From assembly GCA_027488395.1 (NCBI GenBank), contig JAIYBT010000005.1:62001-126000 (forward strand): a DNA stretch of 64,000 bases, written 5' to 3'. Below the pieces are notes generated by a model. That model ran no database searches, was not told the origin of the DNA, and saw only the letters and a program-made list of their open reading frames with translations. A program made the position numbers and the translations under genes. Positions 1 to 64,000 of the stretch are shown one piece after another (the first letter of the stretch is position 1; each line of letters starts with the position of its first letter). Source of the stretch: Methylophilaceae bacterium (GTDB taxonomy: Bacteria; Pseudomonadota; Gammaproteobacteria; Burkholderiales; Methylophilaceae).

Positions 1-836
1 TATGGAGCTTGCACCACCATAGCCATTTGAAAGTGAGTTATTTCCAGTGTTTTGATCTGTCCAAGTACCTAGGTTGATTAAACGCGAACCTTGCCCTGTG
101 TAAATAATGCCGCCAGTGTGGCTGGTGTTGCCAACAAACTCGATGGTGTGGCCATTCATGATTGCATGGGTGCTCTCAGAAAGCGCGGTGTTGCCTTCCA
201 ATCGGGTGGTGCCAACGCCAGTCAGTGTGCCCTGTTTCCAATCGAAGGCCCCTGTGATACGCAACACATCGTTGTTGTTTATCGTCGAGTCATTCAAGAT
301 CGTCTGTCCACCTTGTATGACCAAGCTTTCAACTGGATTTAATACGCCTCGACCTTCAATTTTCAAGATACCGTGATTGATAATGGTGCCTTTGATATTG
401 GCAGGGCCTGAAGATAATCTTAACGCCCCTGCACTTGCAATATTGATTTGTCCTGTGGTGCTATTGAGTCCTGATTGAATGTCGAGCATGCCTGCATTTA
501 CGTTTAATGTGCCTGTATTATTAAATGTAACACCGCCAGTAACGATAAACGCTGAATTTGAGTTCTTGTTAAATGTGCCTATATTTTCAAATATTGAGCT
601 GGCACCACCATAGCCATTTACAAGTAAGTTATAGCCAGTGTTTTGTTCTGTCCAAGTACCTAGGTTAATTAAACGTGAACCCTGCCCTGTGTAGATAATG
701 CCGCCAGTGTGGGTGGTGTTGCCTGCAAACTCCATGCGATGACCGTTAATAAGTGCATGGGGACTCTCAGCCAGCGTGGTGTCGCCCTCGAAGCGAGTGG
801 TGCCACTACCCGTCACTGTGCCCCCTTGCCAATAGC
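1..836. repeat. Direct DNA repeat, 591-bp period, inside the beta-helix gene
   Basis: Bases 1-245 and 592-836 are near copies at an offset of 591 bp (197 codons), with long identical stretches such as the shared segments around 70-130 and 661-721. This is an in-frame internal duplication of one repeat module. The first copy is cut by the window edge, so further copies may lie to the left. Confidence 0.8.
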
Positions 837-3408
837 TTGCACCACTGACCACTGCTAAACCATTGTTTTGAAAATTAGATTGATCTTCCAAGACCAATCC
901 ACCCAAATTTGCACGTTCGCTCAACCTTAAATCGCCATATCGGGCCAGTGTCAACGTGCCCGAGCCGATAATCTCAGCAATTTGTTGGATGTTATTTAGC
1001 CGCGTATTTGCCTTGCCAAGAAAAGCGGCATCCCCCGCTTGTGGTCGACCACCATTGCCTCCAGTCCAATTTGAATCCGCATTCCACAAGCCGCCATCTT
1101 CTGGGCCCGACCAATAAAAGTTAAAGCCTTTCATGCTAATGGTCAGCCCATCCACGTCATAAGTGGTGCCTAAACGATAATTGGCCGCTTGCGCAAAACG
1201 AATAGCATCGAATGCGCTGTTGGCTGTGCGGTCAGTCCAGGTGAGCACTTTATAGTCTCTACCACGCACTAATTCTTCAGTCACATTCACATTGAGGGTG
1301 CCGCCCAACGTGGCTGTGCCGCTAATGGCCAGCAGATCCGCCGCCGTGCGTGCTAAATCGATGTTGATTTGACCGGCAGAGGTTTGGGTCAAGTGACTAA
1401 AGATAGACAATTGACCCATGCTATTCAAAGCACCTGGTGACAAAGTGCCTGCGTTGTTGAAGGTACCTGCCGCGCTTATCGCACCGTTGCCGGTGATGGT
1501 GCCCGCGTTGTTGAAGGAGCTTCCCAGCACTGCGCCGCTGGCGATGTTGATTGTGCCTTGGTTAACAGCGTTAAAAAAATTCGTGGATAAAACACCTGCA
1601 TTGATATTGAGGATACTTGTGCTATCTACGTTGAGGTTTGCAATAAAACTAGACGCCCCAAGGTTGAGCGTGCCGTTGTTAAGCTCAGTTCTACCCCCTA
1701 GGCTGAGTCCGTCATGCGCATTCACAGTGCCGCCATTACTCACTCTTAGAAGCCCAAAATTGCTAACGTTAACGTTTCGATTTAAATGATAGGCTGTCGT
1801 TGAAAAGTCAATTGTTCTACCAACATTAATTTGACCTGTACTTGTGCCTCCGCCAACAATGGTCAATATGCCATTGTTTACATTTACGACACCAGCGTTG
1901 TTAAAGGCAAGGCCATGTTTCCCAATTTCAGTAATGATAAAGTTGTGAAAAGTGCCTTGGTTTTCAAATACACCACCTCTGTTGCTAATTGCATCCCCAC
2001 TAATCGTGTTAGTTGCAATGCCGCCATCCATCAGCCAACTACCCTGATTTACCACTTTAGCACCATTAAAAATGCTCAGGGTTGGGGTATCACCAAATGC
2101 ACCCCCAGCATTGGTAGTCCCTTTGGTAATGAGTGTCTGACCATCGATCAATGTTGTGTTTGCGCCACCTTGAATTCTAGTTGGACCATTTAGCTCTGTC
2201 GTCCCCATGCCCGCAATGGTGGCGCCATTGATGGACGTGTCGCCACTCACCCTAAGATAAGCATTGTTATTCAACCTGTTAGCAAAAAACATATTCAATT
2301 TCGCAAAGCTGCTATCGGCCTCTAAATTAAGCGTAGCACCATCCAATTGTATGCTGCCGCCTAAATTTAACCCATTGGTCGCTGTGACTGTGGCATCCTT
2401 AATCGTAAACGAACCGACACTATTGACACTTTGACTGCTATTGTTGAGTAAATAAGACCCATTGCTAAAGTTAAGCAAGCTATTACTTGCAATATTGAAT
2501 ACTCCAGTATGGGTGCCACCTCCCGAAACTTTCAAGCTGCCAGCATCAATATTCACCGTGCCACTGTTGTTAAACGTTAGGCCATACCCGCCAATTTCAG
2601 TAGTGCTGTTTTGGCTCTTGGTGTAGGTGCCTTGGTTTTCAAATACGCCGCCCGCATTGGCATCCCTATTGCCACTGATGGTGGTTGAATTGGTCGAGTT
2701 ATCTAACCATGTGCCTTTGTTGACTACGCGAGCACCTTGATCAATTTGCAGATAGTTAACACTGAAGGGCGAGGCGGAGAAATCTGAGTTGGATGTGGTG
2801 CCATTTAAGATAAGCGTGTGCGTGTCCTGCACGCGCGTTAGATTTGCGCCACCTCTAAACGATAAGTTCCCATTGATGACTGTTGAACCTGTACCTGCAA
2901 AAGCCCCGCCAAAAGTCTGCGTATTGCCACTCACGGTGAGTGAGCCATTGTTCGTCAGTGTGCCGCCTAAAGTAAGTTGACTCATACTGCTAGAACTACT
3001 GATATCGTATAAAGATAATGAACTGCCACCACTTAAAGATAAGGTTCCTGAGCCAACAACATTTTTAGCTACAGCATTAGTACCTACTGGAATGGCGATG
3101 GTGCTGTCTAGCAACACTGTATCTTCAAAGGTTGGTAGCCTGTTCAAGTCCCAACTGCTGAGAAAGTTCCATTGGCCAGACCCCCCCACCCAAGTAATCG
3201 TCGTCGCCAAAGCTGGGTCTGCCCCCAGCACGGTGAGCAATGCCATTGAAAGTCGAGACAGTGCAAAACGTTTGGATGCGCTGGTATTTTTATTGGCGTT
3301 TAGCTTCACTTTTTTTACACACACTTTCGCATTTGGCTTGGCCTTTGGCGTTGCTGTTGCGCTTGTGATTGATGAGGATATAGCTTGGTGAGCCAATACA
3401 GTTTTCAT
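1..3408 (-). CDS. Large secreted beta-helix repeat protein (partial, C-terminus beyond left edge)
   Basis: The reading frame starts at the ATG ending at 3408 and stays open for 1136 codons to the window edge. The N-terminus has a long basic region (about 45 residues, rich in Lys, Ala and Thr), then a hydrophobic stretch (RLSMALLTVLGADPALA), consistent with an extended signal peptide. The mature part opens with TTITWVGGSGQWNFLSSWD, a Trp-rich module common at the start of large beta-helical surface proteins. It continues with Asn/Gly/Thr/Ser-rich strands such as GGVFENQGTY and GLTFNNSGTVNI, repeated with variation. A second Trp-rich module (FYWSGPEDGGLWNADSNWTG) lies about 760 residues in. A palindromic element and -10-like hexamer lie about 75-120 bp upstream. 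It is likely an adhesin or surface-layer protein; no enzyme motif is seen. The secretion route and C-terminal anchor are outside the window. Confidence 0.85.
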   Translation of the reverse strand, partial: MKTVLAHQAISSSITSATATPKAKPNAKVCVKKVKLNANKNTSASKRFALSRLSMALLTVLGADPALATTITWVGGSGQWNFLSSWDLNRLPTFEDTVLLDSTIAIPVGTNAVAKNVVGSGTLSLSGGSSLSLYDISSSSSMSQLTLGGTLTNNGSLTVSGNTQTFGGAFAGTGSTVINGNLSFRGGANLTRVQDTHTLILNGTTSNSDFSASPFSVNYLQIDQGARVVNKGTWLDNSTNSTTISGNRDANAGGVFENQGTYTKSQNSTTEIGGYGLTFNNSGTVNIDAGSLKVSGGGTHTGVFNIASNSLLNFSNGSYLLNNSSQSVNSVGSFTIKDATVTATNGLNLGGSIQLDGATLNLEADSSFAKLNMFFANRLNNNAYLRVSGDTSINGATIAGMGTTELNGPTRIQGGANTTLIDGQTLITKGTTNAGGAFGDTPTLSIFNGAKVVNQGSWLMDGGIATNTISGDAISNRGGVFENQGTFHNFIITEIGKHGLAFNNAGVVNVNNGILTIVGGGTSTGQINVGRTIDFSTTAYHLNRNVNVSNFGLLRVSNGGTVNAHDGLSLGGRTELNNGTLNLGASSFIANLNVDSTSILNINAGVLSTNFFNAVNQGTINIASGAVLGSSFNNAGTITGNGAISAAGTFNNAGTLSPGALNSMGQLSIFSHLTQTSAGQINIDLARTAADLLAISGTATLGGTLNVNVTEELVRGRDYKVLTWTDRTANSAFDAIRFAQAANYRLGTTYDVDGLTISMKGFNFYWSGPEDGGLWNADSNWTGGNGGRPQAGDAAFLGKANTRLNNIQQIAEIIGSGTLTLARYGDLRLSERANLGGLVLEDQSNFQNNGLAVVSGASYWQGGTVTGSGTTRFEGDTTLAESPHALINGHRMEFAGNTTHTGGIIYTGQGSRLINLGTWTEQNTGYNLLVNGYGGASSIFENIGTFNKNSNSAFIVTGGVTFNNTGTLNVNAGMLDIQSGLNSTTGQINIASAGALRLSSGPANIKGTIINHGILKIEGRGVLNPVESLVIQGGQTILNDSTINNNDVLRITGAFDWKQGTLTGVGTTRLEGNTALSESTHAIMNGHTIEFVGNTSHTGGIIYTGQGSRLINLGTWTDQNTGNNSLSNGYGGASSI

Positions 3409-3481
3409 ACACTTCTCAAATGATTGTTGAAAGTCATGGGGAGCGTAAACAATCGCCAGACTTATCAGATGTTATTGCCTG

Positions 3482-3526
3482 ATAGTAGATGGCATGCGAG
3501 GGGATGTCACCCCCCTGAACAGGGGG
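3482..3526 (-). promoter_or_regulatory. Palindromic activator-type promoter, copy 1 (upstream of the beta-helix gene)
   Basis: On the minus strand the sequence is CCCCCTGTTCAGGGGGG (3510-3526), then 22 nt, then the hexamer TACTAT (3487-3482). No good -35 box is present; the palindrome sits where it would be, centred near -43. Copies 2-4 have the same layout. The predicted leader to the ATG at 3408 is about 67 nt. The function is inferred from conservation of sequence and spacing. Confidence 0.7.
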
Positions 3527-3589
3527 TAGGGCGCTAGGATGTATTTATTCGCATTTGATTGCCAGCCAGCAACAATGCAAGTGATGTGA

Positions 3590-3964
3590 TCAATTGTCTT
3601 TGATCTTGCTACCACGCATCTCGCTGTCTTGCGTACTTTTGACATTAAACACGCTACCGTTCATGGTAATTCTGCCGTTTTTGGTCAATTCAATGCTCGA
3701 TTTGCCTGCTTTTAGCGTTAATTTGTCCCGCGCTGACAGCATGATTTCCCTGTCTTGATGCGTGTCAATGTCCTCGTTACTACTGTTTTGATTAAGCATG
3801 GTTTTGATCAAAATCAGTTCTTGTTCGAGTGCATTCACTTTGTTCTGCAAGGCGGTGATTTGCGTCGAATCATCCGCCATTAAGGGCATGGAAGCAGACA
3901 AGCAACTGCAAGCCAATAAACAAATTAACACCAACTTCACATGGTACGTTTTAAATAGTTGCAT
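3590..3964 (-). CDS. Small exported coiled-coil / beta-repeat protein
   Basis: This is a 124-residue protein with a signal peptide (about residues 1-30, ending LSASMPLMA), then a short coiled coil (ITALQNKVNALEQELILIKTM). The C-terminal part (LTLKAGKSSIELTKNG) resembles the alternating-strand repeats of phage-spike and VgrG-tip beta-helices. It overlaps the end of the TPR-secretin gene by 14 bp and is the last gene of the 8066-to-3590 operon, so translation is probably coupled. I do not recognise a named family. A trimeric coiled-coil stalk with a beta-helical tip would fit the sequence, but that is inference. Confidence 0.75.
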   Translation of the reverse strand: MQLFKTYHVKLVLICLLACSCLSASMPLMADDSTQITALQNKVNALEQELILIKTMLNQNSSNEDIDTHQDREIMLSARDKLTLKAGKSSIELTKNGRITMNGSVFNVKSTQDSEMRGSKIKDN

Positions 3965-5663
3965 GGTGTTTAAGGTTCTCCAGTAATGCTTTTTTCAGCG
4001 TTGCATCCTCTGGCCCACGCACTTGTGCATCGCCATAAGCAAAGCGACTAAAAGGCTGAATGCGGCTAATATCGCGGATTAATTTTTCGCTGCCGACCGT
4101 GGGCTCAATCACTTTGTCCCATAACTCAATTAATCTGCTTGTCGCGGGTAGATAGCTGACCGTTTTAGCAAAACTGCTGGGGAGCGAGGGGGTCACTAAG
4201 ATAATGGCTGAGCGCGCACGTTTTAAAGTGGATTTGTTGGAAAACAGCGTTTTAATCACTGGAATATCGCCTAATAGTGGCGTTCTCGATTCGGTATTGT
4301 CACCCACGGATTCTGATAGCCCACTTAAAATCAGGGTTTCGCCAAATTTAATATCTGCAGTCGCACTCACGGTTTGTTTAAAAGTACCCACCGCTTGTGT
4401 AAAGGTGCCTGCATTGGTATCGCTTAAAAAACTACGATCTACCTCAAGCTGAAAACGGGCGCCCTCGTCGGATATTTGTGAAGGGATAATTTTCATCGAA
4501 ACACCGACGTTGATTTTTTCGATTTGTGCCGATTGGATGCCTGATACATTCACATTCAGCTGATCGCCAATAAAAAAGCGTGAGGTTTCTCCCACAAAAG
4601 CGGTCAAGCTGGGTCTGGCGATGGCATCGTAATAGCGGTCGCCACGGTTAAAAATATTCAAATTGTAAGTGACATCTGGAATCGCAATGCTGCGCGTGAT
4701 GGTCCGGTTAGAGGTGTTGTTTTCTAAAAACCCAGTTTCACGTAATCTGGTGGAGGTCAGGTTGCGGTCGTAACCAAATACAGCTTGCAAGCCGTCTAAT
4801 AAATTGACGCCCGTTCTACTGGTGTTGCGCTTGTCAGACAAAATTAACGTCACATCGACAGTGAGTTGTTGCGTGCTTATGGGGTTGGGAGTGAGGGCGC
4901 GTTTTCTTGTTGGTTTGGTTTCTGGTGTCTCATCATCGGTTTGTGCGACTTGCTGGTAGTCATCTACTTGCGAGGTACGTAAAAGCGTTTGCGTTCTTAT
5001 TTTTAACCAGTCTTGTTGCGCTTCGCTGACTTGTTGTGGCTTATGGCTTAGTAGTGCACTTAACGGTTGCTGGTGACCTTGAGCAGCGAGTGCAAGCGCG
5101 AGCATGCGCCAAGCAATTGAGGATTCTGGTTGCAGTTGTAGCGCCCTTTTAGCGGCATGTTCTGCTAAATTTAATTTACCGCTAGCGTATGCTGCTGAGG
5201 CTAATCCTTCAAATACATAAGCATTGTCTGGTGCAGCAAGTGCCGCGGTGGAAAAGGATTCAAGGGCTTGTTGTGCATTTTGCTGTTGCATTGCCACCAC
5301 ACCAGCCAAGTAGTGCGGCCACATATCTTGCCCTGCAAATTGCCGCGACGCATTGTAGCCAGAGCTGGCAAGATTCAAAGATTCTGCATCACCCAGTGTG
5401 TGGTAAGTAAGACCAAGCAACAAGTGCGCATTTGCAGACTTTGGGTCCGTGAGCACCAACTCTTCAGCCAGTTTTTTTGCCTGCTCTATCTGTCCGTTTT
5501 TAAGTGCATCAAGCACTGCGAGTCTTTTTGACTGCAAGCTGTAATCGCTGACCTGACTTGGTGGTTTCCCTGTCTCGCTGATCTGAGTGGGTGTGGTACT
5601 GCAACTACTCAAGCAAATTAACAACGTGAGGAGTGGCAAATGGTTCATCTTAAACATGGGCAT
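3951..5663 (-). CDS. TPR-secretin lipoprotein (type II/IV pilus secretin-like)
   Basis: The 570-residue protein starts at an ATG with AAAGG 5 nt upstream. A lipoprotein signal ends at LICLSSC (Cys21). Residues about 45-215 form TPR-like helical repeats (DPKSANAHLLLGLTYHTLGD, APDNAYVFEGLASAAYASGK). A charged linker follows. The last 300 residues carry secretin-domain motifs: a beta-rich region, GETLILSGLSES, and TPLLGDIPVIKTLFSNKS followed by AIILVTPSLP. Secretins form gated outer-membrane rings for protein or filament export. Joining TPRs and a lipid anchor in one chain, with no gspE/F or pil assembly genes nearby, is unusual. It lies 24 bp after the low-complexity secreted protein and overlaps the next gene. 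Export of the neighbouring beta-helix protein is a plausible role, not shown. Confidence 0.85.
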   Translation of the reverse strand: MPMFKMNHLPLLTLLICLSSCSTTPTQISETGKPPSQVSDYSLQSKRLAVLDALKNGQIEQAKKLAEELVLTDPKSANAHLLLGLTYHTLGDAESLNLASSGYNASRQFAGQDMWPHYLAGVVAMQQQNAQQALESFSTAALAAPDNAYVFEGLASAAYASGKLNLAEHAAKRALQLQPESSIAWRMLALALAAQGHQQPLSALLSHKPQQVSEAQQDWLKIRTQTLLRTSQVDDYQQVAQTDDETPETKPTRKRALTPNPISTQQLTVDVTLILSDKRNTSRTGVNLLDGLQAVFGYDRNLTSTRLRETGFLENNTSNRTITRSIAIPDVTYNLNIFNRGDRYYDAIARPSLTAFVGETSRFFIGDQLNVNVSGIQSAQIEKINVGVSMKIIPSQISDEGARFQLEVDRSFLSDTNAGTFTQAVGTFKQTVSATADIKFGETLILSGLSESVGDNTESRTPLLGDIPVIKTLFSNKSTLKRARSAIILVTPSLPSSFAKTVSYLPATSRLIELWDKVIEPTVGSEKLIRDISRIQPFSRFAYGDAQVRGPEDATLKKALLENLKHHATI

Positions 5664-5687
5664 AACAACCTTTGTTAAATAATTTTT

Positions 5688-8066
5688 TTATTTAGCTTTG
5701 AGGGATTTGACTGCCTCTTTAGCCACCTGACCATCGACCTTAATCGCACCATTGATGTTGGCACCTTTCATTTTTGCGCCATTGATGCGGGTGCCACCTG
5801 TAGGCGCGAGGCCGGGGGTTGGTCCCCCTATCGGGCTATGCGGGTCTTGCGGTTTTGCGGGACCTTGTGCATCTGTCGGTCCTTTTGCACCGCCATTGCC
5901 CCGTAAATGCATGTCTTTTAAATCGCGGTCAGTAGCGACAACGCTGTCTTTGCCAAGCGGGTTAGGATTGGTGACCCCTGCGCCTAAACGCATACTCAGC
6001 GCACGATCTGCATTGGCTTTTTCCTCAGGGGTAAGTAAGCTAGGTGCACCGCCTTTGTCATTGGGATTTGGGCCAGCGGCACCGCCAAAGCGGGCAAGAT
6101 CTAAGCCGCGTTGCTGGCGACGTGCCTCTTGAGTGCCGATCCGACCGCCAGTACGCGCCGCTAATTGCGATGGGTCACCACCGCCAATATCCATAGGGTC
6201 AGGTGTGGAGCTGGCTTCTTTAGTTTCTTCAGTTTTAGCCGCTTCGGTGTCATCTGTCGTGGTTTCTTCAGCAGGAGGAGGGTCTTCTGATTTTTTATCA
6301 TCGTTGTTGTCATCATCGTCGTCATTGTTGTCATCATCATCGTCCTTACCATCACCATCTTTATCATTGCTAGATTGGTTGTTGTTGCCATTATTGTTGT
6401 TATTGTTATTGTTGTTGGTTGAGCCCGAACCAGCGCGTGTCGTTGAGGTAGATGTGGTCGTGCTGGTTTTTTGTTTGTTGCCGGCGCCATCACTGGCCCA
6501 AGTGCCTGCAGTTTTGGTCTCCGTCGTGCTGGTAATGTTGCCGCTATTGTCTCGAGTCACTGAGACGGTGTTAGATTCGTAGGTGCCATCGGCAAAATAG
6601 GTGGTGGTGGTTCTAGCGTTGCCATCTGCACTTTGTACACCACCGCCGTCATCCCCGACTTTTACATGGCCTTGATTGGGGCCAATTAAAATATCATCAG
6701 CGGGGGTCGTGACGCTGGATGAGGGGTTGTTTGCAGGTTGTGCCCCATGCCCTGGCGTATCGACTTTTTCTGATGCAGGTTGCTGGCTGGTTGGCGTTTG
6801 TGCGCTTGCTGGGGAATTAAATTCTGAATCCTCTAAAATAGGTGCTTGTGGCCCATGTTGTTCATCGTTGAGAGGGGCGCTGGTGGCAGGAGTAGCTGTA
6901 TCGTTACTGGGATTAGTGGTGGGTTGTTTGCCCGTGGCAGGTTGACCCGCATTAGTTCTACCGCCTGCGCCCGCGGCTAAACGTGCTGAGGCAGCATCTT
7001 GTCTGGCTTGGCTGCCTCCAATGCCCGAGGTCTGCGTTTTTACAATGCCAGTGCCCTCTTTTGCGGTCCCTGCGCCACTGGTTGTCCCTTTGCCACCACT
7101 GCCACCTGCTTGTACTTTGGCCGAAACACTTTTACCTAGTGCCGAAGCGCCTGCAGCGCCTTGTGATAATGCGGAGCGACCGAGTTTTTCTTTATTTATT
7201 TTTGCAGCCGCTGCAAGTTGTGCCTTGTTAGCCGTTTTGGCCGCTTCTATGGCTTTTTTGGCATCCAATTCGGCTTGCAATTTTTTCTGCACTTCAATTT
7301 CTCTGCCCAAACGGTCACCCAGACTTTCACCTGGTTTTGCAGAAATGAACCCTTGTTCGTCAAGCACTTTATGGGCACCCTTTTCAAATACAACGCGGGC
7401 AGCTTCAGGGGTTGTAACTCCAAGTTTTGCGCCTTCTTTGACGGTTTCAATCACAATCGGGTTATCCTCATTGGCCCCCAAATCTTGCAGCGCCCCGCTG
7501 ATCGCAGCTAAATTAGAAAATACAGATCTGCCGAGTTTGTCTATGGGCACCAGTGTTGTGACTGCTTTTCCGAACACGGTATCAATCGCTGCTTGCCCAA
7601 CTTCTTTATCTGCGGTTTCTTTGGGATTTTTGCTGCGACTAATGGCATCGACCACCGCGTCACGCACCTTTGGGTTTGCCGAAACGATATCTAGGTCAGC
7701 AGCGGCGCCTGTGATTTGATGGATACGTGTCTTGGCCTCGGTTTCTGTTGCAGGGTCCGTTGCCTCTGCCGCAATTTTGCCTGCGAGGTCTGGTTTTACG
7801 CTTAAGTTTTTGAGTGCGTCTTCAACAAAATCCCTCTGTAATTGAACCGCGTCACCCGCTGTTGGCGCGGCATCCTCGGTAGACGTATCGTTTTTTTGAT
7901 CTTTGCTACTTTTTTGTAGACGCCGATCAGTGGTCAACTGTTTGGCTGGGTTACCTGCAGTGCTTTTGCTTTTTTGCTGTGCAGGCGGCTTTTGGTCTGC
8001 ATGACTCCATTGATGATTGAGTAACGTGGTGACTAACAATAATGCAAGGCAGGGAGTAAGTTTCAT
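5688..8066 (-). CDS. Low-complexity secreted protein with Asn- and Asp-rich tracts
   Basis: The chosen ATG (8066) has AGGA 8 nt upstream and begins a clear signal peptide (MKLTPCLALLLVTTLLNHQW, cleavage after SHA). The frame extends 33 codons further up, but that extension would cover the promoter-like palindrome region. The 792-residue protein has an Ala/Lys-rich helical N-terminal third, a Gly/Ser/Ala linker, and a Thr/Ser-rich strand region (TTTYFADGTYESNTV). Next come poly-Asn and an acidic run (DKDGDGKDDDDDNN) that could bind calcium, and finally a short pentapeptide-like tail (INGAKMKGANINGAIKVDG). It is the first gene of an operon with the TPR-secretin. Its function is unknown; a matrix or surface-scaffold role is a guess. 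Confidence 0.8.
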   Translation of the reverse strand: MKLTPCLALLLVTTLLNHQWSHADQKPPAQQKSKSTAGNPAKQLTTDRRLQKSSKDQKNDTSTEDAAPTAGDAVQLQRDFVEDALKNLSVKPDLAGKIAAEATDPATETEAKTRIHQITGAAADLDIVSANPKVRDAVVDAISRSKNPKETADKEVGQAAIDTVFGKAVTTLVPIDKLGRSVFSNLAAISGALQDLGANEDNPIVIETVKEGAKLGVTTPEAARVVFEKGAHKVLDEQGFISAKPGESLGDRLGREIEVQKKLQAELDAKKAIEAAKTANKAQLAAAAKINKEKLGRSALSQGAAGASALGKSVSAKVQAGGSGGKGTTSGAGTAKEGTGIVKTQTSGIGGSQARQDAASARLAAGAGGRTNAGQPATGKQPTTNPSNDTATPATSAPLNDEQHGPQAPILEDSEFNSPASAQTPTSQQPASEKVDTPGHGAQPANNPSSSVTTPADDILIGPNQGHVKVGDDGGGVQSADGNARTTTTYFADGTYESNTVSVTRDNSGNITSTTETKTAGTWASDGAGNKQKTSTTTSTSTTRAGSGSTNNNNNNNNNGNNNQSSNDKDGDGKDDDDDNNDDDDDNNDDKKSEDPPPAEETTTDDTEAAKTEETKEASSTPDPMDIGGGDPSQLAARTGGRIGTQEARRQQRGLDLARFGGAAGPNPNDKGGAPSLLTPEEKANADRALSMRLGAGVTNPNPLGKDSVVATDRDLKDMHLRGNGGAKGPTDAQGPAKPQDPHSPIGGPTPGLAPTGGTRINGAKMKGANINGAIKVDGQVAKEAVKSLKAK
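6287..6420. repeat. Trinucleotide-type low-complexity tract
   Basis: Runs of tcatcg/tcg and ttg/att triplets encode the poly-Asp and poly-Asn stretches of the secreted protein. Because the units are triplets, slippage would change the tract length without breaking the frame. Confidence 0.75.
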
Positions 8067-8142
8067 CAGTGTTTTCCTAGAACGCCAACTTAAAAGGAAT
8101 GTTGTTAGAAAGTAACGCGCGTTACGATATAACTCATTCTTT

Positions 8143-8188
8143 AGTGTATGGGTATTTGAAAGCAATGTGACCCCCCTAAACAGGGGGG
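8143..8188 (-). promoter_or_regulatory. Palindromic activator-type promoter, copy 2 (upstream of the low-complexity/secretin operon)
   Basis: On the minus strand CCCCCCTGTTTAGGGGGG (8188-8171) is followed after 22 nt by TACACT (8148-8143). The palindrome is the cleanest of the four copies. The predicted leader to the ATG at 8066 is about 70 nt. It would control the three-gene operon ending at 3590. Confidence 0.7.
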
Positions 8189-8240
8189 ATGAAGCATCAT
8201 GCTTGGTGAGTAAACCTAATTAACAATTGTGAGTTGGGTA

Positions 8241-10124
8241 TTAAGCAGTTTGTTGAAACGCTGCGCAAGGGATCACCATGTGTAGCCATAAGCCTGAGGG
8301 TTGGTTTGCACGAATATGGATTTCACCACCCAGTAGGGAGGTGCGTTTTTGGATATTGATCAAACCACGGCCTTTGGACTGGTCATAGCCAGCGGGTAAG
8401 CCGATGCCATTGTCTGCAATCACAAGCGATAGATGCTGTTGCGTTGCGCGCATCTTGACCACGACTTCGCTTGCCTGCGCATGTCGAATCACGTTCGATA
8501 TGGCTTCGCGGATAATTCGGCCTAAATTGAGTGCTTGCGGCTGGGTGAGGTGTAAGTGATCATCATCAACTTGGTTGTCCCACTGCAATCGTATGTGTAC
8601 ATCACTCAACCGTTTTTCACACTCTACGCGGTAATCCGCCATGGCATAGGTGAGGGGTACGCTTTCAGTGCCTGCACGCGATACTACATCGCGCAAATCT
8701 TGCAATGCGGATCGTGCCAGCTCAGCATTATTCGGATTTTGTGCACGATAGACCAAGGTAAGTAGCTTGGCGCCGAGATCATCATGCAGATCTTGATAAA
8801 TGCGCTCGCGTTCTTCAAGCGTGGCTTGTTCTTTGAGCATGGTTTGCAGTTGCGCAAAGTTTTGATCAAGTTCTCGATGTTTGGAAATCACACGCTGCTC
8901 GAGTTCTCGGTTGAGTTGCTCGTAACTGTTAAGCGCACCGACATAGCGGGAAGTCATCATCAGCCCCACAATTAAAAATAATACCGGTGCTGAGAACTGC
9001 ATTAAATATTCATCACCGCTCACCCATTGGTTAATCATGGGCAGATTGGTGTGGATCAGCCAATCATGAAACGCAAACAACAAAATAACGCTTAAGGTCA
9101 TGAGCAAAATGCGCGCATCTTGATTACGGGCAATAAAGCCCGCCCTTGCCAGTAAGCCTAGCCCGTAGAGCACGAACACCATGGTCATCAGGTGCCAACA
9201 ATCGGTCATGAAGGTGAAGTAAGCATCGGGGACTGCGAGTAAGGTGATTGGCGACAGCAGCAGCATGCCCCACAATAGTCGCTTAAAGCGTTGAATGCGA
9301 ATGCCGACAAAGTCGAGCAAAGATATCAGCCACAAGCTGGCGATTGCTTGAAAGCTGGCGTTTACAAATATTTCCCACAGCGGTGTCTTTAGCGGGGCAT
9401 GGATGATATAAAAATTGAGCGATTGAATTGCCCAAACAAACGCAGCCAAGCCAAACAAGCCATAGGCAGTATCCTGTTTTCGGCGCCACCAAAGGCTTAG
9501 CATGAGTAAGCCGATGCCGATGATCAAGAGGCTGGCAGTCTGGTTCAAGGTGATGCGCACAAACACGGCTTCATCAAAACGAGGTTGTAACTGTTGCAAC
9601 ACATCGATTTGCGGCGGTGACAGCATGGCTTGTGAGTGCGGTGGCGCAATCACCCGCACCCATAGCGTGTTGTTGGTTTTTTTGAGCAGGCTAGGCGGGA
9701 TCGCAAATAATAGTGGGCGGTTCCAGTGTCTTGCCACCGGCTCAATAAACGAACCACCAGAACCAATGGCTTGGCCATTTAAATACGCTTCTGCGTTGAG
9801 ACTCAGCCGTGAAAGGTATACCCCGTAGACGGCTTTCGGCTGTAAGGCAGGATAATCAAATTGCAGGCGATACCAGCCGATACCGTCTGCACGTGGGTGG
9901 TTGATTTTCCAAATGTCGGGCAGTTGAATCGGTTGCCAATCTGCTTGTGCTGTCGGTGGGCTGGCCGCTGTTGATGCCACAAACTGCCCTTGGGGGAGCG
10001 TTATCGTGGACGGGGATACACTGGCTGGAGCCGCCCACACATGGATGGCGACGACATTCAGCATTAGCCATACGGCAATTTGCCAAACGATGTGATTGCT
10101 GCTGTGAATATGCTTCAAAGACAT
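8241..10124 (-). CDS. 7TM sensor histidine kinase (NarX/UhpB-like, HisKA_3)
   Basis: This 627-residue protein has a signal sequence (residues 1-31). A periplasmic jelly-roll, sugar-binding-like domain follows (WYRLQFDYP, LSLNAEAYLNGQAIGSGGSF; about 35-185). Seven or so membrane helices (about 190-400) are typical of 7TM-DISM receptors. A coiled coil leads into the dimerisation/phosphoacceptor helix ERERIYQDLHDDLGAKLLTL, with the phospho-His near residue 447. The C-terminal ATPase has REAISNVIRHAQA (N box), DNGIGLP and GRGLINIQKR. Its ATG overlaps the stop codon of the preceding barrel gene (TAATG), so the two are translationally coupled. The obvious partner is the response regulator at 11454. 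The ligand is unknown; the periplasmic fold suggests a carbohydrate or cell-surface signal. Confidence 0.9.
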   Translation of the reverse strand: MSLKHIHSSNHIVWQIAVWLMLNVVAIHVWAAPASVSPSTITLPQGQFVASTAASPPTAQADWQPIQLPDIWKINHPRADGIGWYRLQFDYPALQPKAVYGVYLSRLSLNAEAYLNGQAIGSGGSFIEPVARHWNRPLLFAIPPSLLKKTNNTLWVRVIAPPHSQAMLSPPQIDVLQQLQPRFDEAVFVRITLNQTASLLIIGIGLLMLSLWWRRKQDTAYGLFGLAAFVWAIQSLNFYIIHAPLKTPLWEIFVNASFQAIASLWLISLLDFVGIRIQRFKRLLWGMLLLSPITLLAVPDAYFTFMTDCWHLMTMVFVLYGLGLLARAGFIARNQDARILLMTLSVILLFAFHDWLIHTNLPMINQWVSGDEYLMQFSAPVLFLIVGLMMTSRYVGALNSYEQLNRELEQRVISKHRELDQNFAQLQTMLKEQATLEERERIYQDLHDDLGAKLLTLVYRAQNPNNAELARSALQDLRDVVSRAGTESVPLTYAMADYRVECEKRLSDVHIRLQWDNQVDDDHLHLTQPQALNLGRIIREAISNVIRHAQASEVVVKMRATQQHLSLVIADNGIGLPAGYDQSKGRGLINIQKRTSLLGGEIHIRANQPSGLWLHMVIPCAAFQQTA

Positions 10125-11353
10125 TACCTAAATAAGGTGGTGACTTGCACATACAAATCCCGCACATCGACAAAATTGCGGCCTGCTGTGGTGTCTTGCA
10201 TTTCAATTTTAACAATGATGGGGAGCGGCAATCTGCCTTGTTGCCATGCCTGAATGCCACTCCAAGTAGCGCTGAGGCGGTATTGATCGGCGCGGGTGTA
10301 AGTGTCGCGTTCGATCGGGGCGGTATCGCTGCCTAGGCTTGAGCGATAACGGTCCGATTGTTTTTCGTAGCGGTGATAAGTGGCGGCCAAACGCCAATTT
10401 TGTTGACGAAATCCAAGCTCGATATCGGCTTCATAAAAATCGCCCAAGTCACGACTAAGACGTTGTTTGCTACTGGCGAGCGCTAACGGTTGCCCCGCCT
10501 CAGGAATACGCATGGTGGCGCGATCAGCGGTTTGCCAGTTGTAATCGGCCAGTAAGCGCAGATCAAACGCATGTCCTAGATCAAGAAAATATTCTAAGCG
10601 CGACCGAATATCGGTGCTGCCATCCCCTGCAGGCATATCTAACAAATTGTCAGGATCATCTTTTTTTGCAATCCCAGGCCGCACGCCTAGCCCAATAATT
10701 AAACTCTCTTGTGGTGTGCGGATCGCGCGCCACAATACGCCTAGCGTCGGGTCACTTAGGCCTTCGCTACGCTGGTGTTTGATCGGTTTGTAGCCATAGC
10801 CAAACGCGGGGTTACTCAAGATTTGTTGAATCCCGGCACTGGTCAGCGGAGGGATGCCCGTACCCGCGGGTGCAAACGGAAAATTGCCCGCAGAAACGGC
10901 TTGGCTAGGATTAAATGCAGGATTAAACCCAACATTGCCGTCAGAGACATTCAAGGTGGCTTGGGTTTCCGTCACCACGTACGGAATAATCATGCCAAAG
11001 GTCAAGTTGGCGTGGATGCCGTAGCCTAGGGTTAAGGTGCTGATATGGTTGGTGGTTTCGGTGTGAAAGCGGGAAGTACCCAAGGTGGCATTGCTGCCGA
11101 GTAAAGCCAGGCTAGAAAACACCTGGCGATTTAAATCAATGCCATCAAACGCATTGCCCAAACCCACGCGCTGACCTTGATTGTCATAACGCGCATCATA
11201 ATGATTGGTGCGTTGTTCAAAGCGAACTCCCCAGCCACTTTCGGGTGCCATGGTATCGAGCCCAAACAGACTGGAAAGCGGGATGGTGTCAGCGGCCAGT
11301 GTTGAAAAGCTTAGCCCAAGGCCTGCACATGCTGCCAAAACCCCCCATGCCAA
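10124..11353 (-). CDS. Predicted outer-membrane beta-barrel protein
   Basis: After a hydrophobic leader (WGVLAACAGLGLSFSTLA, cleavage before ADTIPLSS) the protein consists of alternating amphipathic strands with aromatic girdles (RLEYFLDLGHAFDLRLLADY, WRLAATYHRYEKQ). This pattern fits transporter-type barrels of the phenol/MetA-degradation porin superfamily. The start is uncertain. The TTG at 11353 has GAGG 7 nt upstream and gives 409 residues, but its signal peptide lacks a basic n-region. A GTG about 24 codons upstream, or an ATG at 11560, would place the palindrome at 11373-11391 inside the coding region. The gene is fused by a TAATG overlap to the sensor kinase, so it may be an accessory sensing or transport component of the same pathway. 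Confidence 0.65.
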   Translation of the reverse strand: MAWGVLAACAGLGLSFSTLAADTIPLSSLFGLDTMAPESGWGVRFEQRTNHYDARYDNQGQRVGLGNAFDGIDLNRQVFSSLALLGSNATLGTSRFHTETTNHISTLTLGYGIHANLTFGMIIPYVVTETQATLNVSDGNVGFNPAFNPSQAVSAGNFPFAPAGTGIPPLTSAGIQQILSNPAFGYGYKPIKHQRSEGLSDPTLGVLWRAIRTPQESLIIGLGVRPGIAKKDDPDNLLDMPAGDGSTDIRSRLEYFLDLGHAFDLRLLADYNWQTADRATMRIPEAGQPLALASSKQRLSRDLGDFYEADIELGFRQQNWRLAATYHRYEKQSDRYRSSLGSDTAPIERDTYTRADQYRLSATWSGIQAWQQGRLPLPIIVKIEMQDTTAGRNFVDVRDLYVQVTTLFR

Positions 11354-11372
11354 TAGATGGCCTCGAGGCGCT

Positions 11373-11419
11373 CCCCCCCTGTTTGCGGGGGAGGTAATCG
11401 TTTTAAATTCGTATATAGT
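11373..11419 (+). promoter_or_regulatory. Palindromic activator-type promoter, copy 3 (upstream of the response regulator)
   Basis: CCCCCCCTGTTTGCGGGGG (11373-11391) is followed after 22 nt by TATAGT (11414-11419), the best -10 of the four copies. The predicted leader to the ATG at 11454 is about 28 nt. Read on the other strand, the same palindrome lies 20 bp before the TTG start of the barrel gene and could act there as a repressor site or leader hairpin. Autoregulation is inferred. Confidence 0.7.
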
Positions 11420-11453
11420 CACTTTATTATTACTTGCCTGTGATGCAAAACGT

Positions 11454-12086
11454 ATGAATACTGCTTTTATTCTTGAAGATACCCCAGAATCACAACTGTG
11501 GTTATCAGAAGTATTACACAGTAGTTTTCCTGGAATTACCATTTTTTCTGCCAACACCATTGCAGGGGGATTAGCACAGCTTGCTCACAGTGCAGCGGTT
11601 GACATTGCACTGATTGATCTTAACTTACCAGACGGCAGTGGGATTACCCTGATTGAGTGGTTTAATCGCCACTCACCGCACACCATCTGCGTGGTGGCCA
11701 GCATTTACGATGATGATCACCATATTTTTCCAGCGCTACGTGCCGGTGCGCACGGTTATTTACTTAAAGACCAACCGCAAGCAAGTATTGTACAAGCGCT
11801 CAATGGCATTATTACCGGCCAGCCGCCGTTATCACCCGCCATCGCCCGCAAGTTGCTCAATCATTTCCATGTGCCATATAGTGTGCCTAAACAAGCGCTA
11901 CTGACTGAGCGTGAAAAGGAAGTGTTATCCATCATCGCCAAGGGCATGACCATGGCCGAAACTGCCAATATGTTAGGCTTAAAACGCAATACCATTGCCA
12001 GTTATGTTAAAGAAATTTATCGCAAACTGAATGTCTCGTCGCGGGCAGAAGCCGCCATCAGTGCCCAAAAAATGGGCTTAATCTAG
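11454..12086 (+). CDS. NarL/FixJ-type response regulator (REC plus LuxR HTH)
   Basis: This is a 210-residue regulator of standard family length. The receiver domain (1-120) has acidic residues E8/D9, the phosphoacceptor Asp55 in IALIDLNLPDGSG, and the conserved Lys105 in GYLLKD. The LuxR-type HTH (about 147-207) has LLTEREKEVLSIIAKGMT and LKRNTIASYVKEIYRKLNV. The ATG at 11454 is chosen because it begins the receiver domain exactly; the frame extends upstream but would run through the palindrome and antisense to the barrel gene. It is divergent from the barrel/sensor kinase operon, its likely partner, and is preceded by palindrome copy 3. I infer that it is the activator binding all four palindromes. 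Confidence 0.9.
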   Translation: MNTAFILEDTPESQLWLSEVLHSSFPGITIFSANTIAGGLAQLAHSAAVDIALIDLNLPDGSGITLIEWFNRHSPHTICVVASIYDDDHHIFPALRAGAHGYLLKDQPQASIVQALNGIITGQPPLSPAIARKLLNHFHVPYSVPKQALLTEREKEVLSIIAKGMTMAETANMLGLKRNTIASYVKEIYRKLNVSSRAEAAISAQKMGLI

Positions 12087-12144
12087 ATTCATCCCATTTC
12101 ATCGCGCGCCCACAGCCACCTCGAACATCAAGCGAGCGAGTCAT

Positions 12145-12190
12145 CCCCCCTGTTTGCGGGGTGTCTAATTGTGGCTAATCAGGGTAAATT
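12145..12190 (+). promoter_or_regulatory. Palindromic activator-type promoter, copy 4 (upstream of the PEP-CTERM beta-helix gene)
   Basis: CCCCCCTGTTTGCGGGGT (12145-12162) is followed after 22 nt by TAAATT (12185-12190). The right arm is one G shorter than in copy 3, but the distance from the TGTT core to the -10 hexamer is the same. The predicted leader to the ATG at 12238 is about 41 nt. Confidence 0.65.
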
Positions 12191-12237
12191 GCTGTTCAAT
12201 TCCAAGCATTTTGTATCGTGATTGAAAGGCAGTCGTT

Positions 12238-15200
12238 ATGTTGAATTTACCTACCCTTCCTGTCTCTTGTGCATTGCATCCGCTCAAAGTCGCGCTATTG
12301 GCCGCCTTTACCCTAGCGCAACCCGTGTATGGCGCCACTTGGACCTGGTCTGGCAACACGAATGCCAACTGGTCTAACCCGGGGAATTGGCTTGAGGATA
12401 GTCCACCTGTCAGCGCCAGTGATACTGAACTGATGTTTGATGCCGCTGGCGCACCTTCCAGCGTAAACGATGTTGTGGGTGATTTTACGCTGCATGGACT
12501 CACCTTGGGGCCCACTGCCGCCTCGCCGCGCCTCAGTGGAAACGCCATTCGTTTTCAGGGCGCGGGGACTTACTTAACCATGCTCACCAGTAGTGGGCAT
12601 GCTGTGGTCAGTAACGCATTGATTGTGGATGACGACTTGCAAATTGCAGGCGGTTCCTCCCTTACCAGTCAGCTCTTTTTACAAGGTGCCATCAGTGGTA
12701 ATGGCGGGCTTCAACTCATCAGTGGGACCACAGTGATCAGTGGTAATAATCGCTTTAGTGGCGCTACCCGCGTGGCGGCTGGCGCAACACTGGGCATCGC
12801 GGGCGGCGCGCTGGCTGGCTCAAGCAGTCTTCAAGTGGCACATGGCGGCGAACTGCAAATCATACATAGTAATGTTTCAACCACACTTAATAATCCGATT
12901 GCGTTGGGTGGTGTGTTGAGTAGCAGTGCTGGGTTTGTGCGCACGCCACTTGGGCAGTTTGCTGGTGGTAATGTGAACGGTCCGATTACGCTCATCGATC
13001 ATGCCGACATCACTGCCTTGAGCGGGACGGCAAGCCGACCTGTACGTTTTAATGTGAATGGTGCCGTAGACCGTGCTGGCCATGCCCTGAACTTAGTGAC
13101 AGATGGCGCGAATAACCAGCTCAATATCAACGCAATCAATGGCGCCGGCAATCTGACGGTGCGCCCAGACGGCGGCAGCATCAGTGTGGGCGCGGTGACG
13201 GGTGCAGGAACGCTGACTGCAACGGGATTGGGCGGCGCTGCAACCATTGCAAGCCTTACAGGGGATGGTGGCATCTTGGTCGATTTTGCCACCAACAGTG
13301 GCGGACAGTTGACCATCACGGGTGCACTCAGTGGCCAACGTGACATTGATGTTCGGGGCGGCACGTTAAACCTTGGCACCGTGGTGCCATTAAATGTGAT
13401 GGGTCAGATCAAACTGAGTGGTCAAGGCACCTTGAGTGTCGGGCGCGAGAGTTATCTGGGCAATGCCAGTCCAGTGCTGCAATTTGACAACGGTGGTGAA
13501 TTGATACTTCGGGACGGCCTAGGCCTCACCCGCGACATGGTGACCATGGGTGGTCGTGGTCGTGTCCTGTTTGGGGGTAGTAACAATTTGGTCAGTGGCA
13601 ATATCAGCGGCACAGGTGGGCTGTTTGTAGGCAGTGCCAGTGGTAGCCCAACCATTACCTTGTCTGGCAATAATCGCTTTACCGGCGGTCTAGCAATTGC
13701 GAATCCTGGTACTGTCAATAGCGCTGGTATTCCGGATACAACTACCGTCCGATTTAGCCAAGACAGCAACCTTGGCGATGCTGCTGGCGCGATTTTGCTT
13801 GGCGGTACGCTGGTGTTGCCAGATGCTTACACCTTGGGTCGGCAGTTAACCGTAAGTGGTACAGCGGCCACCCTCAATGCCGCAGGTGATCATACGCTCA
13901 ATGGCACCCTCTCTGGGGATGGTCGCTTGAATTTGACGGGGGCTGCCCGCTACTTTTTAACCGGCAACGCCACCCATACTGGTGGTGTGGCGCTGGCAGG
14001 TCAGTCCAGTGGTCAGGCGGCGGTAGTGGTGATTGATAGCGATGCGCGATTGGGCGGGTCAAATGGGGTATTCAATATTGGCCGTGTTGACCCGCGTAAT
14101 GCATTAGCAGTGCAGGCGGGGACCTTGGTGGCTGCAGCGAATCTAGATATTGCTGCCACACGCAGTACCAGTTTTCGCAATATGACGGTCGATACCAATG
14201 GGTTTAATGTGGTGTTTAATCAAGCCATCAGTGGCTTAGGCATGACCAAAACGGGCTTGGGGACTTGGACATTAAACACAGCCAATAGCAACAACAGTAA
14301 CGACAATCGAGTGCAGGTGCTACAAGGCACATTGGCGTTGGGTACGGATGAGGCGCTCGCCACCCGCGCCAATGTAAGCTTGGCGTCAGATGCTAGACTA
14401 TCACTCGGCGGCCATGTGCTTGGTCCTAAATCGCTAGACACGCAGGTTGGCAGCACGGTTGATTTGGGTCAAGGTGGCCGATTAGCGCCACTGTTTGGCG
14501 AGCTGAATGGCACACTTACTGGCCTTGGGCGTTTGGTGGTCGGCCGCGCTGGCTTTGTGCCTGCCAGCGTGACGCTCAATGGCGCCAACAATTTTATAGG
14601 CGGCGTGCAGGTCACCCATGGTAGTCGCTTAAGCTTAGGGCATGTGGATGCACTCGGTGCTTCTGGCAACCAGATCAGCCTCGATAACGGCACGCTGGTG
14701 GCGCTGGCAAGCCTGTCGGCGCCGCTGGTGATTAACGATGCTACCCCATTAGATATTGGGGTGGGTGGCGCTGGCTTTGCTGCGCGCGGGCAGTCCATTC
14801 TGCTTGAGCGAACATTGACTGGACCGCTTAGGCTGAATATTCAGGAGGGCAGCTTACCGGGCACGACGGAAAAGTATGACGTTAGGTTAGTGAGTCGTCA
14901 AAATCAGTTTGTCGGGGATGTCATCTTGGGCGATCCACAAGGCTTTGGCGCAGCGGTGGTGGGCATCACTGCCGATGGGTCGCTAGGCGCAACAACCAAT
15001 CGACTGATATTAGGCAAGCGTGTGTTCGATGGTGAGAGTACCCGCAGTGCCATCGGCGGTTTACGTGCTTGGGATGGATTGACGCTGGCCGCCAGCCGTA
15101 TTGTATTGCTCGATGGGCAAGAGGGCGACACCGCAGGGTTTATTGATACCAACGGCCATACCGTGGTGGTGGCGGGCAGTATCGGTGAATTAAACACACA

Positions 15201-15783
15201 ACTTGGCTTGCTTAAAACTGGGGCGGGTACCTTGGTGTTGAACGGCAATCAATCGTATACAGGGCTCACCACGGTGGACAGTGGTGCGCTGGGCGGCCAT
15301 GGCGAGGTTGAACAACTTGTGGTGAACAACGCCACGTTAACGCCAGGTGAAAGTGCTGGCTTGTTTCGTGTGCGTCAGGATGTGCGCATGCAAGCAGGCG
15401 TGCTCGACATGGAACTAGGGGGGCTGGTACGAGGTGTTGAATATGACGCGATTGATGTCGGCGGCTTGTTGGATATTGGTGTGGATACCTTGTTGCATGT
15501 GCGCTTTATTGACGGCTTTCAAGCGCAAGCGGGCGATCAATTTGCGCTGGTCGATGCAGACACCGATGTCTTAGGGAGTTTTGCGAATGTGGCCAATGGC
15601 GATCGTTTGTCCGTGCTTGGTGGCGGCAGTTTTAGGGTGCGTTACGGCATTGGTCTAGGTGTATCGTTGAGTGACTTTCAATCAGCGGTGCCAGTGCCTG
15701 AACCTACCAACAGCGCTTTAATGCTAATTGGGTTATTGGGTATCGTCGGTGCAGTACGGTTTCGCCGCGTCAAACAGCAATAA
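12238..15783 (+). CDS. PEP-CTERM-anchored beta-helix surface protein (autotransporter-repeat type)
   Basis: The 1181-residue protein has a signal peptide (hydrophobic VALLAAFTLAQPVYG, about residues 20-34) followed by the module ATWTWSGNTNANWSNPGNW. It continues with many autotransporter-associated strand repeats (GGLQLISGTTVISGNNRFSG, GVALAG, TLVLNGNQSYTGLTTVDSGA). Near the C-terminus it ends in VPVPEPTNSALMLIGLLG, then a hydrophobic helix and a basic tail (RFRRVKQQ), the classical PEP-CTERM signal. Proteins with this signal are processed by exosortase in exopolysaccharide-producing Gram-negative bacteria. No exosortase lies in the window. It shares the Trp-rich entry module with the beta-helix gene at the left edge and the same upstream palindrome, so the two are probably co-expressed. 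Confidence 0.9.
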   Translation: MLNLPTLPVSCALHPLKVALLAAFTLAQPVYGATWTWSGNTNANWSNPGNWLEDSPPVSASDTELMFDAAGAPSSVNDVVGDFTLHGLTLGPTAASPRLSGNAIRFQGAGTYLTMLTSSGHAVVSNALIVDDDLQIAGGSSLTSQLFLQGAISGNGGLQLISGTTVISGNNRFSGATRVAAGATLGIAGGALAGSSSLQVAHGGELQIIHSNVSTTLNNPIALGGVLSSSAGFVRTPLGQFAGGNVNGPITLIDHADITALSGTASRPVRFNVNGAVDRAGHALNLVTDGANNQLNINAINGAGNLTVRPDGGSISVGAVTGAGTLTATGLGGAATIASLTGDGGILVDFATNSGGQLTITGALSGQRDIDVRGGTLNLGTVVPLNVMGQIKLSGQGTLSVGRESYLGNASPVLQFDNGGELILRDGLGLTRDMVTMGGRGRVLFGGSNNLVSGNISGTGGLFVGSASGSPTITLSGNNRFTGGLAIANPGTVNSAGIPDTTTVRFSQDSNLGDAAGAILLGGTLVLPDAYTLGRQLTVSGTAATLNAAGDHTLNGTLSGDGRLNLTGAARYFLTGNATHTGGVALAGQSSGQAAVVVIDSDARLGGSNGVFNIGRVDPRNALAVQAGTLVAAANLDIAATRSTSFRNMTVDTNGFNVVFNQAISGLGMTKTGLGTWTLNTANSNNSNDNRVQVLQGTLALGTDEALATRANVSLASDARLSLGGHVLGPKSLDTQVGSTVDLGQGGRLAPLFGELNGTLTGLGRLVVGRAGFVPASVTLNGANNFIGGVQVTHGSRLSLGHVDALGASGNQISLDNGTLVALASLSAPLVINDATPLDIGVGGAGFAARGQSILLERTLTGPLRLNIQEGSLPGTTEKYDVRLVSRQNQFVGDVILGDPQGFGAAVVGITADGSLGATTNRLILGKRVFDGESTRSAIGGLRAWDGLTLAASRIVLLDGQEGDTAGFIDTNGHTVVVAGSIGELNTQLGLLKTGAGTLVLNGNQSYTGLTTVDSGALGGHGEVEQLVVNNATLTPGESAGLFRVRQDVRMQAGVLDMELGGLVRGVEYDAIDVGGLLDIGVDTLLHVRFIDGFQAQAGDQFALVDADTDVLGSFANVANGDRLSVLGGGSFRVRYGIGLGVSLSDFQSAVPVPEPTNSALMLIGLLGIVGAVRFRRVKQQ

Positions 15784-15846
15784 GCTATAAAGCGTTCTGT
15801 TTGTTGTTCGGTATAATCCTTGTATATCGAAGGACGAGGAATATAC

Positions 15847-16863
15847 ATGCATCATCAAACGTTAAAATGGGGCATTTTAGGCGCGGCCCGCGTCAACGAA
15901 CGCTTATTACCGGCGATTATCGAAGCGCATCAGGCGCAGTTGGTGGCGATTGCGAGCCGCCGCGCGGGTGCGGCGCAAGCCACGCTAGACAAATACGCGC
16001 CGGGTCAAACGGGCGTGATGTGTTATGACGATTTAGAGTCGCTCATTAACGATCAAAATATCGATGCCGTGTATTGCCCGATGGCCAATGAAGAACATGC
16101 CGAATGGGCACTGAAAGCAATCCATGCAGGCAAGCATGTGCTCATCGAAAAGCCCATGACCACCAAGCTAGCCGACATTGACGCGATTGAAGCCGCTGCA
16201 AACGCCAAAGGTGTCAAGGTGATGGAAGGTTTTATGTACCGCTTTCATCCGCAGCATGCCAAAGTGGCAGAATTGATTGCTTCTGGCTTGATTGGCGATG
16301 TGTTGTCTTGCCGCGCCAGCTTTTCATTTTTAATGGCGCCTGCACGCATGTATCGCATTACGCGTGACATGGCCAATGGCGGCGGCGCGATGTGGGATAT
16401 TGGGCCTTATGCCATTCACGCCTTGCGCTGGTGTTTTGCTCAAAACGGTGTGCCTGCCGAGCCTCACACGGTATTGGCATATGGTAAGTTAAATCAGCAT
16501 GGCGCGGATGTGGTGGCCAGTGGTGTGCTTGATTTCGGATCAGACGCCCAAGGACGTGCGCGCTATGGTCATTTTGATGTGAGCTTTGAGCGCGGTCGTA
16601 AAGCGGAATACGAAATCATTGGCGATAAAGGTTGGATCAAATGTCACAATATGTGGGCATACCCAGGCGATGTGCCAACCATTAGTTGGGAGGCTGGCGG
16701 CAAGTCAGAAACCCTGTTGTTACCAAAGGCTAATCACTTTAATTTAGAGATCGAGCACTTTAGTGATTGTGTGTTAAATGGCAAAGAACCTTTGCTGACG
16801 TTTGACGATGCGCGCGGTAATTGCCAGGCCATTGAGGCGGTCATTGCAGCGCTCAAAAAATAA
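15847..16863 (+). CDS. Gfo/Idh/MocA-family NAD(P)-dependent oxidoreductase
   Basis: The ATG at 15847 has GAGGA 6 nt upstream and gives 338 residues. The N-terminal Rossmann domain has WGILGAARVNERLLPAI. The family motif EKPMTT lies near residue 100 (LIEKPMTTKLADIDAIE). The C-terminal substrate domain has EGFMYRFHPQH and GGGAMWDIGPYAIHALRW, with the catalytic Asp/His pattern of the family. Members oxidise or reduce sugars, inositols or trans-dihydrodiols; the closest resemblance by eye is to xylose/glucose-fructose type dehydrogenases. The substrate cannot be called. It is convergent with the Fae paralogue and shares a terminator with it. A TATAAT hexamer lies about 35 bp upstream. Confidence 0.88.
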   Translation: MHHQTLKWGILGAARVNERLLPAIIEAHQAQLVAIASRRAGAAQATLDKYAPGQTGVMCYDDLESLINDQNIDAVYCPMANEEHAEWALKAIHAGKHVLIEKPMTTKLADIDAIEAAANAKGVKVMEGFMYRFHPQHAKVAELIASGLIGDVLSCRASFSFLMAPARMYRITRDMANGGGAMWDIGPYAIHALRWCFAQNGVPAEPHTVLAYGKLNQHGADVVASGVLDFGSDAQGRARYGHFDVSFERGRKAEYEIIGDKGWIKCHNMWAYPGDVPTISWEAGGKSETLLLPKANHFNLEIEHFSDCVLNGKEPLLTFDDARGNCQAIEAVIAALKK

Positions 16864-16877
16864 GCCTGTCACATAGT

Positions 16878-16907
16878 AAAAGAGGATGCCGCGGCATCCT
16901 CTTTTTT
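16878..16907. terminator. Bidirectional Rho-independent terminator
   Basis: A perfect stem of about 13 bp (AAAAGAGGATGCC, loop GC, then its complement) is flanked by A and T runs. It lies between the converging oxidoreductase and Fae-like genes. Confidence 0.9.
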
Positions 16908-16929
16908 ATGATGGAGACTTGTATCTGTC

Positions 16930-17481
16930 TTAGATTTTGCCGTCCAGACCCATCTGATAATACTTATGTACGATCTCTTCTTGGTGCTCAAGCAACCAAT
17001 CAATGCTCGGCTCATGGCGCATGGCCTTTTGAATCGCTTTAAAAGTGGCCTCGCGGTGAATATCAAACAAGGCTTTATGGTCGATCTTTTCTTGCTCCAA
17101 AATCGCTGGGCTGAGCCATACCGAGATAATAATCCCTAAATCGTTGGCTTTGGCTTTCGGAATATCACCACTGCGCACTGCATCCAACACGCCATTGGCA
17201 ATCGCACCCTGCACGGTGCCCATTAAAATATTGGTATAGCGTGTATCTTTGACTGTCACTTTGCTCACCATCAGCGTGGCAGGACGCACCATGATATCGG
17301 TATTCATGATGGCCAAGACACGGGTATGGCCTTTGACTTGGTCACCGAGTAAATTGGCAAAAGCAGTGCCCATTGGGCCATTCATTTCACCAATCGCTAC
17401 TTCTGGTTCGGCTGCGGTGCCAGGTGGGCCGCCTGCGACCAATGCCTCGCCGACGCGCATGATAATCTTTTCGTCACTCAT
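16930..17481 (-). CDS. Formaldehyde-activating enzyme (Fae) family paralogue
   Basis: This 183-residue protein shows the Fae fold signature: VGEALV near the N-terminus, IG-x4-P-x2-TAFANLL, and RVLAIMNTDIMVRPATLMVSKVTV. True Fae condenses formaldehyde with tetrahydromethanopterin. In canonical Fae a conserved catalytic histidine lies five residues before the IG of the second motif. Here that position is Glu (AAEPEVAIG), the preceding loop is two residues longer, and no His occurs in the first 45 residues. The protein therefore probably does not do the Fae reaction by the known mechanism. Fae2/Fae3-type paralogues occur in many methylotrophs. AGGA lies about 10 nt before the ATG. The gene is divergent from transketolase. 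Confidence 0.88.
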   Translation of the reverse strand: MSDEKIIMRVGEALVAGGPPGTAAEPEVAIGEMNGPMGTAFANLLGDQVKGHTRVLAIMNTDIMVRPATLMVSKVTVKDTRYTNILMGTVQGAIANGVLDAVRSGDIPKAKANDLGIIISVWLSPAILEQEKIDHKALFDIHREATFKAIQKAMRHEPSIDWLLEHQEEIVHKYYQMGLDGKI

Positions 17482-17575
17482 GATGGAGTTTCCTTAGGGT
17501 TATGGGGTTGTCCTGCATGTTAGGTGAATTTGTTAGGATTGGCTATCTAGCAATAGCGGATTGCCTGTTTAGTGC

Positions 17576-17604
17576 TTGATGAAAAACGGGTTCTAGGGAA
17601 TAAT
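17576..17604 (+). promoter_or_regulatory. Candidate sigma-70 promoter of transketolase
   Basis: TTGATG and AATAAT are separated by 17 nt. Just downstream, TTTCCG (17611-17616) and CGGAAA (17624-17629) form an inverted repeat that could be an operator. The call rests on sequence resemblance only. Confidence 0.45.
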
Positions 17605-17714
17605 CTAGCCTTTCCGTAAAAGGCGGAAATGTCCGTTCTTTATGACAGATTTCAATTCAGGTTTTGCAGCCAGCTGGTGTAAGACCGTTCCTCATTTAAA
17701 CTAGGGAGAAAACA

Positions 17715-19697
17715 ATGGCAACTCGTGTCGACTTGTGCAACGCCATCCGTGCATTGAGCATGGACGCTGTACAAAAAGCAAACTCAGGTCACCCAGGCGC
17801 GCCGATGGGTATGGCTGAAATTGCTGAAGTAGTGTGGAACCACAACTTAAGCCACAACCCAACCAACCCACAATGGGCTAACCGCGATCGCTTTGTATTG
17901 TCAAACGGCCACGGCTCTATGCTGATTTATTCATTGTTGCATTTGACCGGCTACGATGTGTCTATTGAAGACATCAAAACCTTCCGTCAATTGCATTCGA
18001 AATGTGCAGGCCACCCAGAATTTAGCTATGCCCCAGGCGTTGAAACCACGACCGGCCCATTAGGCCAAGGCATTGCCAACGGCGTGGGTTTCGCCATGGC
18101 AGAAAAATTATTAGCTAGCCAATTTAACAAGCCAGGCCACGACATCGTTGACCACTACACTTACGTGTTTTTAGGCGACGGCTGTATGATGGAAGGCGTT
18201 TCACACGAAGCTTGCGCATTGGCAGGTACGTGGGGCTTAGGCAAGTTAATCGCTTTCTGGGATGACAACGGTATTTCTATCGATGGTCACATTGAAGGTT
18301 GGTACACCGATGACACCGCAGGTCGCTTTAAAGCCTATGGCTGGCACGTGGTTTCAGTCGATGGTCACGACCAAGCAGCGATTCAAAAAGCGGTGGACGA
18401 AGCAAAATCAGTCACAGACAAACCGTCATTGATTTGCTGTAAAACCATCATTGGTAAAGGTTCACCTAACAAATCAGGTTCACACGATTGCCACGGTTCT
18501 GCCTTGGGTGATGCCGAAGTCGCCGCGACCCGTGCTGAAATCGGTTGGGCGCACGAGCCATTTGTGATTCCTGCAGATGTGTATGCAGGTTGGGATCAAA
18601 AAGCCAAAGGTGCCGCACGCGAAGCGGCTTGGGATGCTAAGTTTGCAGCTTATGCGGCGGCTTACCCTGCAGAAGCGGCTGAATTCAAACGCCGTATGGC
18701 AGGTGAGTTGCCAGCGAACTGGCAAGCTGAAACAGACAAAATCATTGCTGCCGTCAACGAAAAAGCTGAAGGCAATGCCTCACGTAAAGCGTCACAAAAC
18801 GCGATTGGTGCATTAGCCCCCTTGTTGCCTGAGTTCTTAGGTGGTTCAGCTGACTTAACTGGTTCTAACTTAACTTCATGCGGTAGCTTTACCCATGTCG
18901 ATGCGAAAAAACCAGGTAACTACATCTCTTACGGTGTGCGTGAATTTGGTATGGCCGCCATCATGAACGGTATGGCCCTACACGGTGGTTTATTGCCATT
19001 TGGCGGTACTTTCCACATGTTCTCTGACTACATGAAAAACGGCATGCGTATGTCAGCGTTGATGCATCAACGCGTGGTGTATGTGTTGACCCATGACTCT
19101 ATCGGTCAAGGCGAAGATGGCCCAACCCACCAACCTGTCGAAAACACCTCAGGCTTGCGTTACATCCCACGTATGGATGTATGGCGTCCAGGTTCAGCCA
19201 CTGAAACCACCGTAGCATGGGTGGCCGCCGTTGAGCGTACACAAGGCCCAACCAGCTTGGTATTAAGCCGTCAAAACTTGGCAGGCATCAAGCACGAAGC
19301 GTCGCAATTAGCGGCCATTCGTAAAGGTGGCTATGTGTTCTCTGACGTGGCTGGTGCACAAGTCATCATCATTGCTAACGGCTCTGAGTTAGATTTGGCG
19401 ATTAAAGCAGCCGCTGAATTAAACGCAGCTGGCACCAAAGTACGCGTAGTGTCTATGCCATCTACCAACGTATTTGACCGTCAAGACCAAGCTTACAAAG
19501 ACAGCGTATTAACCCCAGGCGTAAAACGTGTGGCGGTTGAAGCGGCGCACCCAGATTTCTGGCGTAAGTATGTGGGCTTAGAAGGTGCTGTGGTCGGTAT
19601 CGACACCTTCGGTGAGTCTGCTCCTGGCGGCGCATTGATGAAGCACTTCGGTTTCACGGTTGAAAATGTAGTCAACACAGTGAAATCTGTACTGTAA
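17715..19697 (+). CDS. tkt: Transketolase
   Basis: The 660-residue length is normal for bacterial transketolase. The enzyme moves two-carbon units between sugar phosphates using thiamine diphosphate, in the pentose phosphate and ribulose monophosphate cycles. Visible motifs are [18 protein letters not shown] (N-terminal His/Gly cluster), [20 protein letters not shown], the ThDP motif [14 protein letters not shown] with its NGIS metal ligand region, and in the second half [15 protein letters not shown] and [23 protein letters not shown] precedes the ATG. It stands alone with its own terminator, divergent from the Fae paralogue. In a methylotroph it would regenerate the formaldehyde acceptor ribulose 5-phosphate. 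Confidence 0.97.
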
Positions 19698-19720
19698 TTT
19701 AAGTCAGATTGACCGAATAA

Positions 19721-19748
19721 AAACCGCCTCTTTTGAGGCGGTTTTTTT
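19721..19748 (+). terminator. Rho-independent terminator after tkt
   Basis: The stem is AAACCGCCTC / GAGGCGGTTT with a short T-rich loop, followed by a run of T. Confidence 0.92.
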
Positions 19749-19782
19749 ATGTGCGTTAATCTTCAACTGATTGAACGACGGC

Positions 19783-19947
19783 CTAGCGCGGACGTCGTAC
19801 GCCAAATAAATAACTGGCAATGGCCAACACAATAAAGATAAAAAACAATATTTTTGCAATCCCTGCAGCGCTGACAGCCAAGCTGGTAAAGCCAAACAGG
19901 GCAGCCACTAAAGCAATCACAAAAAACAACACTGTGTAATACAACAT
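19783..19947 (-). CDS. DUF1328 small membrane protein (YtjA-like)
   Basis: This 54-residue protein has two hydrophobic helices ([18 protein letters not shown] and [20 protein letters not shown]) and a basic tail (GVRRPR), the pattern of the DUF1328/YtjA family. The start at 19947 is chosen because AAGGAG lies 7 nt before it; an ATG two codons upstream would sit directly on that site. The family is usually found among envelope-stress genes, as here. Its molecular function is not known. Confidence 0.85.
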
Positions 19948-20011
19948 ATGCATACTCCTTAATAATTTGGGATTCATCGAGGATGGCCTTTGACCATCAT
20001 GGATTGTTTAA

Positions 20012-20632
20012 TCAGTATTTACCGTATTTGGTATTGGCTGTTTTTAAACAATTGTCTTTGGCCGTGCTGGCCAACGCATCACACTTTTCTTCGGCTACTT
20101 TAAGTGCGGCAGCACGTTCGTCTTTGGAAGCATCTGCACGGATTTCTTGATTATCTTGTCTGGCCTCGGCTTTTGCATCCATGGATTTTTGATTGGCCTC
20201 GACATTGCTGGCCGAGGTTTTTAACAGCACTTTTGCTTCTGATTTAGCCGTCACCCAAGCCGCTTTGGCTTCTTTTACGCACACATCTTTGGGGTTGCCA
20301 GAGACATCATCACATTGCTGTATTGCGACATCATAGGCCGCTTCGCCTTTTGCCATGCTGACCTTATATTGGGTTTTTAAGGTCGATTTTTGTTGATGGT
20401 TTAACTCGGCCAAGGCAATGGCTTGCTTGCCTTTGGCTTCTGCCATGCAAATATCTTTGGCATTACCTGCTTGCGAAGTGCACGCTTTGGCATCGGCTTG
20501 ATAGGCCGATTTGATATGGCCTTTACTGATTTTCATATTGGTAGAGGACAGCGATTGTGCGATGGCATGACTGCCAATCAATAAACAAGCAGCTAAGACT
20601 GCGTGGCGGAGTAGGGCGCGTGAGGTTTTCAT
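20012..20632 (-). CDS. Exported helical protein with three C-x10-C repeats
   Basis: The 206-residue protein has a signal peptide (AVLAACLLIGSHAIA, cleavage before QSLSS). The mature protein is Ala/Lys-rich and helical. It contains three copies of a Cys-x10-Cys unit, each followed by a charged helix: ACTSQAGNAKDICMAEAK, QCDDVSGNPKDVCVKEAK and KCDALASTAKDNCLKTA. Paired cysteines in an exported protein suggest helical hairpins closed by disulfides. It resembles hypothetical periplasmic stress proteins of betaproteobacteria; no function is assigned. AGGAA precedes the ATG. Its neighbours are the DUF1328, CsbD and PRC-barrel genes. Confidence 0.8.
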   Translation of the reverse strand: MKTSRALLRHAVLAACLLIGSHAIAQSLSSTNMKISKGHIKSAYQADAKACTSQAGNAKDICMAEAKGKQAIALAELNHQQKSTLKTQYKVSMAKGEAAYDVAIQQCDDVSGNPKDVCVKEAKAAWVTAKSEAKVLLKTSASNVEANQKSMDAKAEARQDNQEIRADASKDERAAALKVAEEKCDALASTAKDNCLKTANTKYGKY

Positions 20633-20840
20633 GAGGGTTCCTTAAAGCAGATTTTTTCAAAGTACCATAATGGCTTTGTACGCTTACCATACGGGGTGCG
20701 ATAGCCTCAGTCTGTTCGCTATAAAACGTAAGCCATGTGGTGATACCCACCCTGCGATGTATCTGACCGCTCAGTATCAAGCCTATGTGTTTAATCGCAC
20801 TGACTAGGCTTTAAACCGCGCTTAATCTAGATGTTGTGAT

Positions 20841-20854
20841 GAGGAATCTTCCTC
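20841..20854. promoter_or_regulatory. Short palindrome upstream of the CsbD gene
   Basis: GAGGAA-TC-TTCCTC is a perfect 6-2-6 inverted repeat 33 bp before the CsbD start. The segment GGAATC, 15 nt and CGTATA also has the look of an ECF-type promoter. Both readings are speculative. Confidence 0.3.
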
Positions 20855-20887
20855 TTTAATCAACGTATACAGCACTTAGGAGCCGAT

Positions 20888-21094
20888 ATGAACAAAGATC
20901 AACTGAACGGAAAAGCCAAAAAAATCACGGGCAATATACAAGCGGTCACTGGCAAATGGATGGACAAGCCCGCGCTTGAAGAGAAAGGCAAAGTGACGCA
21001 GGCCAAGGGTGTGTTGCAAGAAGCTTACGGTGACGCTAAAGAGCACCTCAGTGATGTACAGCATACGATTAAAGATGCGATTCAACCCAAATAA
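20888..21094 (+). CDS. CsbD-family stress protein
   Basis: This 68-residue hydrophilic protein begins MNKDQLNGKAKKITGNIQAV and has a second half with EEKGKVTQAKGVLQEAYGDAKE. This is the two-helix CsbD pattern of lysines, glycines and alanines. CsbD-like proteins accumulate under general stress in many bacteria, but their biochemical role is unknown. AGGAG lies before the ATG. It is followed 37 bp later by the PRC-barrel gene, probably co-transcribed. Confidence 0.9.
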   Translation: MNKDQLNGKAKKITGNIQAVTGKWMDKPALEEKGKVTQAKGVLQEAYGDAKEHLSDVQHTIKDAIQPK

Positions 21095-21131
21095 ATGCCA
21101 CTGATCACTTTATAACTTCAAGGAAATCAAC

Positions 21132-21539
21132 ATGACCACTAACAGCCAAGAACAGCAATTTAACCATAGCGCCTCCCATCACAACGGTCCTGGCCCAAGG
21201 CTGATGGGTGCAGATACCCTGATGGGCAATGACGTGTTTAATCGTCAGGACGAAGATTTAGGCGATATTAAAGAAATCATGCTCGATGTACCAGCTGGCC
21301 GCATCAGTTACGCGGTGTTGTCTTACGGTGGCATTTTAGGCATGGGTGAAAAGTTGTTTGCCGTGCCTTGGCATGCCTTAACGTTGGATACCGAACACAA
21401 ACGTTTTACGCTCGATGTGAGCAAAGAACGCCTCGAAAATGCGCCAGGGTTTGATAAAGACCACTGGCCAAATATGTCCGACCGCGGATGGGCGCAAAAT
21501 ATACATGCCTACTACGGCACTACATTGCCCGATATGTAA
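21132..21539 (+). CDS. PRC-barrel domain protein
   Basis: The 135-residue protein has a PRC-barrel core starting about residue 28: LMGADTLMGNDVFNRQDEDL, GDIKEIMLDVPAGRISYAVL, then LFAVPWHALTLDTEHKRFTL. PRC-barrels are small beta-barrel modules found in photosynthetic reaction centres, RimM and many stress-linked proteins. AAGGAAA precedes the ATG. It probably forms an operon with csbD. Confidence 0.9.
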   Translation: MTTNSQEQQFNHSASHHNGPGPRLMGADTLMGNDVFNRQDEDLGDIKEIMLDVPAGRISYAVLSYGGILGMGEKLFAVPWHALTLDTEHKRFTLDVSKERLENAPGFDKDHWPNMSDRGWAQNIHAYYGTTLPDM

Positions 21540-21645
21540 GCAACGTTTGCTTTGTGATTGTGGCGCTCAAGCAGGGCTATGATTCAACCGCCCAACGTGA
21601 ATGGGCTTTGATGGGTGCTCAACAATCAGCTATGCCAACACACGC

Positions 21646-21671
21646 ACCACCTCAAGTTGAGGTGGTTTTTT
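21646..21671 (+). terminator. Rho-independent terminator
   Basis: The stem ACCACCTCAA/TTGAGGTGGT is followed by six T. It lies about 107 bp after the PRC-barrel stop. Confidence 0.88.
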
Positions 21672-21751
21672 GAGGATTATCAACCCTCAGCGCGCACCTC
21701 GTGCGCTGGTGATGGTCTGTATACGTGATAAAACAACAATGAAACCACAGT

Positions 21752-21982
21752 ATGATCAATCGCGTGTACTGGACCGAACATGAGCAGATTCACTATCAGG
21801 ATTTTGATGATGTGGTGGCATCACTCAAATTTACCCAAGCCCTACGCAAAACCCCTAGCGTGAGCCTGATTGCAACCGCCATCAACGAGCAGACCATTGT
21901 GGGTGGCTTAGGCGTAGATAGTGTTGAAAACGGCAAACTGCCCTCAGGCGATACTTATGGCTGGAGGAAACGTAGACCATAA
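21752..21982 (+). CDS. Hypothetical small protein
   Basis: This 76-residue protein has MINRVYWTEHEQIHYQDFDD at the start and ends GDTYGWRKRRP. I recall similar short proteins (aromatic N-terminus, central VSLIAT strand, GVD...G...YxWKKRR end) in assorted proteobacteria, without known function. No strong ribosome binding site is visible, and it stands alone between a terminator and the RIO kinase gene. Confidence 0.6.
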   Translation: MINRVYWTEHEQIHYQDFDDVVASLKFTQALRKTPSVSLIATAINEQTIVGGLGVDSVENGKLPSGDTYGWRKRRP

Positions 21983-22161
21983 TCATCCGTATATACACGC
22001 ATGAGCGCAGTATGAGCAGCGCTGTGGGGCGACACAAACCCTACCAACAATGACCAACTGGCCTAACCAACTTCCTCTTAAATCTTGTAGAAGACTGCAT
22101 AAAAGGTTTAGCGATTGGGCAATTAATTTTAGCCTAAGCCAAATCATCGTTAGTCCTCACC

Positions 22162-23037
22162 ATGAAAACACCCAAAAGATTAGAACCGCTGATTGAAGAT
22201 GGCGTGATAGATGCAGTCATGCGCCAATTAATGAGTGGCAAAGAAGCCACCGTATACGTGGTGCGCTGTGGCGAAGAGATCCGCTGCGCAAAAGTCTATA
22301 AAGAAGCCAATCAACGCAGTTTTCGCCAATCTGTCGATTACACCGAAGGTCGCAAAGTCAAAAATAGCCGCCAAGCGCGCGCCATGGCCAAAGGCTCCAA
22401 CTATGGTAAACAAGCGCAAGAAGCTGCCTGGCAAAGTGCAGAGGTCGATGCCCTCTATCGCCTAGCCGCGGCAGGTGTGAGCGTGCCCACCCCTTACCAA
22501 TTTTATGAGGGGGTGTTAATCATGGATTTAATCACCGACGACGAAGGCAATGCCGCGCCACGGCTCAACGACGTGGTGTTCACCGCCGATGAAGCGCGCC
22601 AGCATCACCAAGCACTGATTCAAGAAGTCGTCCGCATGCTCTGCGCGGGCATTGTGCATGGCGATTTATCTGAATTTAATATCCTGCTGAGTAGCCAAGG
22701 CCCAATCATTATCGACTTACCGCAAGCCGTTGACGCCGCCGGTAACAATCAAGCCAAAAGCATGCTTGAGCGCGATGTGGGTAATTTAGCTGACTTTTTT
22801 GGCCAGTTTGCGTCTGAACTGCTCAATACCCAATATGGCAAAGAAATCTGGGCGCTCTACGCCAAAGGCGCCCTTACGCCTCAAACTGTGCTTACAGGCA
22901 AATTCCAACAAGACAACAAGCCAGTCGATTTAAAAAGTGTGGTGCGCGTGATAGATGCTGTACGTGATGATGAAGCTAAAAAGCAAATGCGCTTGGCCGA
23001 AGCCAAAGCAGCGTTGCCAAAGCCTAAGCGGTTTTAA
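22162..23037 (+). CDS. RIO1-family serine/threonine protein kinase
   Basis: The 291-residue protein shows RIO kinase motifs. The nucleotide loop is GKEATVYVV with the following Lys (CAKVYKEANQRSF). The catalytic loop is VHGDLSEFNILL, with Asp and Asn in the expected places. The metal-binding Asp is in IIIDLPQAVD, the RIO form of the DFG motif. Bacterial RIO1-like kinases are common in gamma- and betaproteobacteria; their substrates are poorly known. The C-terminus is Lys-rich (EAKAALPKPKRF). It is monocistronic, with a terminator-like hairpin just after it. Confidence 0.9.
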   Translation: MKTPKRLEPLIEDGVIDAVMRQLMSGKEATVYVVRCGEEIRCAKVYKEANQRSFRQSVDYTEGRKVKNSRQARAMAKGSNYGKQAQEAAWQSAEVDALYRLAAAGVSVPTPYQFYEGVLIMDLITDDEGNAAPRLNDVVFTADEARQHHQALIQEVVRMLCAGIVHGDLSEFNILLSSQGPIIIDLPQAVDAAGNNQAKSMLERDVGNLADFFGQFASELLNTQYGKEIWALYAKGALTPQTVLTGKFQQDNKPVDLKSVVRVIDAVRDDEAKKQMRLAEAKAALPKPKRF

Positions 23038-23060
23038 GAACGTTAAGTATTGCGTTTTTG

Positions 23061-23089
23061 AGTAGTCTGCATCGCGCAGGCTACTTTTC
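23061..23089 (+). terminator. Probable terminator after the RIO kinase gene
   Basis: AGTAGTCTGC and GCAGGCTACT pair (one G-T) around a 4-nt loop and are followed by TTTTCT. Confidence 0.65.
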
Positions 23090-23436
23090 TAAACCTGACA
23101 CTGATGATGAATGCCGCTATCACTATGATTGAGATGTTTTTTGCAGGACCAGACCCTGATGATCTCATGTGCATCAAGAGATGAAAGCCTAGATATTTGA
23201 ATGTATCGAAGTGTTTTACAATCGACAACGGTGTCACAACCATCTCAACCAATTGAGTCCAATTGATTTTGAAAAGCGATAAATTGGAGCCTGATCATCG
23301 TCTTTTAAAGTGGTTGAAGCCCAGTCTATTTGGCGACGATTTCATGGAAAACCGTAGCTCGCTAAATTAAACCAATTCAAACACGCAAACTCTCAAATAT
23401 AATCCTCACTCAATCTGAAAACCTTAGGTACCCCTC
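23090..23436. other. Intergenic stretch without recognised feature
   Basis: About 350 bp between the RIO kinase terminator and pepN. I see no credible gene, tRNA or long repeat. Short open frames here lack a ribosome binding site and family resemblance. The pepN promoter should lie near 23390-23430. Confidence 0.5.
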
Positions 23437-26046
23437 ATGCGCACCGAAAACGCTGTTGCACCAAAAACCATTTATCTTAAAGACTACACGCCAGCGCCTT
23501 ATTTGGCCGAGCAGGTGGATTTAAATGTTCATTTAATGCCCGGTAAAACCACGGTGACTGCCACGGTGCGTTATGTAAAAAACCCCAAGGGGGTATCGGC
23601 TGATTTGGTGCTAGATGGTGAAGAGCAAACGCTGATTGCTGTGCGTAAAGATGGTGAGCCTTTTGACGGGTATACGCTCACCGATGGACAGATGATCATT
23701 ACTAACCCAGGCGAGGCGTTTACCTTAACCATTGTGAGTGAAATTCACCCTGAGGCCAATACCGCGCTTGAGGGCTTGTATCAATCGCAAGGCACCTATT
23801 GCACACAGTGCGAGGCTGAGGGTTTTCGGCGCATTACTTACTACCAAGACCGGCCCGATGTATTGAGTGTCTTTACCGTGCGCATTGAAGGCGACGCCAA
23901 GGCGTATCCGGTGATGTTGTCGAATGGTAACTTGCAAGAGGAGGGCACCCTCGACCACGGTCGCCATTACCGCGTGTGGCATGACCCGTTCCCCAAGCCA
24001 TGTTATTTGTTTGCGCTGGTGGCGGGTGATTTGGTGCGGGTGGCCGATACCTTTACCACCATAACAGGGCGCAAGGTGGATTTGCATATTTATGTGCGTG
24101 CAGGCGATGAGCGCCAATGTAGCCACGCCATGACCTCGTTAAAAAAATCCATGCGCTGGGATGAGGAAGTGTATGGCCGTGAGTATCAATTAGAGTTATT
24201 TAATATTGTGGCCGTGAGCGACTTTAATATGGGCGCCATGGAGAACACCTCACTCAATGTGTTTAACACCGCTTTGGTGTTAGCGCATCAAGACACCGCA
24301 ACAGATAATGATTTTATGAGTGTAGAGGGCGTGATTGCGCACGAGTATTTTCATAACTGGACGGGTAACCGTGTGACTTGCCGTGATTGGTTTCAGCTTT
24401 CGCTTAAAGAAGGCTTTACCGTGTTTCGTGATCAAGCGTTTAGTGCAGATATGAACTCGCGCGCGGTATTGCGGATTGATGATGTAAACACCTTGCGTCG
24501 CCTGCAATTTGCCGAAGATGGTAGCCCCCTCGCGCACAGCGTACAGCCCGACCAGTTTATTGAGATTAGTAACTTTTATACCAAAACCATCTATGACAAA
24601 GGCGCTGAGCTGATTCGTATGCAGCACACCTTGTTGGGCGCGGAGACTTTCCGTCAAGCCACCGATGTCTATTTTGATCGCTATGATGGTCAAGCCGTCA
24701 CCTGTGATGATTTTGTGCAATGCATGGCAGAGGCCTCTGGCCGTGACATGACGCAGTTTTTTAGATGGTATAAACAAGCGGGCACGCCTACGCTAGAGGC
24801 CAGCCAGCACTATGATGCGGCCAGCCACACTTATACCTTACACTTTAAACAATTGCAGCCTGATACGCCGGGGCAAACCGATAAACAGCCGTTGTTGATT
24901 CCGATAGCCGTGGGTCTGTTAGACGCCGCGGGTCAAGAAATTGTCCCCACACAAGTGTTAGAAATGACAGAACGTGAGCAATCATTCACTTTCGCTGGTA
25001 TCAGCGCGCCGCCAGTGCCTTCAATCTTGCGTGGCTTTTCGGCACCGGTGAAATTAGTCACCGATTTAAGCGATGACGCGTTGCGGTTATTGCAAGTACA
25101 CGACACCGATGGCTTTAACAAATGGGAGGCTGGGCAAACCCTCGCGCTACGCACGATTGCGCGGGTGATGCAGGATGCCAACGCCGATATTTCGCAATTT
25201 ATTGCCGATATGGGGGTATTGATTCAACAAGGTCTGAACCCCGCATCAGACAAAGCCTTGCTAGCCCGTGCCTTGAGCTTACCGCTGATTGGCGTGATTG
25301 GGCAGTATTTGCCCGTGATTGACCCGGCGGCGATTGACCAAGCACGCACCCATTTACTCACCCAACTGAAGCGCGCGCACAAAGCGGCATTAGAGGCAGT
25401 CTATGCCGCTAATGGTAAATCAGGCAGCTTTGATATTAGTCCGCAAGCCATGGGTCGCCGCGCATTACAAGAGGCGGTGCTAGAGATACTCACCGTGACC
25501 AACGGCACTGGTTGCGCTACGCGTGCCAAAGCGCATTATGACGCCGCTGATAATATGACAGACCGCGTGACCGCTTTAGCCAGCCTCACTGACAGCACAC
25601 AGCCCGAGCGCGACGCGGTGTTTGCTGATTTTTATCAACGGTTTAAAGACTACCCGTTGGTGATTGATAAGTGGTTTTCGTTACAGGCGCTGTCAAAACG
25701 CGCACAGATTTTTGAAGACATTGCCCGCTTGCGCGAGCACCCAGACTTTAATCTCAAAAACCCAAACCGCGTGCGCGCGCTGTATACCGCGTTTGCGATC
25801 AATAACCCGGTTAAATTCCACGACCCCAGCGGCCAAGGCTATGCATTTTTGCGCGACGCGATTATTGCGCTTAACGCCATTAACCCACAAATGTCCGCGC
25901 GCATGGTGACCCCGCTGCGTGAGTGGAAGCGCTACACCCCTGCGCTACAAGCACAGATGAAAGCGACGCTGGAAGCGGTATTAGCCACCCCTAATCTATC
26001 GAACGATGTGTTTGAGGTGGTGAGCAAAAGTTTAAACGCGTCTTGA
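23437..26046 (+). CDS. pepN: Aminopeptidase N (M1 family)
   Basis: At 869 residues this matches the bacterial PepN length. It is a zinc metallopeptidase removing N-terminal residues from peptides in the cytoplasm. The substrate-recognition motif MGAMENTSLN (GAMEN) precedes the zinc site VIAHEYFHNWTGNRVTCRDW, with the second Glu ligand in LSLKEGFTVF (HExxH-x18-E). N-terminal beta domain residues such as YCTQCEAEGFRRITYYQDRPD and the helical C-terminal domain are typical of the E. coli-type enzyme. It is a single gene, convergent with the ETF-quinone oxidoreductase gene 46 bp away. Confidence 0.97.
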   Translation: MRTENAVAPKTIYLKDYTPAPYLAEQVDLNVHLMPGKTTVTATVRYVKNPKGVSADLVLDGEEQTLIAVRKDGEPFDGYTLTDGQMIITNPGEAFTLTIVSEIHPEANTALEGLYQSQGTYCTQCEAEGFRRITYYQDRPDVLSVFTVRIEGDAKAYPVMLSNGNLQEEGTLDHGRHYRVWHDPFPKPCYLFALVAGDLVRVADTFTTITGRKVDLHIYVRAGDERQCSHAMTSLKKSMRWDEEVYGREYQLELFNIVAVSDFNMGAMENTSLNVFNTALVLAHQDTATDNDFMSVEGVIAHEYFHNWTGNRVTCRDWFQLSLKEGFTVFRDQAFSADMNSRAVLRIDDVNTLRRLQFAEDGSPLAHSVQPDQFIEISNFYTKTIYDKGAELIRMQHTLLGAETFRQATDVYFDRYDGQAVTCDDFVQCMAEASGRDMTQFFRWYKQAGTPTLEASQHYDAASHTYTLHFKQLQPDTPGQTDKQPLLIPIAVGLLDAAGQEIVPTQVLEMTEREQSFTFAGISAPPVPSILRGFSAPVKLVTDLSDDALRLLQVHDTDGFNKWEAGQTLALRTIARVMQDANADISQFIADMGVLIQQGLNPASDKALLARALSLPLIGVIGQYLPVIDPAAIDQARTHLLTQLKRAHKAALEAVYAANGKSGSFDISPQAMGRRALQEAVLEILTVTNGTGCATRAKAHYDAADNMTDRVTALASLTDSTQPERDAVFADFYQRFKDYPLVIDKWFSLQALSKRAQIFEDIARLREHPDFNLKNPNRVRALYTAFAINNPVKFHDPSGQGYAFLRDAIIALNAINPQMSARMVTPLREWKRYTPALQAQMKATLEAVLATPNLSNDVFEVVSKSLNAS

Positions 26047-26092
26047 TTTTGTTGCGGTGCCTACGGCGTAGCCTTGGTAGTTGACATCACGC

Positions 26093-27751
26093 TTATTGAT
26101 TCACGTAATTGGGACCACTACCACCTTCGGGTGGCACCCAAGTGATATTTTGTTGCGGGTCTTTAATGTCACAAGTTTTGCAATGGATGCAGTTTTGCGC
26201 GTTGATTTGTAAGCGGGGTTGTGTGGCTTGGTCGACAATTTCATATACCCCAGCAGGACAATAGCGTTGTTCTGGGGATGCATAGATCTGCCAATTCACC
26301 GAGATAGCGATAGCCGGGTCAGTGAGTAATAAATGATTTGGCTGGTTGTGTGTATGCCCAATATTTGCCAATGCCACTGAACTCAACTTATCAAAAGACA
26401 CGATACCGTCAGCTGTTGGGTACGCAATCTGCGATTGCGATGCTGCCGGCTTTAAGCAGGCGTGATCTGGCGCACGATGGGGCAAGGTCCAAGGCAATCG
26501 GATATGCCAATGCTGCAACCACATCTCGATGCCTCCCAGCAAGCTGCCCCATACGCTACCAAAGCACGCTAAATATGGTTTCACATTGCGCGCAGCGTCT
26601 AACTCGCGCCATACTGCAGACGTTTTAAACTGCTCGGCATAGGCCGTGAGCAAAGGAGGCACCTCCTGCGCCAATGCCCAACATACCGCATCGGCGGCCA
26701 ATATGCCCGACCGAATGGCATTATGGCTGCCTTTAATTTTGGGTAGATTGACCATGCCCGCGCTGCAACCAATCAGGGCGCCCCCTGGGAAAATTAGCTT
26801 TGGTAACGCTTGTACGCCGCCCTCAGCAATCGCGCGCGCACCATAACTTAAACGCTCACCTTGTGCTAGCAAAGGATGCACGCTTGGGTGCGTTTTAAAA
26901 CGTTGAAATTCGTCATAGGGCGATAAATATGGATTTTGATAATCCAAGTGCACCACATATCCTACTGAGAGTAAGTCTTCACCATGATGATAAATAAAGC
27001 CGCCACCGCCTGTGTCCGATGTCAGTGGCCAACCTAAAAAATGCTGTACCCGTCCCGCGGCATGTTGAGCTTTGGGAACGCGCCAGGTTTCTTTAAAACC
27101 AATGCCATATTTGGCAGGGCTGGCCTCTGCCCACAGGGCATACTGTGTTGCAAGTTGTTGGGTGAGTGAGCCTCGCGCACCTTCCGCAATCAACGTATAG
27201 AGCGCACGTATTTCAATGCCTGCGCTGAAATTGGCTGTGGCTTCACCTTTGGCGTTGAGACCCATGTCACCTGTGATGACACCCGCGACCTTGTCGCCTT
27301 CGTAGCACAGCTGTTGTGCAGAAAAACCAGCATAAATTTCAACACCAAGCGCCTCGGCTTGGCTTTGCAACCAACGGCATAGCTCACCCAAGCTGATGAT
27401 GAAATTGCCTTGATTGTGCATCATGGGTGGGATGAGCCATGTGGGGATACGCCACGCTTGTTGCTGCGTTAACCAGGCTACATGGTCTTCTTTCACCGCG
27501 GTGCGTAATGGGGCTTGGCGTGCGGCCCAGTCTGGGATTAATTCGTCTAATGCGCTTGGGTCAAACACTGCGCCAGACACAATATGATTGCCAACATCTG
27601 CGCCTTTTTCAAGGACACATACGCTGATTGTTTTGCCTTGTTTTTCGGCCATTTGTTTGATGCGAATCGCTGCCGCTAACCCGGCTGGTCCTGCCCCTAC
27701 AATCACTACATCGTAGTGCATGACCTCTTGTTCCACTGCGGTTGTATCCAT
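26093..27751 (-). CDS. Electron-transfer-flavoprotein:ubiquinone oxidoreductase (ETF-QO)
   Basis: This 552-residue membrane-associated flavoprotein passes electrons from ETF to the quinone pool. The FAD-binding motif is VVIVGAGPAGLAAAIRI. The middle region has GCSAGMVNLPKIKGSHNAIRSG (quinone/membrane-facing region). The C-terminal 4Fe-4S ligands are CPAGVYEIV and NCIHCKTCDIKDPQQNITW, ending GPNYVNQ as in other ETF-QOs. Its ATG directly abuts the stop of the LysR gene. The etfBA genes lie just beyond the LysR gene on the opposite strand, so the whole ETF chain is under one divergent control region. Confidence 0.95.
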   Translation of the reverse strand: MDTTAVEQEVMHYDVVIVGAGPAGLAAAIRIKQMAEKQGKTISVCVLEKGADVGNHIVSGAVFDPSALDELIPDWAARQAPLRTAVKEDHVAWLTQQQAWRIPTWLIPPMMHNQGNFIISLGELCRWLQSQAEALGVEIYAGFSAQQLCYEGDKVAGVITGDMGLNAKGEATANFSAGIEIRALYTLIAEGARGSLTQQLATQYALWAEASPAKYGIGFKETWRVPKAQHAAGRVQHFLGWPLTSDTGGGGFIYHHGEDLLSVGYVVHLDYQNPYLSPYDEFQRFKTHPSVHPLLAQGERLSYGARAIAEGGVQALPKLIFPGGALIGCSAGMVNLPKIKGSHNAIRSGILAADAVCWALAQEVPPLLTAYAEQFKTSAVWRELDAARNVKPYLACFGSVWGSLLGGIEMWLQHWHIRLPWTLPHRAPDHACLKPAASQSQIAYPTADGIVSFDKLSSVALANIGHTHNQPNHLLLTDPAIAISVNWQIYASPEQRYCPAGVYEIVDQATQPRLQINAQNCIHCKTCDIKDPQQNITWVPPEGGSGPNYVNQ

Positions 27752-28687
27752 TTAAATCGTCTCCATGAGGGGGCGTAGATCAATTAAATCACTGCGAGCC
27801 ACACCTGTGGTTAACTGGTGACAAAGCGCTAAAAATAAACGCATGCTCGTGGTTTGGTATTTTTGTTTGCGCCAAACAAAATAAAACTGGCGTTTAAAGC
27901 TGAGTTCATCGCACTCAAGCGCTACCAAACTGCCACGCGCAAACGCCTCTTTGAGGGCTAGGCGAGATAAACAACCAATGCCAAGGCCTGCCTCTACCGC
28001 GCGTTTGATTGCCTCGGTATGTTCCAGCGTGAGTTGAATATTTAATCTTGAATAATCCGCACCTACACCGCGATTAAAGGTTTCACGCGTGCCAGAGCCA
28101 AGTTCTCGCAAAATCCAAGGTTGGCTTAATAACGCACTGCGAGAAATCTGTGCTTGTTTTGCCAGAGGGTGATTAGGCGCGGCAAATGCAACCAACTCAT
28201 CCGCAATCCAGGGGGTCACATGGATGTCTGGATGGTGGCATTCGCCCTCGATTAACCCTAAATCTAAGGTATGTTGGGCGATACGTTGCACAATATTAAC
28301 GGTGTTATCTACCTTTAAATCCACTTGACTCGTCGGATGCATCCGCAAAAAACGCGCAACCAACAGCGTGGCTAAATAATTGCCGATGGTGAGGGTTGCG
28401 CCAATATTTAAATAGCCAACGCGGTGATTGCCCTGTAATAACAGTTCGATTTCTTTGGCTTGATCCAACAATACCAATGCTTTGGGTCGTAACTGTTTGC
28501 CTAATTCATTCATGCGCAGGGATTTACCCACCCGATCAAACAAGGGGGTTTGGCATTGCTTTTCCAGCTCCATCAAAGCCGTACTGGTGGCCGATTGTGA
28601 CAGTGCAAGTTGTTCGCAGGCGCGCGAAATACTCTCAGTTTGACTGATCGCAACAAAGATTTCTAACTGCCTTAGGGTATAGCGCAT
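27752..28687 (-). CDS. LysR-family transcriptional regulator
   Basis: The N-terminal helix-turn-helix is clear: YTLRQLEIFVAISQTESISR and LALSQSATSTALMELEKQ. The C-terminal effector domain follows (VGYLNIGATLTIGNYLATLL, GLGIGCLSRLALKEAF). The start at 28687 places the domain at residue 2; an ATG nine codons upstream (28714) is possible but has no ribosome binding site. It is the first gene of the operon with ETF-QO and divergent from etfBA-fpr. A 9-11-9 inverted repeat in the shared intergenic region is its likely operator. The co-inducer is unknown; autoregulation and control of the etf genes are inferred. Confidence 0.9.
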   Translation of the reverse strand: MRYTLRQLEIFVAISQTESISRACEQLALSQSATSTALMELEKQCQTPLFDRVGKSLRMNELGKQLRPKALVLLDQAKEIELLLQGNHRVGYLNIGATLTIGNYLATLLVARFLRMHPTSQVDLKVDNTVNIVQRIAQHTLDLGLIEGECHHPDIHVTPWIADELVAFAAPNHPLAKQAQISRSALLSQPWILRELGSGTRETFNRGVGADYSRLNIQLTLEHTEAIKRAVEAGLGIGCLSRLALKEAFARGSLVALECDELSFKRQFYFVWRKQKYQTTSMRLFLALCHQLTTGVARSDLIDLRPLMETI

Positions 28688-28756
28688 GGTGACGGACTCA
28701 CTGGTGGTTTTCATCGGGTGAAGCAGAGCAATGCAAGCGCCCGCTATGGATTGTGG

Positions 28757-28785
28757 GTTATATATTTATTTTATAGATATATAAC
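28757..28785. promoter_or_regulatory. Putative LysR operator between the divergent ETF operons
   Basis: GTTATATAT, 11 nt, then ATATATAAC is a perfect interrupted palindrome with T-N11-A geometry, the form bound by LysR-type regulators. It lies 70 bp upstream of the LysR start and 71 bp upstream of etfB. A -10-like TATTATAG follows at 28808-28815 towards etfB. Confidence 0.65.
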
Positions 28786-28855
28786 ATTTAAACAATCTGC
28801 TTAGTAAATATTATAGCGCTGTGTAGAATGCCTAGCAATGATAAAGGAGCGCACG

Positions 28856-29608
28856 ATGAACGTCTTGGTCGCGATTAAACGCGTGGTGGATTACAACATT
28901 AAAGTACGGGCTAAACCTGATGGTTCCGCTGTGGATATTGCGGGGGTAAAAATGTCAGTGAATCCGTTTGACGAAAACGCCATTGAAGCTGCGTTGCAGT
29001 TAAAAGAGCAGGGCGTGGTGAGTCATATCACCGTGGTCACCATTGGCCCTAATAGCCATCAAGACAGTTTACGGCATGCCTTGGCGATGGGCGCCGATGA
29101 TGCCCTCTTGATCGAAACGGACGAAGTCCTGCAATCGCTTGGTGTGGCAAAAGTGCTGAAACAATTGGTCGACACAATGCAGCCGCAATTGGTGTTGTTG
29201 GGCAAACAAGCGATAGATGACGACGCTGGCCAAACCGGACAAATGCTGGCAGCGTTGTTAAATTATCCACAAGCCACCTATGCCTCCCATATTGAAATCA
29301 ACGGCCTTGAAGCGACCGTGGTGCGGGAAATTGATGGCGGTACAGAAACCATTGCCATTCATTTGCCTGCTGTGATCACCGCTGATTTACGCTTAAATGA
29401 ACCACGCTTTGTAAAATTACCGCAATTAATGTTGGCGCGAAAAAAGCAGATTAACACTGTGCCCTTGGCCTCACTTGACCTCGATACCCGCCAGCGTTTA
29501 ATCCAGCTTCGCGTTGAAGAACCACCACCACGTGCGGCGGGCATCATGGTGGATAGTGTCGATGCCTTGGTCAGTCAGTTAATCAAACATGAAGGGATAT
29601 TCGCATGA
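28856..29608 (+). CDS. etfB: Electron transfer flavoprotein beta subunit
   Basis: The ATG at 28856 has AAGGAG 7 nt upstream and begins with the family N-terminus MNVLVAIKRVVDYNIKVR, giving 250 residues. Motifs are VNPFDENAIEAALQLKE, LLGKQAIDDDAGQTGQMLAALL (AMP/signature region) and the end KKQINTVPLASL. ETF accepts electrons from several flavin dehydrogenases and hands them to ETF-QO. It overlaps etfA by four bases (ATGA). Confidence 0.96.
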   Translation: MNVLVAIKRVVDYNIKVRAKPDGSAVDIAGVKMSVNPFDENAIEAALQLKEQGVVSHITVVTIGPNSHQDSLRHALAMGADDALLIETDEVLQSLGVAKVLKQLVDTMQPQLVLLGKQAIDDDAGQTGQMLAALLNYPQATYASHIEINGLEATVVREIDGGTETIAIHLPAVITADLRLNEPRFVKLPQLMLARKKQINTVPLASLDLDTRQRLIQLRVEEPPPRAAGIMVDSVDALVSQLIKHEGIFA

Positions 29609-30564
29609 GTTCAGGTCAAACATTGGTCATGGCCGAGCATGACGGCACACAGTTGGCGGCTTCCGTGTATCGGTCTATTACCGCGGCGCAACAGTTTGGT
29701 CAGCATGTGAGCGTGTTGGTGATTGGAGCGGGGATTACACAAGTGGCGCGTGAGGCGGCAATGATCAACGGCGTGCAACGCGTGTTGCAAGTCGATGCGG
29801 TTACGTTGCAACACCCCTCTGCTGAGCAGATCAGTCATATCGTGTTGCAAATGGCCAACGCGTATGAAGTTTTGTTAGCCGCGCACTCGAGCTGGAGTAA
29901 AAACTTTTTACCACGGGTGGCGGCGCTGCTCGATGTTGGCATGGTGTCAGATGTGTTGCACATCATCGTCCCTCGCACTTATCAGCGCAGTGTTTATGCG
30001 GGTAACTTATTGAGCACAGTGCAAAGCCAAGATGAGCAACAAGTGCTCACTGTGCATGCCAGCAAGTTTAAGCTAGCCAGCCTTTCACAAACGTCTGCAG
30101 TCATTGAACGCTTGACTGTAACGGGTAGCCCTGTACCGGTGCGCTGGATCAGTCAAACCTTGAATCAAAGTCCACGTCCACCTTTAGCATCAGCCAAGGT
30201 GGTAGTGTCTGGCGGGCGAGCCTTGGGCAGTGCCGAGCGGTTCGAAGCCGTGTTAGCACCGCTGGCAAACCAATTACAAGCTGCGATCGGTGCTTCACGC
30301 GCAGCGGTGGATGCAGGCTATGCCCCTAATGATCTACAAGTCGGACAGACCGGGGTGGTGGTCGCGCCTGCGCTTTACATTGCAGTGGGTATTTCAGGTG
30401 CGATTCAACATACCTATGGCATGAAAGATAGCCAAGTGATCGTAGCCATTAACCAAGACCCTGAGGCGCCGATTTTTCAGATGGCCGACTACGGCTTAGT
30501 GGGTGATTTGTTTAGTGTGATTCCAGCGCTCACCGCTGCTTTGTCACAAGCCAATATCAATTAA
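29605..30564 (+). CDS. etfA: Electron transfer flavoprotein alpha subunit
   Basis: The 319-residue length is normal. The C-terminal FAD-binding region is well preserved: VVVSGGRALGSAERFE, AAIGASRAAVDAGYAPND, QVGQTGVVVAPALYIAVGIS, GAIQHTYGMKDSQVIVAINQ and DPEAPIFQMADYGLVGDLF. It binds FAD at the interface with EtfB. It is translationally coupled to etfB and followed 12 bp later by fpr. Confidence 0.97.
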   Translation: MSSGQTLVMAEHDGTQLAASVYRSITAAQQFGQHVSVLVIGAGITQVAREAAMINGVQRVLQVDAVTLQHPSAEQISHIVLQMANAYEVLLAAHSSWSKNFLPRVAALLDVGMVSDVLHIIVPRTYQRSVYAGNLLSTVQSQDEQQVLTVHASKFKLASLSQTSAVIERLTVTGSPVPVRWISQTLNQSPRPPLASAKVVVSGGRALGSAERFEAVLAPLANQLQAAIGASRAAVDAGYAPNDLQVGQTGVVVAPALYIAVGISGAIQHTYGMKDSQVIVAINQDPEAPIFQMADYGLVGDLFSVIPALTAALSQANIN

Positions 30565-30576
30565 TGAGGTACGCAC

Positions 30577-31353
30577 ATGAGTAAGTATTCCGTAGAAAAA
30601 GTCCTCAGTGTGCTCCACTGGAACGACAGTTTGTTTAGTTTTAAAACCACGCGTGACCCAGGACTACGTTTTGAAAATGGTCAGTTTGTGATGATTGGGC
30701 TCGAAGTGGATGGCGTGCCACTTACCCGTGCCTACAGCATTGCCAGCCCCAATTATGATGAGCATTTAGAGTTTTTTAGTATTAAAGTTCCCAATGGACC
30801 ACTTACCTCGCGCTTGCAACATTTAAAGGTGGGTGATGATCTGCTGGTGAGCCGGAAACCAACCGGCACCTTGGTGATTCACGATTTAAAACCAGGTAAA
30901 CATTTATATTTGTTATCGACTGGTACAGGCTTAGCGCCGTTTATGAGTCTAATTCAAGACATTGAAGTGTATGACCGCTTTGAGAAAGTGGTGTTGGTGC
31001 ATGGTGTTCGAACAGTCAGTGAGTTGGCGTACGCAGAAACAATCGCGCAGACATTGCCTGCCAATGAATTTTTTGGTGAGGAGGTTAAGCAGAAATTGAT
31101 TTATTACCCAACGGTCACCCGTGAGCCATTTAAGCATCAAGGCCGCTTAACAGATTTGATTGAGAATGGACAATTATTTACCGATATTGGCTTACCACCG
31201 CTCCATCCTGCGCAAGATAGGGTGATGATTTGTGGCAGCCCGCAGATGCTAAAAGATACTGAAGCGTTATTGGATAAACGCGGATTTAAGGTGTCGCCGC
31301 GCATCGGAGAGTTGGGCGATTATGTGATTGAAAAAGCTTTCGTTGAAAAATAA
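30577..31353 (+). CDS. fpr: Ferredoxin/flavodoxin-NADP+ reductase
   Basis: The 258-residue length is that of the bacterial Fpr. The FAD-binding motif is RAYSIASPNYDEHLEFF, the phosphate/NADP site is LLSTGTGLAPFMSLIQ, and the NADP-binding ending is VMICGSPQMLKDTEALLDKR. The C-terminus is EKAFVEK. It exchanges electrons between NADPH and ferredoxin or flavodoxin. Its place in the etfBA operon suggests a link between NADPH, ferredoxin and ETF, although direct coupling to ETF has no support in the sequence. Confidence 0.95.
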   Translation: MSKYSVEKVLSVLHWNDSLFSFKTTRDPGLRFENGQFVMIGLEVDGVPLTRAYSIASPNYDEHLEFFSIKVPNGPLTSRLQHLKVGDDLLVSRKPTGTLVIHDLKPGKHLYLLSTGTGLAPFMSLIQDIEVYDRFEKVVLVHGVRTVSELAYAETIAQTLPANEFFGEEVKQKLIYYPTVTREPFKHQGRLTDLIENGQLFTDIGLPPLHPAQDRVMICGSPQMLKDTEALLDKRGFKVSPRIGELGDYVIEKAFVEK

Positions 31354-31435
31354 ACGTCATTGGTCAACAATAAACCCCGCCCTATCCCCCGCTGCGTGTG
31401 CTGAGCGCTTCAACAACGAGGGGTACAGTGCGTAA

Positions 31436-31948
31436 TCATGAGACGCGCTGATCTTGCGGCAATATCCAATCTGGGCGTAAACGGTGGCACGTATAGCCAT
31501 TCGGGTAGCGAATTAAATAATCTTGATGCTCTGCTTCGGCCTCCCAAAAATCGCTGGCCGCGGTGACTTCGGTTACCACTTTGCCAGGCCAAATTTGGGT
31601 GGCATCCATTTCACTGATGAGCTGTAGTGCGGTTTGCTTTTGTGCCTCAGACAGATAATAAATCGCCGAGCGGTATGATGGCCCACGGTCATTGCCTTGC
31701 TGATCTAAGGTGGTGGGATCGTGAATCTGAAAGAAAAACACCAGCAATTGTCTGAATGACAACACGTTAGGATCAAAGGTGATTTCAATCGCCTCAGCAT
31801 GGCGGCCGTGGTTACGATAGGTCGCATGCGCCACTTCGCCCCCGCTATAGCCTACCCGCGAGTGGATGACCCCGGGGATACGGCGGATTAAATCTTGCAT
31901 GCCCCAAAAGCAGCCGCCTGCCAGTATGGTTTTTTCTTGTGATTGCAT
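31436..31948 (-). CDS. msrA: Peptide methionine-S-sulfoxide reductase
   Basis: The 170-residue protein has the MsrA catalytic motif [17 protein letters not shown], with the reactive Cys near residue 13, followed by [30 protein letters not shown]. It repairs oxidised methionine (S form), using thioredoxin. The C-terminus ([14 protein letters not shown]) holds one further Cys that may be the recycling residue. AAGGAGA precedes the ATG. It is convergent with fpr and divergent from gap. Confidence 0.95.
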
Positions 31949-32093
31949 TGGGATCTCCTTGGTTAACTCTAAAAGATTTGCGTTCTTAAACGATGCGCTA
32001 GGTGTTCCGTGCGCTGTGCCAACGATTACAGGCGATACGGTTTAGGTTAAAATACACCATTTTTTGCATAAAATAGGTCGGATGGGGAGCGCT

Positions 32094-33098
32094 ATGGCGG
32101 TAAAAGTTGGCATTAACGGGTTTGGTCGCATCGGTCGGATGGCATTAAGGGCTGCCATTGAACAATCTGAGTTTAGTGACATTGAAATAGTTGCAATCAA
32201 TTGTTCTTATGACATTGACTACATGATGTATATGCTGAAATACGATTCCGTGCATGGCCGCTTTCGGGCCGACGTAAAAGCTGAAAACGGTCATTTAGTG
32301 GTGAATGGAAACACCATCCATCTATCCGCTGAGCGTGATCCTCAACGCATCGACTGGCGTAAAAGCGGCGCTGAAGTCATTGTAGAATCTACGGGTGCTT
32401 TTTTAACCATTGAAAGCTGTCAGCCGCACATCAACAATGGTGCAAAAAAAGTGGTGCAATCTGCCCCCGGTAAAGACGATACGCCGATGTATGTGTATGG
32501 CGTAAACCATGAAACCTATGCAGGTCAAGCCATTGTGTCTGCTGCTTCATGCACCACCAACGGTCTAGCCCCCTTGGCCAAAGTGTTGCACGATAGTTTT
32601 GGCGTGAAGCGTGGTTTAATGACCACTATCCATGCGGTGACTGCCTCGCAACTTACGGTCGATGGCACATCCAAAAAAGATTGGCGTGGTGGTCGTAGCG
32701 TGTTTGAAAATATTATTCCCTCAAGCACGGGCGCTGCCAAAGCGGTGGGCATTGTCATTCCTGATCTCAATAAAAAACTCACTGGGATGGCCATGCGTGT
32801 GCCATCTGCGGATGTGTCTGTGGTTGATCTCACTGTTGAATTGGAACAAGAAACCACTTATGAAGCCCTATGTGCCGCCATGCAACAAGCAGCCGACGGA
32901 CCGCTTAAAAACGTGCTTGAATATACCGATGAAAAAGTTGTATCCACTGACTTTAGAAGCAGTGCCGCCGCCAGTGTATTTGATGCCGATGCAGGCATTA
33001 TGCTAGACAGTACCTTTGTTAAAGTGATTGGTTGGTACGATAACGAATATGGCTACACCTGTAATTTATTACGTTTGGTGCAACATATCACGCAATAA
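32094..33098 (+). CDS. gap: Glyceraldehyde-3-phosphate dehydrogenase, first copy
   Basis: The start at 32094 has GGGGAG just upstream and gives 334 residues beginning [20 protein letters not shown]. The catalytic Cys is in [13 protein letters not shown], with the active-site His in [26 protein letters not shown] ends the protein. The NAD-contact position normally Asp (AIND) is Cys here (AINCSYD), which could change cofactor preference. It has its own terminator and is followed by pgk and a second gap gene. It acts in glycolysis/gluconeogenesis and triose-phosphate oxidation. Confidence 0.95.
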
Positions 33099-33106
33099 TC
33101 CACATG

Positions 33107-33139
33107 AAATAGGGCGCCACTGGCGCCCTATTTGTTTTA
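33107..33139 (+). terminator. Rho-independent terminator after gap (first copy)
   Basis: A 13-bp stem (AAATAGGGCGCCA with its exact complement, one-base loop) is followed by TGTTTTA. It separates the first gap from pgk, so the two are not simply one transcript. Confidence 0.88.
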
Positions 33140-33164
33140 TTATCAGAAGATAAGGTGAGTCAAT

Positions 33165-33213
33165 TTTAGCTTAAGTAAACTTTATCTTAAGCAAACTTTA
33201 GCTTAATCAGCAC
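33165..33213. repeat. Three 16-bp tandem repeats upstream of pgk
   Basis: TTTAGCTTAAGTAAAC, TTTATCTTAAGCAAAC and TTTAGCTTAATCAGCAC follow each other without gaps. The core CTTAAG-x-AAAC recurs once per one and a half helical turns. It lies 36-84 bp before the pgk ATG, so it may be a repeated operator or an AT-rich upstream promoter element. Confidence 0.6.
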
Positions 33214-33248
33214 ACTTTCTTTTTCATGCATGTTCTGGGGATGCCGTT

Positions 33249-34430
33249 ATGAAATTTATCAAAATGACCGATCTTGATTTGCGCGGTAAACGCGTATTGA
33301 TACGGGCAGATTTAAATGTGCCTGTCGCCAACGGTCAAGTAAGCTCTGATGCCCGTATCACGGCCAGTATGCCGACCATACAATTTGCGCTGAAAGCGGG
33401 TGCCAAAGTGATGGTCACGTCGCATTTAGGCCGCCCAGAAGAAGGGGTGTATTCAGAAGAAAACTCCCTAAAGCCAGTGGCTGAGGTAGTCAGCCAAAAG
33501 TTGGGTCAACCGGTAAAACTGATCAAAGATTGGGTGGGCGCACCGCTTGACGTTGCCGAGGGCGAGTTGGTGATGCTGGAAAATTGCCGCTTTAATGTCG
33601 GCGAGAAAAAAAATCTCGATAGCACCGCGCAGGCCTATGCTGCGTTGTGCGATATTTTTGTCATGGATGCATTTGGTACGGCGCATCGCGCTGAAGCTTC
33701 CACCCACGGTGTCGCTAAATTTGCGCCAGTCGCCTGTGCGGGCATCTTGCTCACCGAAGAGTTAGAAGCCTTAACCCAAGCCTTGCTCGCCCCGGCAAGA
33801 CCGCTAGTGGCGATTGTGGGCGGCTCCAAAGTGTCTACCAAATTATCGGTGTTAGAAAGCTTATCTGACAAAGTAGACCAACTGGTGGTGGGCGGTGGCA
33901 TTGCCAATACCTTTTTAAAAGCTGCTGGTTTTGAAGTGGGCAAATCGTTATGCGAAAACGACTTGGTGCCGACGGCACAAGCCTTGATTAAAAAAATGGC
34001 CGAGCGGGGCGCCTCGGTGCCGATTGCCACCGATGTGGTGGTGGCAAAACAGTTTGCGGCGGATGCCGAAGCCACCAAAAAAGCGGCGACTGAAGTCGTG
34101 GACGATGACATGATTTTTGATATTGGTGCTGATTCTGCGGCCGCCTTGGTGGAGATTATTATGCAAGCAGGGACGGTGGTGTGGAACGGACCCGTCGGCG
34201 TGTTTGAATTTGACCAATTTGGTGAAGGCACCAAAACCATTGCCCATGCCATTGCCAACACCAAAGCCTTTACCTTGGCTGGCGGTGGTGACACCATTGC
34301 CGCCATTCAAAAATACGATATGTACGACAAAGTGTCTTATATCTCGACAGCAGGCGGTGCCTTCCTGGAGTTTTTAGAAGGTAAAACGTTGCCAGCTGTC
34401 GCTATATTAGAAAGCCGCGCCAGTGCGTAA
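33249..34430 (+). CDS. pgk: Phosphoglycerate kinase
   Basis: The 393-residue length is normal. The N-terminal substrate domain has [16 protein letters not shown] and [13 protein letters not shown]. The hinge and nucleotide domain has [50 protein letters not shown] and [11 protein letters not shown]. It converts 1,3-bisphosphoglycerate and ADP to 3-phosphoglycerate and ATP. It lies between the two gap genes, with terminators on both sides and tandem 16-bp repeats upstream. Confidence 0.97.
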
Positions 34431-34451
34431 GCCCCTTTGGATGCCCGCCTG

Positions 34452-34482
34452 AAAACAGCCGCGATTGCGGCTGTTTTATTTT
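34452..34482 (+). terminator. Rho-independent terminator after pgk
   Basis: The stem AAACAGCCGC / GCGGCTGTTT with a GATT loop is followed by TATTTTG. Confidence 0.88.
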
Positions 34483-34665
34483 GTCATGCAGTGATCGCTT
34501 GTTCGCCATAGTCATGTGGTTTGGGACATTTTTGCACGGGTGCAAACTTGCGTGCCCTTTGTTGGTCACTCTAAGCGAACAAGTTTGCCCATCAAGCAAT
34601 GGAGTTACTGGTGCTAGCACTATATTTGCTTATTTCAATTGTCATCACGTCACAGGAGTACACGC

Positions 34666-35727
34666 ATGAGTATTCGTTTGGGCATTAACGGTTTTGGTCG
34701 CATTGGGCGCATGGTACTACGCGCCGCATTAAATCAAGCCGAATTCAAAGATTTAGAAGTGGTGGCTATCAATGGCATCGAAGAGCCAGCGCATATGTTG
34801 TATATGCTTAAATACGATTCCGTGCACGGTAGACTGGCCAATGATGCACACTTAGAGGGCGATGCGCTGGTGATTGATGGTAAAGCCATACGGCTCACTG
34901 CGCACCACAATCCAGCCGACATTGATTGGGCTGCAGTTGGGGTGGATGTGGTAGTGGAATGTACTGGCGTCTTTTTAACGCAAGACAGTTGCGCTGCGCA
35001 CATTGCGGGTGGCGCACGGATTGTGGTGCAATCCGCTCCGGGCAAAGATGACACGCCTATGTTTGTGTATGGCGTCAATCACTATCACTATCAAGGTGAG
35101 GAAATTGTGTCAGCCGCCTCTTGCACCACCAACGGCTTGGCGCCCATTGTCAAAGTATTAAACGATCATTTTGGCGTGAAACGGGGACTGATGACGACCA
35201 TTCATGCGGCAACTGCGACGCAAAAAACAGTCGATGGCACCTCGAATAAGGATTGGCGAGGTGGTCGTGGGGTGTTTGAAAATATCATTCCATCCAGCAC
35301 TGGTGCGGCCAAAGCCGTGGGTAAAGTGATTCCCACCCTCAATAAAAAGCTCACGGGCATGGCCATGCGTATTCCTTCTGCCGACGTTTCTGTCGTGGAT
35401 TTAACAGTGGAATTGCAATCAAAAACCAGCTATGAAGATATTTGCGCCGCCATGAAGTATGCGGCAGATCGCGATTTGAAAGATGTGCTCGGATACACGG
35501 ATGAAGCCGTGGTTTCGAGTGATTTTAGAGGCTATCCCGCAGCCAGTGTGTTTGATGCCACCGCAGGCATCATGCTCGACCCCACCTTTGTGAAAGTCAT
35601 TGGTTGGTACGATAACGAGTATGGCTATACCTGCAATTTATTGCGGTTATCGCGTTATGTAGGCTATGCCAAATTGTCAATGTCTGCACTGCCCACCACC
35701 GAAGAAGACATTGCTGAAGCGGTTTGA
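34666..35727 (+). CDS. gap: Glyceraldehyde-3-phosphate dehydrogenase, second copy
   Basis: The ATG at 34666 has AGGAG 7 nt upstream and gives 353 residues, about 20 longer than the first copy because of a C-terminal tail ([14 protein letters not shown]). It keeps the catalytic motif [13 protein letters not shown], the His in MTTIHAATA, and [16 protein letters not shown]. The residue after VAIN, usually Asp in NAD-specific enzymes, is Gly (VAINGIEEP). The two copies are clearly paralogues with long identical blocks. A division of labour by cofactor or direction is possible but not shown. Confidence 0.95.
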
Positions 35728-35823
35728 TGCGGCCGCTGCCAATCGGCAGCGGAGCTGATGCATAATACTGTCGCCTTCGCGTGTTGCACTTTATAATACG
35801 GTTTTTTCTGATTGTGTGATGCC

Positions 35824-36723
35824 ATGACCACGCCCTTGCTTGAAACCCGTATTCAAAGTTTAAAAAAAATCCATCAAGGCAAAGTGCGTGATATTTACGA
35901 AGTTGATGCGCACACCATGTTGCTGGTGAGCACGGATCGTCTGAGCGCCTTTGATGTGATTTTGCCAACTGGCATTGCTCATAAGGGCGCCATGTTGACG
36001 CAAATGGCCAACTTTTGGTTTGCACATTTGGCTGAGGTGGTACCAAATCACTTGACTGGCATTGCGCCGGAAAGCGTGGTGGCCCCAGACGAGGTGGCGC
36101 AAGTGACGGGCCGTGCGGTCGTGGTCAAAAAGTTAAAAGCGTTGCCGATTGAAGCGATTGTGCGCGGTTATTTGGTGGGCAGTGGCTGGAAAGAGTATCA
36201 AGCCAAAGGTACCGTGTGCGAGATTCCCTTGCCAGCAGGCTTGCAATTGGCACAAAAACTACCACACCCTTTATTTACGCCATCGAGCAAAGCCGCGGTG
36301 GGTGAGCATGATGAAAATATCAGCATTGCCGAAGTCGAAGCATTGATCGGTGAAGCGATGACCGCGCAAGTCGCGCAAGCAGCAATCGCGCTGTACACCA
36401 AAGCAGCGGAATATTCGCTGACAAAAGGCATCATTATTGCGGATACCAAATTTGAGTTTGGTTTGGATGAGGCAGGCGTATTGCACGTGATGGATGAGGT
36501 GTTGACGCCAGATTCATCCCGTTTCTGGCCAGCTGATCAATACCAGGTTGGCGCCAATCCGCCCAGTTATGACAAACAATATGTGCGCGATTGGCTGGAA
36601 ACCTGTGACTGGAACAAAACCGCACCTGGCCCTGCATTACCTGCAGAAGTGGCGCAACGTACCTCAGAAAAATACATGGAAGCATTTTCCAAATTAACTG
36701 GTCGTCCATTGCTGGGCAGCTAA
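35824..36723 (+). CDS. purC: Phosphoribosylaminoimidazole-succinocarboxamide synthase
   Basis: The 299-residue protein, starting MTTPLLETRIQSLKKIHQGK, matches the longer (yeast-type) SAICAR synthetase. Motifs are KIHQGKVRDIYEVD, STDRLSAFDVILPTGI, VVKKLKALPIEAIVRGYLVG, IADTKFEFGLD and DEVLTPDSSRFWPADQY. It joins aspartate to CAIR in purine synthesis. A GC-rich hairpin without a T run (35733-35752) separates it from gap. The YkvA-like gene starts one base after its stop. Confidence 0.96.
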   Translation: MTTPLLETRIQSLKKIHQGKVRDIYEVDAHTMLLVSTDRLSAFDVILPTGIAHKGAMLTQMANFWFAHLAEVVPNHLTGIAPESVVAPDEVAQVTGRAVVVKKLKALPIEAIVRGYLVGSGWKEYQAKGTVCEIPLPAGLQLAQKLPHPLFTPSSKAAVGEHDENISIAEVEALIGEAMTAQVAQAAIALYTKAAEYSLTKGIIIADTKFEFGLDEAGVLHVMDEVLTPDSSRFWPADQYQVGANPPSYDKQYVRDWLETCDWNKTAPGPALPAEVAQRTSEKYMEAFSKLTGRPLLGS

Positions 36724-36724
36724 T

Positions 36725-37018
36725 ATGGGGTTTCGTGCACAATTGGCGGCGCTGGCTAAGCGCGTAAAACAAGAGTTACAGTTCTACCGTGCGTTGCAAG
36801 CGCATCCGCGTACCCCAACCCTGGCCAAGGCCCTGCTTTGGTTGGCGATCGGTTACTTAGTAATGCCTTTTGATTTAATTCCAGATTTTATCCCTGTGAT
36901 CGGCCAGTTGGATGAGTTAGTGATTATTCCATTGTTGTTGTATGGCGCGCTCAAACTGACACCAGTCGACGTGCGTGAGGCTTGCCGCTTGCAAGTCGCT
37001 AGCACAAGCGATAAATAA
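36725..37018 (+). CDS. DUF1232 (YkvA-like) membrane protein
   Basis: The 97-residue protein has the DUF1232 core KALLWLAIGYLVMPFDLIPD followed by FIPVIGQLDELVIIPLLLYG. The core comprises two hydrophobic helices with the conserved PFDLIPDFIPVIGxLDD-type signature. Its role is unknown. It begins one base after the purC stop, so it is co-transcribed and probably translationally coupled. Confidence 0.9.
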   Translation: MGFRAQLAALAKRVKQELQFYRALQAHPRTPTLAKALLWLAIGYLVMPFDLIPDFIPVIGQLDELVIIPLLLYGALKLTPVDVREACRLQVASTSDK

Positions 37019-37102
37019 AATGTTGGTAAAGCCATGCACTGTCATCTGATGCGCACAAACTTCGCCTATAATGGCGATTTTTGTTGAGATGGATGAGTAC
37101 AC

Positions 37103-37651
37103 ATGTCATTAAATTTAGTCCCAAGTGGTAGAGATTTACCCAACGATTTTAACGTAATCATCGAAATCCCAGCCAATGGGGATCCGGTGAAGTACGAAGT
37201 CGATAAAGAAAGCGGCGCATTGTTTGTGGATCGCTTCATGGGAACATCCATGCAGTATCCTTGTAACTATGGATATATCCCACATACGTTAGGCGATGAT
37301 GGTGACCCGGTGGATGTGTTAGTGATTACGCCAGTTCCCTTGTTACCTGGTGTGGTGGTGCGTTGCCGTCCGTTGGGCATGCTCAAAATGACGGATGAAG
37401 CGGGGGGTGATGCCAAAGTGTTGGCCGTACCGGTAGAGAAAGTCTGTGGCTTGTATGCCTATCAAAAATCACTGCAGGATTTATCGCCTTGGCGCTTAGA
37501 CATGATTGCGCATTTCTTTGAGCACTACAAAGATTTAGACAAAGGTAAATGGGTGAAAATCGAAGGCTGGGTCGGCGTAGAAGAAGCACATGCTGAAATT
37601 TTAGATGGCGTAAAACGTTACGATCAAGCGGAAGTAAAACCCGCTTTTTGA
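37103..37651 (+). CDS. ppa: Soluble inorganic pyrophosphatase (family I)
   Basis: The 182-residue protein has the family I signature: [42 protein letters not shown] (metal-binding Asp triad) and [14 protein letters not shown]. It hydrolyses pyrophosphate to two phosphates in the cytoplasm with Mg2+. It is convergent with the membrane pyrophosphatase hppA, and the two share a bidirectional terminator. Confidence 0.97.
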
Positions 37652-37671
37652 AATGATAGTGGTCCAGTATA

Positions 37672-37699
37672 AAAAAAGTCGGCGCAAGCCGACTTTTTT
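37672..37699. terminator. Bidirectional terminator between ppa and hppA
   Basis: The stem AAAAAGTCGGC / GCCGACTTTTT with a GCAA loop is flanked by an A run on one side and a T run on the other. Confidence 0.92.
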
Positions 37700-37715
37700 A
37701 TTGGCAGATGCTTTG

Positions 37716-39746
37716 TTAATGCAACAGCGGCACGATTAACAATGCCACAATGTTAATGATTTTAATCAAAGGATTCACCGCTGGGCCGGCCGTGTCTTTG
37801 TAAGGGTCGCCCACGGTATCGCCCGTCACCGCCGCTTTGTGCGTCTCTGAACCCTTGCCACCATGATGACCGTCTTCAATGTATTTTTTGGCGTTGTCCC
37901 ATGCGCCTCCGCCTGTACACATAGAAATGGCCACAAATAAGCCAGTCACAATGGTGCCCATCAGCAAGCCACCTAACGCAATCGGGCCCAATATCAAGCC
38001 CACCAAAATGGGCGCGGCTACGGGCAATAACGAAGGTAACATCATTTCTTTAATGGCGGCGGTGGTGAGCATATCCACTGCTTTGCCGTATTCAGGTTTG
38101 GCTGTGCCTTCCATGATGCCTTTGATGTCTCTAAATTGACGCCGCACTTCCTCTACTACGCTGCCCGCGGCGCGGCCGACCGCTTCCATTGCCATCGCCG
38201 CAAATAGATAAGGAATTAAGCCACCAATAAATAGGCCTATGATCACTCTAGGGTCACTTAAGTCAAAGTTAGCGGTGATGCCAGCGCTTTCTAGTTTGTG
38301 CGTGTAATCGGCAAACAATACCAATGAGGCCAAGCCTGCTGAACCAATGGCGTAACCTTTGGTGACCGCTTTGGTCGTATTGCCCACGGCATCGAGAGGA
38401 TCGGTCACTTCGCGCACGCTACTTGGTAGTTCGGCCATTTCCGCAATACCACCCGCGTTATCAGTGATGGGGCCGTAAGCATCTAAAGCCACCACGATGC
38501 CCGCCATGCTCAGCATGGCCATGGCAGCAATGGCAACGCCATATAAGCCCGCCAAATAAAAGGCGAGATAAATAGCCAAGCACACCGAAAGCACGGGTAA
38601 GGCAGTCGATTTCATCGAGATGCCGATACCGGCAATGATATTCGTGGCATGGCCTGTGGTGGAGGCCTGTGCAACGTGTTGCACAGGCGCATAGTCGGTG
38701 CCAGTGTAATATTCGGTGATCCATACTAAGGCAGCCGTTAAGCCAAGGCCCACAGCACAAGCACCAAATAAAGCCAACGAGCTAACCGTCACTGCATCAT
38801 GGGTGTAGCCTTGCGGAAACACGTATTGCGTCACAAAATAAAATGCAATCAGTGATAAGCCCCCCGCTACCGCCAAGCCTTTGTATAACGCGGGCATAAC
38901 ATTTTTCATGCCAGGCGAGGCTTTTACAAAAAAACAGCCGATGATAGAGGCGATGATGGACACCGCGCCTAACAATAAGGGATAGGTAATGCCGCTAGTG
39001 CCCGCTTCGGTCACCATTAAGCTGCCAAGCACCATGGTGGCGATCAGGGTCACTGCATAGGTTTCAAATAAATCTGCCGCCATGCCCGCGCAATCGCCTA
39101 CGTTATCCCCTACATTGTCAGCAATCACCGCTGGGTTACGCGGATCGTCTTCTGGGATGCCTGCCTCGACTTTACCCACTAAGTCTGCGCCGACATCCGC
39201 GCCCTTGGTAAAAATGCCGCCACCCAGACGCGCAAAAATCGAAATTAAGGAAGAGCCAAAGGCAAAGCCGATCAATGGGTTTAAGTCGGTGGCTTTCTCC
39301 GCGCCTAAGTACAGATAAAACACCGTGACCCCTAACAGCCCTAAGCCTACAACAAGCATGCCAGTGACAGCGCCGCCCTTAAAAGCAACATCGAGTGCCG
39401 CACCGATGCCATGGGTGGCCGCTTGCGCGGTACGCACATTGGCTTTGACAGACACATGCATGCCAATAAAGCCACAAGCGCCTGACAGCACCGCGCCCAA
39501 CACAAAGCCTATGGCGGTGTTGATGTTTAAAAATAATCCGATCAAGACCATGATGACGATACCGACCAAGGCAATGGTTTTATATTGTCGAGAAAGATAG
39601 GCCGCAGCCCCTTGTTGAATAGCCCCTGCAATTTCTTGCATGCGTGCATTGCCCGCGGGTAACCCAGAAATCCATTTGCTCATGACTACACCGTACAGTA
39701 CTGCCAAAACCGCTGCACAGATGGCTAACATTAGTGCGACTGACAT
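37716..39746 (-). CDS. hppA: Membrane-bound proton-translocating pyrophosphatase
   Basis: The 676-residue, roughly 16-helix membrane pump uses pyrophosphate hydrolysis to move protons. The active-site motif is [20 protein letters not shown], with [20 protein letters not shown] after it. A third acidic site is in [17 protein letters not shown]. The position that distinguishes K+-independent enzymes carries Lys ([16 protein letters not shown]), so this is predicted to be K+-independent and H+-pumping. AGGAG precedes the ATG. Pumping would recover energy from pyrophosphate that the convergent ppa gene would waste. Confidence 0.96.
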
Positions 39747-39784
39747 GACTTCTCCTGTTCTTGAAGATGCTTCAAATAAGTGTT

Positions 39785-39814
39785 GTGATACTCTCCCCCT
39801 GGAACACCTGTCAA
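39785..39814 (-). promoter_or_regulatory. Candidate sigma-70 promoter of hppA
   Basis: On the minus strand a perfect TTGACA (39814-39809) is followed after 18 nt by TATCAC (39790-39785), about 40 bp before the start codon. Confidence 0.5.
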
Positions 39815-39911
39815 CATTGTGAATAAAATGTAACAGATTGGTGCATTATTGCACTATAAAAGGGCATCTACAAGGTGGCTTGGGTGGCGGGCAACCGCGG
39901 CCTAATCAGGC

Positions 39912-40352
39912 CTAACGTTGGTGACGAATAAAGCGTTGTAATGCTTGTTTGAGTGCGTCGTTTTCGATGGTGTCCGCACAGTTGGCGAGCGCTGATAAAG
40001 CGTGTGACGAAGGTGCTTGAATGCGTTTTTGTTTGGCTTTGGGCTGGGATTTTACTTGCACTTTGACCTTAATTGCGTTAAGGTTTAAGCCTTTGATTTT
40101 GCTTGTTTTTCGGTTGAAATCATGCAGTTTTGTGACCAAAGTAGCTTCTAGTAATTTGATTCTACTGGCCACCGCACCAGACGATACGTGAAGAATGAGT
40201 TGACCGTGTTCCAACGCCAACACTTGGCTCAAGTGTTGATACTCGGGGGCCGTTAACTGCCACAGCTGCTGCAATCGCTCACGACTATCCGCCTCTAGCA
40301 GTAGCGGCTTGAGCGCTTGATGATTGCGAAAAATGTGATTAATTTTAAACAT
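39912..40352 (-). CDS. DUF721 (DciA-like) protein
   Basis: The start at 40352 (MFKINHIFRNHQALKPLL) is chosen by domain content; the frame continues 18 codons further up without a good site. The 146-residue protein has the DUF721 strand pattern LTAPEYQHLSQVLALEHGQL and LILHVSSGAVASRIKLLEA. It then has a basic linker and a helical tail. DUF721/DciA proteins load the replicative helicase in bacteria without DnaC. Here, as in other betaproteobacteria, it stands divergent from the M23 peptidase and secA genes. Confidence 0.8.
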   Translation of the reverse strand: MFKINHIFRNHQALKPLLLEADSRERLQQLWQLTAPEYQHLSQVLALEHGQLILHVSSGAVASRIKLLEATLVTKLHDFNRKTSKIKGLNLNAIKVKVQVKSQPKAKQKRIQAPSSHALSALANCADTIENDALKQALQRFIRHQR

Positions 40353-40433
40353 AGAGCGACCACGGTTGAGCCGCTTTATTTTACACCAGCATGACGATGC
40401 ATCCATGTTTTCGGTGATAACTACGGATACACC

Positions 40434-41372
40434 ATGATAAATATCATTATTGTTTCAGAAAAAATGGCCAAGCCAAAAACACTCACGGTGTTTGAAACCT
40501 TAGCCTTAGCGTTTGCCTTAATCCTCGTACCAGTGATTTTGACGTTACTATTTATTACGCCACAACAAGCGATTAAAGCGCAAGGCGTCAAAGCCATGCT
40601 GCCGCCCCATTTGCGTGGCGCGATGCTATCGACCCAACACCATATTGATGCTTACGCAAAACAAATCGGCGAATTACAAGCCCGCATTATGCGCCTTGAT
40701 GCGCAAAATCAGCGCCTGTCCAAAATTGCGGGCATTAAACCAAGCAATGCGCCGATTAACCAGCGCACGCCGCTGACTCAACCAAACGGTCAAACCAATT
40801 CAAACAGCCAAGCCAATCCAAATGGTCAAGGCGGTCCGCAAATCAAAGATCGGCCACTGAGCGAACCAGAATTGCAAGCTACCCTCGAAAACATGTCCGC
40901 AGAATTAGACGCTCGCGATGAATACCAAGGCAAAATCGAAGCCAATTTATTACTCAAAACCGTATTACGCGACATGTTGCCTAACAGTAGTCCGGTTGAA
41001 GTTGCATTTAGCTCCTCCAGCTTTGGATGGCGGATTGATCCTGTGAGTGGTCATCGTGCATTCCATGAGGGCTTGGATTTTCCTGCAGAAGTCGGCACCA
41101 CGATTTTAGCCGCAGCAGATGGCATCGTAACCCAAGCGGTGGCGACCCCTGATTATGGTTATTTAATTAAAGTCGAGCATGGTTCTGGGCTAGAGACACG
41201 TTATGCACATTGTTCACGCATGTTGGTGAATGCTGGCGAACGGGTGGTCAAAGGCCAAAAAATTGCGTTGGTGGGGAGCACTGGCCGCTCTACTGGTCCG
41301 CATTTGCATTATGAGATTCGTTTGAACGGACATTCCCTAGATCCACGTGAATACTTGAAAAATACAAGTTAG
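40434..41372 (+). CDS. M23-family peptidoglycan endopeptidase, membrane-anchored
   Basis: The 312-residue protein has one N-terminal membrane helix (LALAFALILVPVILTLLFIT), a coiled coil (IGELQARIMRLDAQNQRLS) and a Gln/Asn-rich linker. The LytM/M23 domain follows: HEGLDFPAEVGTTILAAADG, YAHCSRMLVNAGERVVKGQ and STGPHLHYEIRLNG. The zinc ligands H-x3-D and H-x-H are present, so it is probably active. It cuts peptide cross-links in the cell wall. It lies 108 bp before secA. A second ATG ten codons in (MAKPKTL) is an alternative start. Confidence 0.92.
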   Translation: MINIIIVSEKMAKPKTLTVFETLALAFALILVPVILTLLFITPQQAIKAQGVKAMLPPHLRGAMLSTQHHIDAYAKQIGELQARIMRLDAQNQRLSKIAGIKPSNAPINQRTPLTQPNGQTNSNSQANPNGQGGPQIKDRPLSEPELQATLENMSAELDARDEYQGKIEANLLLKTVLRDMLPNSSPVEVAFSSSSFGWRIDPVSGHRAFHEGLDFPAEVGTTILAAADGIVTQAVATPDYGYLIKVEHGSGLETRYAHCSRMLVNAGERVVKGQKIALVGSTGRSTGPHLHYEIRLNGHSLDPREYLKNTS

Positions 41373-41480
41373 CCTTAAATCATTGTTAGCAATGTAATAT
41401 TCGAGACATTTGCGTCGGATATCTTATACAATCTCGCTTTATTTCTTTTAATACCGCGCACGCGGAAATCGGTGTGACTC

Positions 41481-44210
41481 ATGTTAGCCTCGTTGTTTAG
41501 AAAATTTTTTGGTAGCCGTAACGATCGGCTGGTCAAGCAATATCAACAAACTGTTAAGCAAATCAATGCACTTGAGCCATCCATACAGGCTTTGACGGAT
41601 GAAGCGTTGCGTGCAAAAACAGAGGAATTTAAACTGCGCCATCAGCAAGGCGAATCACTAGAAAAGTTGTTACCAGAGGCGTTTGCCGTGGTACGAGAGG
41701 GTAGTCAGCGCGCGTTGGGGATGCGTCATTTTGACGTACAGTTGATCGGTGGCATGGTCCTGAATGCAGGCAAAATCGCCGAAATGCGCACGGGCGAGGG
41801 TAAAACGTTGGTGGCAACGCTGCCGACCTACCTCAATGCCATCACAGGTAAAGGCGTCCATGTGGTCACGGTCAACGATTACTTGGCTAAACGTGATGCC
41901 GAATGGATGGGCAAGCTGTATACGTTTCTTGGCTTGACGGTGGGCATTAATTTATCGCAAATGCCGCACGATGCGAAACAGCAAGCGTATGCCGCAGACA
42001 TTACCTACGGCACCAACAATGAATTTGGTTTTGATTACCTGCGCGACAATATGGTGTTCAGTAAAGATGAGCGGGTACAACGACCGTTACACTATGCTTT
42101 AGTCGATGAAGTGGACTCGATTTTAATTGATGAAGCGCGTACCCCTCTGATTATTTCTGGGCAAGCTGAGCATAGTGTCGATTTATATGGCGCGATTAAT
42201 CAAGTGGCCAAACAACTCGTACGTCAAACCGAAGAAGAAGGCGCTGGCGATTTTTGGGTGGATGAAAAAGCACAAAATGTCAACATGAGCGAGTCTGGCC
42301 ACGAGCACGCAGAACAATTATTAGAGCAAAGTGGTTTATTGCCAGCGGGCTCTAGTCTATATGAGCCCGCCAATATTACTCTGGTACATCACTTGTATGC
42401 CTCGTTGCGCGCGCAGAATTTATATCATCGCGATCAACATTATGTCGTCCGTCAGGGTGAAATCGTCATTGTTGATGAGTTTTCGGGGCGGATGATGCCT
42501 GGGCGTCGCTGGTCAGATGGCTTGCACCAAGCAGTAGAAGCCAAAGAAGGCGTGACGGTGCAAAAAGAAAACCAAACACTGGCTTCGATTACCTTCCAAA
42601 ACTATTTCCGTATGTATGAAAAGTTAAGCGGGATGACGGGGACTGCGGATACTGAGGCCTACGAATTTAACCAGATTTACGGCCTTGAAACGGTCGTGAT
42701 TCCTACCCATAGACTTGTGCAACGTCTCGATGCCATGGACAAGGTCTACCGCACTGGCATGGAAAAATACAAGGCGGTGATTGAGGACATTAAACAATGT
42801 CAGGCCAAAGGTCAGCCCGTATTAGTAGGTACCACCTCCATTGAAAACTCAGAATTGATCTCACGCTTGCTCACTGAAGCCAAGCTTGAGCACCAAGTGC
42901 TAAATGCCAAACAACATGAGCGTGAGGCGACCATCGTGGCGGAAGCAGGTCGCCCGGGCGTGATTACGATTGCAACGAATATGGCAGGCCGCGGAACAGA
43001 CATTGTGCTGGGTGGTAACCCCGAAAGCGACATTCATACGGTCAATAGCGATAGCCAATTAAGTGATGCCGATAAAGCCAGCAACATTGCCCAGTTAAAA
43101 GCGGAGTGGCAACAACGCCACGATGCAGTGTTGGCGGCAGGTGGTTTACATATTATTGGTACTGAGCGCCATGAGTCGCGTCGCGTGGACAATCAACTGC
43201 GCGGTCGTTCCGGTCGTCAAGGTGACCCGGGTTCTAGCCGTTTTTATCTATCACTTGAAGATCAATTATTAAGGATTTTCTCGGGCGAGCGCGTTGCTGC
43301 CATCATGACACGTTTGAATATGCCCGAGGGCGAAGCGATTGAGCATGCGATGGTGACGCGTGCCATTGAAAATGCACAACGCAAGGTAGAAGGCCGCAAC
43401 TTTGATATTCGTAAACAATTGCTTGAATACGATGATGTGTCTAATGACCAACGTAAAGTCATTTATGAGCAGCGTAATGAGTTGCTTGAATCGGTAGACG
43501 TTGGCAATACCATCCGTGCCATGCGTGAGGATGTGGTCAATAGCACGTTCAAAGCCTATATCCCGCCAGGCAGTGTCGAAGAGCAATGGGATACGGCAGG
43601 GCTAGAGCAAGCCTTGCAGACTGAGCTCAATATGCAATTGCCTGTTGGCGCATGGTTAGAGGAAAATCCCGATTTGCACGAGGAAACTTTGCGTGAGCGT
43701 ATTTTAACTGCGGCCAACGAAACCTATGCAGGTAAAGAGGCGATGGCGGGCGATGACAATATGCGCAATTTTGAGCGTGCGGTCATGTTGCAAAGCTTAG
43801 ATAACCATTGGCGTGAACATTTGGCGGCGTTGGATCACTTACGACAAGGCATACATTTGCGTTCGTATGCGCAAAAAAACCCCAAACAAGAGTACAAACG
43901 AGAAGCCTTTGAATTGTTTGAATCCTTGTTGAACACGGTAAAAAGTGAAGTCACTAAAATTACCATGCAAGTGCAAGTGCGCTCACGTGAAGAGCTGGAA
44001 GAGGAAGAGCGTCGCGCCGAAGCGGCACTGCGTACTTCAGATGTAGGTAATGTGCAATTTCAACATACCGATTATGACAGTGCTTTAAGCAATCCAGCGG
44101 CGGCAACCGAACAGCCAGCATTGCCAGAGGGCGTGCGTGTAGGCCGTAACGATCCTTGCCCCTGTGGCTCAGGCAAACGCTTTAAAAATTGTCATGGCGC
44201 ATTGGCTTAG
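41481..44210 (+). CDS. secA: Preprotein translocase ATPase SecA
   Basis: The 909-residue length is normal for proteobacterial SecA. Motifs are Walker [24 protein letters not shown]-like [34 protein letters not shown], and [16 protein letters not shown] in the second ATPase lobe. The C-terminal zinc motif is [17 protein letters not shown], used with SecB. It drives proteins through SecYEG. All exported proteins in this window with Sec signal peptides depend on it. Confidence 0.98.
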
Positions 44211-44248
44211 GGCCCAAATGCTGCCTAACTTCCATGAAGGAAACCAAC

Positions 44249-44431
44249 ATGAGTGAACAAGAAGTCGCTTCGCCTTGCATCGGTGTTTGTACCATTGATG
44301 ATGTCACCGGATTTTGCCAAGGCTGTTTTCGCACCATTGAAGAAATTCAAGGCTGGTGGGATCTAGACAACATCGCAAAAGCGGCCATTGTGACGCAAGC
44401 ATCGGAACGCGAATCAGCCGCTTTTGATTAA
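44249..44431 (+). CDS. DUF1289 small Cys-rich protein
   Basis: The 60-residue protein, starting 38 bp after secA with AAGGAA 8 nt upstream, has the DUF1289 signature SPCIGVCTIDDVTGFCQGCF followed by RTIEEIQGWWDLD. The four cysteines probably bind a metal. Its function is unknown. It may be read from the secA transcript. Confidence 0.9.
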   Translation: MSEQEVASPCIGVCTIDDVTGFCQGCFRTIEEIQGWWDLDNIAKAAIVTQASERESAAFD

Positions 44432-44439
44432 ATCTTAGC

Positions 44440-44481
44440 CCACTGTCGTCGCTTAAAGCATATGCTTAAGGGCGGCAGTGG
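44440..44481. other. Long imperfect hairpin after the DUF1289 gene
   Basis: CCACTGTCGTC-GCTTAA pairs with TTAAG-GGCGGCAGTGG (G-U pairs and one bulge) around a loop containing GCATATGC. No T run follows, so it is not a standard terminator. The rest of 44432-44731 shows no gene. Confidence 0.45.
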
Positions 44482-44731
44482 ACGATGACCCAAGCAATGC
44501 AAAAATAAGATAATACCCAACGCTGCGTTTTGCTTGGTCTGTCTCCCGTATCACCCCCCCATACCTTTGCTGCTGTACAGCATTCAATTCCATCAAACAC
44601 AGAATTAAATTCACCCCTTAAACATAGGAATGTAAGGGCTTGCAGGATATGCATGACTGCAGTGATGGCATTCACGCAATGATGTTGCGTGATGCGCAAT
44701 GTTAGATGCGATTGTGCGGACTGTTCGCGAC

Positions 44732-44995
44732 TTAGGGTTGACTGTCTGGTTTGATGGATGCCATTTGACGTGCAATGCGTTCTTTGGCTTCAATGGATAA
44801 GGTAACGTCGGTCTGTGCCAGCGTGTCTTTTTGTAACGCAGCCAATTGCTTGCGTATCCAACGTAGTTGCGAGGCATACCTGCGGCAATAGACGCAGATT
44901 AATAAATGCAAACGCACCGCAAATCGCTCACGCCAGGTGAGCGGGCGATCGAGTGATTTTGAAACTAATTGACTGGATTGTTTGCAACTTAACAT
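44732..44995 (-). CDS. Putative zinc-finger anti-sigma factor
   Basis: The 87-residue protein has the anti-sigma zinc-finger arrangement: MLSCKQSSQLVSKSLDRPLT at the start, then RFAVRLHLLICVYCRRYASQL (His-x3-Cys-x2-Cys). No membrane helix follows, so it would be a short soluble type. It begins 16 bp after the sigma-factor gene, the usual sigma/anti-sigma order. Zinc or redox state may control release of the sigma factor; that is inference from the family. Confidence 0.78.
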   Translation of the reverse strand: MLSCKQSSQLVSKSLDRPLTWRERFAVRLHLLICVYCRRYASQLRWIRKQLAALQKDTLAQTDVTLSIEAKERIARQMASIKPDSQP

Positions 44996-45011
44996 AGGTG
45001 TTTTGATTGGT

Positions 45012-45554
45012 TTACCAATTTAACTCGATACATTTTCTTAAGCCCATACGGGCACGATACAACATCACCCAAGCATTGGTCGTAGTGATGTTCAGTGCCT
45101 TACAAATTTCTTCGTTTTCCATTTCGTCAATGTCACGCATGCTAAAAATAGTTGCCAATGCCGTGGGTAGCCGCGATAAACATTGTTGCAAGATTTGTAA
45201 AAATTGCTTTTGTTCCAATGCTTGATGTGGAATATCCCAGGCTAAAGGTTGCTCCGCCCAGTGGCCTGATTCATCGAAGAAATCATCCATCGACGCATCG
45301 GCTTCAACCATCAATTCAGAGGCAGGAATTTCCCGCATATGCCGACGCATCACATCAATGATTTTATGTTTCAAAATACCAGTAAGCCAAGTACGCGCAC
45401 TTGACTGCGCTTCAAAGCTAGGATTTTTAATGGCGGCTAACATGGTTTCTTGAACGACATCCTCGGCGAGATGCGGATCACGCAACCGTGACAGGGCAAA
45501 GCGATATAAATAATCGCCGTGTTCGGTTAACCATTCATGCCCATGATTGTTCAT
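45012..45554 (-). CDS. ECF-type RNA polymerase sigma factor
   Basis: The start at 45554 (MNNHGHEWLTEHGDYLYRFA) gives 180 residues. Region 2 is seen in YLYRFALSRLRDPHLAEDVV and QETMLAAIKNPSF. Region 4 is in LSRLPTALATIFSMRDIDEM and CKALNITTTNAWVMLYRARM. Between them is an acidic insert (ADASMDDFFDESGHW). It would direct transcription of a small stress regulon; its promoter sequence is not identified here. Its downstream neighbour is the likely anti-sigma factor. Confidence 0.92.
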   Translation of the reverse strand: MNNHGHEWLTEHGDYLYRFALSRLRDPHLAEDVVQETMLAAIKNPSFEAQSSARTWLTGILKHKIIDVMRRHMREIPASELMVEADASMDDFFDESGHWAEQPLAWDIPHQALEQKQFLQILQQCLSRLPTALATIFSMRDIDEMENEEICKALNITTTNAWVMLYRARMGLRKCIELNW

Positions 45555-45686
45555 AGGTGATATTGAAGCATATCTGGTATCAAGGCGTACACTGCAATAT
45601 GCGCAAACCTTGTGCAAATAGTACGAACACACTATGTTTGTAGTTGATCATGACCAACACCTTGAGGCAGCAAGCGGTATCGAGGG

Positions 45687-46139
45687 TTATTGTTCTGCAT
45701 GTGGTGTTCCAGCGCGCGTTTCAATCAATTGCAAGTAATGTGCGGCATCTAAGCCTGTTTGATTTTTTTGCGCTAACCAAATTGTTTCTGCTAAACACTC
45801 TAACAAGGCATGTTGCGCTGTGTGTTCCTCTTGATAGGCGGTACACAATTTTCCATAGGCTTGGGTGATGCCGATGGGCTGATTAATGCTGACTTGTTCT
45901 TGGATCGATAAGTGTAAACTCATATGCAAAAATGGGTTCGTTTCTCCCATTTCCGGGAAATACGCTTGGTGTAAGTAGCGCTCGGCCGCAGCGAGGATTG
46001 GTTGGTATTCTGGGTGCATATGAATAATATTCACTGCCATTTTTTCTAATGCAGTGAGCACCTGCTGTTGTTGAAACTTAGCATAAGCATCAAAGAAAAA
46101 ATGCCTCACTTCATCGCGTGATGGATTAAATAGTGCCAT
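45687..46139 (-). CDS. DUF1841 family protein
   Basis: The 150-residue protein has the family pattern NPSRDEVRHFFFDAYAKFQQ at the start, then MHPEYQPILA and NPFLHMSLHLSIQEQVSINQ, with conserved His residues. It is cytoplasmic and helical, of unknown function. It begins 8 bp after nth and appears to be the last gene of the rnf-nth operon. Confidence 0.85.
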   Translation of the reverse strand: MALFNPSRDEVRHFFFDAYAKFQQQQVLTALEKMAVNIIHMHPEYQPILAAAERYLHQAYFPEMGETNPFLHMSLHLSIQEQVSINQPIGITQAYGKLCTAYQEEHTAQHALLECLAETIWLAQKNQTGLDAAHYLQLIETRAGTPHAEQ

Positions 46140-46147
46140 AGAGAAAC

Positions 46148-46801
46148 CTAAGTAGGGGGCGCAATTGGCGTGCGTTGTTTGTCAGGAAATTCACATAAAT
46201 CCACAATACAACATTCGCCACATTTTGGTGATCGCGCAGTGCAGGTATAGCGACCATGTAAAATTAATAAGTGGTGCGCATCTTTCAAAAAATGTTTTGG
46301 CGTGGTGCGTAAATAGCGTTGTTCCACCTCGTCTACATGTTTGCCTGTGGCTAATTTTGTCCGATTACCAACCCGAAATAAATGGGTATCGACCGCGATG
46401 GTGGGTTGCCCAAACGCCGTATTTAAAATTACATTTGCAGTTTTGCGACCAACGCCTGCCAATGCTTGTAAAGCTTCTCTATTGTTTGGGACTTCACCTT
46501 GATGCAATGTAAGTAATTGCTCACAACACTTGATAACGTTATTGGCTTTGGCGTGATACAACCCAATGGTATTGATATACGCTTCTAGTCCTTTGACGCC
46601 TAAGTTATAAATGGCTTGTGGCGTATTGGCCACGGCAAATAATTTGCGGGTAGCAATGTTGACGCCTTTATCGGTGGCTTGCGCGGATAAAATCACCGCA
46701 ATCAATAACTCAAACGTCGTTTGGTGTTCGAGCTCGGTGGTTGGATTGGGAATCGCTTGTGACAATCGTTCAAAAATCGCTAATCTTTTTTGCGCGTTCA
46801 T
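46148..46801 (-). CDS. nth: Endonuclease III
   Basis: This 217-residue DNA glycosylase/AP lyase removes oxidised pyrimidines. The helix-hairpin-helix LQALAGVGRKTANVILNTAF contains the catalytic Lys; the Asp follows in VDTHLFRVGNR. The 4Fe-4S loop ligands are in CTARSPKCGECCIVDLC. It lies 22 bp after rnfE in the same order as in E. coli (rsxABCDGE-nth). Confidence 0.97.
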   Translation of the reverse strand: MNAQKRLAIFERLSQAIPNPTTELEHQTTFELLIAVILSAQATDKGVNIATRKLFAVANTPQAIYNLGVKGLEAYINTIGLYHAKANNVIKCCEQLLTLHQGEVPNNREALQALAGVGRKTANVILNTAFGQPTIAVDTHLFRVGNRTKLATGKHVDEVEQRYLRTTPKHFLKDAHHLLILHGRYTCTARSPKCGECCIVDLCEFPDKQRTPIAPPT

Positions 46802-46823
46802 GACAAGTAAAGGGTGCTAATGA

Positions 46824-47504
46824 TTAATGTGCAGGCTTGGCTGCGGCAGTACTTGCTGGTTTGACGGATGACGTATTTTTTGCAGAGATCCAATTGCGTA
46901 ACGCAATCAAGCAACCCAAACCGATAAACGCGCCTGGTGGCAAAATGGCCAGTAGAAAGCCTTGGTAATCTGGCAGTACATGCAAGACATAAGGGGCAAA
47001 GCGCTCGCCGAGTGCGAGGTCGATGCCAGACAGCAAGGTACCTTTACCCACCAGCTCCCGCATGCCGCCTAATAAAGTCAGCACAATGGTCAAGCCCAAG
47101 CCCATCATCAAGCCATCCCAGATGGCGGGCGTTGGAGATTGTTTTGCCGCAAATGACTCTACCCTTGCCAACACAATGCAGTTCACCACAATCAGTGGAA
47201 TAAAAATTCCCAATACTTTGTGTAGAGGTTCGGCAAAGCCGTGGATGGTCAGATCAATCATGGTGACTAGCGCGGCAATCACCAAAATAAACACTGGTAC
47301 ACGTATTTCATCGGGAACGAGACGCCTCACCGGCGAGACCGCGCCGTTCGCACAGCCCATCACAATGGCGGTGGCTAAGCCCAAACTTAAACCATTGATG
47401 GCGCTGGTCGTCACCGCGAGCGTGGGGCAGAGTCCCAACAATTGCACCACGCCTGGGTTTTGTTTCCAGAGCGCATTCAGGCTGATTTCTTGAAATTGTT
47501 GCAT
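46824..47504 (-). CDS. rnfE: Rnf/Rsx electron transport complex subunit E
   Basis: The 226-residue membrane protein starts at 47504 (GGAA 6 nt upstream); a TTG four codons earlier is the alternative. It has six or so helices and typical segments NPGVVQLLGLCPTLAVTTSA, DLTIHGFAEPLHKVLGIFIP and VVNCIVLARVESFAA. It forms the ion-translocating core with RnfA and RnfD. It lies 15 bp after rnfG. Confidence 0.95.
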   Translation of the reverse strand: MQQFQEISLNALWKQNPGVVQLLGLCPTLAVTTSAINGLSLGLATAIVMGCANGAVSPVRRLVPDEIRVPVFILVIAALVTMIDLTIHGFAEPLHKVLGIFIPLIVVNCIVLARVESFAAKQSPTPAIWDGLMMGLGLTIVLTLLGGMRELVGKGTLLSGIDLALGERFAPYVLHVLPDYQGFLLAILPPGAFIGLGCLIALRNWISAKNTSSVKPASTAAAKPAH

Positions 47505-47519
47505 AGTGAGTTCCAATGA

Positions 47520-48149
47520 TTAGCTTGGCTTGGCGCCAAACAACGTATTGTGATGTTGCGCGACATAATCGAGGGCGCGTGCCACTGCGCCAACGACGGC
47601 TCTAGGGGTGACCGTGGCGCCAGCGCGATAGTCAAAATCACCACCATCTTTTTTAACCTTCCATAAAGTGGCTGGTATCTTTTGCAGCGATAAGCCATCA
47701 AACAGCGTAATCCAGCGATCTTTGGCAATATCAATATAATCGCCCAAGCCTGGTGTTTCTTTGTGTGCTAATACGCGCACACCTGCCAACTGACCATCGG
47801 CTTGAATCGCCAGTAACAACTTAATATCGCCACTGTAACCATCATGGGCGACCACCTCAAAAATGACGGCACTCGCCTGTCCCTGAATGCGCGCAATATT
47901 GGCGACAATCGGTTGTTGATTGCCCAGTAATGGATCTACGGGCAACACTTGCGTATCAGCGAGTAAGGCGTTATCAAACAATTGTGCAGGTACAATTTGT
48001 TGAAATAATGCCATGCGCGCTTGCGCTTCACTTTCAGCGATAGGCGTGAGGGTATTGTGATAGACCACGCTTAACAATAAGGTAAATAAAGCCGCAAACC
48101 CCATCAGCGTGAGAGCAGTGTTGCGGGCGTGTTTTAAAATCGCATGCAT
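47520..48149 (-). CDS. rnfG: Rnf complex subunit G
   Basis: The 209-residue protein has one N-terminal membrane helix (ALTLMGFAALFTLLLSVVY) and a periplasmic FMN-binding domain. The covalent flavin attachment site is the Thr in YRAGATVTPRAVVGAVARAL. VLAHKETPGLGDYIDIAKDR is also typical of the family. It carries electrons within the complex. Confidence 0.95.
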   Translation of the reverse strand: MHAILKHARNTALTLMGFAALFTLLLSVVYHNTLTPIAESEAQARMALFQQIVPAQLFDNALLADTQVLPVDPLLGNQQPIVANIARIQGQASAVIFEVVAHDGYSGDIKLLLAIQADGQLAGVRVLAHKETPGLGDYIDIAKDRWITLFDGLSLQKIPATLWKVKKDGGDFDYRAGATVTPRAVVGAVARALDYVAQHHNTLFGAKPS

Positions 48150-48164
48150 AATGAAGAGACTGTT

Positions 48165-49184
48165 TTACTTAGTATGGCCAAATACACGTGGCTGGGTATA
48201 TGCGTCAATCAATGGCACGCAAATATTCATGATTAAGACTGCAAACGCCACACCATCTGGAAAGCCACCAAACACACGAATAAAATACGTGAAACTTGCA
48301 ACACCGCCCGCAAACCAGAGTTTGCCAACCGGTGTGGTTGGGCCGCTGACAGGATCGGTAATGATAAAAAAAGCGCCCAACATACTCGCACCCGCAAACA
48401 CATGAAACACAGGCGATGCATACTGGTTCGCGTCAGCCAGCCAAAACAGGCCAGACCATATCGCCATTACCGCTAAAAAAGCGCCAGGTAAGTGCCAGCT
48501 AATGATCCGCTGTTGCAATAAATACAAGCCACCCAACAAATAAGCCACTGCCACCGATTGACTTCCCACGCCAGCTAAATTGCCAAACACCGGTGCTTGC
48601 TGAATCGTTGGCATGGCATGGCCCAATCGCAGTTGGGTTTTGAGGTAATCCAGTGGGGTTGCGGAGGTCACCGCATCCAGATTGACCCCTGTTGGCAAAC
48701 TGCCAGAAAAAATCAACTGCCATTGCTCGCCAAACGTTAGGGCATGTTGTGCCATGCTTAAACTACTTGGCCATTTCGTCATCAGTACAGGAAACGAAAT
48801 GAGCAACACCGCATAGCCGACCATGGCTGGATTAAATGGATTGTAGCCAAGGCCCCCATATAGTTGCTTGGAAAACACGATGGCAAATACGGTACCCACT
48901 ACAATCAACCACCATGGCGCTAGCGGTGGAATCGCCAGTGCTAGCAACCATGCGGTGGTCACCGCACTCATGTCAGATAAAAAAGGCGCCATTGGGCGAC
49001 GTCTGAGTTTGAGCATGATGGCTTCGGCGATGCACGCACTAATCGTTGCCAAGGCTAAGGTGATCAAAACCCCTGCACCAAACCAATATACATAGGTAAT
49101 GATGGCAGGCACGAGCGCCAACAATACTTTCAACATAATGACGCGCACGGATGGCGCGGCAGAAATATACGGGGAACGGTTCAC
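48165..49184 (-). CDS. rnfD: Rnf complex subunit D
   Basis: The 339-residue membrane protein has about nine helices. The covalent FMN Thr is in NLDAVTSATPLDYLKT. Other family segments are YGGLGYNPFNPAMVGYAVLL and FFIITDPVSGPTTPVGKLWF. It is part of the ion-pumping core. It follows rnfC by 55 bp and precedes rnfG by 15 bp. Confidence 0.95.
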   Translation of the reverse strand: MNRSPYISAAPSVRVIMLKVLLALVPAIITYVYWFGAGVLITLALATISACIAEAIMLKLRRRPMAPFLSDMSAVTTAWLLALAIPPLAPWWLIVVGTVFAIVFSKQLYGGLGYNPFNPAMVGYAVLLISFPVLMTKWPSSLSMAQHALTFGEQWQLIFSGSLPTGVNLDAVTSATPLDYLKTQLRLGHAMPTIQQAPVFGNLAGVGSQSVAVAYLLGGLYLLQQRIISWHLPGAFLAVMAIWSGLFWLADANQYASPVFHVFAGASMLGAFFIITDPVSGPTTPVGKLWFAGGVASFTYFIRVFGGFPDGVAFAVLIMNICVPLIDAYTQPRVFGHTK

Positions 49185-49239
49185 AGTTCGCTTTCGGCAG
49201 GAGTAAGATGGATTAACAGCAATGATGAGTCAGTCACAA

Positions 49240-51345
49240 TTAGCTTGCTCCCTGATCAGTGCGCTGTGACTGCGCTGCCGCTTTGGCTGCTTTTGCCCGC
49301 GCAATGGCCGCAGCAATCTTGGCTTGTTTATCTGAGTCCGCAGACGATGTCAGCACAGGCGCGTCCGTGGCGGTGTCTGTAGTGGCAGTGTGGGCTTGAT
49401 CAGATGCCTGTATTTCAGTAATTGGTGCGGCTTTTAACGCGTCTGCCGCCTGTTTAGCTGCTTTAGCTCTAGCAATCGCTGCGGCAATGTGAGCTTGTTT
49501 ATCGGCACCTTCATCCACAGCGTTTTGCGCTTCACGGACCTGCGTTGTCTTGCTGGATTGCAATTGGGCTGCTTTGGCGGCCTTGGCTTTAGCAATGGCA
49601 GCAGCAATCTTCGCTTGCTTTTCAGCGTCATCGTCTTTGCCTACGGTTGGGGCGGCTGTCACGCTTTCAGCTTTAGTGCGTTCCATCGCCGCACGTCTGG
49701 TGTCTACCTCGGCCATTTTTTGTTGTACACGTTCGCTCAAAGGTGCATGCGCAGTGTCAGTTGTACCATCATTAGCCAGTTGTTCTTTTTGGGCCTTAGC
49801 GCGTGCCATGGCGGCTGCGATGGCCGCTTTCTTGGCCGCATCTAATTCGGGGTTTGGTGCTTGAGCGCCGGTTGCAGCGCTCTGTTGTTGCTGCGCTTGC
49901 GCACGTTCGGCATGCTTTTGTGCGCGTTCTTGCTTTTCGCGTTCGATTCTTGCAATACGGGCCTCATTGCGTTCGCGCGCCAAATCCGCCGCTTCTTTCG
50001 CTTTATCAATCGCAATGATCTCGCTCTTGGCGTAGCGATAATACTGCACTAGCGGAATATGGCTGGGGCACACGTAGCTACACGCACCGCACTCAATGCA
50101 ATCAAATAATTGATAATCGCGGGCTTTGTCAAAGTTATCTGACTTTGCAAACCAGTACAGTTCTTGAGGCTGCAGTGTGACTGGGCAGGCGTCCGCGCAA
50201 CGTGCACAACGAATGCAGGGCATCGCTTCGGGTGCAGGTGGAAACATGGCGGGCGCCGCAGCAATGATGCAATTAGACGCTTTGGTAATTGGCACCAGTG
50301 CGTTGGGTAAATCAAACCCCATCATGGGGCCGCCCATAATAAAGTGGCTTGTATCTGGCTTGGCACCGCCAGCCGCCGCGGCCAAATCTGCAATGGATGT
50401 GCCAAACAACACTTCAAAGTTACGCGGTTGTGAGACATTGCCTGTCATCGACACAATGCGATTAATGGCGGGTTCGCCATGATCAAAAAATCGATGTAAT
50501 GCCAACATGGTTGCTACGTTGAACACCTGAATGCCTTCTTGGGTTGCGCGTTTGTCATGCGCGATTTCTTTGCCAAGTAATAAATACACCAAGCGTCTGG
50601 CATCCCCACTCGGGTAGAGAGTAGGCACCACTTTGACCATGATGTCTGTGCCGATCACTGCTTGTTGTAAGGCTGCGATGGCTTCTGGCTTGTTGTCTTC
50701 AATACCGATGACAACGGTTTCAGCGCGCATCAAATACTGCGCAATACGAATGCCTTCTACGATGCCTGACGCACGTTCGCGCATCAGCATGTCATCGCAG
50801 GTAATATAGGGCTCACACTCTGCTGCATTAATCACGAGTGTATGAATGTTGGTTTGGCCTGGGGTGTTGAGTTTAATTTGGGTCGGAAAGGTTGCACCCC
50901 CCATGCCGACAATGCCAGAAGTTCGCAGCATGTTGATCAGTGCGTCTGCAGGCTGCGTTGACCAATCCACGCCTTGATGTGCAATCCATATATCCTTGCC
51001 ATCAGGTTGTAAGCGAATACACATATCTGGTAAGCCCGATGGGTGTGGGATCACCGCTGGTTCAATCGCTACAATCGTGCCTGAAGTGGGCGCATGAATT
51101 GCCGCAGATACCGTGCCTTCTGGCTCGGCAAGTAATTGACCTTTACTGACATGATCACCGACTGTGACCAGTAATTTGGGCAATTGACCCACATGTTGAC
51201 GCAAAGGCAATGTCAACATGGCAGGCATGGGTAAAGGGCTGATTGGCAGCTGTGTCGATTGCGTTTTATTCTCAGGGGGGTGTACGCCACCATGAAATTT
51301 AAAAACGTCCGTCAGTGCATGACCAAATTTAATAAAAGCGTTCAT
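49240..51345 (-). CDS. rnfC: Rnf complex subunit C, with long repeated C-terminal extension
   Basis: The 701-residue protein binds FMN and NADH at the cytoplasmic face. Core features are FHGGVHPPENKTQST, GIVGMGGATFPTQIKL, AAECEPYITCDDMLMRER and two ferredoxin clusters CIRCARCADACPVTLQPQEL and CIECGACSYVCPSHIPLV (about residues 380-440). After residue about 450 comes an Ala/Lys-rich tail with four degenerate repeats of the form KQAKIAAAIARAKAAKAA. Such tails are known in proteobacterial RnfC proteins and are longer than in anaerobes; their purpose is unclear. Confidence 0.95.
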   Translation of the reverse strand: MNAFIKFGHALTDVFKFHGGVHPPENKTQSTQLPISPLPMPAMLTLPLRQHVGQLPKLLVTVGDHVSKGQLLAEPEGTVSAAIHAPTSGTIVAIEPAVIPHPSGLPDMCIRLQPDGKDIWIAHQGVDWSTQPADALINMLRTSGIVGMGGATFPTQIKLNTPGQTNIHTLVINAAECEPYITCDDMLMRERASGIVEGIRIAQYLMRAETVVIGIEDNKPEAIAALQQAVIGTDIMVKVVPTLYPSGDARRLVYLLLGKEIAHDKRATQEGIQVFNVATMLALHRFFDHGEPAINRIVSMTGNVSQPRNFEVLFGTSIADLAAAAGGAKPDTSHFIMGGPMMGFDLPNALVPITKASNCIIAAAPAMFPPAPEAMPCIRCARCADACPVTLQPQELYWFAKSDNFDKARDYQLFDCIECGACSYVCPSHIPLVQYYRYAKSEIIAIDKAKEAADLARERNEARIARIEREKQERAQKHAERAQAQQQQSAATGAQAPNPELDAAKKAAIAAAMARAKAQKEQLANDGTTDTAHAPLSERVQQKMAEVDTRRAAMERTKAESVTAAPTVGKDDDAEKQAKIAAAIAKAKAAKAAQLQSSKTTQVREAQNAVDEGADKQAHIAAAIARAKAAKQAADALKAAPITEIQASDQAHTATTDTATDAPVLTSSADSDKQAKIAAAIARAKAAKAAAQSQRTDQGAS
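49265..49850. repeat. Degenerate coding repeats in the rnfC tail
   Basis: Four spaced copies of a unit encoding K-x-A-x-IAAAIARAKAAK occur near 49810, 49590, 49470 and 49290. The DNA similarity (gcaatggcngcagcaat-type segments) is strong enough for recombination between units. Confidence 0.7.
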
Positions 51346-51348
51346 AAC

Positions 51349-51933
51349 TTAATGTGCCTCAGAGTGCACGTGGGTTGGCTGTGCAGGCGCCGCAAAAATT
51401 GGAATGGTGGGATATTTCCATTTCCAGTTTTCAGGCGTTTGCGCAATGGGTTTCATGCTAATGCAGTCTACAGGGCAAGGGGCTAGACATAATTCACACC
51501 CTGTACATTCACTACTGATAATAGTGTGCATATGTTTGGCCGCCCCAAGAATGGCATCTACTGGGCAAGCTTGTATACATAAGGTACAACCAATGCAGGT
51601 ATTTTCATCAATCACCGCCACTGATTTGGGCTTGGGGGTGCCGTGCTCAGCGTTGAGCGGCTTGTACTCCACCCCGAGTAAGTCAGATAACGCCCGAACA
51701 CCAGCATCGCCGCCGGGTGGGCATTGATTGATATCAGCTTCACCATGTGCAATTGCAGTGGCGTAAGGTTTGCAACCTGGGAATCCACATTGACCGCATT
51801 GGGTTTGCGGTAATATCGCATCAATTTTTGCAATTAAAGGATCACCGTCGACTTTGAATTTAAGGGCGGCGTAGCCCAGCAACAATCCAAGTGCGACTGC
51901 CAAGCCCAGCATGATGGATAACGCGATCCACAT
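51349..51933 (-). CDS. rnfB: Rnf complex subunit B
   Basis: The 194-residue iron-sulfur protein has a membrane anchor ([20 protein letters not shown]). The first cluster region is [18 protein letters not shown]. Two ferredoxin motifs follow: [16 protein letters not shown] and [16 protein letters not shown]. It relays electrons from ferredoxin to the rest of the complex. Spacing to rnfC is 3 bp and from rnfA 2 bp. Confidence 0.96.
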
Positions 51934-51935
51934 AC

Positions 51936-52520
51936 TTAAAAGCGATCCAGGCCTGCAAAGCCCATAAACCCTAAACTCATCAGTGCCGCCGTGATCATGG
52001 CAATGCCTGAACCTTTAAACGGCGTGGGTACGTCCGCCGCATCTAAACGCTCACGCATAGAAGCAAATAAAATCAATACCAATGAAAAACCAATGGCACC
52101 GCCAAGGCCATACAAGCCTGATTCAACAAAATTATGGCTGGCTTGCGCATTGAGTAAAGGCACGCCAAGCACCGCGCAATTGGTGGTGATTAACGGTAAA
52201 TAAATGCCAAGCATTTGGTAGAGCATGGGAAAGCTTTTTTCCATGACCATTTCGGTCAACTGCACCACGCCCGCAATCACCACAATGAAGGACAATGTAC
52301 GTAAGTAAATTACATTGTTGGGTTCTAGCAAATAATGATTGATCGCCCAGCTGGTCATTGAGCCTAAAGTGAGCACAAATGCGGTTGCCGCGGCCATGCC
52401 GATGGAGGCTTCAAGTTTTTTAGAGACCCCCATAAATGGGCACAAGCCCAAGATTTTAACCAACACAATATTGTTGACTAAAACGGTACTTATCAAAATC
52501 AAAATATAGTTGTTTGTCAT
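51936..52520 (-). CDS. rnfA: Rnf complex subunit A
   Basis: The 194-residue six-helix membrane protein starts [20 protein letters not shown] and has [20 protein letters not shown], the conserved Cys-containing RnfA/RnfE segment. It is the first gene of rnfABCDGE-nth-DUF1841. Rnf couples electron flow between ferredoxin and NADH to ion movement; in some proteobacteria the same complex (Rsx) keeps SoxR reduced. No soxR is seen here. Confidence 0.96.
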
Positions 52521-52721
52521 CTGTCGCTAGGTTCCAACCATCGAGCAAAACTGCAAAAAAATAGACACGTATTATAACGCAATGTGACAGGCTTTTAGCG
52601 CGTACACAGGCCTGAGACATAAGGATGCGTCTTAAGTGTCCATGCCGGTACTATTTTTTTATGAGATTACGCAAGCCGAGATCAATTTCATCGCATTAGT
52701 CACACGCCAACCCTGTCTATT

Positions 52722-52751
52722 TTGGCGTTCACTGACAGAATCGGTTAAAAT
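52722..52751 (+). promoter_or_regulatory. Candidate sigma-70 promoter of dapA
   Basis: TTGGCG and TAAAAT are separated by 18 nt, with the -10 hexamer ending 31 bp before the dapA start. The same GGTTAAAATAC string occurs before the first gap gene (near 32045). Confidence 0.45.
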
Positions 52752-52782
52752 ACGCCCTTTACAACCAATCACTGGTAGAAGT

Positions 52783-53661
52783 ATGTTCACGGGCAGTTTG
52801 GTGGCGATTGTCACCCCCATGTTTGAAGATGGCCGTTTAGATCTCGAGGCATTAAAAAAGCTGATTGATTTTCATATTGCGGCTGGCACCGATGGCATTG
52901 TCATTGTCGGCACGACTGGCGAATCGCCGACAGTCGATGTTGAAGAGCATTGCACGTTAATTAAAACCACGGTGGATTATGTGGCTAAGCGTGTGCCTGT
53001 GATTGCGGGTACTGGCGCGAACGCCACTGCTGAAGCCATTGCGCTTACCGCAAAAGCTAAATCACTGGGTGCGGATGCTTGTTTGCTCGTCACGCCCTAT
53101 TACAACAAACCAAACCAAGCGGGGTTGTACCAACATTTTAAAGCCGTTGCAGAAGCGGTGGATATCCCCCAAATTTTATACAATGTCCCTGGCAGAACAG
53201 GCTGTGATTTAAGCAATGATACGGTATTACGGTTGGCCGAAATTCCAAATATCGTGGGGATTAAAGATGCCACCGGTGGTCTTGAGCGCGGTACAGCGCT
53301 GTTGTTAAAGGCACCTGCTGATTTTGCGGTTTATAGTGGTGATGATGCTACAGCGTTATCTTTAATGCTCATGGGCGGTAAAGGCGTCATATCTGTGACC
53401 GCTAACGTCGCCCCAGCGCTGATGCACGTGATGTGTCAAGCTGCTTTACAAGGCGATGTGCACACAGCGCGTCAGGCCAATGCTAAATTGTTTGCCCTAC
53501 ATCAAACGCTATTTGTAGAGGCCAATCCTATTCCCGTCAAATGGGTATTGCAGCAAATGCAGATGATAGGCACTGGTATCCGTCTACCTTTAGTCAATTT
53601 ATCTAATCAATATCACGAAACCTTACGCGCTGCCATGCGTCAAGCCGACCTCGTTTTTTAA
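52783..53661 (+). CDS. dapA: 4-hydroxy-tetrahydrodipicolinate synthase
   Basis: The ATG at 52783 gives 292 residues beginning [20 protein letters not shown], the usual start; the frame is open 49 codons further up but over the promoter. Motifs are [14 protein letters not shown], the Tyr in [19 protein letters not shown], and the Schiff-base Lys in [15 protein letters not shown]. It condenses pyruvate and aspartate semialdehyde in lysine and diaminopimelate synthesis. It is followed by bamC, as in many proteobacteria (dapA-nlpB). Confidence 0.96.
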
Positions 53662-53671
53662 TAAGGATGTC

Positions 53672-54934
53672 ATGATGGGTCACTCTTTCATTCGTCACGG
53701 ACTCTGTGTGTTGCTCTTGACTGTGGTCACGGGTTGCGATTCGATTCCGTTTATCAACAACACCTCTGATTACAAGGGCGCTGGTCGGGCCAAGCCGTTG
53801 GAAGTACCACCCGATTTAACCACAGCACGTACCAGCACGACCTACAATGTACCCGGCGCGACCAGTTACTCTGCTTACAGTCAAAATCAAGATACTGTCG
53901 AACAAAACGGACCACAACCAGTATTGGCAGATGTAAAAAATGTGCGCATGGTCAAAGCGGGAAGCCAACGTTGGTTAGTGGTCAATGCGCCCGCTGAAAA
54001 AGTGTGGCCTGTGATTCGTGAATTTTGGTTAGATCAGGGTTTTGCGGTGCGGGTTGAAAATCCAGATACTGGCGTGATGGAGACGGAATGGGTGCAAGCC
54101 GATGCCATTAAGCCCAAAGAAGACACCCGTGGTTATGGTGAACGGTTTGATGCTTGGATGGATAAACTCTCTGGCTTCGCGGACCGTCGCAAATTTCGCA
54201 CACGCTTAGAGCGCGGTGAACAAGAAAACACCACTGAAATCTACATGACACACCGCACGGTAGCTGGTGCACCTGACAATGGTAAAAATGAAGTCGTGAC
54301 CCAATTGGGTAAGATTGATACAGGTTATCGGTTAGATGCCAATCAAAAAACGCCCGTGGTGCAAGAATTTGATGCGGACTTAGATGCAGAGTTGTTGCGA
54401 CGCTTAATGGTCAAATTGGGCTTGGATGATGAAAAAGCCACACAAGTAGTGTCGAAGGCGGCAGTGGATAAACGCGCAGATGTAATCAAAGAAAAAGATC
54501 TCAGCGTGACATTAAAATTAAATGAGCCATTTGATCGTGCATGGCGTCGTGTTGGGTTAGCGCTAGACCGCATTGGCTTTGTCACCGAAGATAAAAATCG
54601 TGCGGATGGCATTTTCTATGTGCGTTATGCCGATACAGATGCTGAAGATCCTGTGAAAAATAAAAAGAGCTTGCTCGATAAGCTTAAGTTTTGGCGCGAT
54701 GAAGATGACAACAAAACCGAAGAGGCGAGTGCTGTAGTGCAACCGTCCACTGACCCTACCAAGTTTTGGAAAGGTACGGGCGATGCGGATAAAGCCAGCA
54801 AACAATATCGGATTCAAGTGTTAGAAAATGCCGATGATACGTCTGATGTGTATGTGTTAACTCAAGAAAACAAACGCAACACCACATCGACTGCGAACCG
54901 CATCGTATCTCTACTTTATGATCAATTAAAATAA
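53672..54934 (+). CDS. bamC: Outer-membrane assembly lipoprotein BamC
   Basis: The 420-residue lipoprotein has a lipobox at LLLTVVTGCDS. The unstructured N-terminal region (RAKPLEVPPDLTTA) is the part that binds BamD in the E. coli protein. Two helix-grip domains follow (QRWLVVNAPAEKVWPVIREF and LSVTLKLNEPFDRAWRRVGL). An acidic/Lys-rich insert near residue 340 is longer than usual. It helps the BAM complex fold beta-barrels. It lies 10 bp after dapA and 2 bp before the metallo-hydrolase gene. Confidence 0.92.
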   Translation: MMGHSFIRHGLCVLLLTVVTGCDSIPFINNTSDYKGAGRAKPLEVPPDLTTARTSTTYNVPGATSYSAYSQNQDTVEQNGPQPVLADVKNVRMVKAGSQRWLVVNAPAEKVWPVIREFWLDQGFAVRVENPDTGVMETEWVQADAIKPKEDTRGYGERFDAWMDKLSGFADRRKFRTRLERGEQENTTEIYMTHRTVAGAPDNGKNEVVTQLGKIDTGYRLDANQKTPVVQEFDADLDAELLRRLMVKLGLDDEKATQVVSKAAVDKRADVIKEKDLSVTLKLNEPFDRAWRRVGLALDRIGFVTEDKNRADGIFYVRYADTDAEDPVKNKKSLLDKLKFWRDEDDNKTEEASAVVQPSTDPTKFWKGTGDADKASKQYRIQVLENADDTSDVYVLTQENKRNTTSTANRIVSLLYDQLK

Positions 54935-54936
54935 TC

Positions 54937-55713
54937 ATGGCAGGTATGCGGTTTGCCTCGCTGGGCAGTGGCAGTGCAGGCAATGCAACGTTAGTCGAGG
55001 CCGGGGCAACCCGGCTTTTACTTGACTGCGGTTTTAGTTTGAAAGAGACCGAGGCGCGACTTGCACGGCTGGGTCTGCATCCTGAAGCATTGTCTGGCAT
55101 TGTGGTTACCCACGAGCATGACGATCACGCCCGCGGTGCATTTAAATTGGCGGCACGTTATCAATTGCCAGTGTGGTTGACGCACGGCACATTAACGATG
55201 TCGGCCAGATATTTACCCACGCAAAGTGTGACCTTGCATGAAGTAGATGCGCATACGCCGTTTCATGTGGGTGATATGCAAGTGTTACCGTTTCCTGTGC
55301 CGCACGATGCAAGAGAACCCGCGCAATTTGTGTTCAGTGATGGTGCGCGTAAATTAGGGGTGTTGACTGATGTGGGTAGTTTGACGCCACATATTGTGCA
55401 GATGCTCAATGCCTGTGATGCTTTATTGCTTGAGTGTAACCATGATCTTGAGTTATTGCGCACAGGGCCATATGCACAATCGTTAAAAAAACGGGTGGGC
55501 GGGTGGTTAGGACACCTGGACAATCAAACCAGTGCCAAATTGCTGGCGCAATTGGATTGTTCGAAACTCAAGCACGTGGTGGCGGCGCATTTGAGTGAAA
55601 AAAACAATACGCCCATCTTGGCAAAACAAGCGCTCAGTGCGGCGCTACGTTGTGAGATGGATTGGATAGGCATTGCCGCACAAACCGAGGGTTTGGATTG
55701 GCGGATGCTGTAG
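54937..55713 (+). CDS. MBL-fold metallo-hydrolase (YycJ/WalJ-like)
   Basis: The 258-residue protein starts MAGMRFASLGSGSAGNATLV, typical of the YycJ group. The zinc site is VVTHEHDDHARG (HxHxDH); further ligands are in HDAREP, LGVLTDVGSLTP and AHLSEKNNTP. The family includes exonucleases; the precise activity in betaproteobacteria is not settled. It is the third gene of dapA-bamC. A hairpin without a clear T run (55747-55774) follows. Confidence 0.9.
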   Translation: MAGMRFASLGSGSAGNATLVEAGATRLLLDCGFSLKETEARLARLGLHPEALSGIVVTHEHDDHARGAFKLAARYQLPVWLTHGTLTMSARYLPTQSVTLHEVDAHTPFHVGDMQVLPFPVPHDAREPAQFVFSDGARKLGVLTDVGSLTPHIVQMLNACDALLLECNHDLELLRTGPYAQSLKKRVGGWLGHLDNQTSAKLLAQLDCSKLKHVVAAHLSEKNNTPILAKQALSAALRCEMDWIGIAAQTEGLDWRML

Positions 55714-55778
55714 TAAACGTTTGACGCTAGGATCACCGTTCAACACAGCGCAACAATCAACACAGTGTTGCGCTGCTG

Positions 55779-56114
55779 TTAGCCTTCAAGTACATGAATT
55801 TGTTCAGATAATCGAATCATGCGCTCGACAGGATTCACCCATACAATGCCATCGCCGATGTTGCCAGTATGGCTGACCTCTACAATCAATTGTAAGATGC
55901 CTTCCACCATGTCATCGGGTACCACCAAAATGAGCAGTACTTTGGGGCTGTAATCGGTAAGTTCTTCACGCACCCCTAAGCTGGGTTTTTGTAGATGATG
56001 TCCACAGCCTTCGACTTTACTCACCGTCATGCCGGGAAAGCCTTTGATGTTACGCAAGGCGGAGCGAATTTTCGGTAACCGATTGGGTTGAATCACCGCT
56101 TTAATTTCTTTCAT
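55779..56114 (-). CDS. PII-like signalling protein of a metal-efflux operon
   Basis: The 111-residue protein has the PII fold: MKEIKAVIQPNRLPKIRSAL, GMTVSKVEGCGHH, LLILVVPDDMVEGILQLIVE and HTGNIGDGIVWVNPVERMIR. The T-loop lacks the uridylylated Tyr of GlnB/GlnK and instead has two adjacent His and a Cys (GCGHHLQKPSLGVREELTDY). PII-like genes linked to heavy-metal RND pumps are a known group (PII-NG). It follows czcA after an intergenic terminator, so it may be expressed at a lower level. Confidence 0.88.
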   Translation of the reverse strand: MKEIKAVIQPNRLPKIRSALRNIKGFPGMTVSKVEGCGHHLQKPSLGVREELTDYSPKVLLILVVPDDMVEGILQLIVEVSHTGNIGDGIVWVNPVERMIRLSEQIHVLEG

Positions 56115-56142
56115 TCGCGTTTCCTTCGTCTACCTATTTTTT

Positions 56143-56170
56143 AAAAAAAGTGCGCATCCATGCGCACTTT
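56143..56170 (-). terminator. Terminator or attenuator between czcA and the PII-like gene
   Basis: On the minus strand the perfect 11-bp stem AAAGTGCGCAT / ATGCGCACTTT with a 2-nt loop is followed by a T run. It lies only 8-35 bp after the czcA stop and before the PII gene. Confidence 0.8.
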
Positions 56171-56177
56171 CAATACA

Positions 56178-59100
56178 TTATGCCTCAATCCGACGCTCTT
56201 CAAACTTACGATATAAGGTTGGAACGACAATCAGCGTGAGCAAAGTGGAGGTAATGAGGCCACCAATCACAACAATGGCCAATGGCCGCTGTACTTCAGA
56301 GCCGGGGCCTGTCGCAAATAAGAACGGCACCAAGCCAAGCATGGCCACCGTTGCGGTCATCATGACTGGTCGAAAGCGCTGGGCACACCCTTTGCGAATG
56401 GCCTCAATTTGAGACAAGCCTTCATCCCGTAAGGTACGGATATACGACACCAAGACCACCGCATTTAATACCGCAATGCCCCACAGCGCAATAAAGCCAA
56501 CAGAGGCAGGCACGGACAAGTATTCTCCAGTCACAAACAATGCGACCACCCCGCCAATTGAGGCAAACGGCAACACCAGAATAATCATGGTTGCAAAGCG
56601 AATGGATTGGAACAGCAAAAACAATAAAAAGAAAATGGCTGCAATGGTGGCTGGAATAATAATCATCAGATGGCCCATGGCACGTTCCATGTTTTGAAAC
56701 TGACCGCCATATTCTAAATAGAAGCCCTCTGGCAACTGCAAGCGACTGTCTAAGACTTGTTGCAATTCTGCTACAAAGCCGCCTAAATCACGGTCTTTGA
56801 CATTGACCCCGACCACAATCCGGCGTTTGGCCAGTTCACGGCTGATTTGGGCTGGACCATCTTTGACTTCAATCGTCGCTAAATCAGCCAATGCCACGCG
56901 TGAGCCATTGGGCGATGTCAGCATAATGCTGCGGATGGCTTCTTCATTATTGCGGAACGACTCTGGGTAACGCACTGCGGCCGAAAAACGACGCTGACCT
57001 TCGTAAATTTCAGTCGCAATTTTGCCACCAATTGCAGTTTCAATGACGTCGTGTACATCCGCGGCATTAATACCGTGGCGCGCAATGGCTTGACGATCAA
57101 TGATGATGTTTAAATATTGCTGCCCTGAGACTTTTTCCACTTTAATTTCGGTCGCGCCTGGAACAGTGCCCGCAATTTTGGCGATCTCGTCGGCTTTTTG
57201 TTTTAAGGTATCTAAATCTTCTCCAAAAATTTTAACCGCAACATCAGCACGGACACCTGTCAGCAACTCATCCACCCGATCTGAGATCGGTTGCGCCATG
57301 ATGATTTGCACCCCAGGAATATATTGCGCTAATACACTACGCATCTTTTCAGCGATATCGTCTTGCGTCCAGCCTTTGGGCCATTGATCGCGCGGTTTTA
57401 AACTGATAATCGGTGTCGATTCGTTTTGTGCTTGCGCATCTGCGGGGCTCTCCCCACGGCCCAAGCCTGAAACTGCTGATTTAATGCCAGGCACTTTTTC
57501 CATGATCAGTTTCATCGCGGTGTTTTCCATTTTGATGGATTCTTCCAGCGAAATATTTGGCACACGGTTAATCCCCGGCACAATCGAGCCCTCTTTCATT
57601 TCTGGAATAAACGAAGTGCCCAAAAACGGAAACAGTGCAATCGTACCGACAAATAATAACGCTGAAAATCCGATGGTTTTCTTCTCGTTAAAGATGACCC
57701 AATTGAGCGCTTTCAGATAAGGTTTTTTGATGGCTTGAATCAGACGCGTGTCTTCACCACTACCGCCTTTTAGCACGTAGGAACACAATGCAGGGGTCAT
57801 CGTGAGCGAGAGCACCAATGACACAAACAACGCAATTGCGATGGTATACGCCAATGGCGCAAACATTTTGCCTTCCATGCCTTGCAAGGTCATCAGCGGT
57901 AAAAACACTAAAATGATGATGCCAACGCCAAACAGCACTGGGGTGGCGACTTCTGTCGCGGCTTCTAATACCACTCTAATTTTGCTTTCACCAGTACGAT
58001 GCCCTAAATGGTGAAAGGCATTTTCAACTACCACCACCGAGCCATCCACCATCAGACCTATCGCGATGGCTAAGCCGCCGAGCGACATCAGATTGGCAGA
58101 AATGCCGTAGTGGTTCATCACCATAAACGTGATGAGCGGGGTCAAAATCAAGGTCCCCACCACAATCAAGCTGGAACGGACATCGCCTAGGAACAAAAAT
58201 AGAATGACAATGACTAGAATAATGCCTTCAATCAGTACTTTGGTCACTGTATGTAATGCGGCATCTACCAGTTCACTGCGGTCATAGTAAGGCACAATTT
58301 GTAAGCCATGCGGCAACATGCCTTTGCTGTTGATTTCCGCCACCCGTGCTTTAATCCGGCTCACCAACTCTTTAGCGTTGCCGCCGCGCATCATCATTAC
58401 AATGCCACCAACCGATTCAGTGTCACCGTTTTTGAGTACCACACCCACCCGCACTTCATGGCCGATGGTGACATCCGCCACATCGCGAATGTACACAGGA
58501 ATGCCGTTGGCTTCTTTGAGCACCATGTTTTTGATGTCATCAAGATCTTTGACCAAGCCTACGCCACGAATCAAATATTGTTCGGCAAAGTGCGGTAAAA
58601 CACCGCCGCCACTGTTGGCGTTGTTGCGGGCAAGGGCTTCATAGACATCATTCAGTTTGATGCCAAAGTGAGTCATGCGATCTGGATTGACCAACACTTG
58701 ATATTGTTTGACGTAGCCGCCTTGCGAGTTGATCTCAGCTACGCCTGGAATGCCGCGTAACAGGGGTCTAACCACCCAATCTTGAATTGCACGACGTTCG
58801 GTTAAATCCGCTTGGCTCAGGGTCGATTTGCCATCATTGGTCTTATCCAACGTGTATTGATAGACTTCGCCTAAGCCGGTAGACACTGGGCCTAAGATGG
58901 GCGTCACGCCAACGGGCATGCGTTCCATCACCTCCATTAAGCGTTCCATCACCAACTGGCGGGCAAAATAGACATTGGTGTCATCGGTAAATACCAGCGT
59001 GATCAAAGACAGCGCATTTTTATTTAACGAGCGCATCTCAGTCAGGCCGGGCAAACCAGTCATGGCGATTTCAAGCGGGACGGTAATAAACCGCTCGACT

Positions 59101-59279
59101 TCCTCTGGCGATTTGCCTGTTGCTTGGGTCGCAATTTGCACTTGCACGTTGGTGACATCTGGAAACGCATCTACGGACAGTTTTTTGACGGCAAATAGCC
59201 CAGCAATCACCAAGGCAACCGCAATGACCAGCACGATGAGGCGCTGTTTCAGCGCACTCCGGATCATGGATTCAATCAT
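56178..59279 (-). CDS. czcA: Heavy-metal efflux RND transporter (CzcA/CusA family)
   Basis: The 1033-residue inner-membrane pump has 12 helices and two large periplasmic loops. Family segments are TNVQVQIATQATGKSPEEVE, AIAIGLMVDGSVVVVENAFH (helix 4 proton-relay region, with one Asp) and RPVMMTATVAMLGLVPFLFA. The helix 4 motif differs from both the Zn/Co/Cd type (DFG-x3-DGA) and the Cu/Ag CusA type, so the metal is not clear. It lies 3 bp after the membrane-fusion gene. Confidence 0.9.
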   Translation of the reverse strand: MIESMIRSALKQRLIVLVIAVALVIAGLFAVKKLSVDAFPDVTNVQVQIATQATGKSPEEVERFITVPLEIAMTGLPGLTEMRSLNKNALSLITLVFTDDTNVYFARQLVMERLMEVMERMPVGVTPILGPVSTGLGEVYQYTLDKTNDGKSTLSQADLTERRAIQDWVVRPLLRGIPGVAEINSQGGYVKQYQVLVNPDRMTHFGIKLNDVYEALARNNANSGGGVLPHFAEQYLIRGVGLVKDLDDIKNMVLKEANGIPVYIRDVADVTIGHEVRVGVVLKNGDTESVGGIVMMMRGGNAKELVSRIKARVAEINSKGMLPHGLQIVPYYDRSELVDAALHTVTKVLIEGIILVIVILFLFLGDVRSSLIVVGTLILTPLITFMVMNHYGISANLMSLGGLAIAIGLMVDGSVVVVENAFHHLGHRTGESKIRVVLEAATEVATPVLFGVGIIILVFLPLMTLQGMEGKMFAPLAYTIAIALFVSLVLSLTMTPALCSYVLKGGSGEDTRLIQAIKKPYLKALNWVIFNEKKTIGFSALLFVGTIALFPFLGTSFIPEMKEGSIVPGINRVPNISLEESIKMENTAMKLIMEKVPGIKSAVSGLGRGESPADAQAQNESTPIISLKPRDQWPKGWTQDDIAEKMRSVLAQYIPGVQIIMAQPISDRVDELLTGVRADVAVKIFGEDLDTLKQKADEIAKIAGTVPGATEIKVEKVSGQQYLNIIIDRQAIARHGINAADVHDVIETAIGGKIATEIYEGQRRFSAAVRYPESFRNNEEAIRSIMLTSPNGSRVALADLATIEVKDGPAQISRELAKRRIVVGVNVKDRDLGGFVAELQQVLDSRLQLPEGFYLEYGGQFQNMERAMGHLMIIIPATIAAIFFLLFLLFQSIRFATMIILVLPFASIGGVVALFVTGEYLSVPASVGFIALWGIAVLNAVVLVSYIRTLRDEGLSQIEAIRKGCAQRFRPVMMTATVAMLGLVPFLFATGPGSEVQRPLAIVVIGGLITSTLLTLIVVPTLYRKFEERRIEA

Positions 59280-59282
59280 GCC

Positions 59283-60437
59283 TTACTCCATCTCTTTGCG
59301 TTTACGCTCGTTGTTGACATGAAATGCGCCATCTAGCACCACTTGATCGCCGGGGGATAAGCCATCTTTCACCTCGACCTGACCTTGAAAGCTGCGACCT
59401 AACACCACGGGCATCAGACGATATTGTTGCGGCGTCGGGGTTTGTACAAATACAAAATCGGCATTGTTTTCACGGATCACTGCGGTGGCAGGAATGGCAG
59501 TCACCATTTCAGGTTTGGCCGACAATAAAATACTGATCAGCATGTCTGGTTTAAGTAGTTTTTGATCATTACTAATGTTGGCACGTGCAGTAACAGTGCG
59601 CGTTTCTGGGTTGACCGTATCACCGACAAACGATAATGTCCCCTTAATTTGCGTGTCATCAAGGGCAGGGACTTCGATATCGAGCGTTTGGCCTTTCGCG
59701 ACATGGCTGATCTGTTGTTCGGGAATCTCTGCCACCGCCCATACACGCGATAAATCGGCCACCACAAACAGCTCTTCGGCGGGCGCCACCACTTGACCCA
59801 AGCGCGCTTTACGCTCAATCACCGTGCCGCTAATTTTGGAATGAATTTGGCTAAATGACATGCCACTATTCCGTAAGCCTAATTTACTGATATCGCCTGC
59901 CGACATGCCGAGCACCATTAATTGATCGCGTGCGGCGTTCAGTTCGGCGTTGGCGCCGCTTAATTCACTCTCACGCCGTTGTAGTTCGGCGGTGCTGATC
60001 ACATCTGCCTCCAACAATTGCTTAGCCCGCTCAACTGCCTTGGTTTGTAACTGCATTTGTTGCGTGGCCTTGATGTAGCTCAATTGATATTGGGCCAGCT
60101 CGGTGCTTTTGATGGTGGCTAGGGTTTGGCCTGCTTTGACATGATCGCCCAGTTTGACGTCGATGCTGCTGATACGGCCGGTAACTGGCGCGCCTGCACG
60201 TGACTCAAACTGTTCATCGACTTGAATGCGGCCGGGTATTCTGAGCGTATCTACCAGCGGCATTTCACTGACTGCGCCAATTTTAATGCTGGATTGTAAC
60301 TCTTTAGACAGCATGACTAAGTTGGGGTCAATTTGCGTTTTAACTTCGGCTTCAGCGGGGGCAGGTTTGCCTGAACAGCCAGCGAGCAAGCTCAATAACA
60401 ATGTGCTGACAAGGGTGGATAACAACATGCGAGACAT
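59283..60437 (-). CDS. czcB: RND efflux membrane-fusion lipoprotein (CzcB-like)
   Basis: The 384-residue protein has a lipobox (LLSLLAGCSGKP). It shows the lipoyl/barrel-sandwich pattern GRISSIDVKLGDHVKAGQTL, a helical hairpin (residues about 125-185) and the beta-barrel (LDIEVPALDDTQIKGTLSFV). No His-rich metal-binding N-terminus is present. It links CzcA to the outer-membrane channel. Confidence 0.9.
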   Translation of the reverse strand: MSRMLLSTLVSTLLLSLLAGCSGKPAPAEAEVKTQIDPNLVMLSKELQSSIKIGAVSEMPLVDTLRIPGRIQVDEQFESRAGAPVTGRISSIDVKLGDHVKAGQTLATIKSTELAQYQLSYIKATQQMQLQTKAVERAKQLLEADVISTAELQRRESELSGANAELNAARDQLMVLGMSAGDISKLGLRNSGMSFSQIHSKISGTVIERKARLGQVVAPAEELFVVADLSRVWAVAEIPEQQISHVAKGQTLDIEVPALDDTQIKGTLSFVGDTVNPETRTVTARANISNDQKLLKPDMLISILLSAKPEMVTAIPATAVIRENNADFVFVQTPTPQQYRLMPVVLGRSFQGQVEVKDGLSPGDQVVLDGAFHVNNERKRKEME

Positions 60438-60447
60438 CTAACTCCCC

Positions 60448-61698
60448 TTAAGGTTGAACCAAATCAGAACCGATAAAGCGTTCGATTTGCAAGACACTAA
60501 AAAAATAATCAAATTTGGCAATCAGATAGTCACGCTTGACATCCCGATTGACGCGTTGCGCATCGAGATATTCTAAAATGCCGCGCTCACCAAACTTATA
60601 GGCCGCTTCTGCACGGCTTAAGGTCGCTTCAGATTGTTGCAGTAAGCTGGTTTCAAACACCTTGACCTGATTGCTGGCAATGACCGAACGCTGATACGCC
60701 CCTTCAATCTCTCTACGCAACAATTGCTGTTGTAATTGGATGGTGGCACTGGCTTCTTGGACGCCCGCTGCGGCTTGCGCAATTTGGCCTTCGCGTTTGT
60801 TCCATAAAGGCAATGGCACCACCATCCCCACGCGAAAGGTGTTCAAATCAGGGTCTTGTGTAAAGTCAGATTTAAGCGTCACCCCAGGGAAGCGCAACGA
60901 TTCCTCTAATTTTAATTTGGCTTCAGCGCTTTGTTTGGCAATGGTCAGTTGTTGTAAATACGGGTTATTTTCAGCTTCTTGACGTAATGCCAATAAATTT
61001 GGCAGTGTGGCTAAGGCAGGCAATTGTTTATCTACTTCAAATTGATCAGGTAAATTACCGACCATGCCGCGTAACATGGCTTTGGCTTCTTCGATACGCG
61101 TTTCAGCGCTGGCGTAGTCGCGTTCAGCTGCAAGCAATTCGGTGTCGGCTTTAATCAACTCATAGCGCGGCGCTTCACCGACCTCGACCTTACGTTTCAC
61201 TTTAGATTGAATCTGTTTCAGTAACTCTAAGTTGGCTTGTAGCATCTGCACCACTTGTTGACGCAGCAACACGTTGAGATAGGCATATTTAATTTGATTG
61301 CGTAGTTCAAAGCGGGTGGTTTGAATGCCCCGTTCCGCATAATTAAATTCTTGTTCAGCAAATTGCCGACGTGCAGCGCGCGTGCCAGGAAACTCTAGTG
61401 GTTGCGATAAGGTAATGCCGACATTATGACGCGTATCAATCGGCGGATTGCGATAGCGCGCAGGTCCCGCCATGACTTCAATATCCGGGTTGGCATAGGA
61501 TTTTGCGCTGGTAATGCCAGCAAGGGCTGCCTCGGTTTGTGCTTGACTGACGGCGACTTGCGGGTTTTCAGTCATGCCTTTGTCAATGAGGGTTTGCAAT
61601 GTGAAGGTTTGTGCATCTGCCCAACAGGTGGTGGCCGTCACAAACAACAAGCTGGCAAACTGCGCTTTTGAGAAGCGTATTTTCCAAAACATAATCAT
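60448..61698 (-). CDS. czcC: TolC-like outer-membrane efflux protein (CzcC-like)
   Basis: The 416-residue protein has a signal peptide (FASLLFVTATTCWA, cleavage before DAQTF). Two repeated helical/strand units follow (NPQVAVSQAQTEAALAGITS, PLEFPGTRAARRQFAEQEFN; NPYLQQLTIAKQSAEAKLKL, PLPLWNKREGQIAQAAAGVQ). Each holds the GxxxR-type OEP pattern. It forms the outer-membrane exit duct. It precedes czcB by 10 bp. Confidence 0.9.
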   Translation of the reverse strand: MIMFWKIRFSKAQFASLLFVTATTCWADAQTFTLQTLIDKGMTENPQVAVSQAQTEAALAGITSAKSYANPDIEVMAGPARYRNPPIDTRHNVGITLSQPLEFPGTRAARRQFAEQEFNYAERGIQTTRFELRNQIKYAYLNVLLRQQVVQMLQANLELLKQIQSKVKRKVEVGEAPRYELIKADTELLAAERDYASAETRIEEAKAMLRGMVGNLPDQFEVDKQLPALATLPNLLALRQEAENNPYLQQLTIAKQSAEAKLKLEESLRFPGVTLKSDFTQDPDLNTFRVGMVVPLPLWNKREGQIAQAAAGVQEASATIQLQQQLLRREIEGAYQRSVIASNQVKVFETSLLQQSEATLSRAEAAYKFGERGILEYLDAQRVNRDVKRDYLIAKFDYFFSVLQIERFIGSDLVQP

Positions 61699-61773
61699 CC
61701 TTTATCTGCGATTGAGCAAAGTCTCAACCGCATGGTTACATCAAGTGCAGGCGCATGGCATTCGCCATACACA

Positions 61774-62133
61774 TTAAATCAAAAGGAAATGAATGCCTTG
61801 TGGCGGCCGGTCTAGACTATCAATGACTGGGGTAGGGCTACGAGTGATGAAATGACTGCTATGAGGAGGCTGATGAGGCGGGGACAGCCATTGTTGCGCG
61901 TGCAGGAGTAAAAAATCTTCGTCTAACTCAGACAGTTCGAGCACATCAAATGCAGCATGTGATGAAGATTCGGGAAGTGTAAGCACATCATCCGCTGATG
62001 GCGTAGCCGTCATAGCATGCACATTTGTCAGCACAGAAACCGTTACGGATGGGGTAAACGGGGCTTCAATGGCAACGGCTTGAAGCGCAACACATAAGCC
62101 TAATAAATGTATTAACAATAAAATTTTTTGCAT
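61774..62133 (-). CDS. Hypothetical exported protein at the head of the efflux operon
   Basis: The 119-residue protein has a signal peptide (ILLLIHLLGLCVALQAVA). The mature part is Ser/Thr/Pro-rich with an acidic patch (DVLELSELDEDFLLLHAQQW) and clustered His (PPHQPPHSSHF). It holds the position of CzcI-type periplasmic proteins in czcICBA operons, but I see no clear sequence match. A metal-buffering or sensing role is possible. Confidence 0.65.
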   Translation of the reverse strand: MQKILLLIHLLGLCVALQAVAIEAPFTPSVTVSVLTNVHAMTATPSADDVLTLPESSSHAAFDVLELSELDEDFLLLHAQQWLSPPHQPPHSSHFITRSPTPVIDSLDRPPQGIHFLLI

Positions 62134-62292
62134 GATTCAGTGAATGCTAGTAGGCGCAATCCAACGATAAGATACGACTACCATCCATAGCAATTTATGT
62201 ACCAGTCATGATGTGGCGATAAGTGACTGAAATTGCAATTAAATAATTGATTGATCTTTGGTATTTAATCGCGCATATATAAAGTATGCACC
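62134..62292. other. Intergenic region with efflux-operon promoter
   Basis: This AT-rich stretch should hold the minus-strand promoter of the efflux operon. AT-rich partial dyads (aattaaataattgattgat near 62238) are present but no clear -35/-10 pair or MerR-type spacing was found. Confidence 0.4.
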
Positions 62293-62338
62293 AAAAAAGT
62301 GCCCTGTAAATGCATAGTAACAGATGCATTTACAGGGC
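62293..62338 (-). terminator. Strong Rho-independent terminator of clpA
   Basis: A perfect 15-bp stem (GCCCTGTAAATGCAT and its complement) with an 8-nt loop is followed on the minus strand by AC and six T. It begins 17 bp after the clpA stop. Confidence 0.9.
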
Positions 62339-62354
62339 GGTAGTCGGAATATTC

Positions 62355-64000
62355 TTACACTGAGAGGATTTCTTCTTTAAAAATCAGTTTAATATTTTCC
62401 TTGTCATCGATATCAATATGTACGCTACCACCATCACTCAATCTGCCAAACAGTAATTCATCGGCCAAGGCTTTACGAATCGTGTCTTGAATCAAGCGCG
62501 CCATGGGTCTTGCGCCCATCAATGGGTCAAAGCCTTTTTTACCCAAGAATGCTTTCAGTGCATCGCTAAAGGTGACATCGACTTTTTTCTCATGCAGTTG
62601 ATCTTCAAGCTGCATTAAGAATTTATCGACTACGCGCAGAATAATGTCTTGGGTGAGCGCACCAAACGACACGGTTGCATCTAGGCGGTTACGAAACTCT
62701 GGGCTAAACAATCGTTTAAGATCGGCCGCTTCGTCGGTGCTGTCTTTGCTATTGGTAAAGCCAATACTGGCTTTAGATAGGTTTTCAGCTCCGGCGTTGG
62801 TGGTCATGATGATGGTGACATTGCGGAAATCCGCTTTGCGGCCATTATTGTCTGTCAACGTGCCATGGTCCATCACTTGTAACAAGATATTGAAAATATC
62901 AGGATGCGCTTTTTCAATTTCGTCTAACAACAATACGCAATAAGGTTGTTTAGTCACCGCTTCGGTCAGTAAGCCACCTTGATCAAAGCCAACATAGCCT
63001 GGAGGCGCACCAATTAAGCGAGAGACCGCATGGCGTTCCATATATTCAGACATGTCAAAGCGTAACAACTCAATACCTAAGATATAAGCAAGCTGTTTAG
63101 CCACTTCGGTTTTGCCCACCCCAGTCGGGCCAGCAAACAAAAAGCTGCCAATCGGTTTGCCATTCGCACCTAAGCCACTACGGGCCATCTTCACGGCCGA
63201 GGCCAATACCTCAATCGCTGGATCTTGACCAAACACTACTGCTTTCAAATCACGTTCTAAGGTTTTCAGCGCATTGCGGTCGTCGCTTGATATGTTTTTG
63301 GGCGGAATACGTGCAATTTTGGCTATGATTTCTTCAATCTCTTTGTTGCCTATCACTTTTTTCTGCTTGCTCTTAGGCAAAATACGCTGCGCGGCGCCAG
63401 CTTCGTCAATCACGTCAATTGCTTTGTCTGGCAAATGACGGTCATTAATGTATTTAGCAGAGAGTTCTGCGGCCACGGTCAGCGCACTGGCGCTGTATTT
63501 CACACTGTGGTGTTCTTCAAACTTGGTTTTTAAGCCTTTTAAAATTTCAATGGTTTCAGCCACGCTGGGTTCTTGCACATCAATTTTTTGGAAACGGCGT
63601 GACAGTGCATGGTCTTTTTCAAAAATACCACGGTATTCTTGATAAGTGGTCGCGCCGATGCATTTGAGCGAGCCATTAGATAAGGCTGGCTTCAGTAAAT
63701 TGCTTGCATCTAGCGTTCCGCCACTGGCGGAGCCTGCGCCAATTAAGGTATGGATTTCGTCAATAAACAACACTGCATCAGGTTTTTCAGCTAACTGTTT
63801 CATCACTGCTTTGAGGCGTTGTTCAAAATCACCACGGTATTTAGTGCCTGCCAGTAAAGCTCCCATGTCCAGGGAGTACACAGTGGCATCGGCTAATACT
63901 TCTGGAATCTCTTTATTCACGATGCGTGATGCAAGGCCCTCGGCAATCGCAGTTTTACCTACACCTGCTTCGCCTACCAATAAAGGGTTGTTTTTACGAC
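62355..64000 (-). CDS. clpA: ATP-dependent Clp protease ATP-binding subunit ClpA (partial, N-terminus beyond right edge)
   Basis: About 548 residues are visible, starting just before the first Walker A (NNPLLVGEAGVGKTAIAEGL). The first AAA+ module has VLFIDEIHTLIGAG. Then, without the coiled-coil middle domain of ClpB, comes the second module: FLFAGPTGVGKTEVAKQLAY and YCVLLLDEIEKAHPDI, with sensor region FSPEFRNRLDATVSF. This architecture is ClpA. It unfolds substrates for ClpP. The frame is open to the window edge; clpS is expected upstream, outside the window. Confidence 0.95.
   Translation of the reverse strand, partial: RKNNPLLVGEAGVGKTAIAEGLASRIVNKEIPEVLADATVYSLDMGALLAGTKYRGDFEQRLKAVMKQLAEKPDAVLFIDEIHTLIGAGSASGGTLDASNLLKPALSNGSLKCIGATTYQEYRGIFEKDHALSRRFQKIDVQEPSVAETIEILKGLKTKFEEHHSVKYSASALTVAAELSAKYINDRHLPDKAIDVIDEAGAAQRILPKSKQKKVIGNKEIEEIIAKIARIPPKNISSDDRNALKTLERDLKAVVFGQDPAIEVLASAVKMARSGLGANGKPIGSFLFAGPTGVGKTEVAKQLAYILGIELLRFDMSEYMERHAVSRLIGAPPGYVGFDQGGLLTEAVTKQPYCVLLLDEIEKAHPDIFNILLQVMDHGTLTDNNGRKADFRNVTIIMTTNAGAENLSKASIGFTNSKDSTDEAADLKRLFSPEFRNRLDATVSFGALTQDIILRVVDKFLMQLEDQLHEKKVDVTFSDALKAFLGKKGFDPLMGARPMARLIQDTIRKALADELLFGRLSDGGSVHIDIDDKENIKLIFKEEILSV

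Follow-up and report, generated by a model that had tools for sequence, protein, structure and literature searches.

The window analysed here is a stretch of 64,000 nucleotides from a methanol-eating bacterium that belongs to the genus Methylophilus. The following genes lie at the locus.

1..3408, minus strand: beta-helix surface protein gene (beta-helix gene 1; the whole gene, 1560 aa, extends past the window edge)
3590..3964, minus strand: small exported protein, third gene of an operon predicted from gene spacing
3951..5663, minus strand: TPR and secretin-domain lipoprotein (Pfam Secretin 4e-24, TPR_16 6.5e-13)
5688..8066, minus strand: low-complexity exported protein, first gene of the operon
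8241..10124, minus strand: sensor histidine kinase with a signal peptide, an N-terminal part resembling a jelly roll, 7 hydrophobic segments and an HATPase_c domain
10124..11353, minus strand: putative outer-membrane barrel protein (start codon uncertain; "barrel" judged by eye from the sequence)
11454..12086, plus strand: NarL/LuxR-type response regulator (Pfam Response_reg 6.6e-15, GerE 7.1e-15)
12238..15783, plus strand: PEP-CTERM beta-helix surface protein (PATR repeats 6.1e-10; PEP_CTERM 17.4 bits, cut-off 16)

The regulator consists of a receiver and a GerE/LuxR helix-turn-helix (HTH) domain, both over the Pfam cut-off, and D9, D55 and K105 (acidic pocket, phospho-acceptor Asp and Lys) are invariant in 8 aligned regulators, distant ones included. 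Its best PDB sequence matches include NarL, VraR and DevR (1a04, 5hev, 3c3w), which have the same receiver and HTH architecture. The sensor histidine kinase is the probable partner of the regulator; its HisKA_3 and jelly-roll matches are under the Pfam cut-offs, and its gene is present at the regulator locus in 8 of 9 Methylophilus genomes, the contig of the ninth (G007) stopping after the barrel gene. Neither the barrel protein nor the in-window part of beta-helix gene 1 has a Pfam or NCBIfam match. A PDB sequence search with the barrel protein returned two matches that were not significant (E about 0.6), while a PEP-CTERM-like end motif was read by eye in beta-helix gene 1 beyond the window edge. 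The low-complexity protein is likelier to start at the ATG at 8066, which has an AGGAAA ribosome-binding-like site, than at the TTG at 8165, since the latter would fall upstream of the predicted transcription start.

The original prediction described four palindromes with C-run and G-run arms, all of which are present in the window, each at a distance from a -10-like hexamer:

3510..3526, minus strand: putative palindromic operator C5-TGTTCA-G6, upstream of beta-helix gene 1
3482..3487, minus strand: -10-like hexamer TACTAT, 31.5 nt from the axis of this palindrome
8171..8188, minus strand: putative palindromic operator C6-TGTTTA-G6, upstream of the low-complexity/TPR-secretin operon
8143..8148, minus strand: -10-like hexamer TACACT for this palindrome
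11373..11391, plus strand: putative palindromic operator C7-TGTTTGC-G5, ahead of the response regulator gene, within the divergent stretch that this gene shares with the barrel-kinase pair
11414..11419, plus strand: -10-like hexamer TATAGT
12145..12161, plus strand: putative palindromic operator C6-TGTTTGC-G4, in front of the PEP-CTERM beta-helix gene (its end had been placed at 12162, one base too far)
12185..12190, plus strand: -10-like hexamer TAAATT for this palindrome

As had been claimed, the window holds no further copy: CCCCCTGTTNNSGGGG gives 4 matches, while none of 40 first-order Markov simulations produced any. A far looser form (C4, any 6-7 bases, G4) has 6 overlapping starts, all at the same four places; the simulations averaged 1.2 and never exceeded 4. 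In the whole 2.45-Mb genome, the strict pattern recovers the same 4 matches (reversed control 0) and CCCCCTNNNNNVGGGG only these four places (reversed control 1 match). Many copies across the genome had been named as the outcome that would speak against a regulon; only four were found, all within one 8.7-kb stretch and each before a gene. The palindromes had also been described as oriented toward the next gene. For those with a loop of 6, which are nearly symmetric, this orientation is read from the -10-like hexamer rather than from the palindrome. The TGTT core occurs at the four window sites but is not essential, as relatives carry TGAACT, TATCCA, TGAACG or TAATCA instead.

The first T of TGTT had been placed exactly 34 nt away from a TANNNT hexamer; this distance holds at all four window sites but ranges from 33 to 35 in relatives. 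Measured from the palindrome axis, the hexamer lies at 31 or 31.5 nt in the window, and the quantity conserved across relatives is its position at axis +30 to +32. If the hexamer is the -10 element, the axis would be at -43 to -43.5. The background frequency of TANNNT is 0.011 per base on the plus strand of the window. A scan covered 17 sources selected for containing the regulator, an off-target match or a match to the barrel, with the sites themselves unpicked. Of its 36 intergenic palindromes, 33 had TANNNT at an axis distance of 30-32 nt, versus 0 of 7 genic ones. These counts, which were used for the Fisher test on spacing, follow relabelling: automatic labels had given 34 intergenic palindromes (31 with the hexamer) and 9 genic (2 with it), and the window site at 11383 and L081:9683, both in ORF 5' extensions judged false, were moved from genic to intergenic. 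The 32 sites behind the axis distances and cores given for relatives were hand-picked after reading. The three intergenic palindromes without the hexamer are L089, from genome G010, which lacks the regulator; L096:11025, which is terminator-like with a T-run after it; and L112:3984, with CATACT in place of TANNNT. The second pattern match of G021 (L090) is inside a gene and has no hexamer. The site of G415 has -10-like hexamers at axis +31.5 on both sides and may fire in both directions. The absence of a -35 box, noted in the original prediction, is borne out by column counts over 23 non-redundant sites, which show no consensus -35. TG is common directly 3' of the G-run. A location of this kind, around -42, covering or adjoining the -35 position and at a fixed spacing from the putative -10, is that of a class II operator.

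A regulator at least 81% identical to the one described here is encoded in 9 of 22 Methylophilus genomes, and the palindrome is located just upstream of it in all nine; the pattern occurs in only one of the 13 genomes without the regulator, and there without the -10 geometry (Fisher P 2e-5). When the divergent regions of the nine genomes were aligned, CCCCTGTTT-CGGGG and TATAGT were invariant. The sites of relatives are not independent, G014 and G021 being nearly identical. A scan of 61 genomes gave 18 pattern matches in 10 genomes (reversed control, 7 in 5), and a contig search yielded five named Methylophilus records, its sole match from beyond the genus being an actinobacterial one at 34%. 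On the barrel side of the axis, TACACT lies at 31-32 nt in 6 of the 9 genomes, with the annotated ATG one base later (it is absent from G000, G003 and G012), and in six genomes the regulator palindrome is 38-39 nt away from where the barrel gene is annotated to start. The same palindrome may also drive the barrel-kinase pair, possibly as leaderless transcripts.

Beyond the genus, five genomes of another family of the same order encode regulators that are 56-61% identical, and in all five the palindrome precedes the regulator or the histidine kinase-response regulator operon, and TANNNT falls at axis +30 to +31.5; two of these genomes (G106 and G150) have no barrel match. The same architecture, with CATACT, was found in another order. 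By comparison, no such site aimed at the regulator was detected within 1500 bases on each side of 24 loci with regulators at most 49% identical. Regulator matches occur in 395 of 399 genomes; among the matches listed, 30 loci were scanned or known, 3 of them from Methylophilus. The second Fisher table (14/14 vs 0/24) omits G571 as well as the G284 paralog regulator. The regulator of G571 is 40-41% identical and the palindrome is still present, so the relation between motif and regulator identity has no sharp cut-off. Weak barrel matches in G792 (L113, at a contig end) and G469 (L114) were not accompanied by a palindrome in the fetched stretches.

PEP-CTERM genes are palindrome targets in G009, G002, G003, G014, G021 and G005. 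Close homologs (75-100% identical) of the target PEP227 are encoded by 6 of the 22 genomes; each of the six also encodes the regulator and carries the palindrome and -10-like hexamer upstream of the homolog. In four more genomes, one of which (G018) lacks the regulator, the only matches are weak or short. At the PEP531 sites (G014, G021 and G005), T6 follows the palindrome, which is therefore terminator-like too. The source genome has one exosortase match. The low-complexity/TPR-secretin operon appears to be a target in two species, the source organism and M. aquaticus.

Taken together, the co-occurrence, the sites in the other family and the conserved spacing support the proposal of one regulon under a linked LuxR/NarL-type activator acting from a class II position. 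The four palindromes are quite probably the operators of the regulator encoded at 11454-12086, used for class II activation of sigma-70-type promoters. A phosphorylated dimer of the regulator would bind the C-run and G-run arms with its centre at about -43, covering and adjoining the -35 place, and would activate promoters that have a usable -10 and no consensus -35. It would thereby drive its own gene in a positive feedback and switch on genes of exosortase-sorted PEP-CTERM surface proteins, as well as the low-complexity/TPR-secretin operon in the source genome and M. aquaticus. The signal would be supplied by the adjacent 7TM histidine kinase and perhaps also by the putative barrel protein.

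Repression, or a dual role with anti-activation or negative autoregulation, is conceivable since the site covers the -35 region: a repressor at this place would block RNA polymerase as well and would yield an identical pattern, and the regulator palindrome, 38-39 nt from the barrel start, could act differently on its two divergent sides. Nevertheless, we regard this as improbable, as promoters without a consensus -35 should be weak unaided, an axis held at 30-32 nt from the -10 fits polymerase contact better than simple blocking, and -43 is near the -42.5 of the lux box, where both arms are needed for activation according to the available text of PMC3376562. It is less probable still that the palindromes are read by a different transcription factor whose gene lies elsewhere and that the regulator is linked to them by co-location only. 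The co-occurrence is indeed partly built in because the targets include the regulator gene itself, but among the 22 Methylophilus genomes the pattern with its -10 geometry is found only with this regulator, and the palindrome precedes the regulator or its operon in all five other-family genomes with at least 56% identity, including the two devoid of a barrel match.

Three of the four palindromes lie 53-64 nt past a stop codon, a position suitable for terminators, as is the T6 at the PEP531 sites. However, no T-run follows any of the four window palindromes, and the one before the regulator lies in a divergent region, which needs no terminator. Termination was rejected as the main role on the lack of T-runs at the window sites and the hexamer spacing, and a REP-like repeat on the genome count of four copies in a single short stretch; with the -10 spacing conserved, both readings are largely refuted and very unlikely. 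Many PEP-CTERM genes of other Proteobacteria have a predicted sigma-54 motif and PrsR (available text of PMC1569441), and Aquincola pepA depends on RpoN1 (PMC9850573). PEP-CTERM genes are targets here as well, and GG-N10-GC pairs occur near the four sites. Their positions are scattered, though, with no -24/-12 site at a constant place (best scores 7-8 of 11), and the best PrsR (TIGR02915) match reaches 398 bits against a cut-off of 502.6 in a genome that is 92% complete. The sigma-54 "PEP-CTERM box" was rejected on these two grounds and is scarcely credible as the system at work here.

The operators of NarL, VraR and DevR are not known to resemble the palindrome described here, and the lux box differs from it in sequence. 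LuxR, moreover, is ligand-bound and not a response regulator. The lux box is alike in being a 20-bp inverted repeat centred at -42.5 (available text of PMC3376562). A literature search found no paper on class II NarL promoters. RamA of Corynebacterium glutamicum is also LuxR-type, with common binding motifs that contain GGGG or CCCC; in the available text these runs stand singly and form no palindrome at a fixed spacing from the promoter, and RamA represses at bca (PMC4847777). BmfSR of Rubrivivax gelatinosus, which promotes matrix and biofilm formation, likewise pairs a LuxR-type response regulator with an adjoining 7TM sensor kinase whose periplasmic part is putatively carbohydrate-binding. 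The likeness is one of description. The available text does not contain the words promoter, binding site or palindrome; its neighbours there are phoH/ybeY and no barrel partner is mentioned (PMC3684757). The PrsK-PrsR/sigma-54 regulon resembles the present one in that a two-component system and one motif upstream of many exosortase-sorted protein genes are involved, and it too was proposed from the co-occurrence of motif and regulator. PrsR, however, is an NtrC-type activator with predicted -24/-12 promoters, unlike the NarL/LuxR-type regulator, C/G-run palindrome at about -43 and -10 hexamer considered here (available text of PMC1569441).

The regulon looks like a second one beside the earlier sigma-54/PrsR-based control of PEP-CTERM genes. 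Haft et al. (2006) stated, in the available text, that more regulators and motifs remain to be found, and left open those of many PEP-CTERM genes without a sigma-54 box (PMC1569441). The regulator, operator, promoter geometry and target list provide a concrete candidate for that gap, with conservation that extends from Methylophilus into a second family of its order. We are evenly divided on the broader reading, in which an undescribed three-part system of putative barrel protein, 7TM kinase and NarL-type regulator would control exosortase-sorted surface proteins through a second regulon of sigma-70 type. In this reading, the C/G-run operator would replace the -35 at a rigid distance, and the operator-promoter module would front changing surface genes across species while the regulator stays constant. 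Such a system would offer a handle on what methylotrophs sense when altering their surface.

All four palindromes of the original prediction, each a C-run and a G-run flanking a TGTT-containing core, were found at the predicted positions (3510-3526, 8171-8188, 11373-11391 and 12145-12161), one end differing by a single base. As predicted, each is followed by a -10-like TANNNT hexamer 34 nt past the first T of TGTT, which is 31-31.5 nt from the palindrome axis. A strict-pattern scan of the window returned these four matches and no further copy, whereas 40 simulated sequences contained none. A far looser pattern, with six overlapping starts that all fall at the four places (simulated mean 1.2, maximum 4), is less telling. 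The competing reading, a REP-like repeat with many copies across the genome, fails because genome-wide scans (27 contigs totalling 2.45 Mb, 92% complete) return the four places only: the strict pattern has the same four matches (reversed control, 0), and a pattern with a free core finds the four known places (reversed control, 1 match).

The operator at 11373-11391 is common to two divergent gene groups:

11454-12086, rightward: response regulator of the NarL/LuxR type, with a receiver domain and a GerE HTH
10124-11353, leftward: putative outer-membrane barrel protein
8241-10124, leftward: sensor kinase, with a signal peptide, seven hydrophobic segments (~residues 191-399) and HATPase_c

The kinase also has a jelly-roll-like Pfam match (BetaGal_ABD2, 0.0012) and a HisKA_3 match, both below cut-off. 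The putative barrel was recognized by eye from its sequence; the protein has no Pfam, NCBIfam or significant PDB sequence match, and is conserved beside the kinase and the regulator even in another order. The remaining three operators lie upstream of two PEP-CTERM beta-helix genes, the first of which has its PEP-CTERM end outside the window, and of a low-complexity/TPR-secretin operon. An exosortase match is located elsewhere in the same genome. In the low-complexity/TPR-secretin operon, the gene at 3951-5663, adjacent to the beta-helix genes of the predicted regulon, encodes a lipoprotein in which TPRs are fused to a secretin domain.

An ortholog of the regulator (at least 81% identity) is present in 9 of 22 Methylophilus genomes, the next-best among the matches listed being at most 36% identical over most of the protein, or up to 38% over the HTH only. 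The palindrome is directly upstream of the regulator in all nine, and neither the palindrome core nor TATAGT varies across the alignment of the nine divergent regions. Only one of the 13 genomes lacking the regulator (G010) has a pattern match, which has no hexamer and is followed by a T-run; a second match in G021, a genome with the regulator, lies inside a gene, also without a hexamer. Across 61 genomes, the strict pattern gave 18 real matches in 10 genomes versus 7 in 5 for the reversed control; it was found in none of the 39 genomes outside the genus, where this form would miss variant cores.

Palindrome and hexamer also precede candidate target genes in relatives within the genus. For PEP227, which scores above the PEP-CTERM cut-off, they are found upstream in G002, G005, G007, G009, G014 and G021; its close homologs are confined to six genomes, all with the regulator, with weak or short matches in four others. 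PEP531-type genes have them in G005, G014 and G021, and G007 carries a PEP531-type site. The same arrangement precedes two genes resembling this type by eye, one in G003, above the PEP-CTERM cut-off, and one in G012 (a 192-aa open frame with no PEP-CTERM tail seen), and it precedes PEP272 in G002 and G009. G005 has a further palindrome at L086:2579, ~7.7 kb from the regulator's operator; TACTAT follows at axis +30, and the gene downstream ends in what looks by eye like a PEP-CTERM tail. For the secretin protein, 21 other genus genomes yielded a single ortholog (69% identity), that of M. aquaticus (G012). There, the low-complexity gene is again preceded by a palindrome, with a different core and TATCAT at axis +31.5, and a 326-aa gene by one with TACGAT at +32. 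Three PEP531 palindromes (L083:5467, L085:5488 and L086:14359) are followed by T6, with TAGTCT at axis +31.5; these resemble intrinsic terminators of the preceding gene, and one element may play both roles.

The spacing was examined in 17 chosen sources, where C4+ N5-8 G4+ yielded 43 palindromes, many of them orthologous and hence not independent. On one strand or both, TANNNT lies +30 to +32 from the axis in 33 of 36 intergenic versus 0 of 7 genic palindromes after correction of two labels (Fisher P 4e-6), or 31 of 34 versus 2 of 9 by the script's own labels; chance would give ~2 among 36 at the window-wide hexamer rate and ~6 at an AT-rich rate of 0.03. Among 24 hand-collected sites left after redundancy removal (sites dropped if 40 downstream bases were at least 70% alike), the hexamer is in place at 23, whereas other windows of the same width have a mean of 1.2 and a maximum of 5.

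With the hexamer taken as -12 to -7, the palindrome axis would lie at -42 to -44, close to the lux box centre of -42.5 described in PMC3376562. The -35 place is occupied by the G-run edge and the following bases, where TG is frequent; as originally noted, no consensus -35 is apparent. RamA is a known example of a LuxR-type regulator with G4/C4 motifs (PMC4847777). The most economical reading, in which we infer binding, direction and signal, is class II activation with positive autoregulation: the linked regulator would bind the palindrome, activate its targets and also activate its own gene.

Searches with the barrel protein matched 5 genomes among 349 of the order, 4 among 120 of G284's family and 3 among 369 of the class, counts that include the genus and three weak matches. 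In G284, which belongs to another family, the barrel, regulator and kinase are 53%, 58% and 42% identical, respectively, and palindromes stand upstream of three genes, those of the kinase (TATGCT at +31.5), of the regulator (TATCAT at +30) and of a lipoprotein-like protein (TAGAAT at +31). A single palindrome in G415 separates its kinase-regulator operon from a divergent gene, and hexamers flank it at +31.5 in both directions; in G458, the kinase (+32) and the regulator (+30) each have a palindrome upstream. In G571, from another order, a palindrome precedes a barrel-kinase-regulator operon, with CATACT, not a strict TANNNT, at +31.5. A regulator search of 399 genomes of the order added two close regulators, in G106 (61%) and G150 (56%), both preceded by palindrome and hexamer. 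The hexamer lies ~10 nt before the regulator's ATG in G284 (L096:5831), G106 (L131) and G150 (L132), which suggests a very short or absent leader.

At 24 further listed loci, with regulators at most 49% identical, no site points at the regulator within 1500 bases; one of them, L142, has a site pointing away from it. CCC/GGG palindromes that lack the -10 geometry in the regulator's direction (L140:1676, L142:2220 and 2243, L147:2395) occur near regulators 36-38% identical and are possibly related operators. Moreover, G284 carries a paralogous kinase/regulator pair (L096:13853-16623, minus strand; regulator 49% identical) beside CCCCCGCGTTCGCGGG palindromes. These lie at L096:16682 and 18599, each has GAAGAT at axis +31.5, and they may represent a sister operator of the same geometry.

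Many proteobacterial PEP-CTERM genes are described as having a predicted sigma-54 box and an accompanying PrsK-PrsR (PMC1569441), and RpoN1 dependence was demonstrated experimentally for Aquincola tertiaricarbonis pepA (PMC9850573). No sigma-54 site at a constant position was found at the four promoters, and no PrsR above cut-off in this 92%-complete genome. Among two-component systems described, BmfSR of Rubrivivax is the closest in kind (PMC3684757), and, in Desulfovibrio, DAP-chip was used to map a regulator of PEP-CTERM genes (PMC3333781). No report of the operator or regulon was found among the open-licence PMC papers listed; in the available portion of a Methylophilus comparative genomics paper (PMC8399692), PEP-CTERM appears once, and 'response regulator' and 'two-component' are absent. 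As a prediction, the regulon is real and well conserved, and it gives a testable second control route for exosortase-sorted surface proteins.
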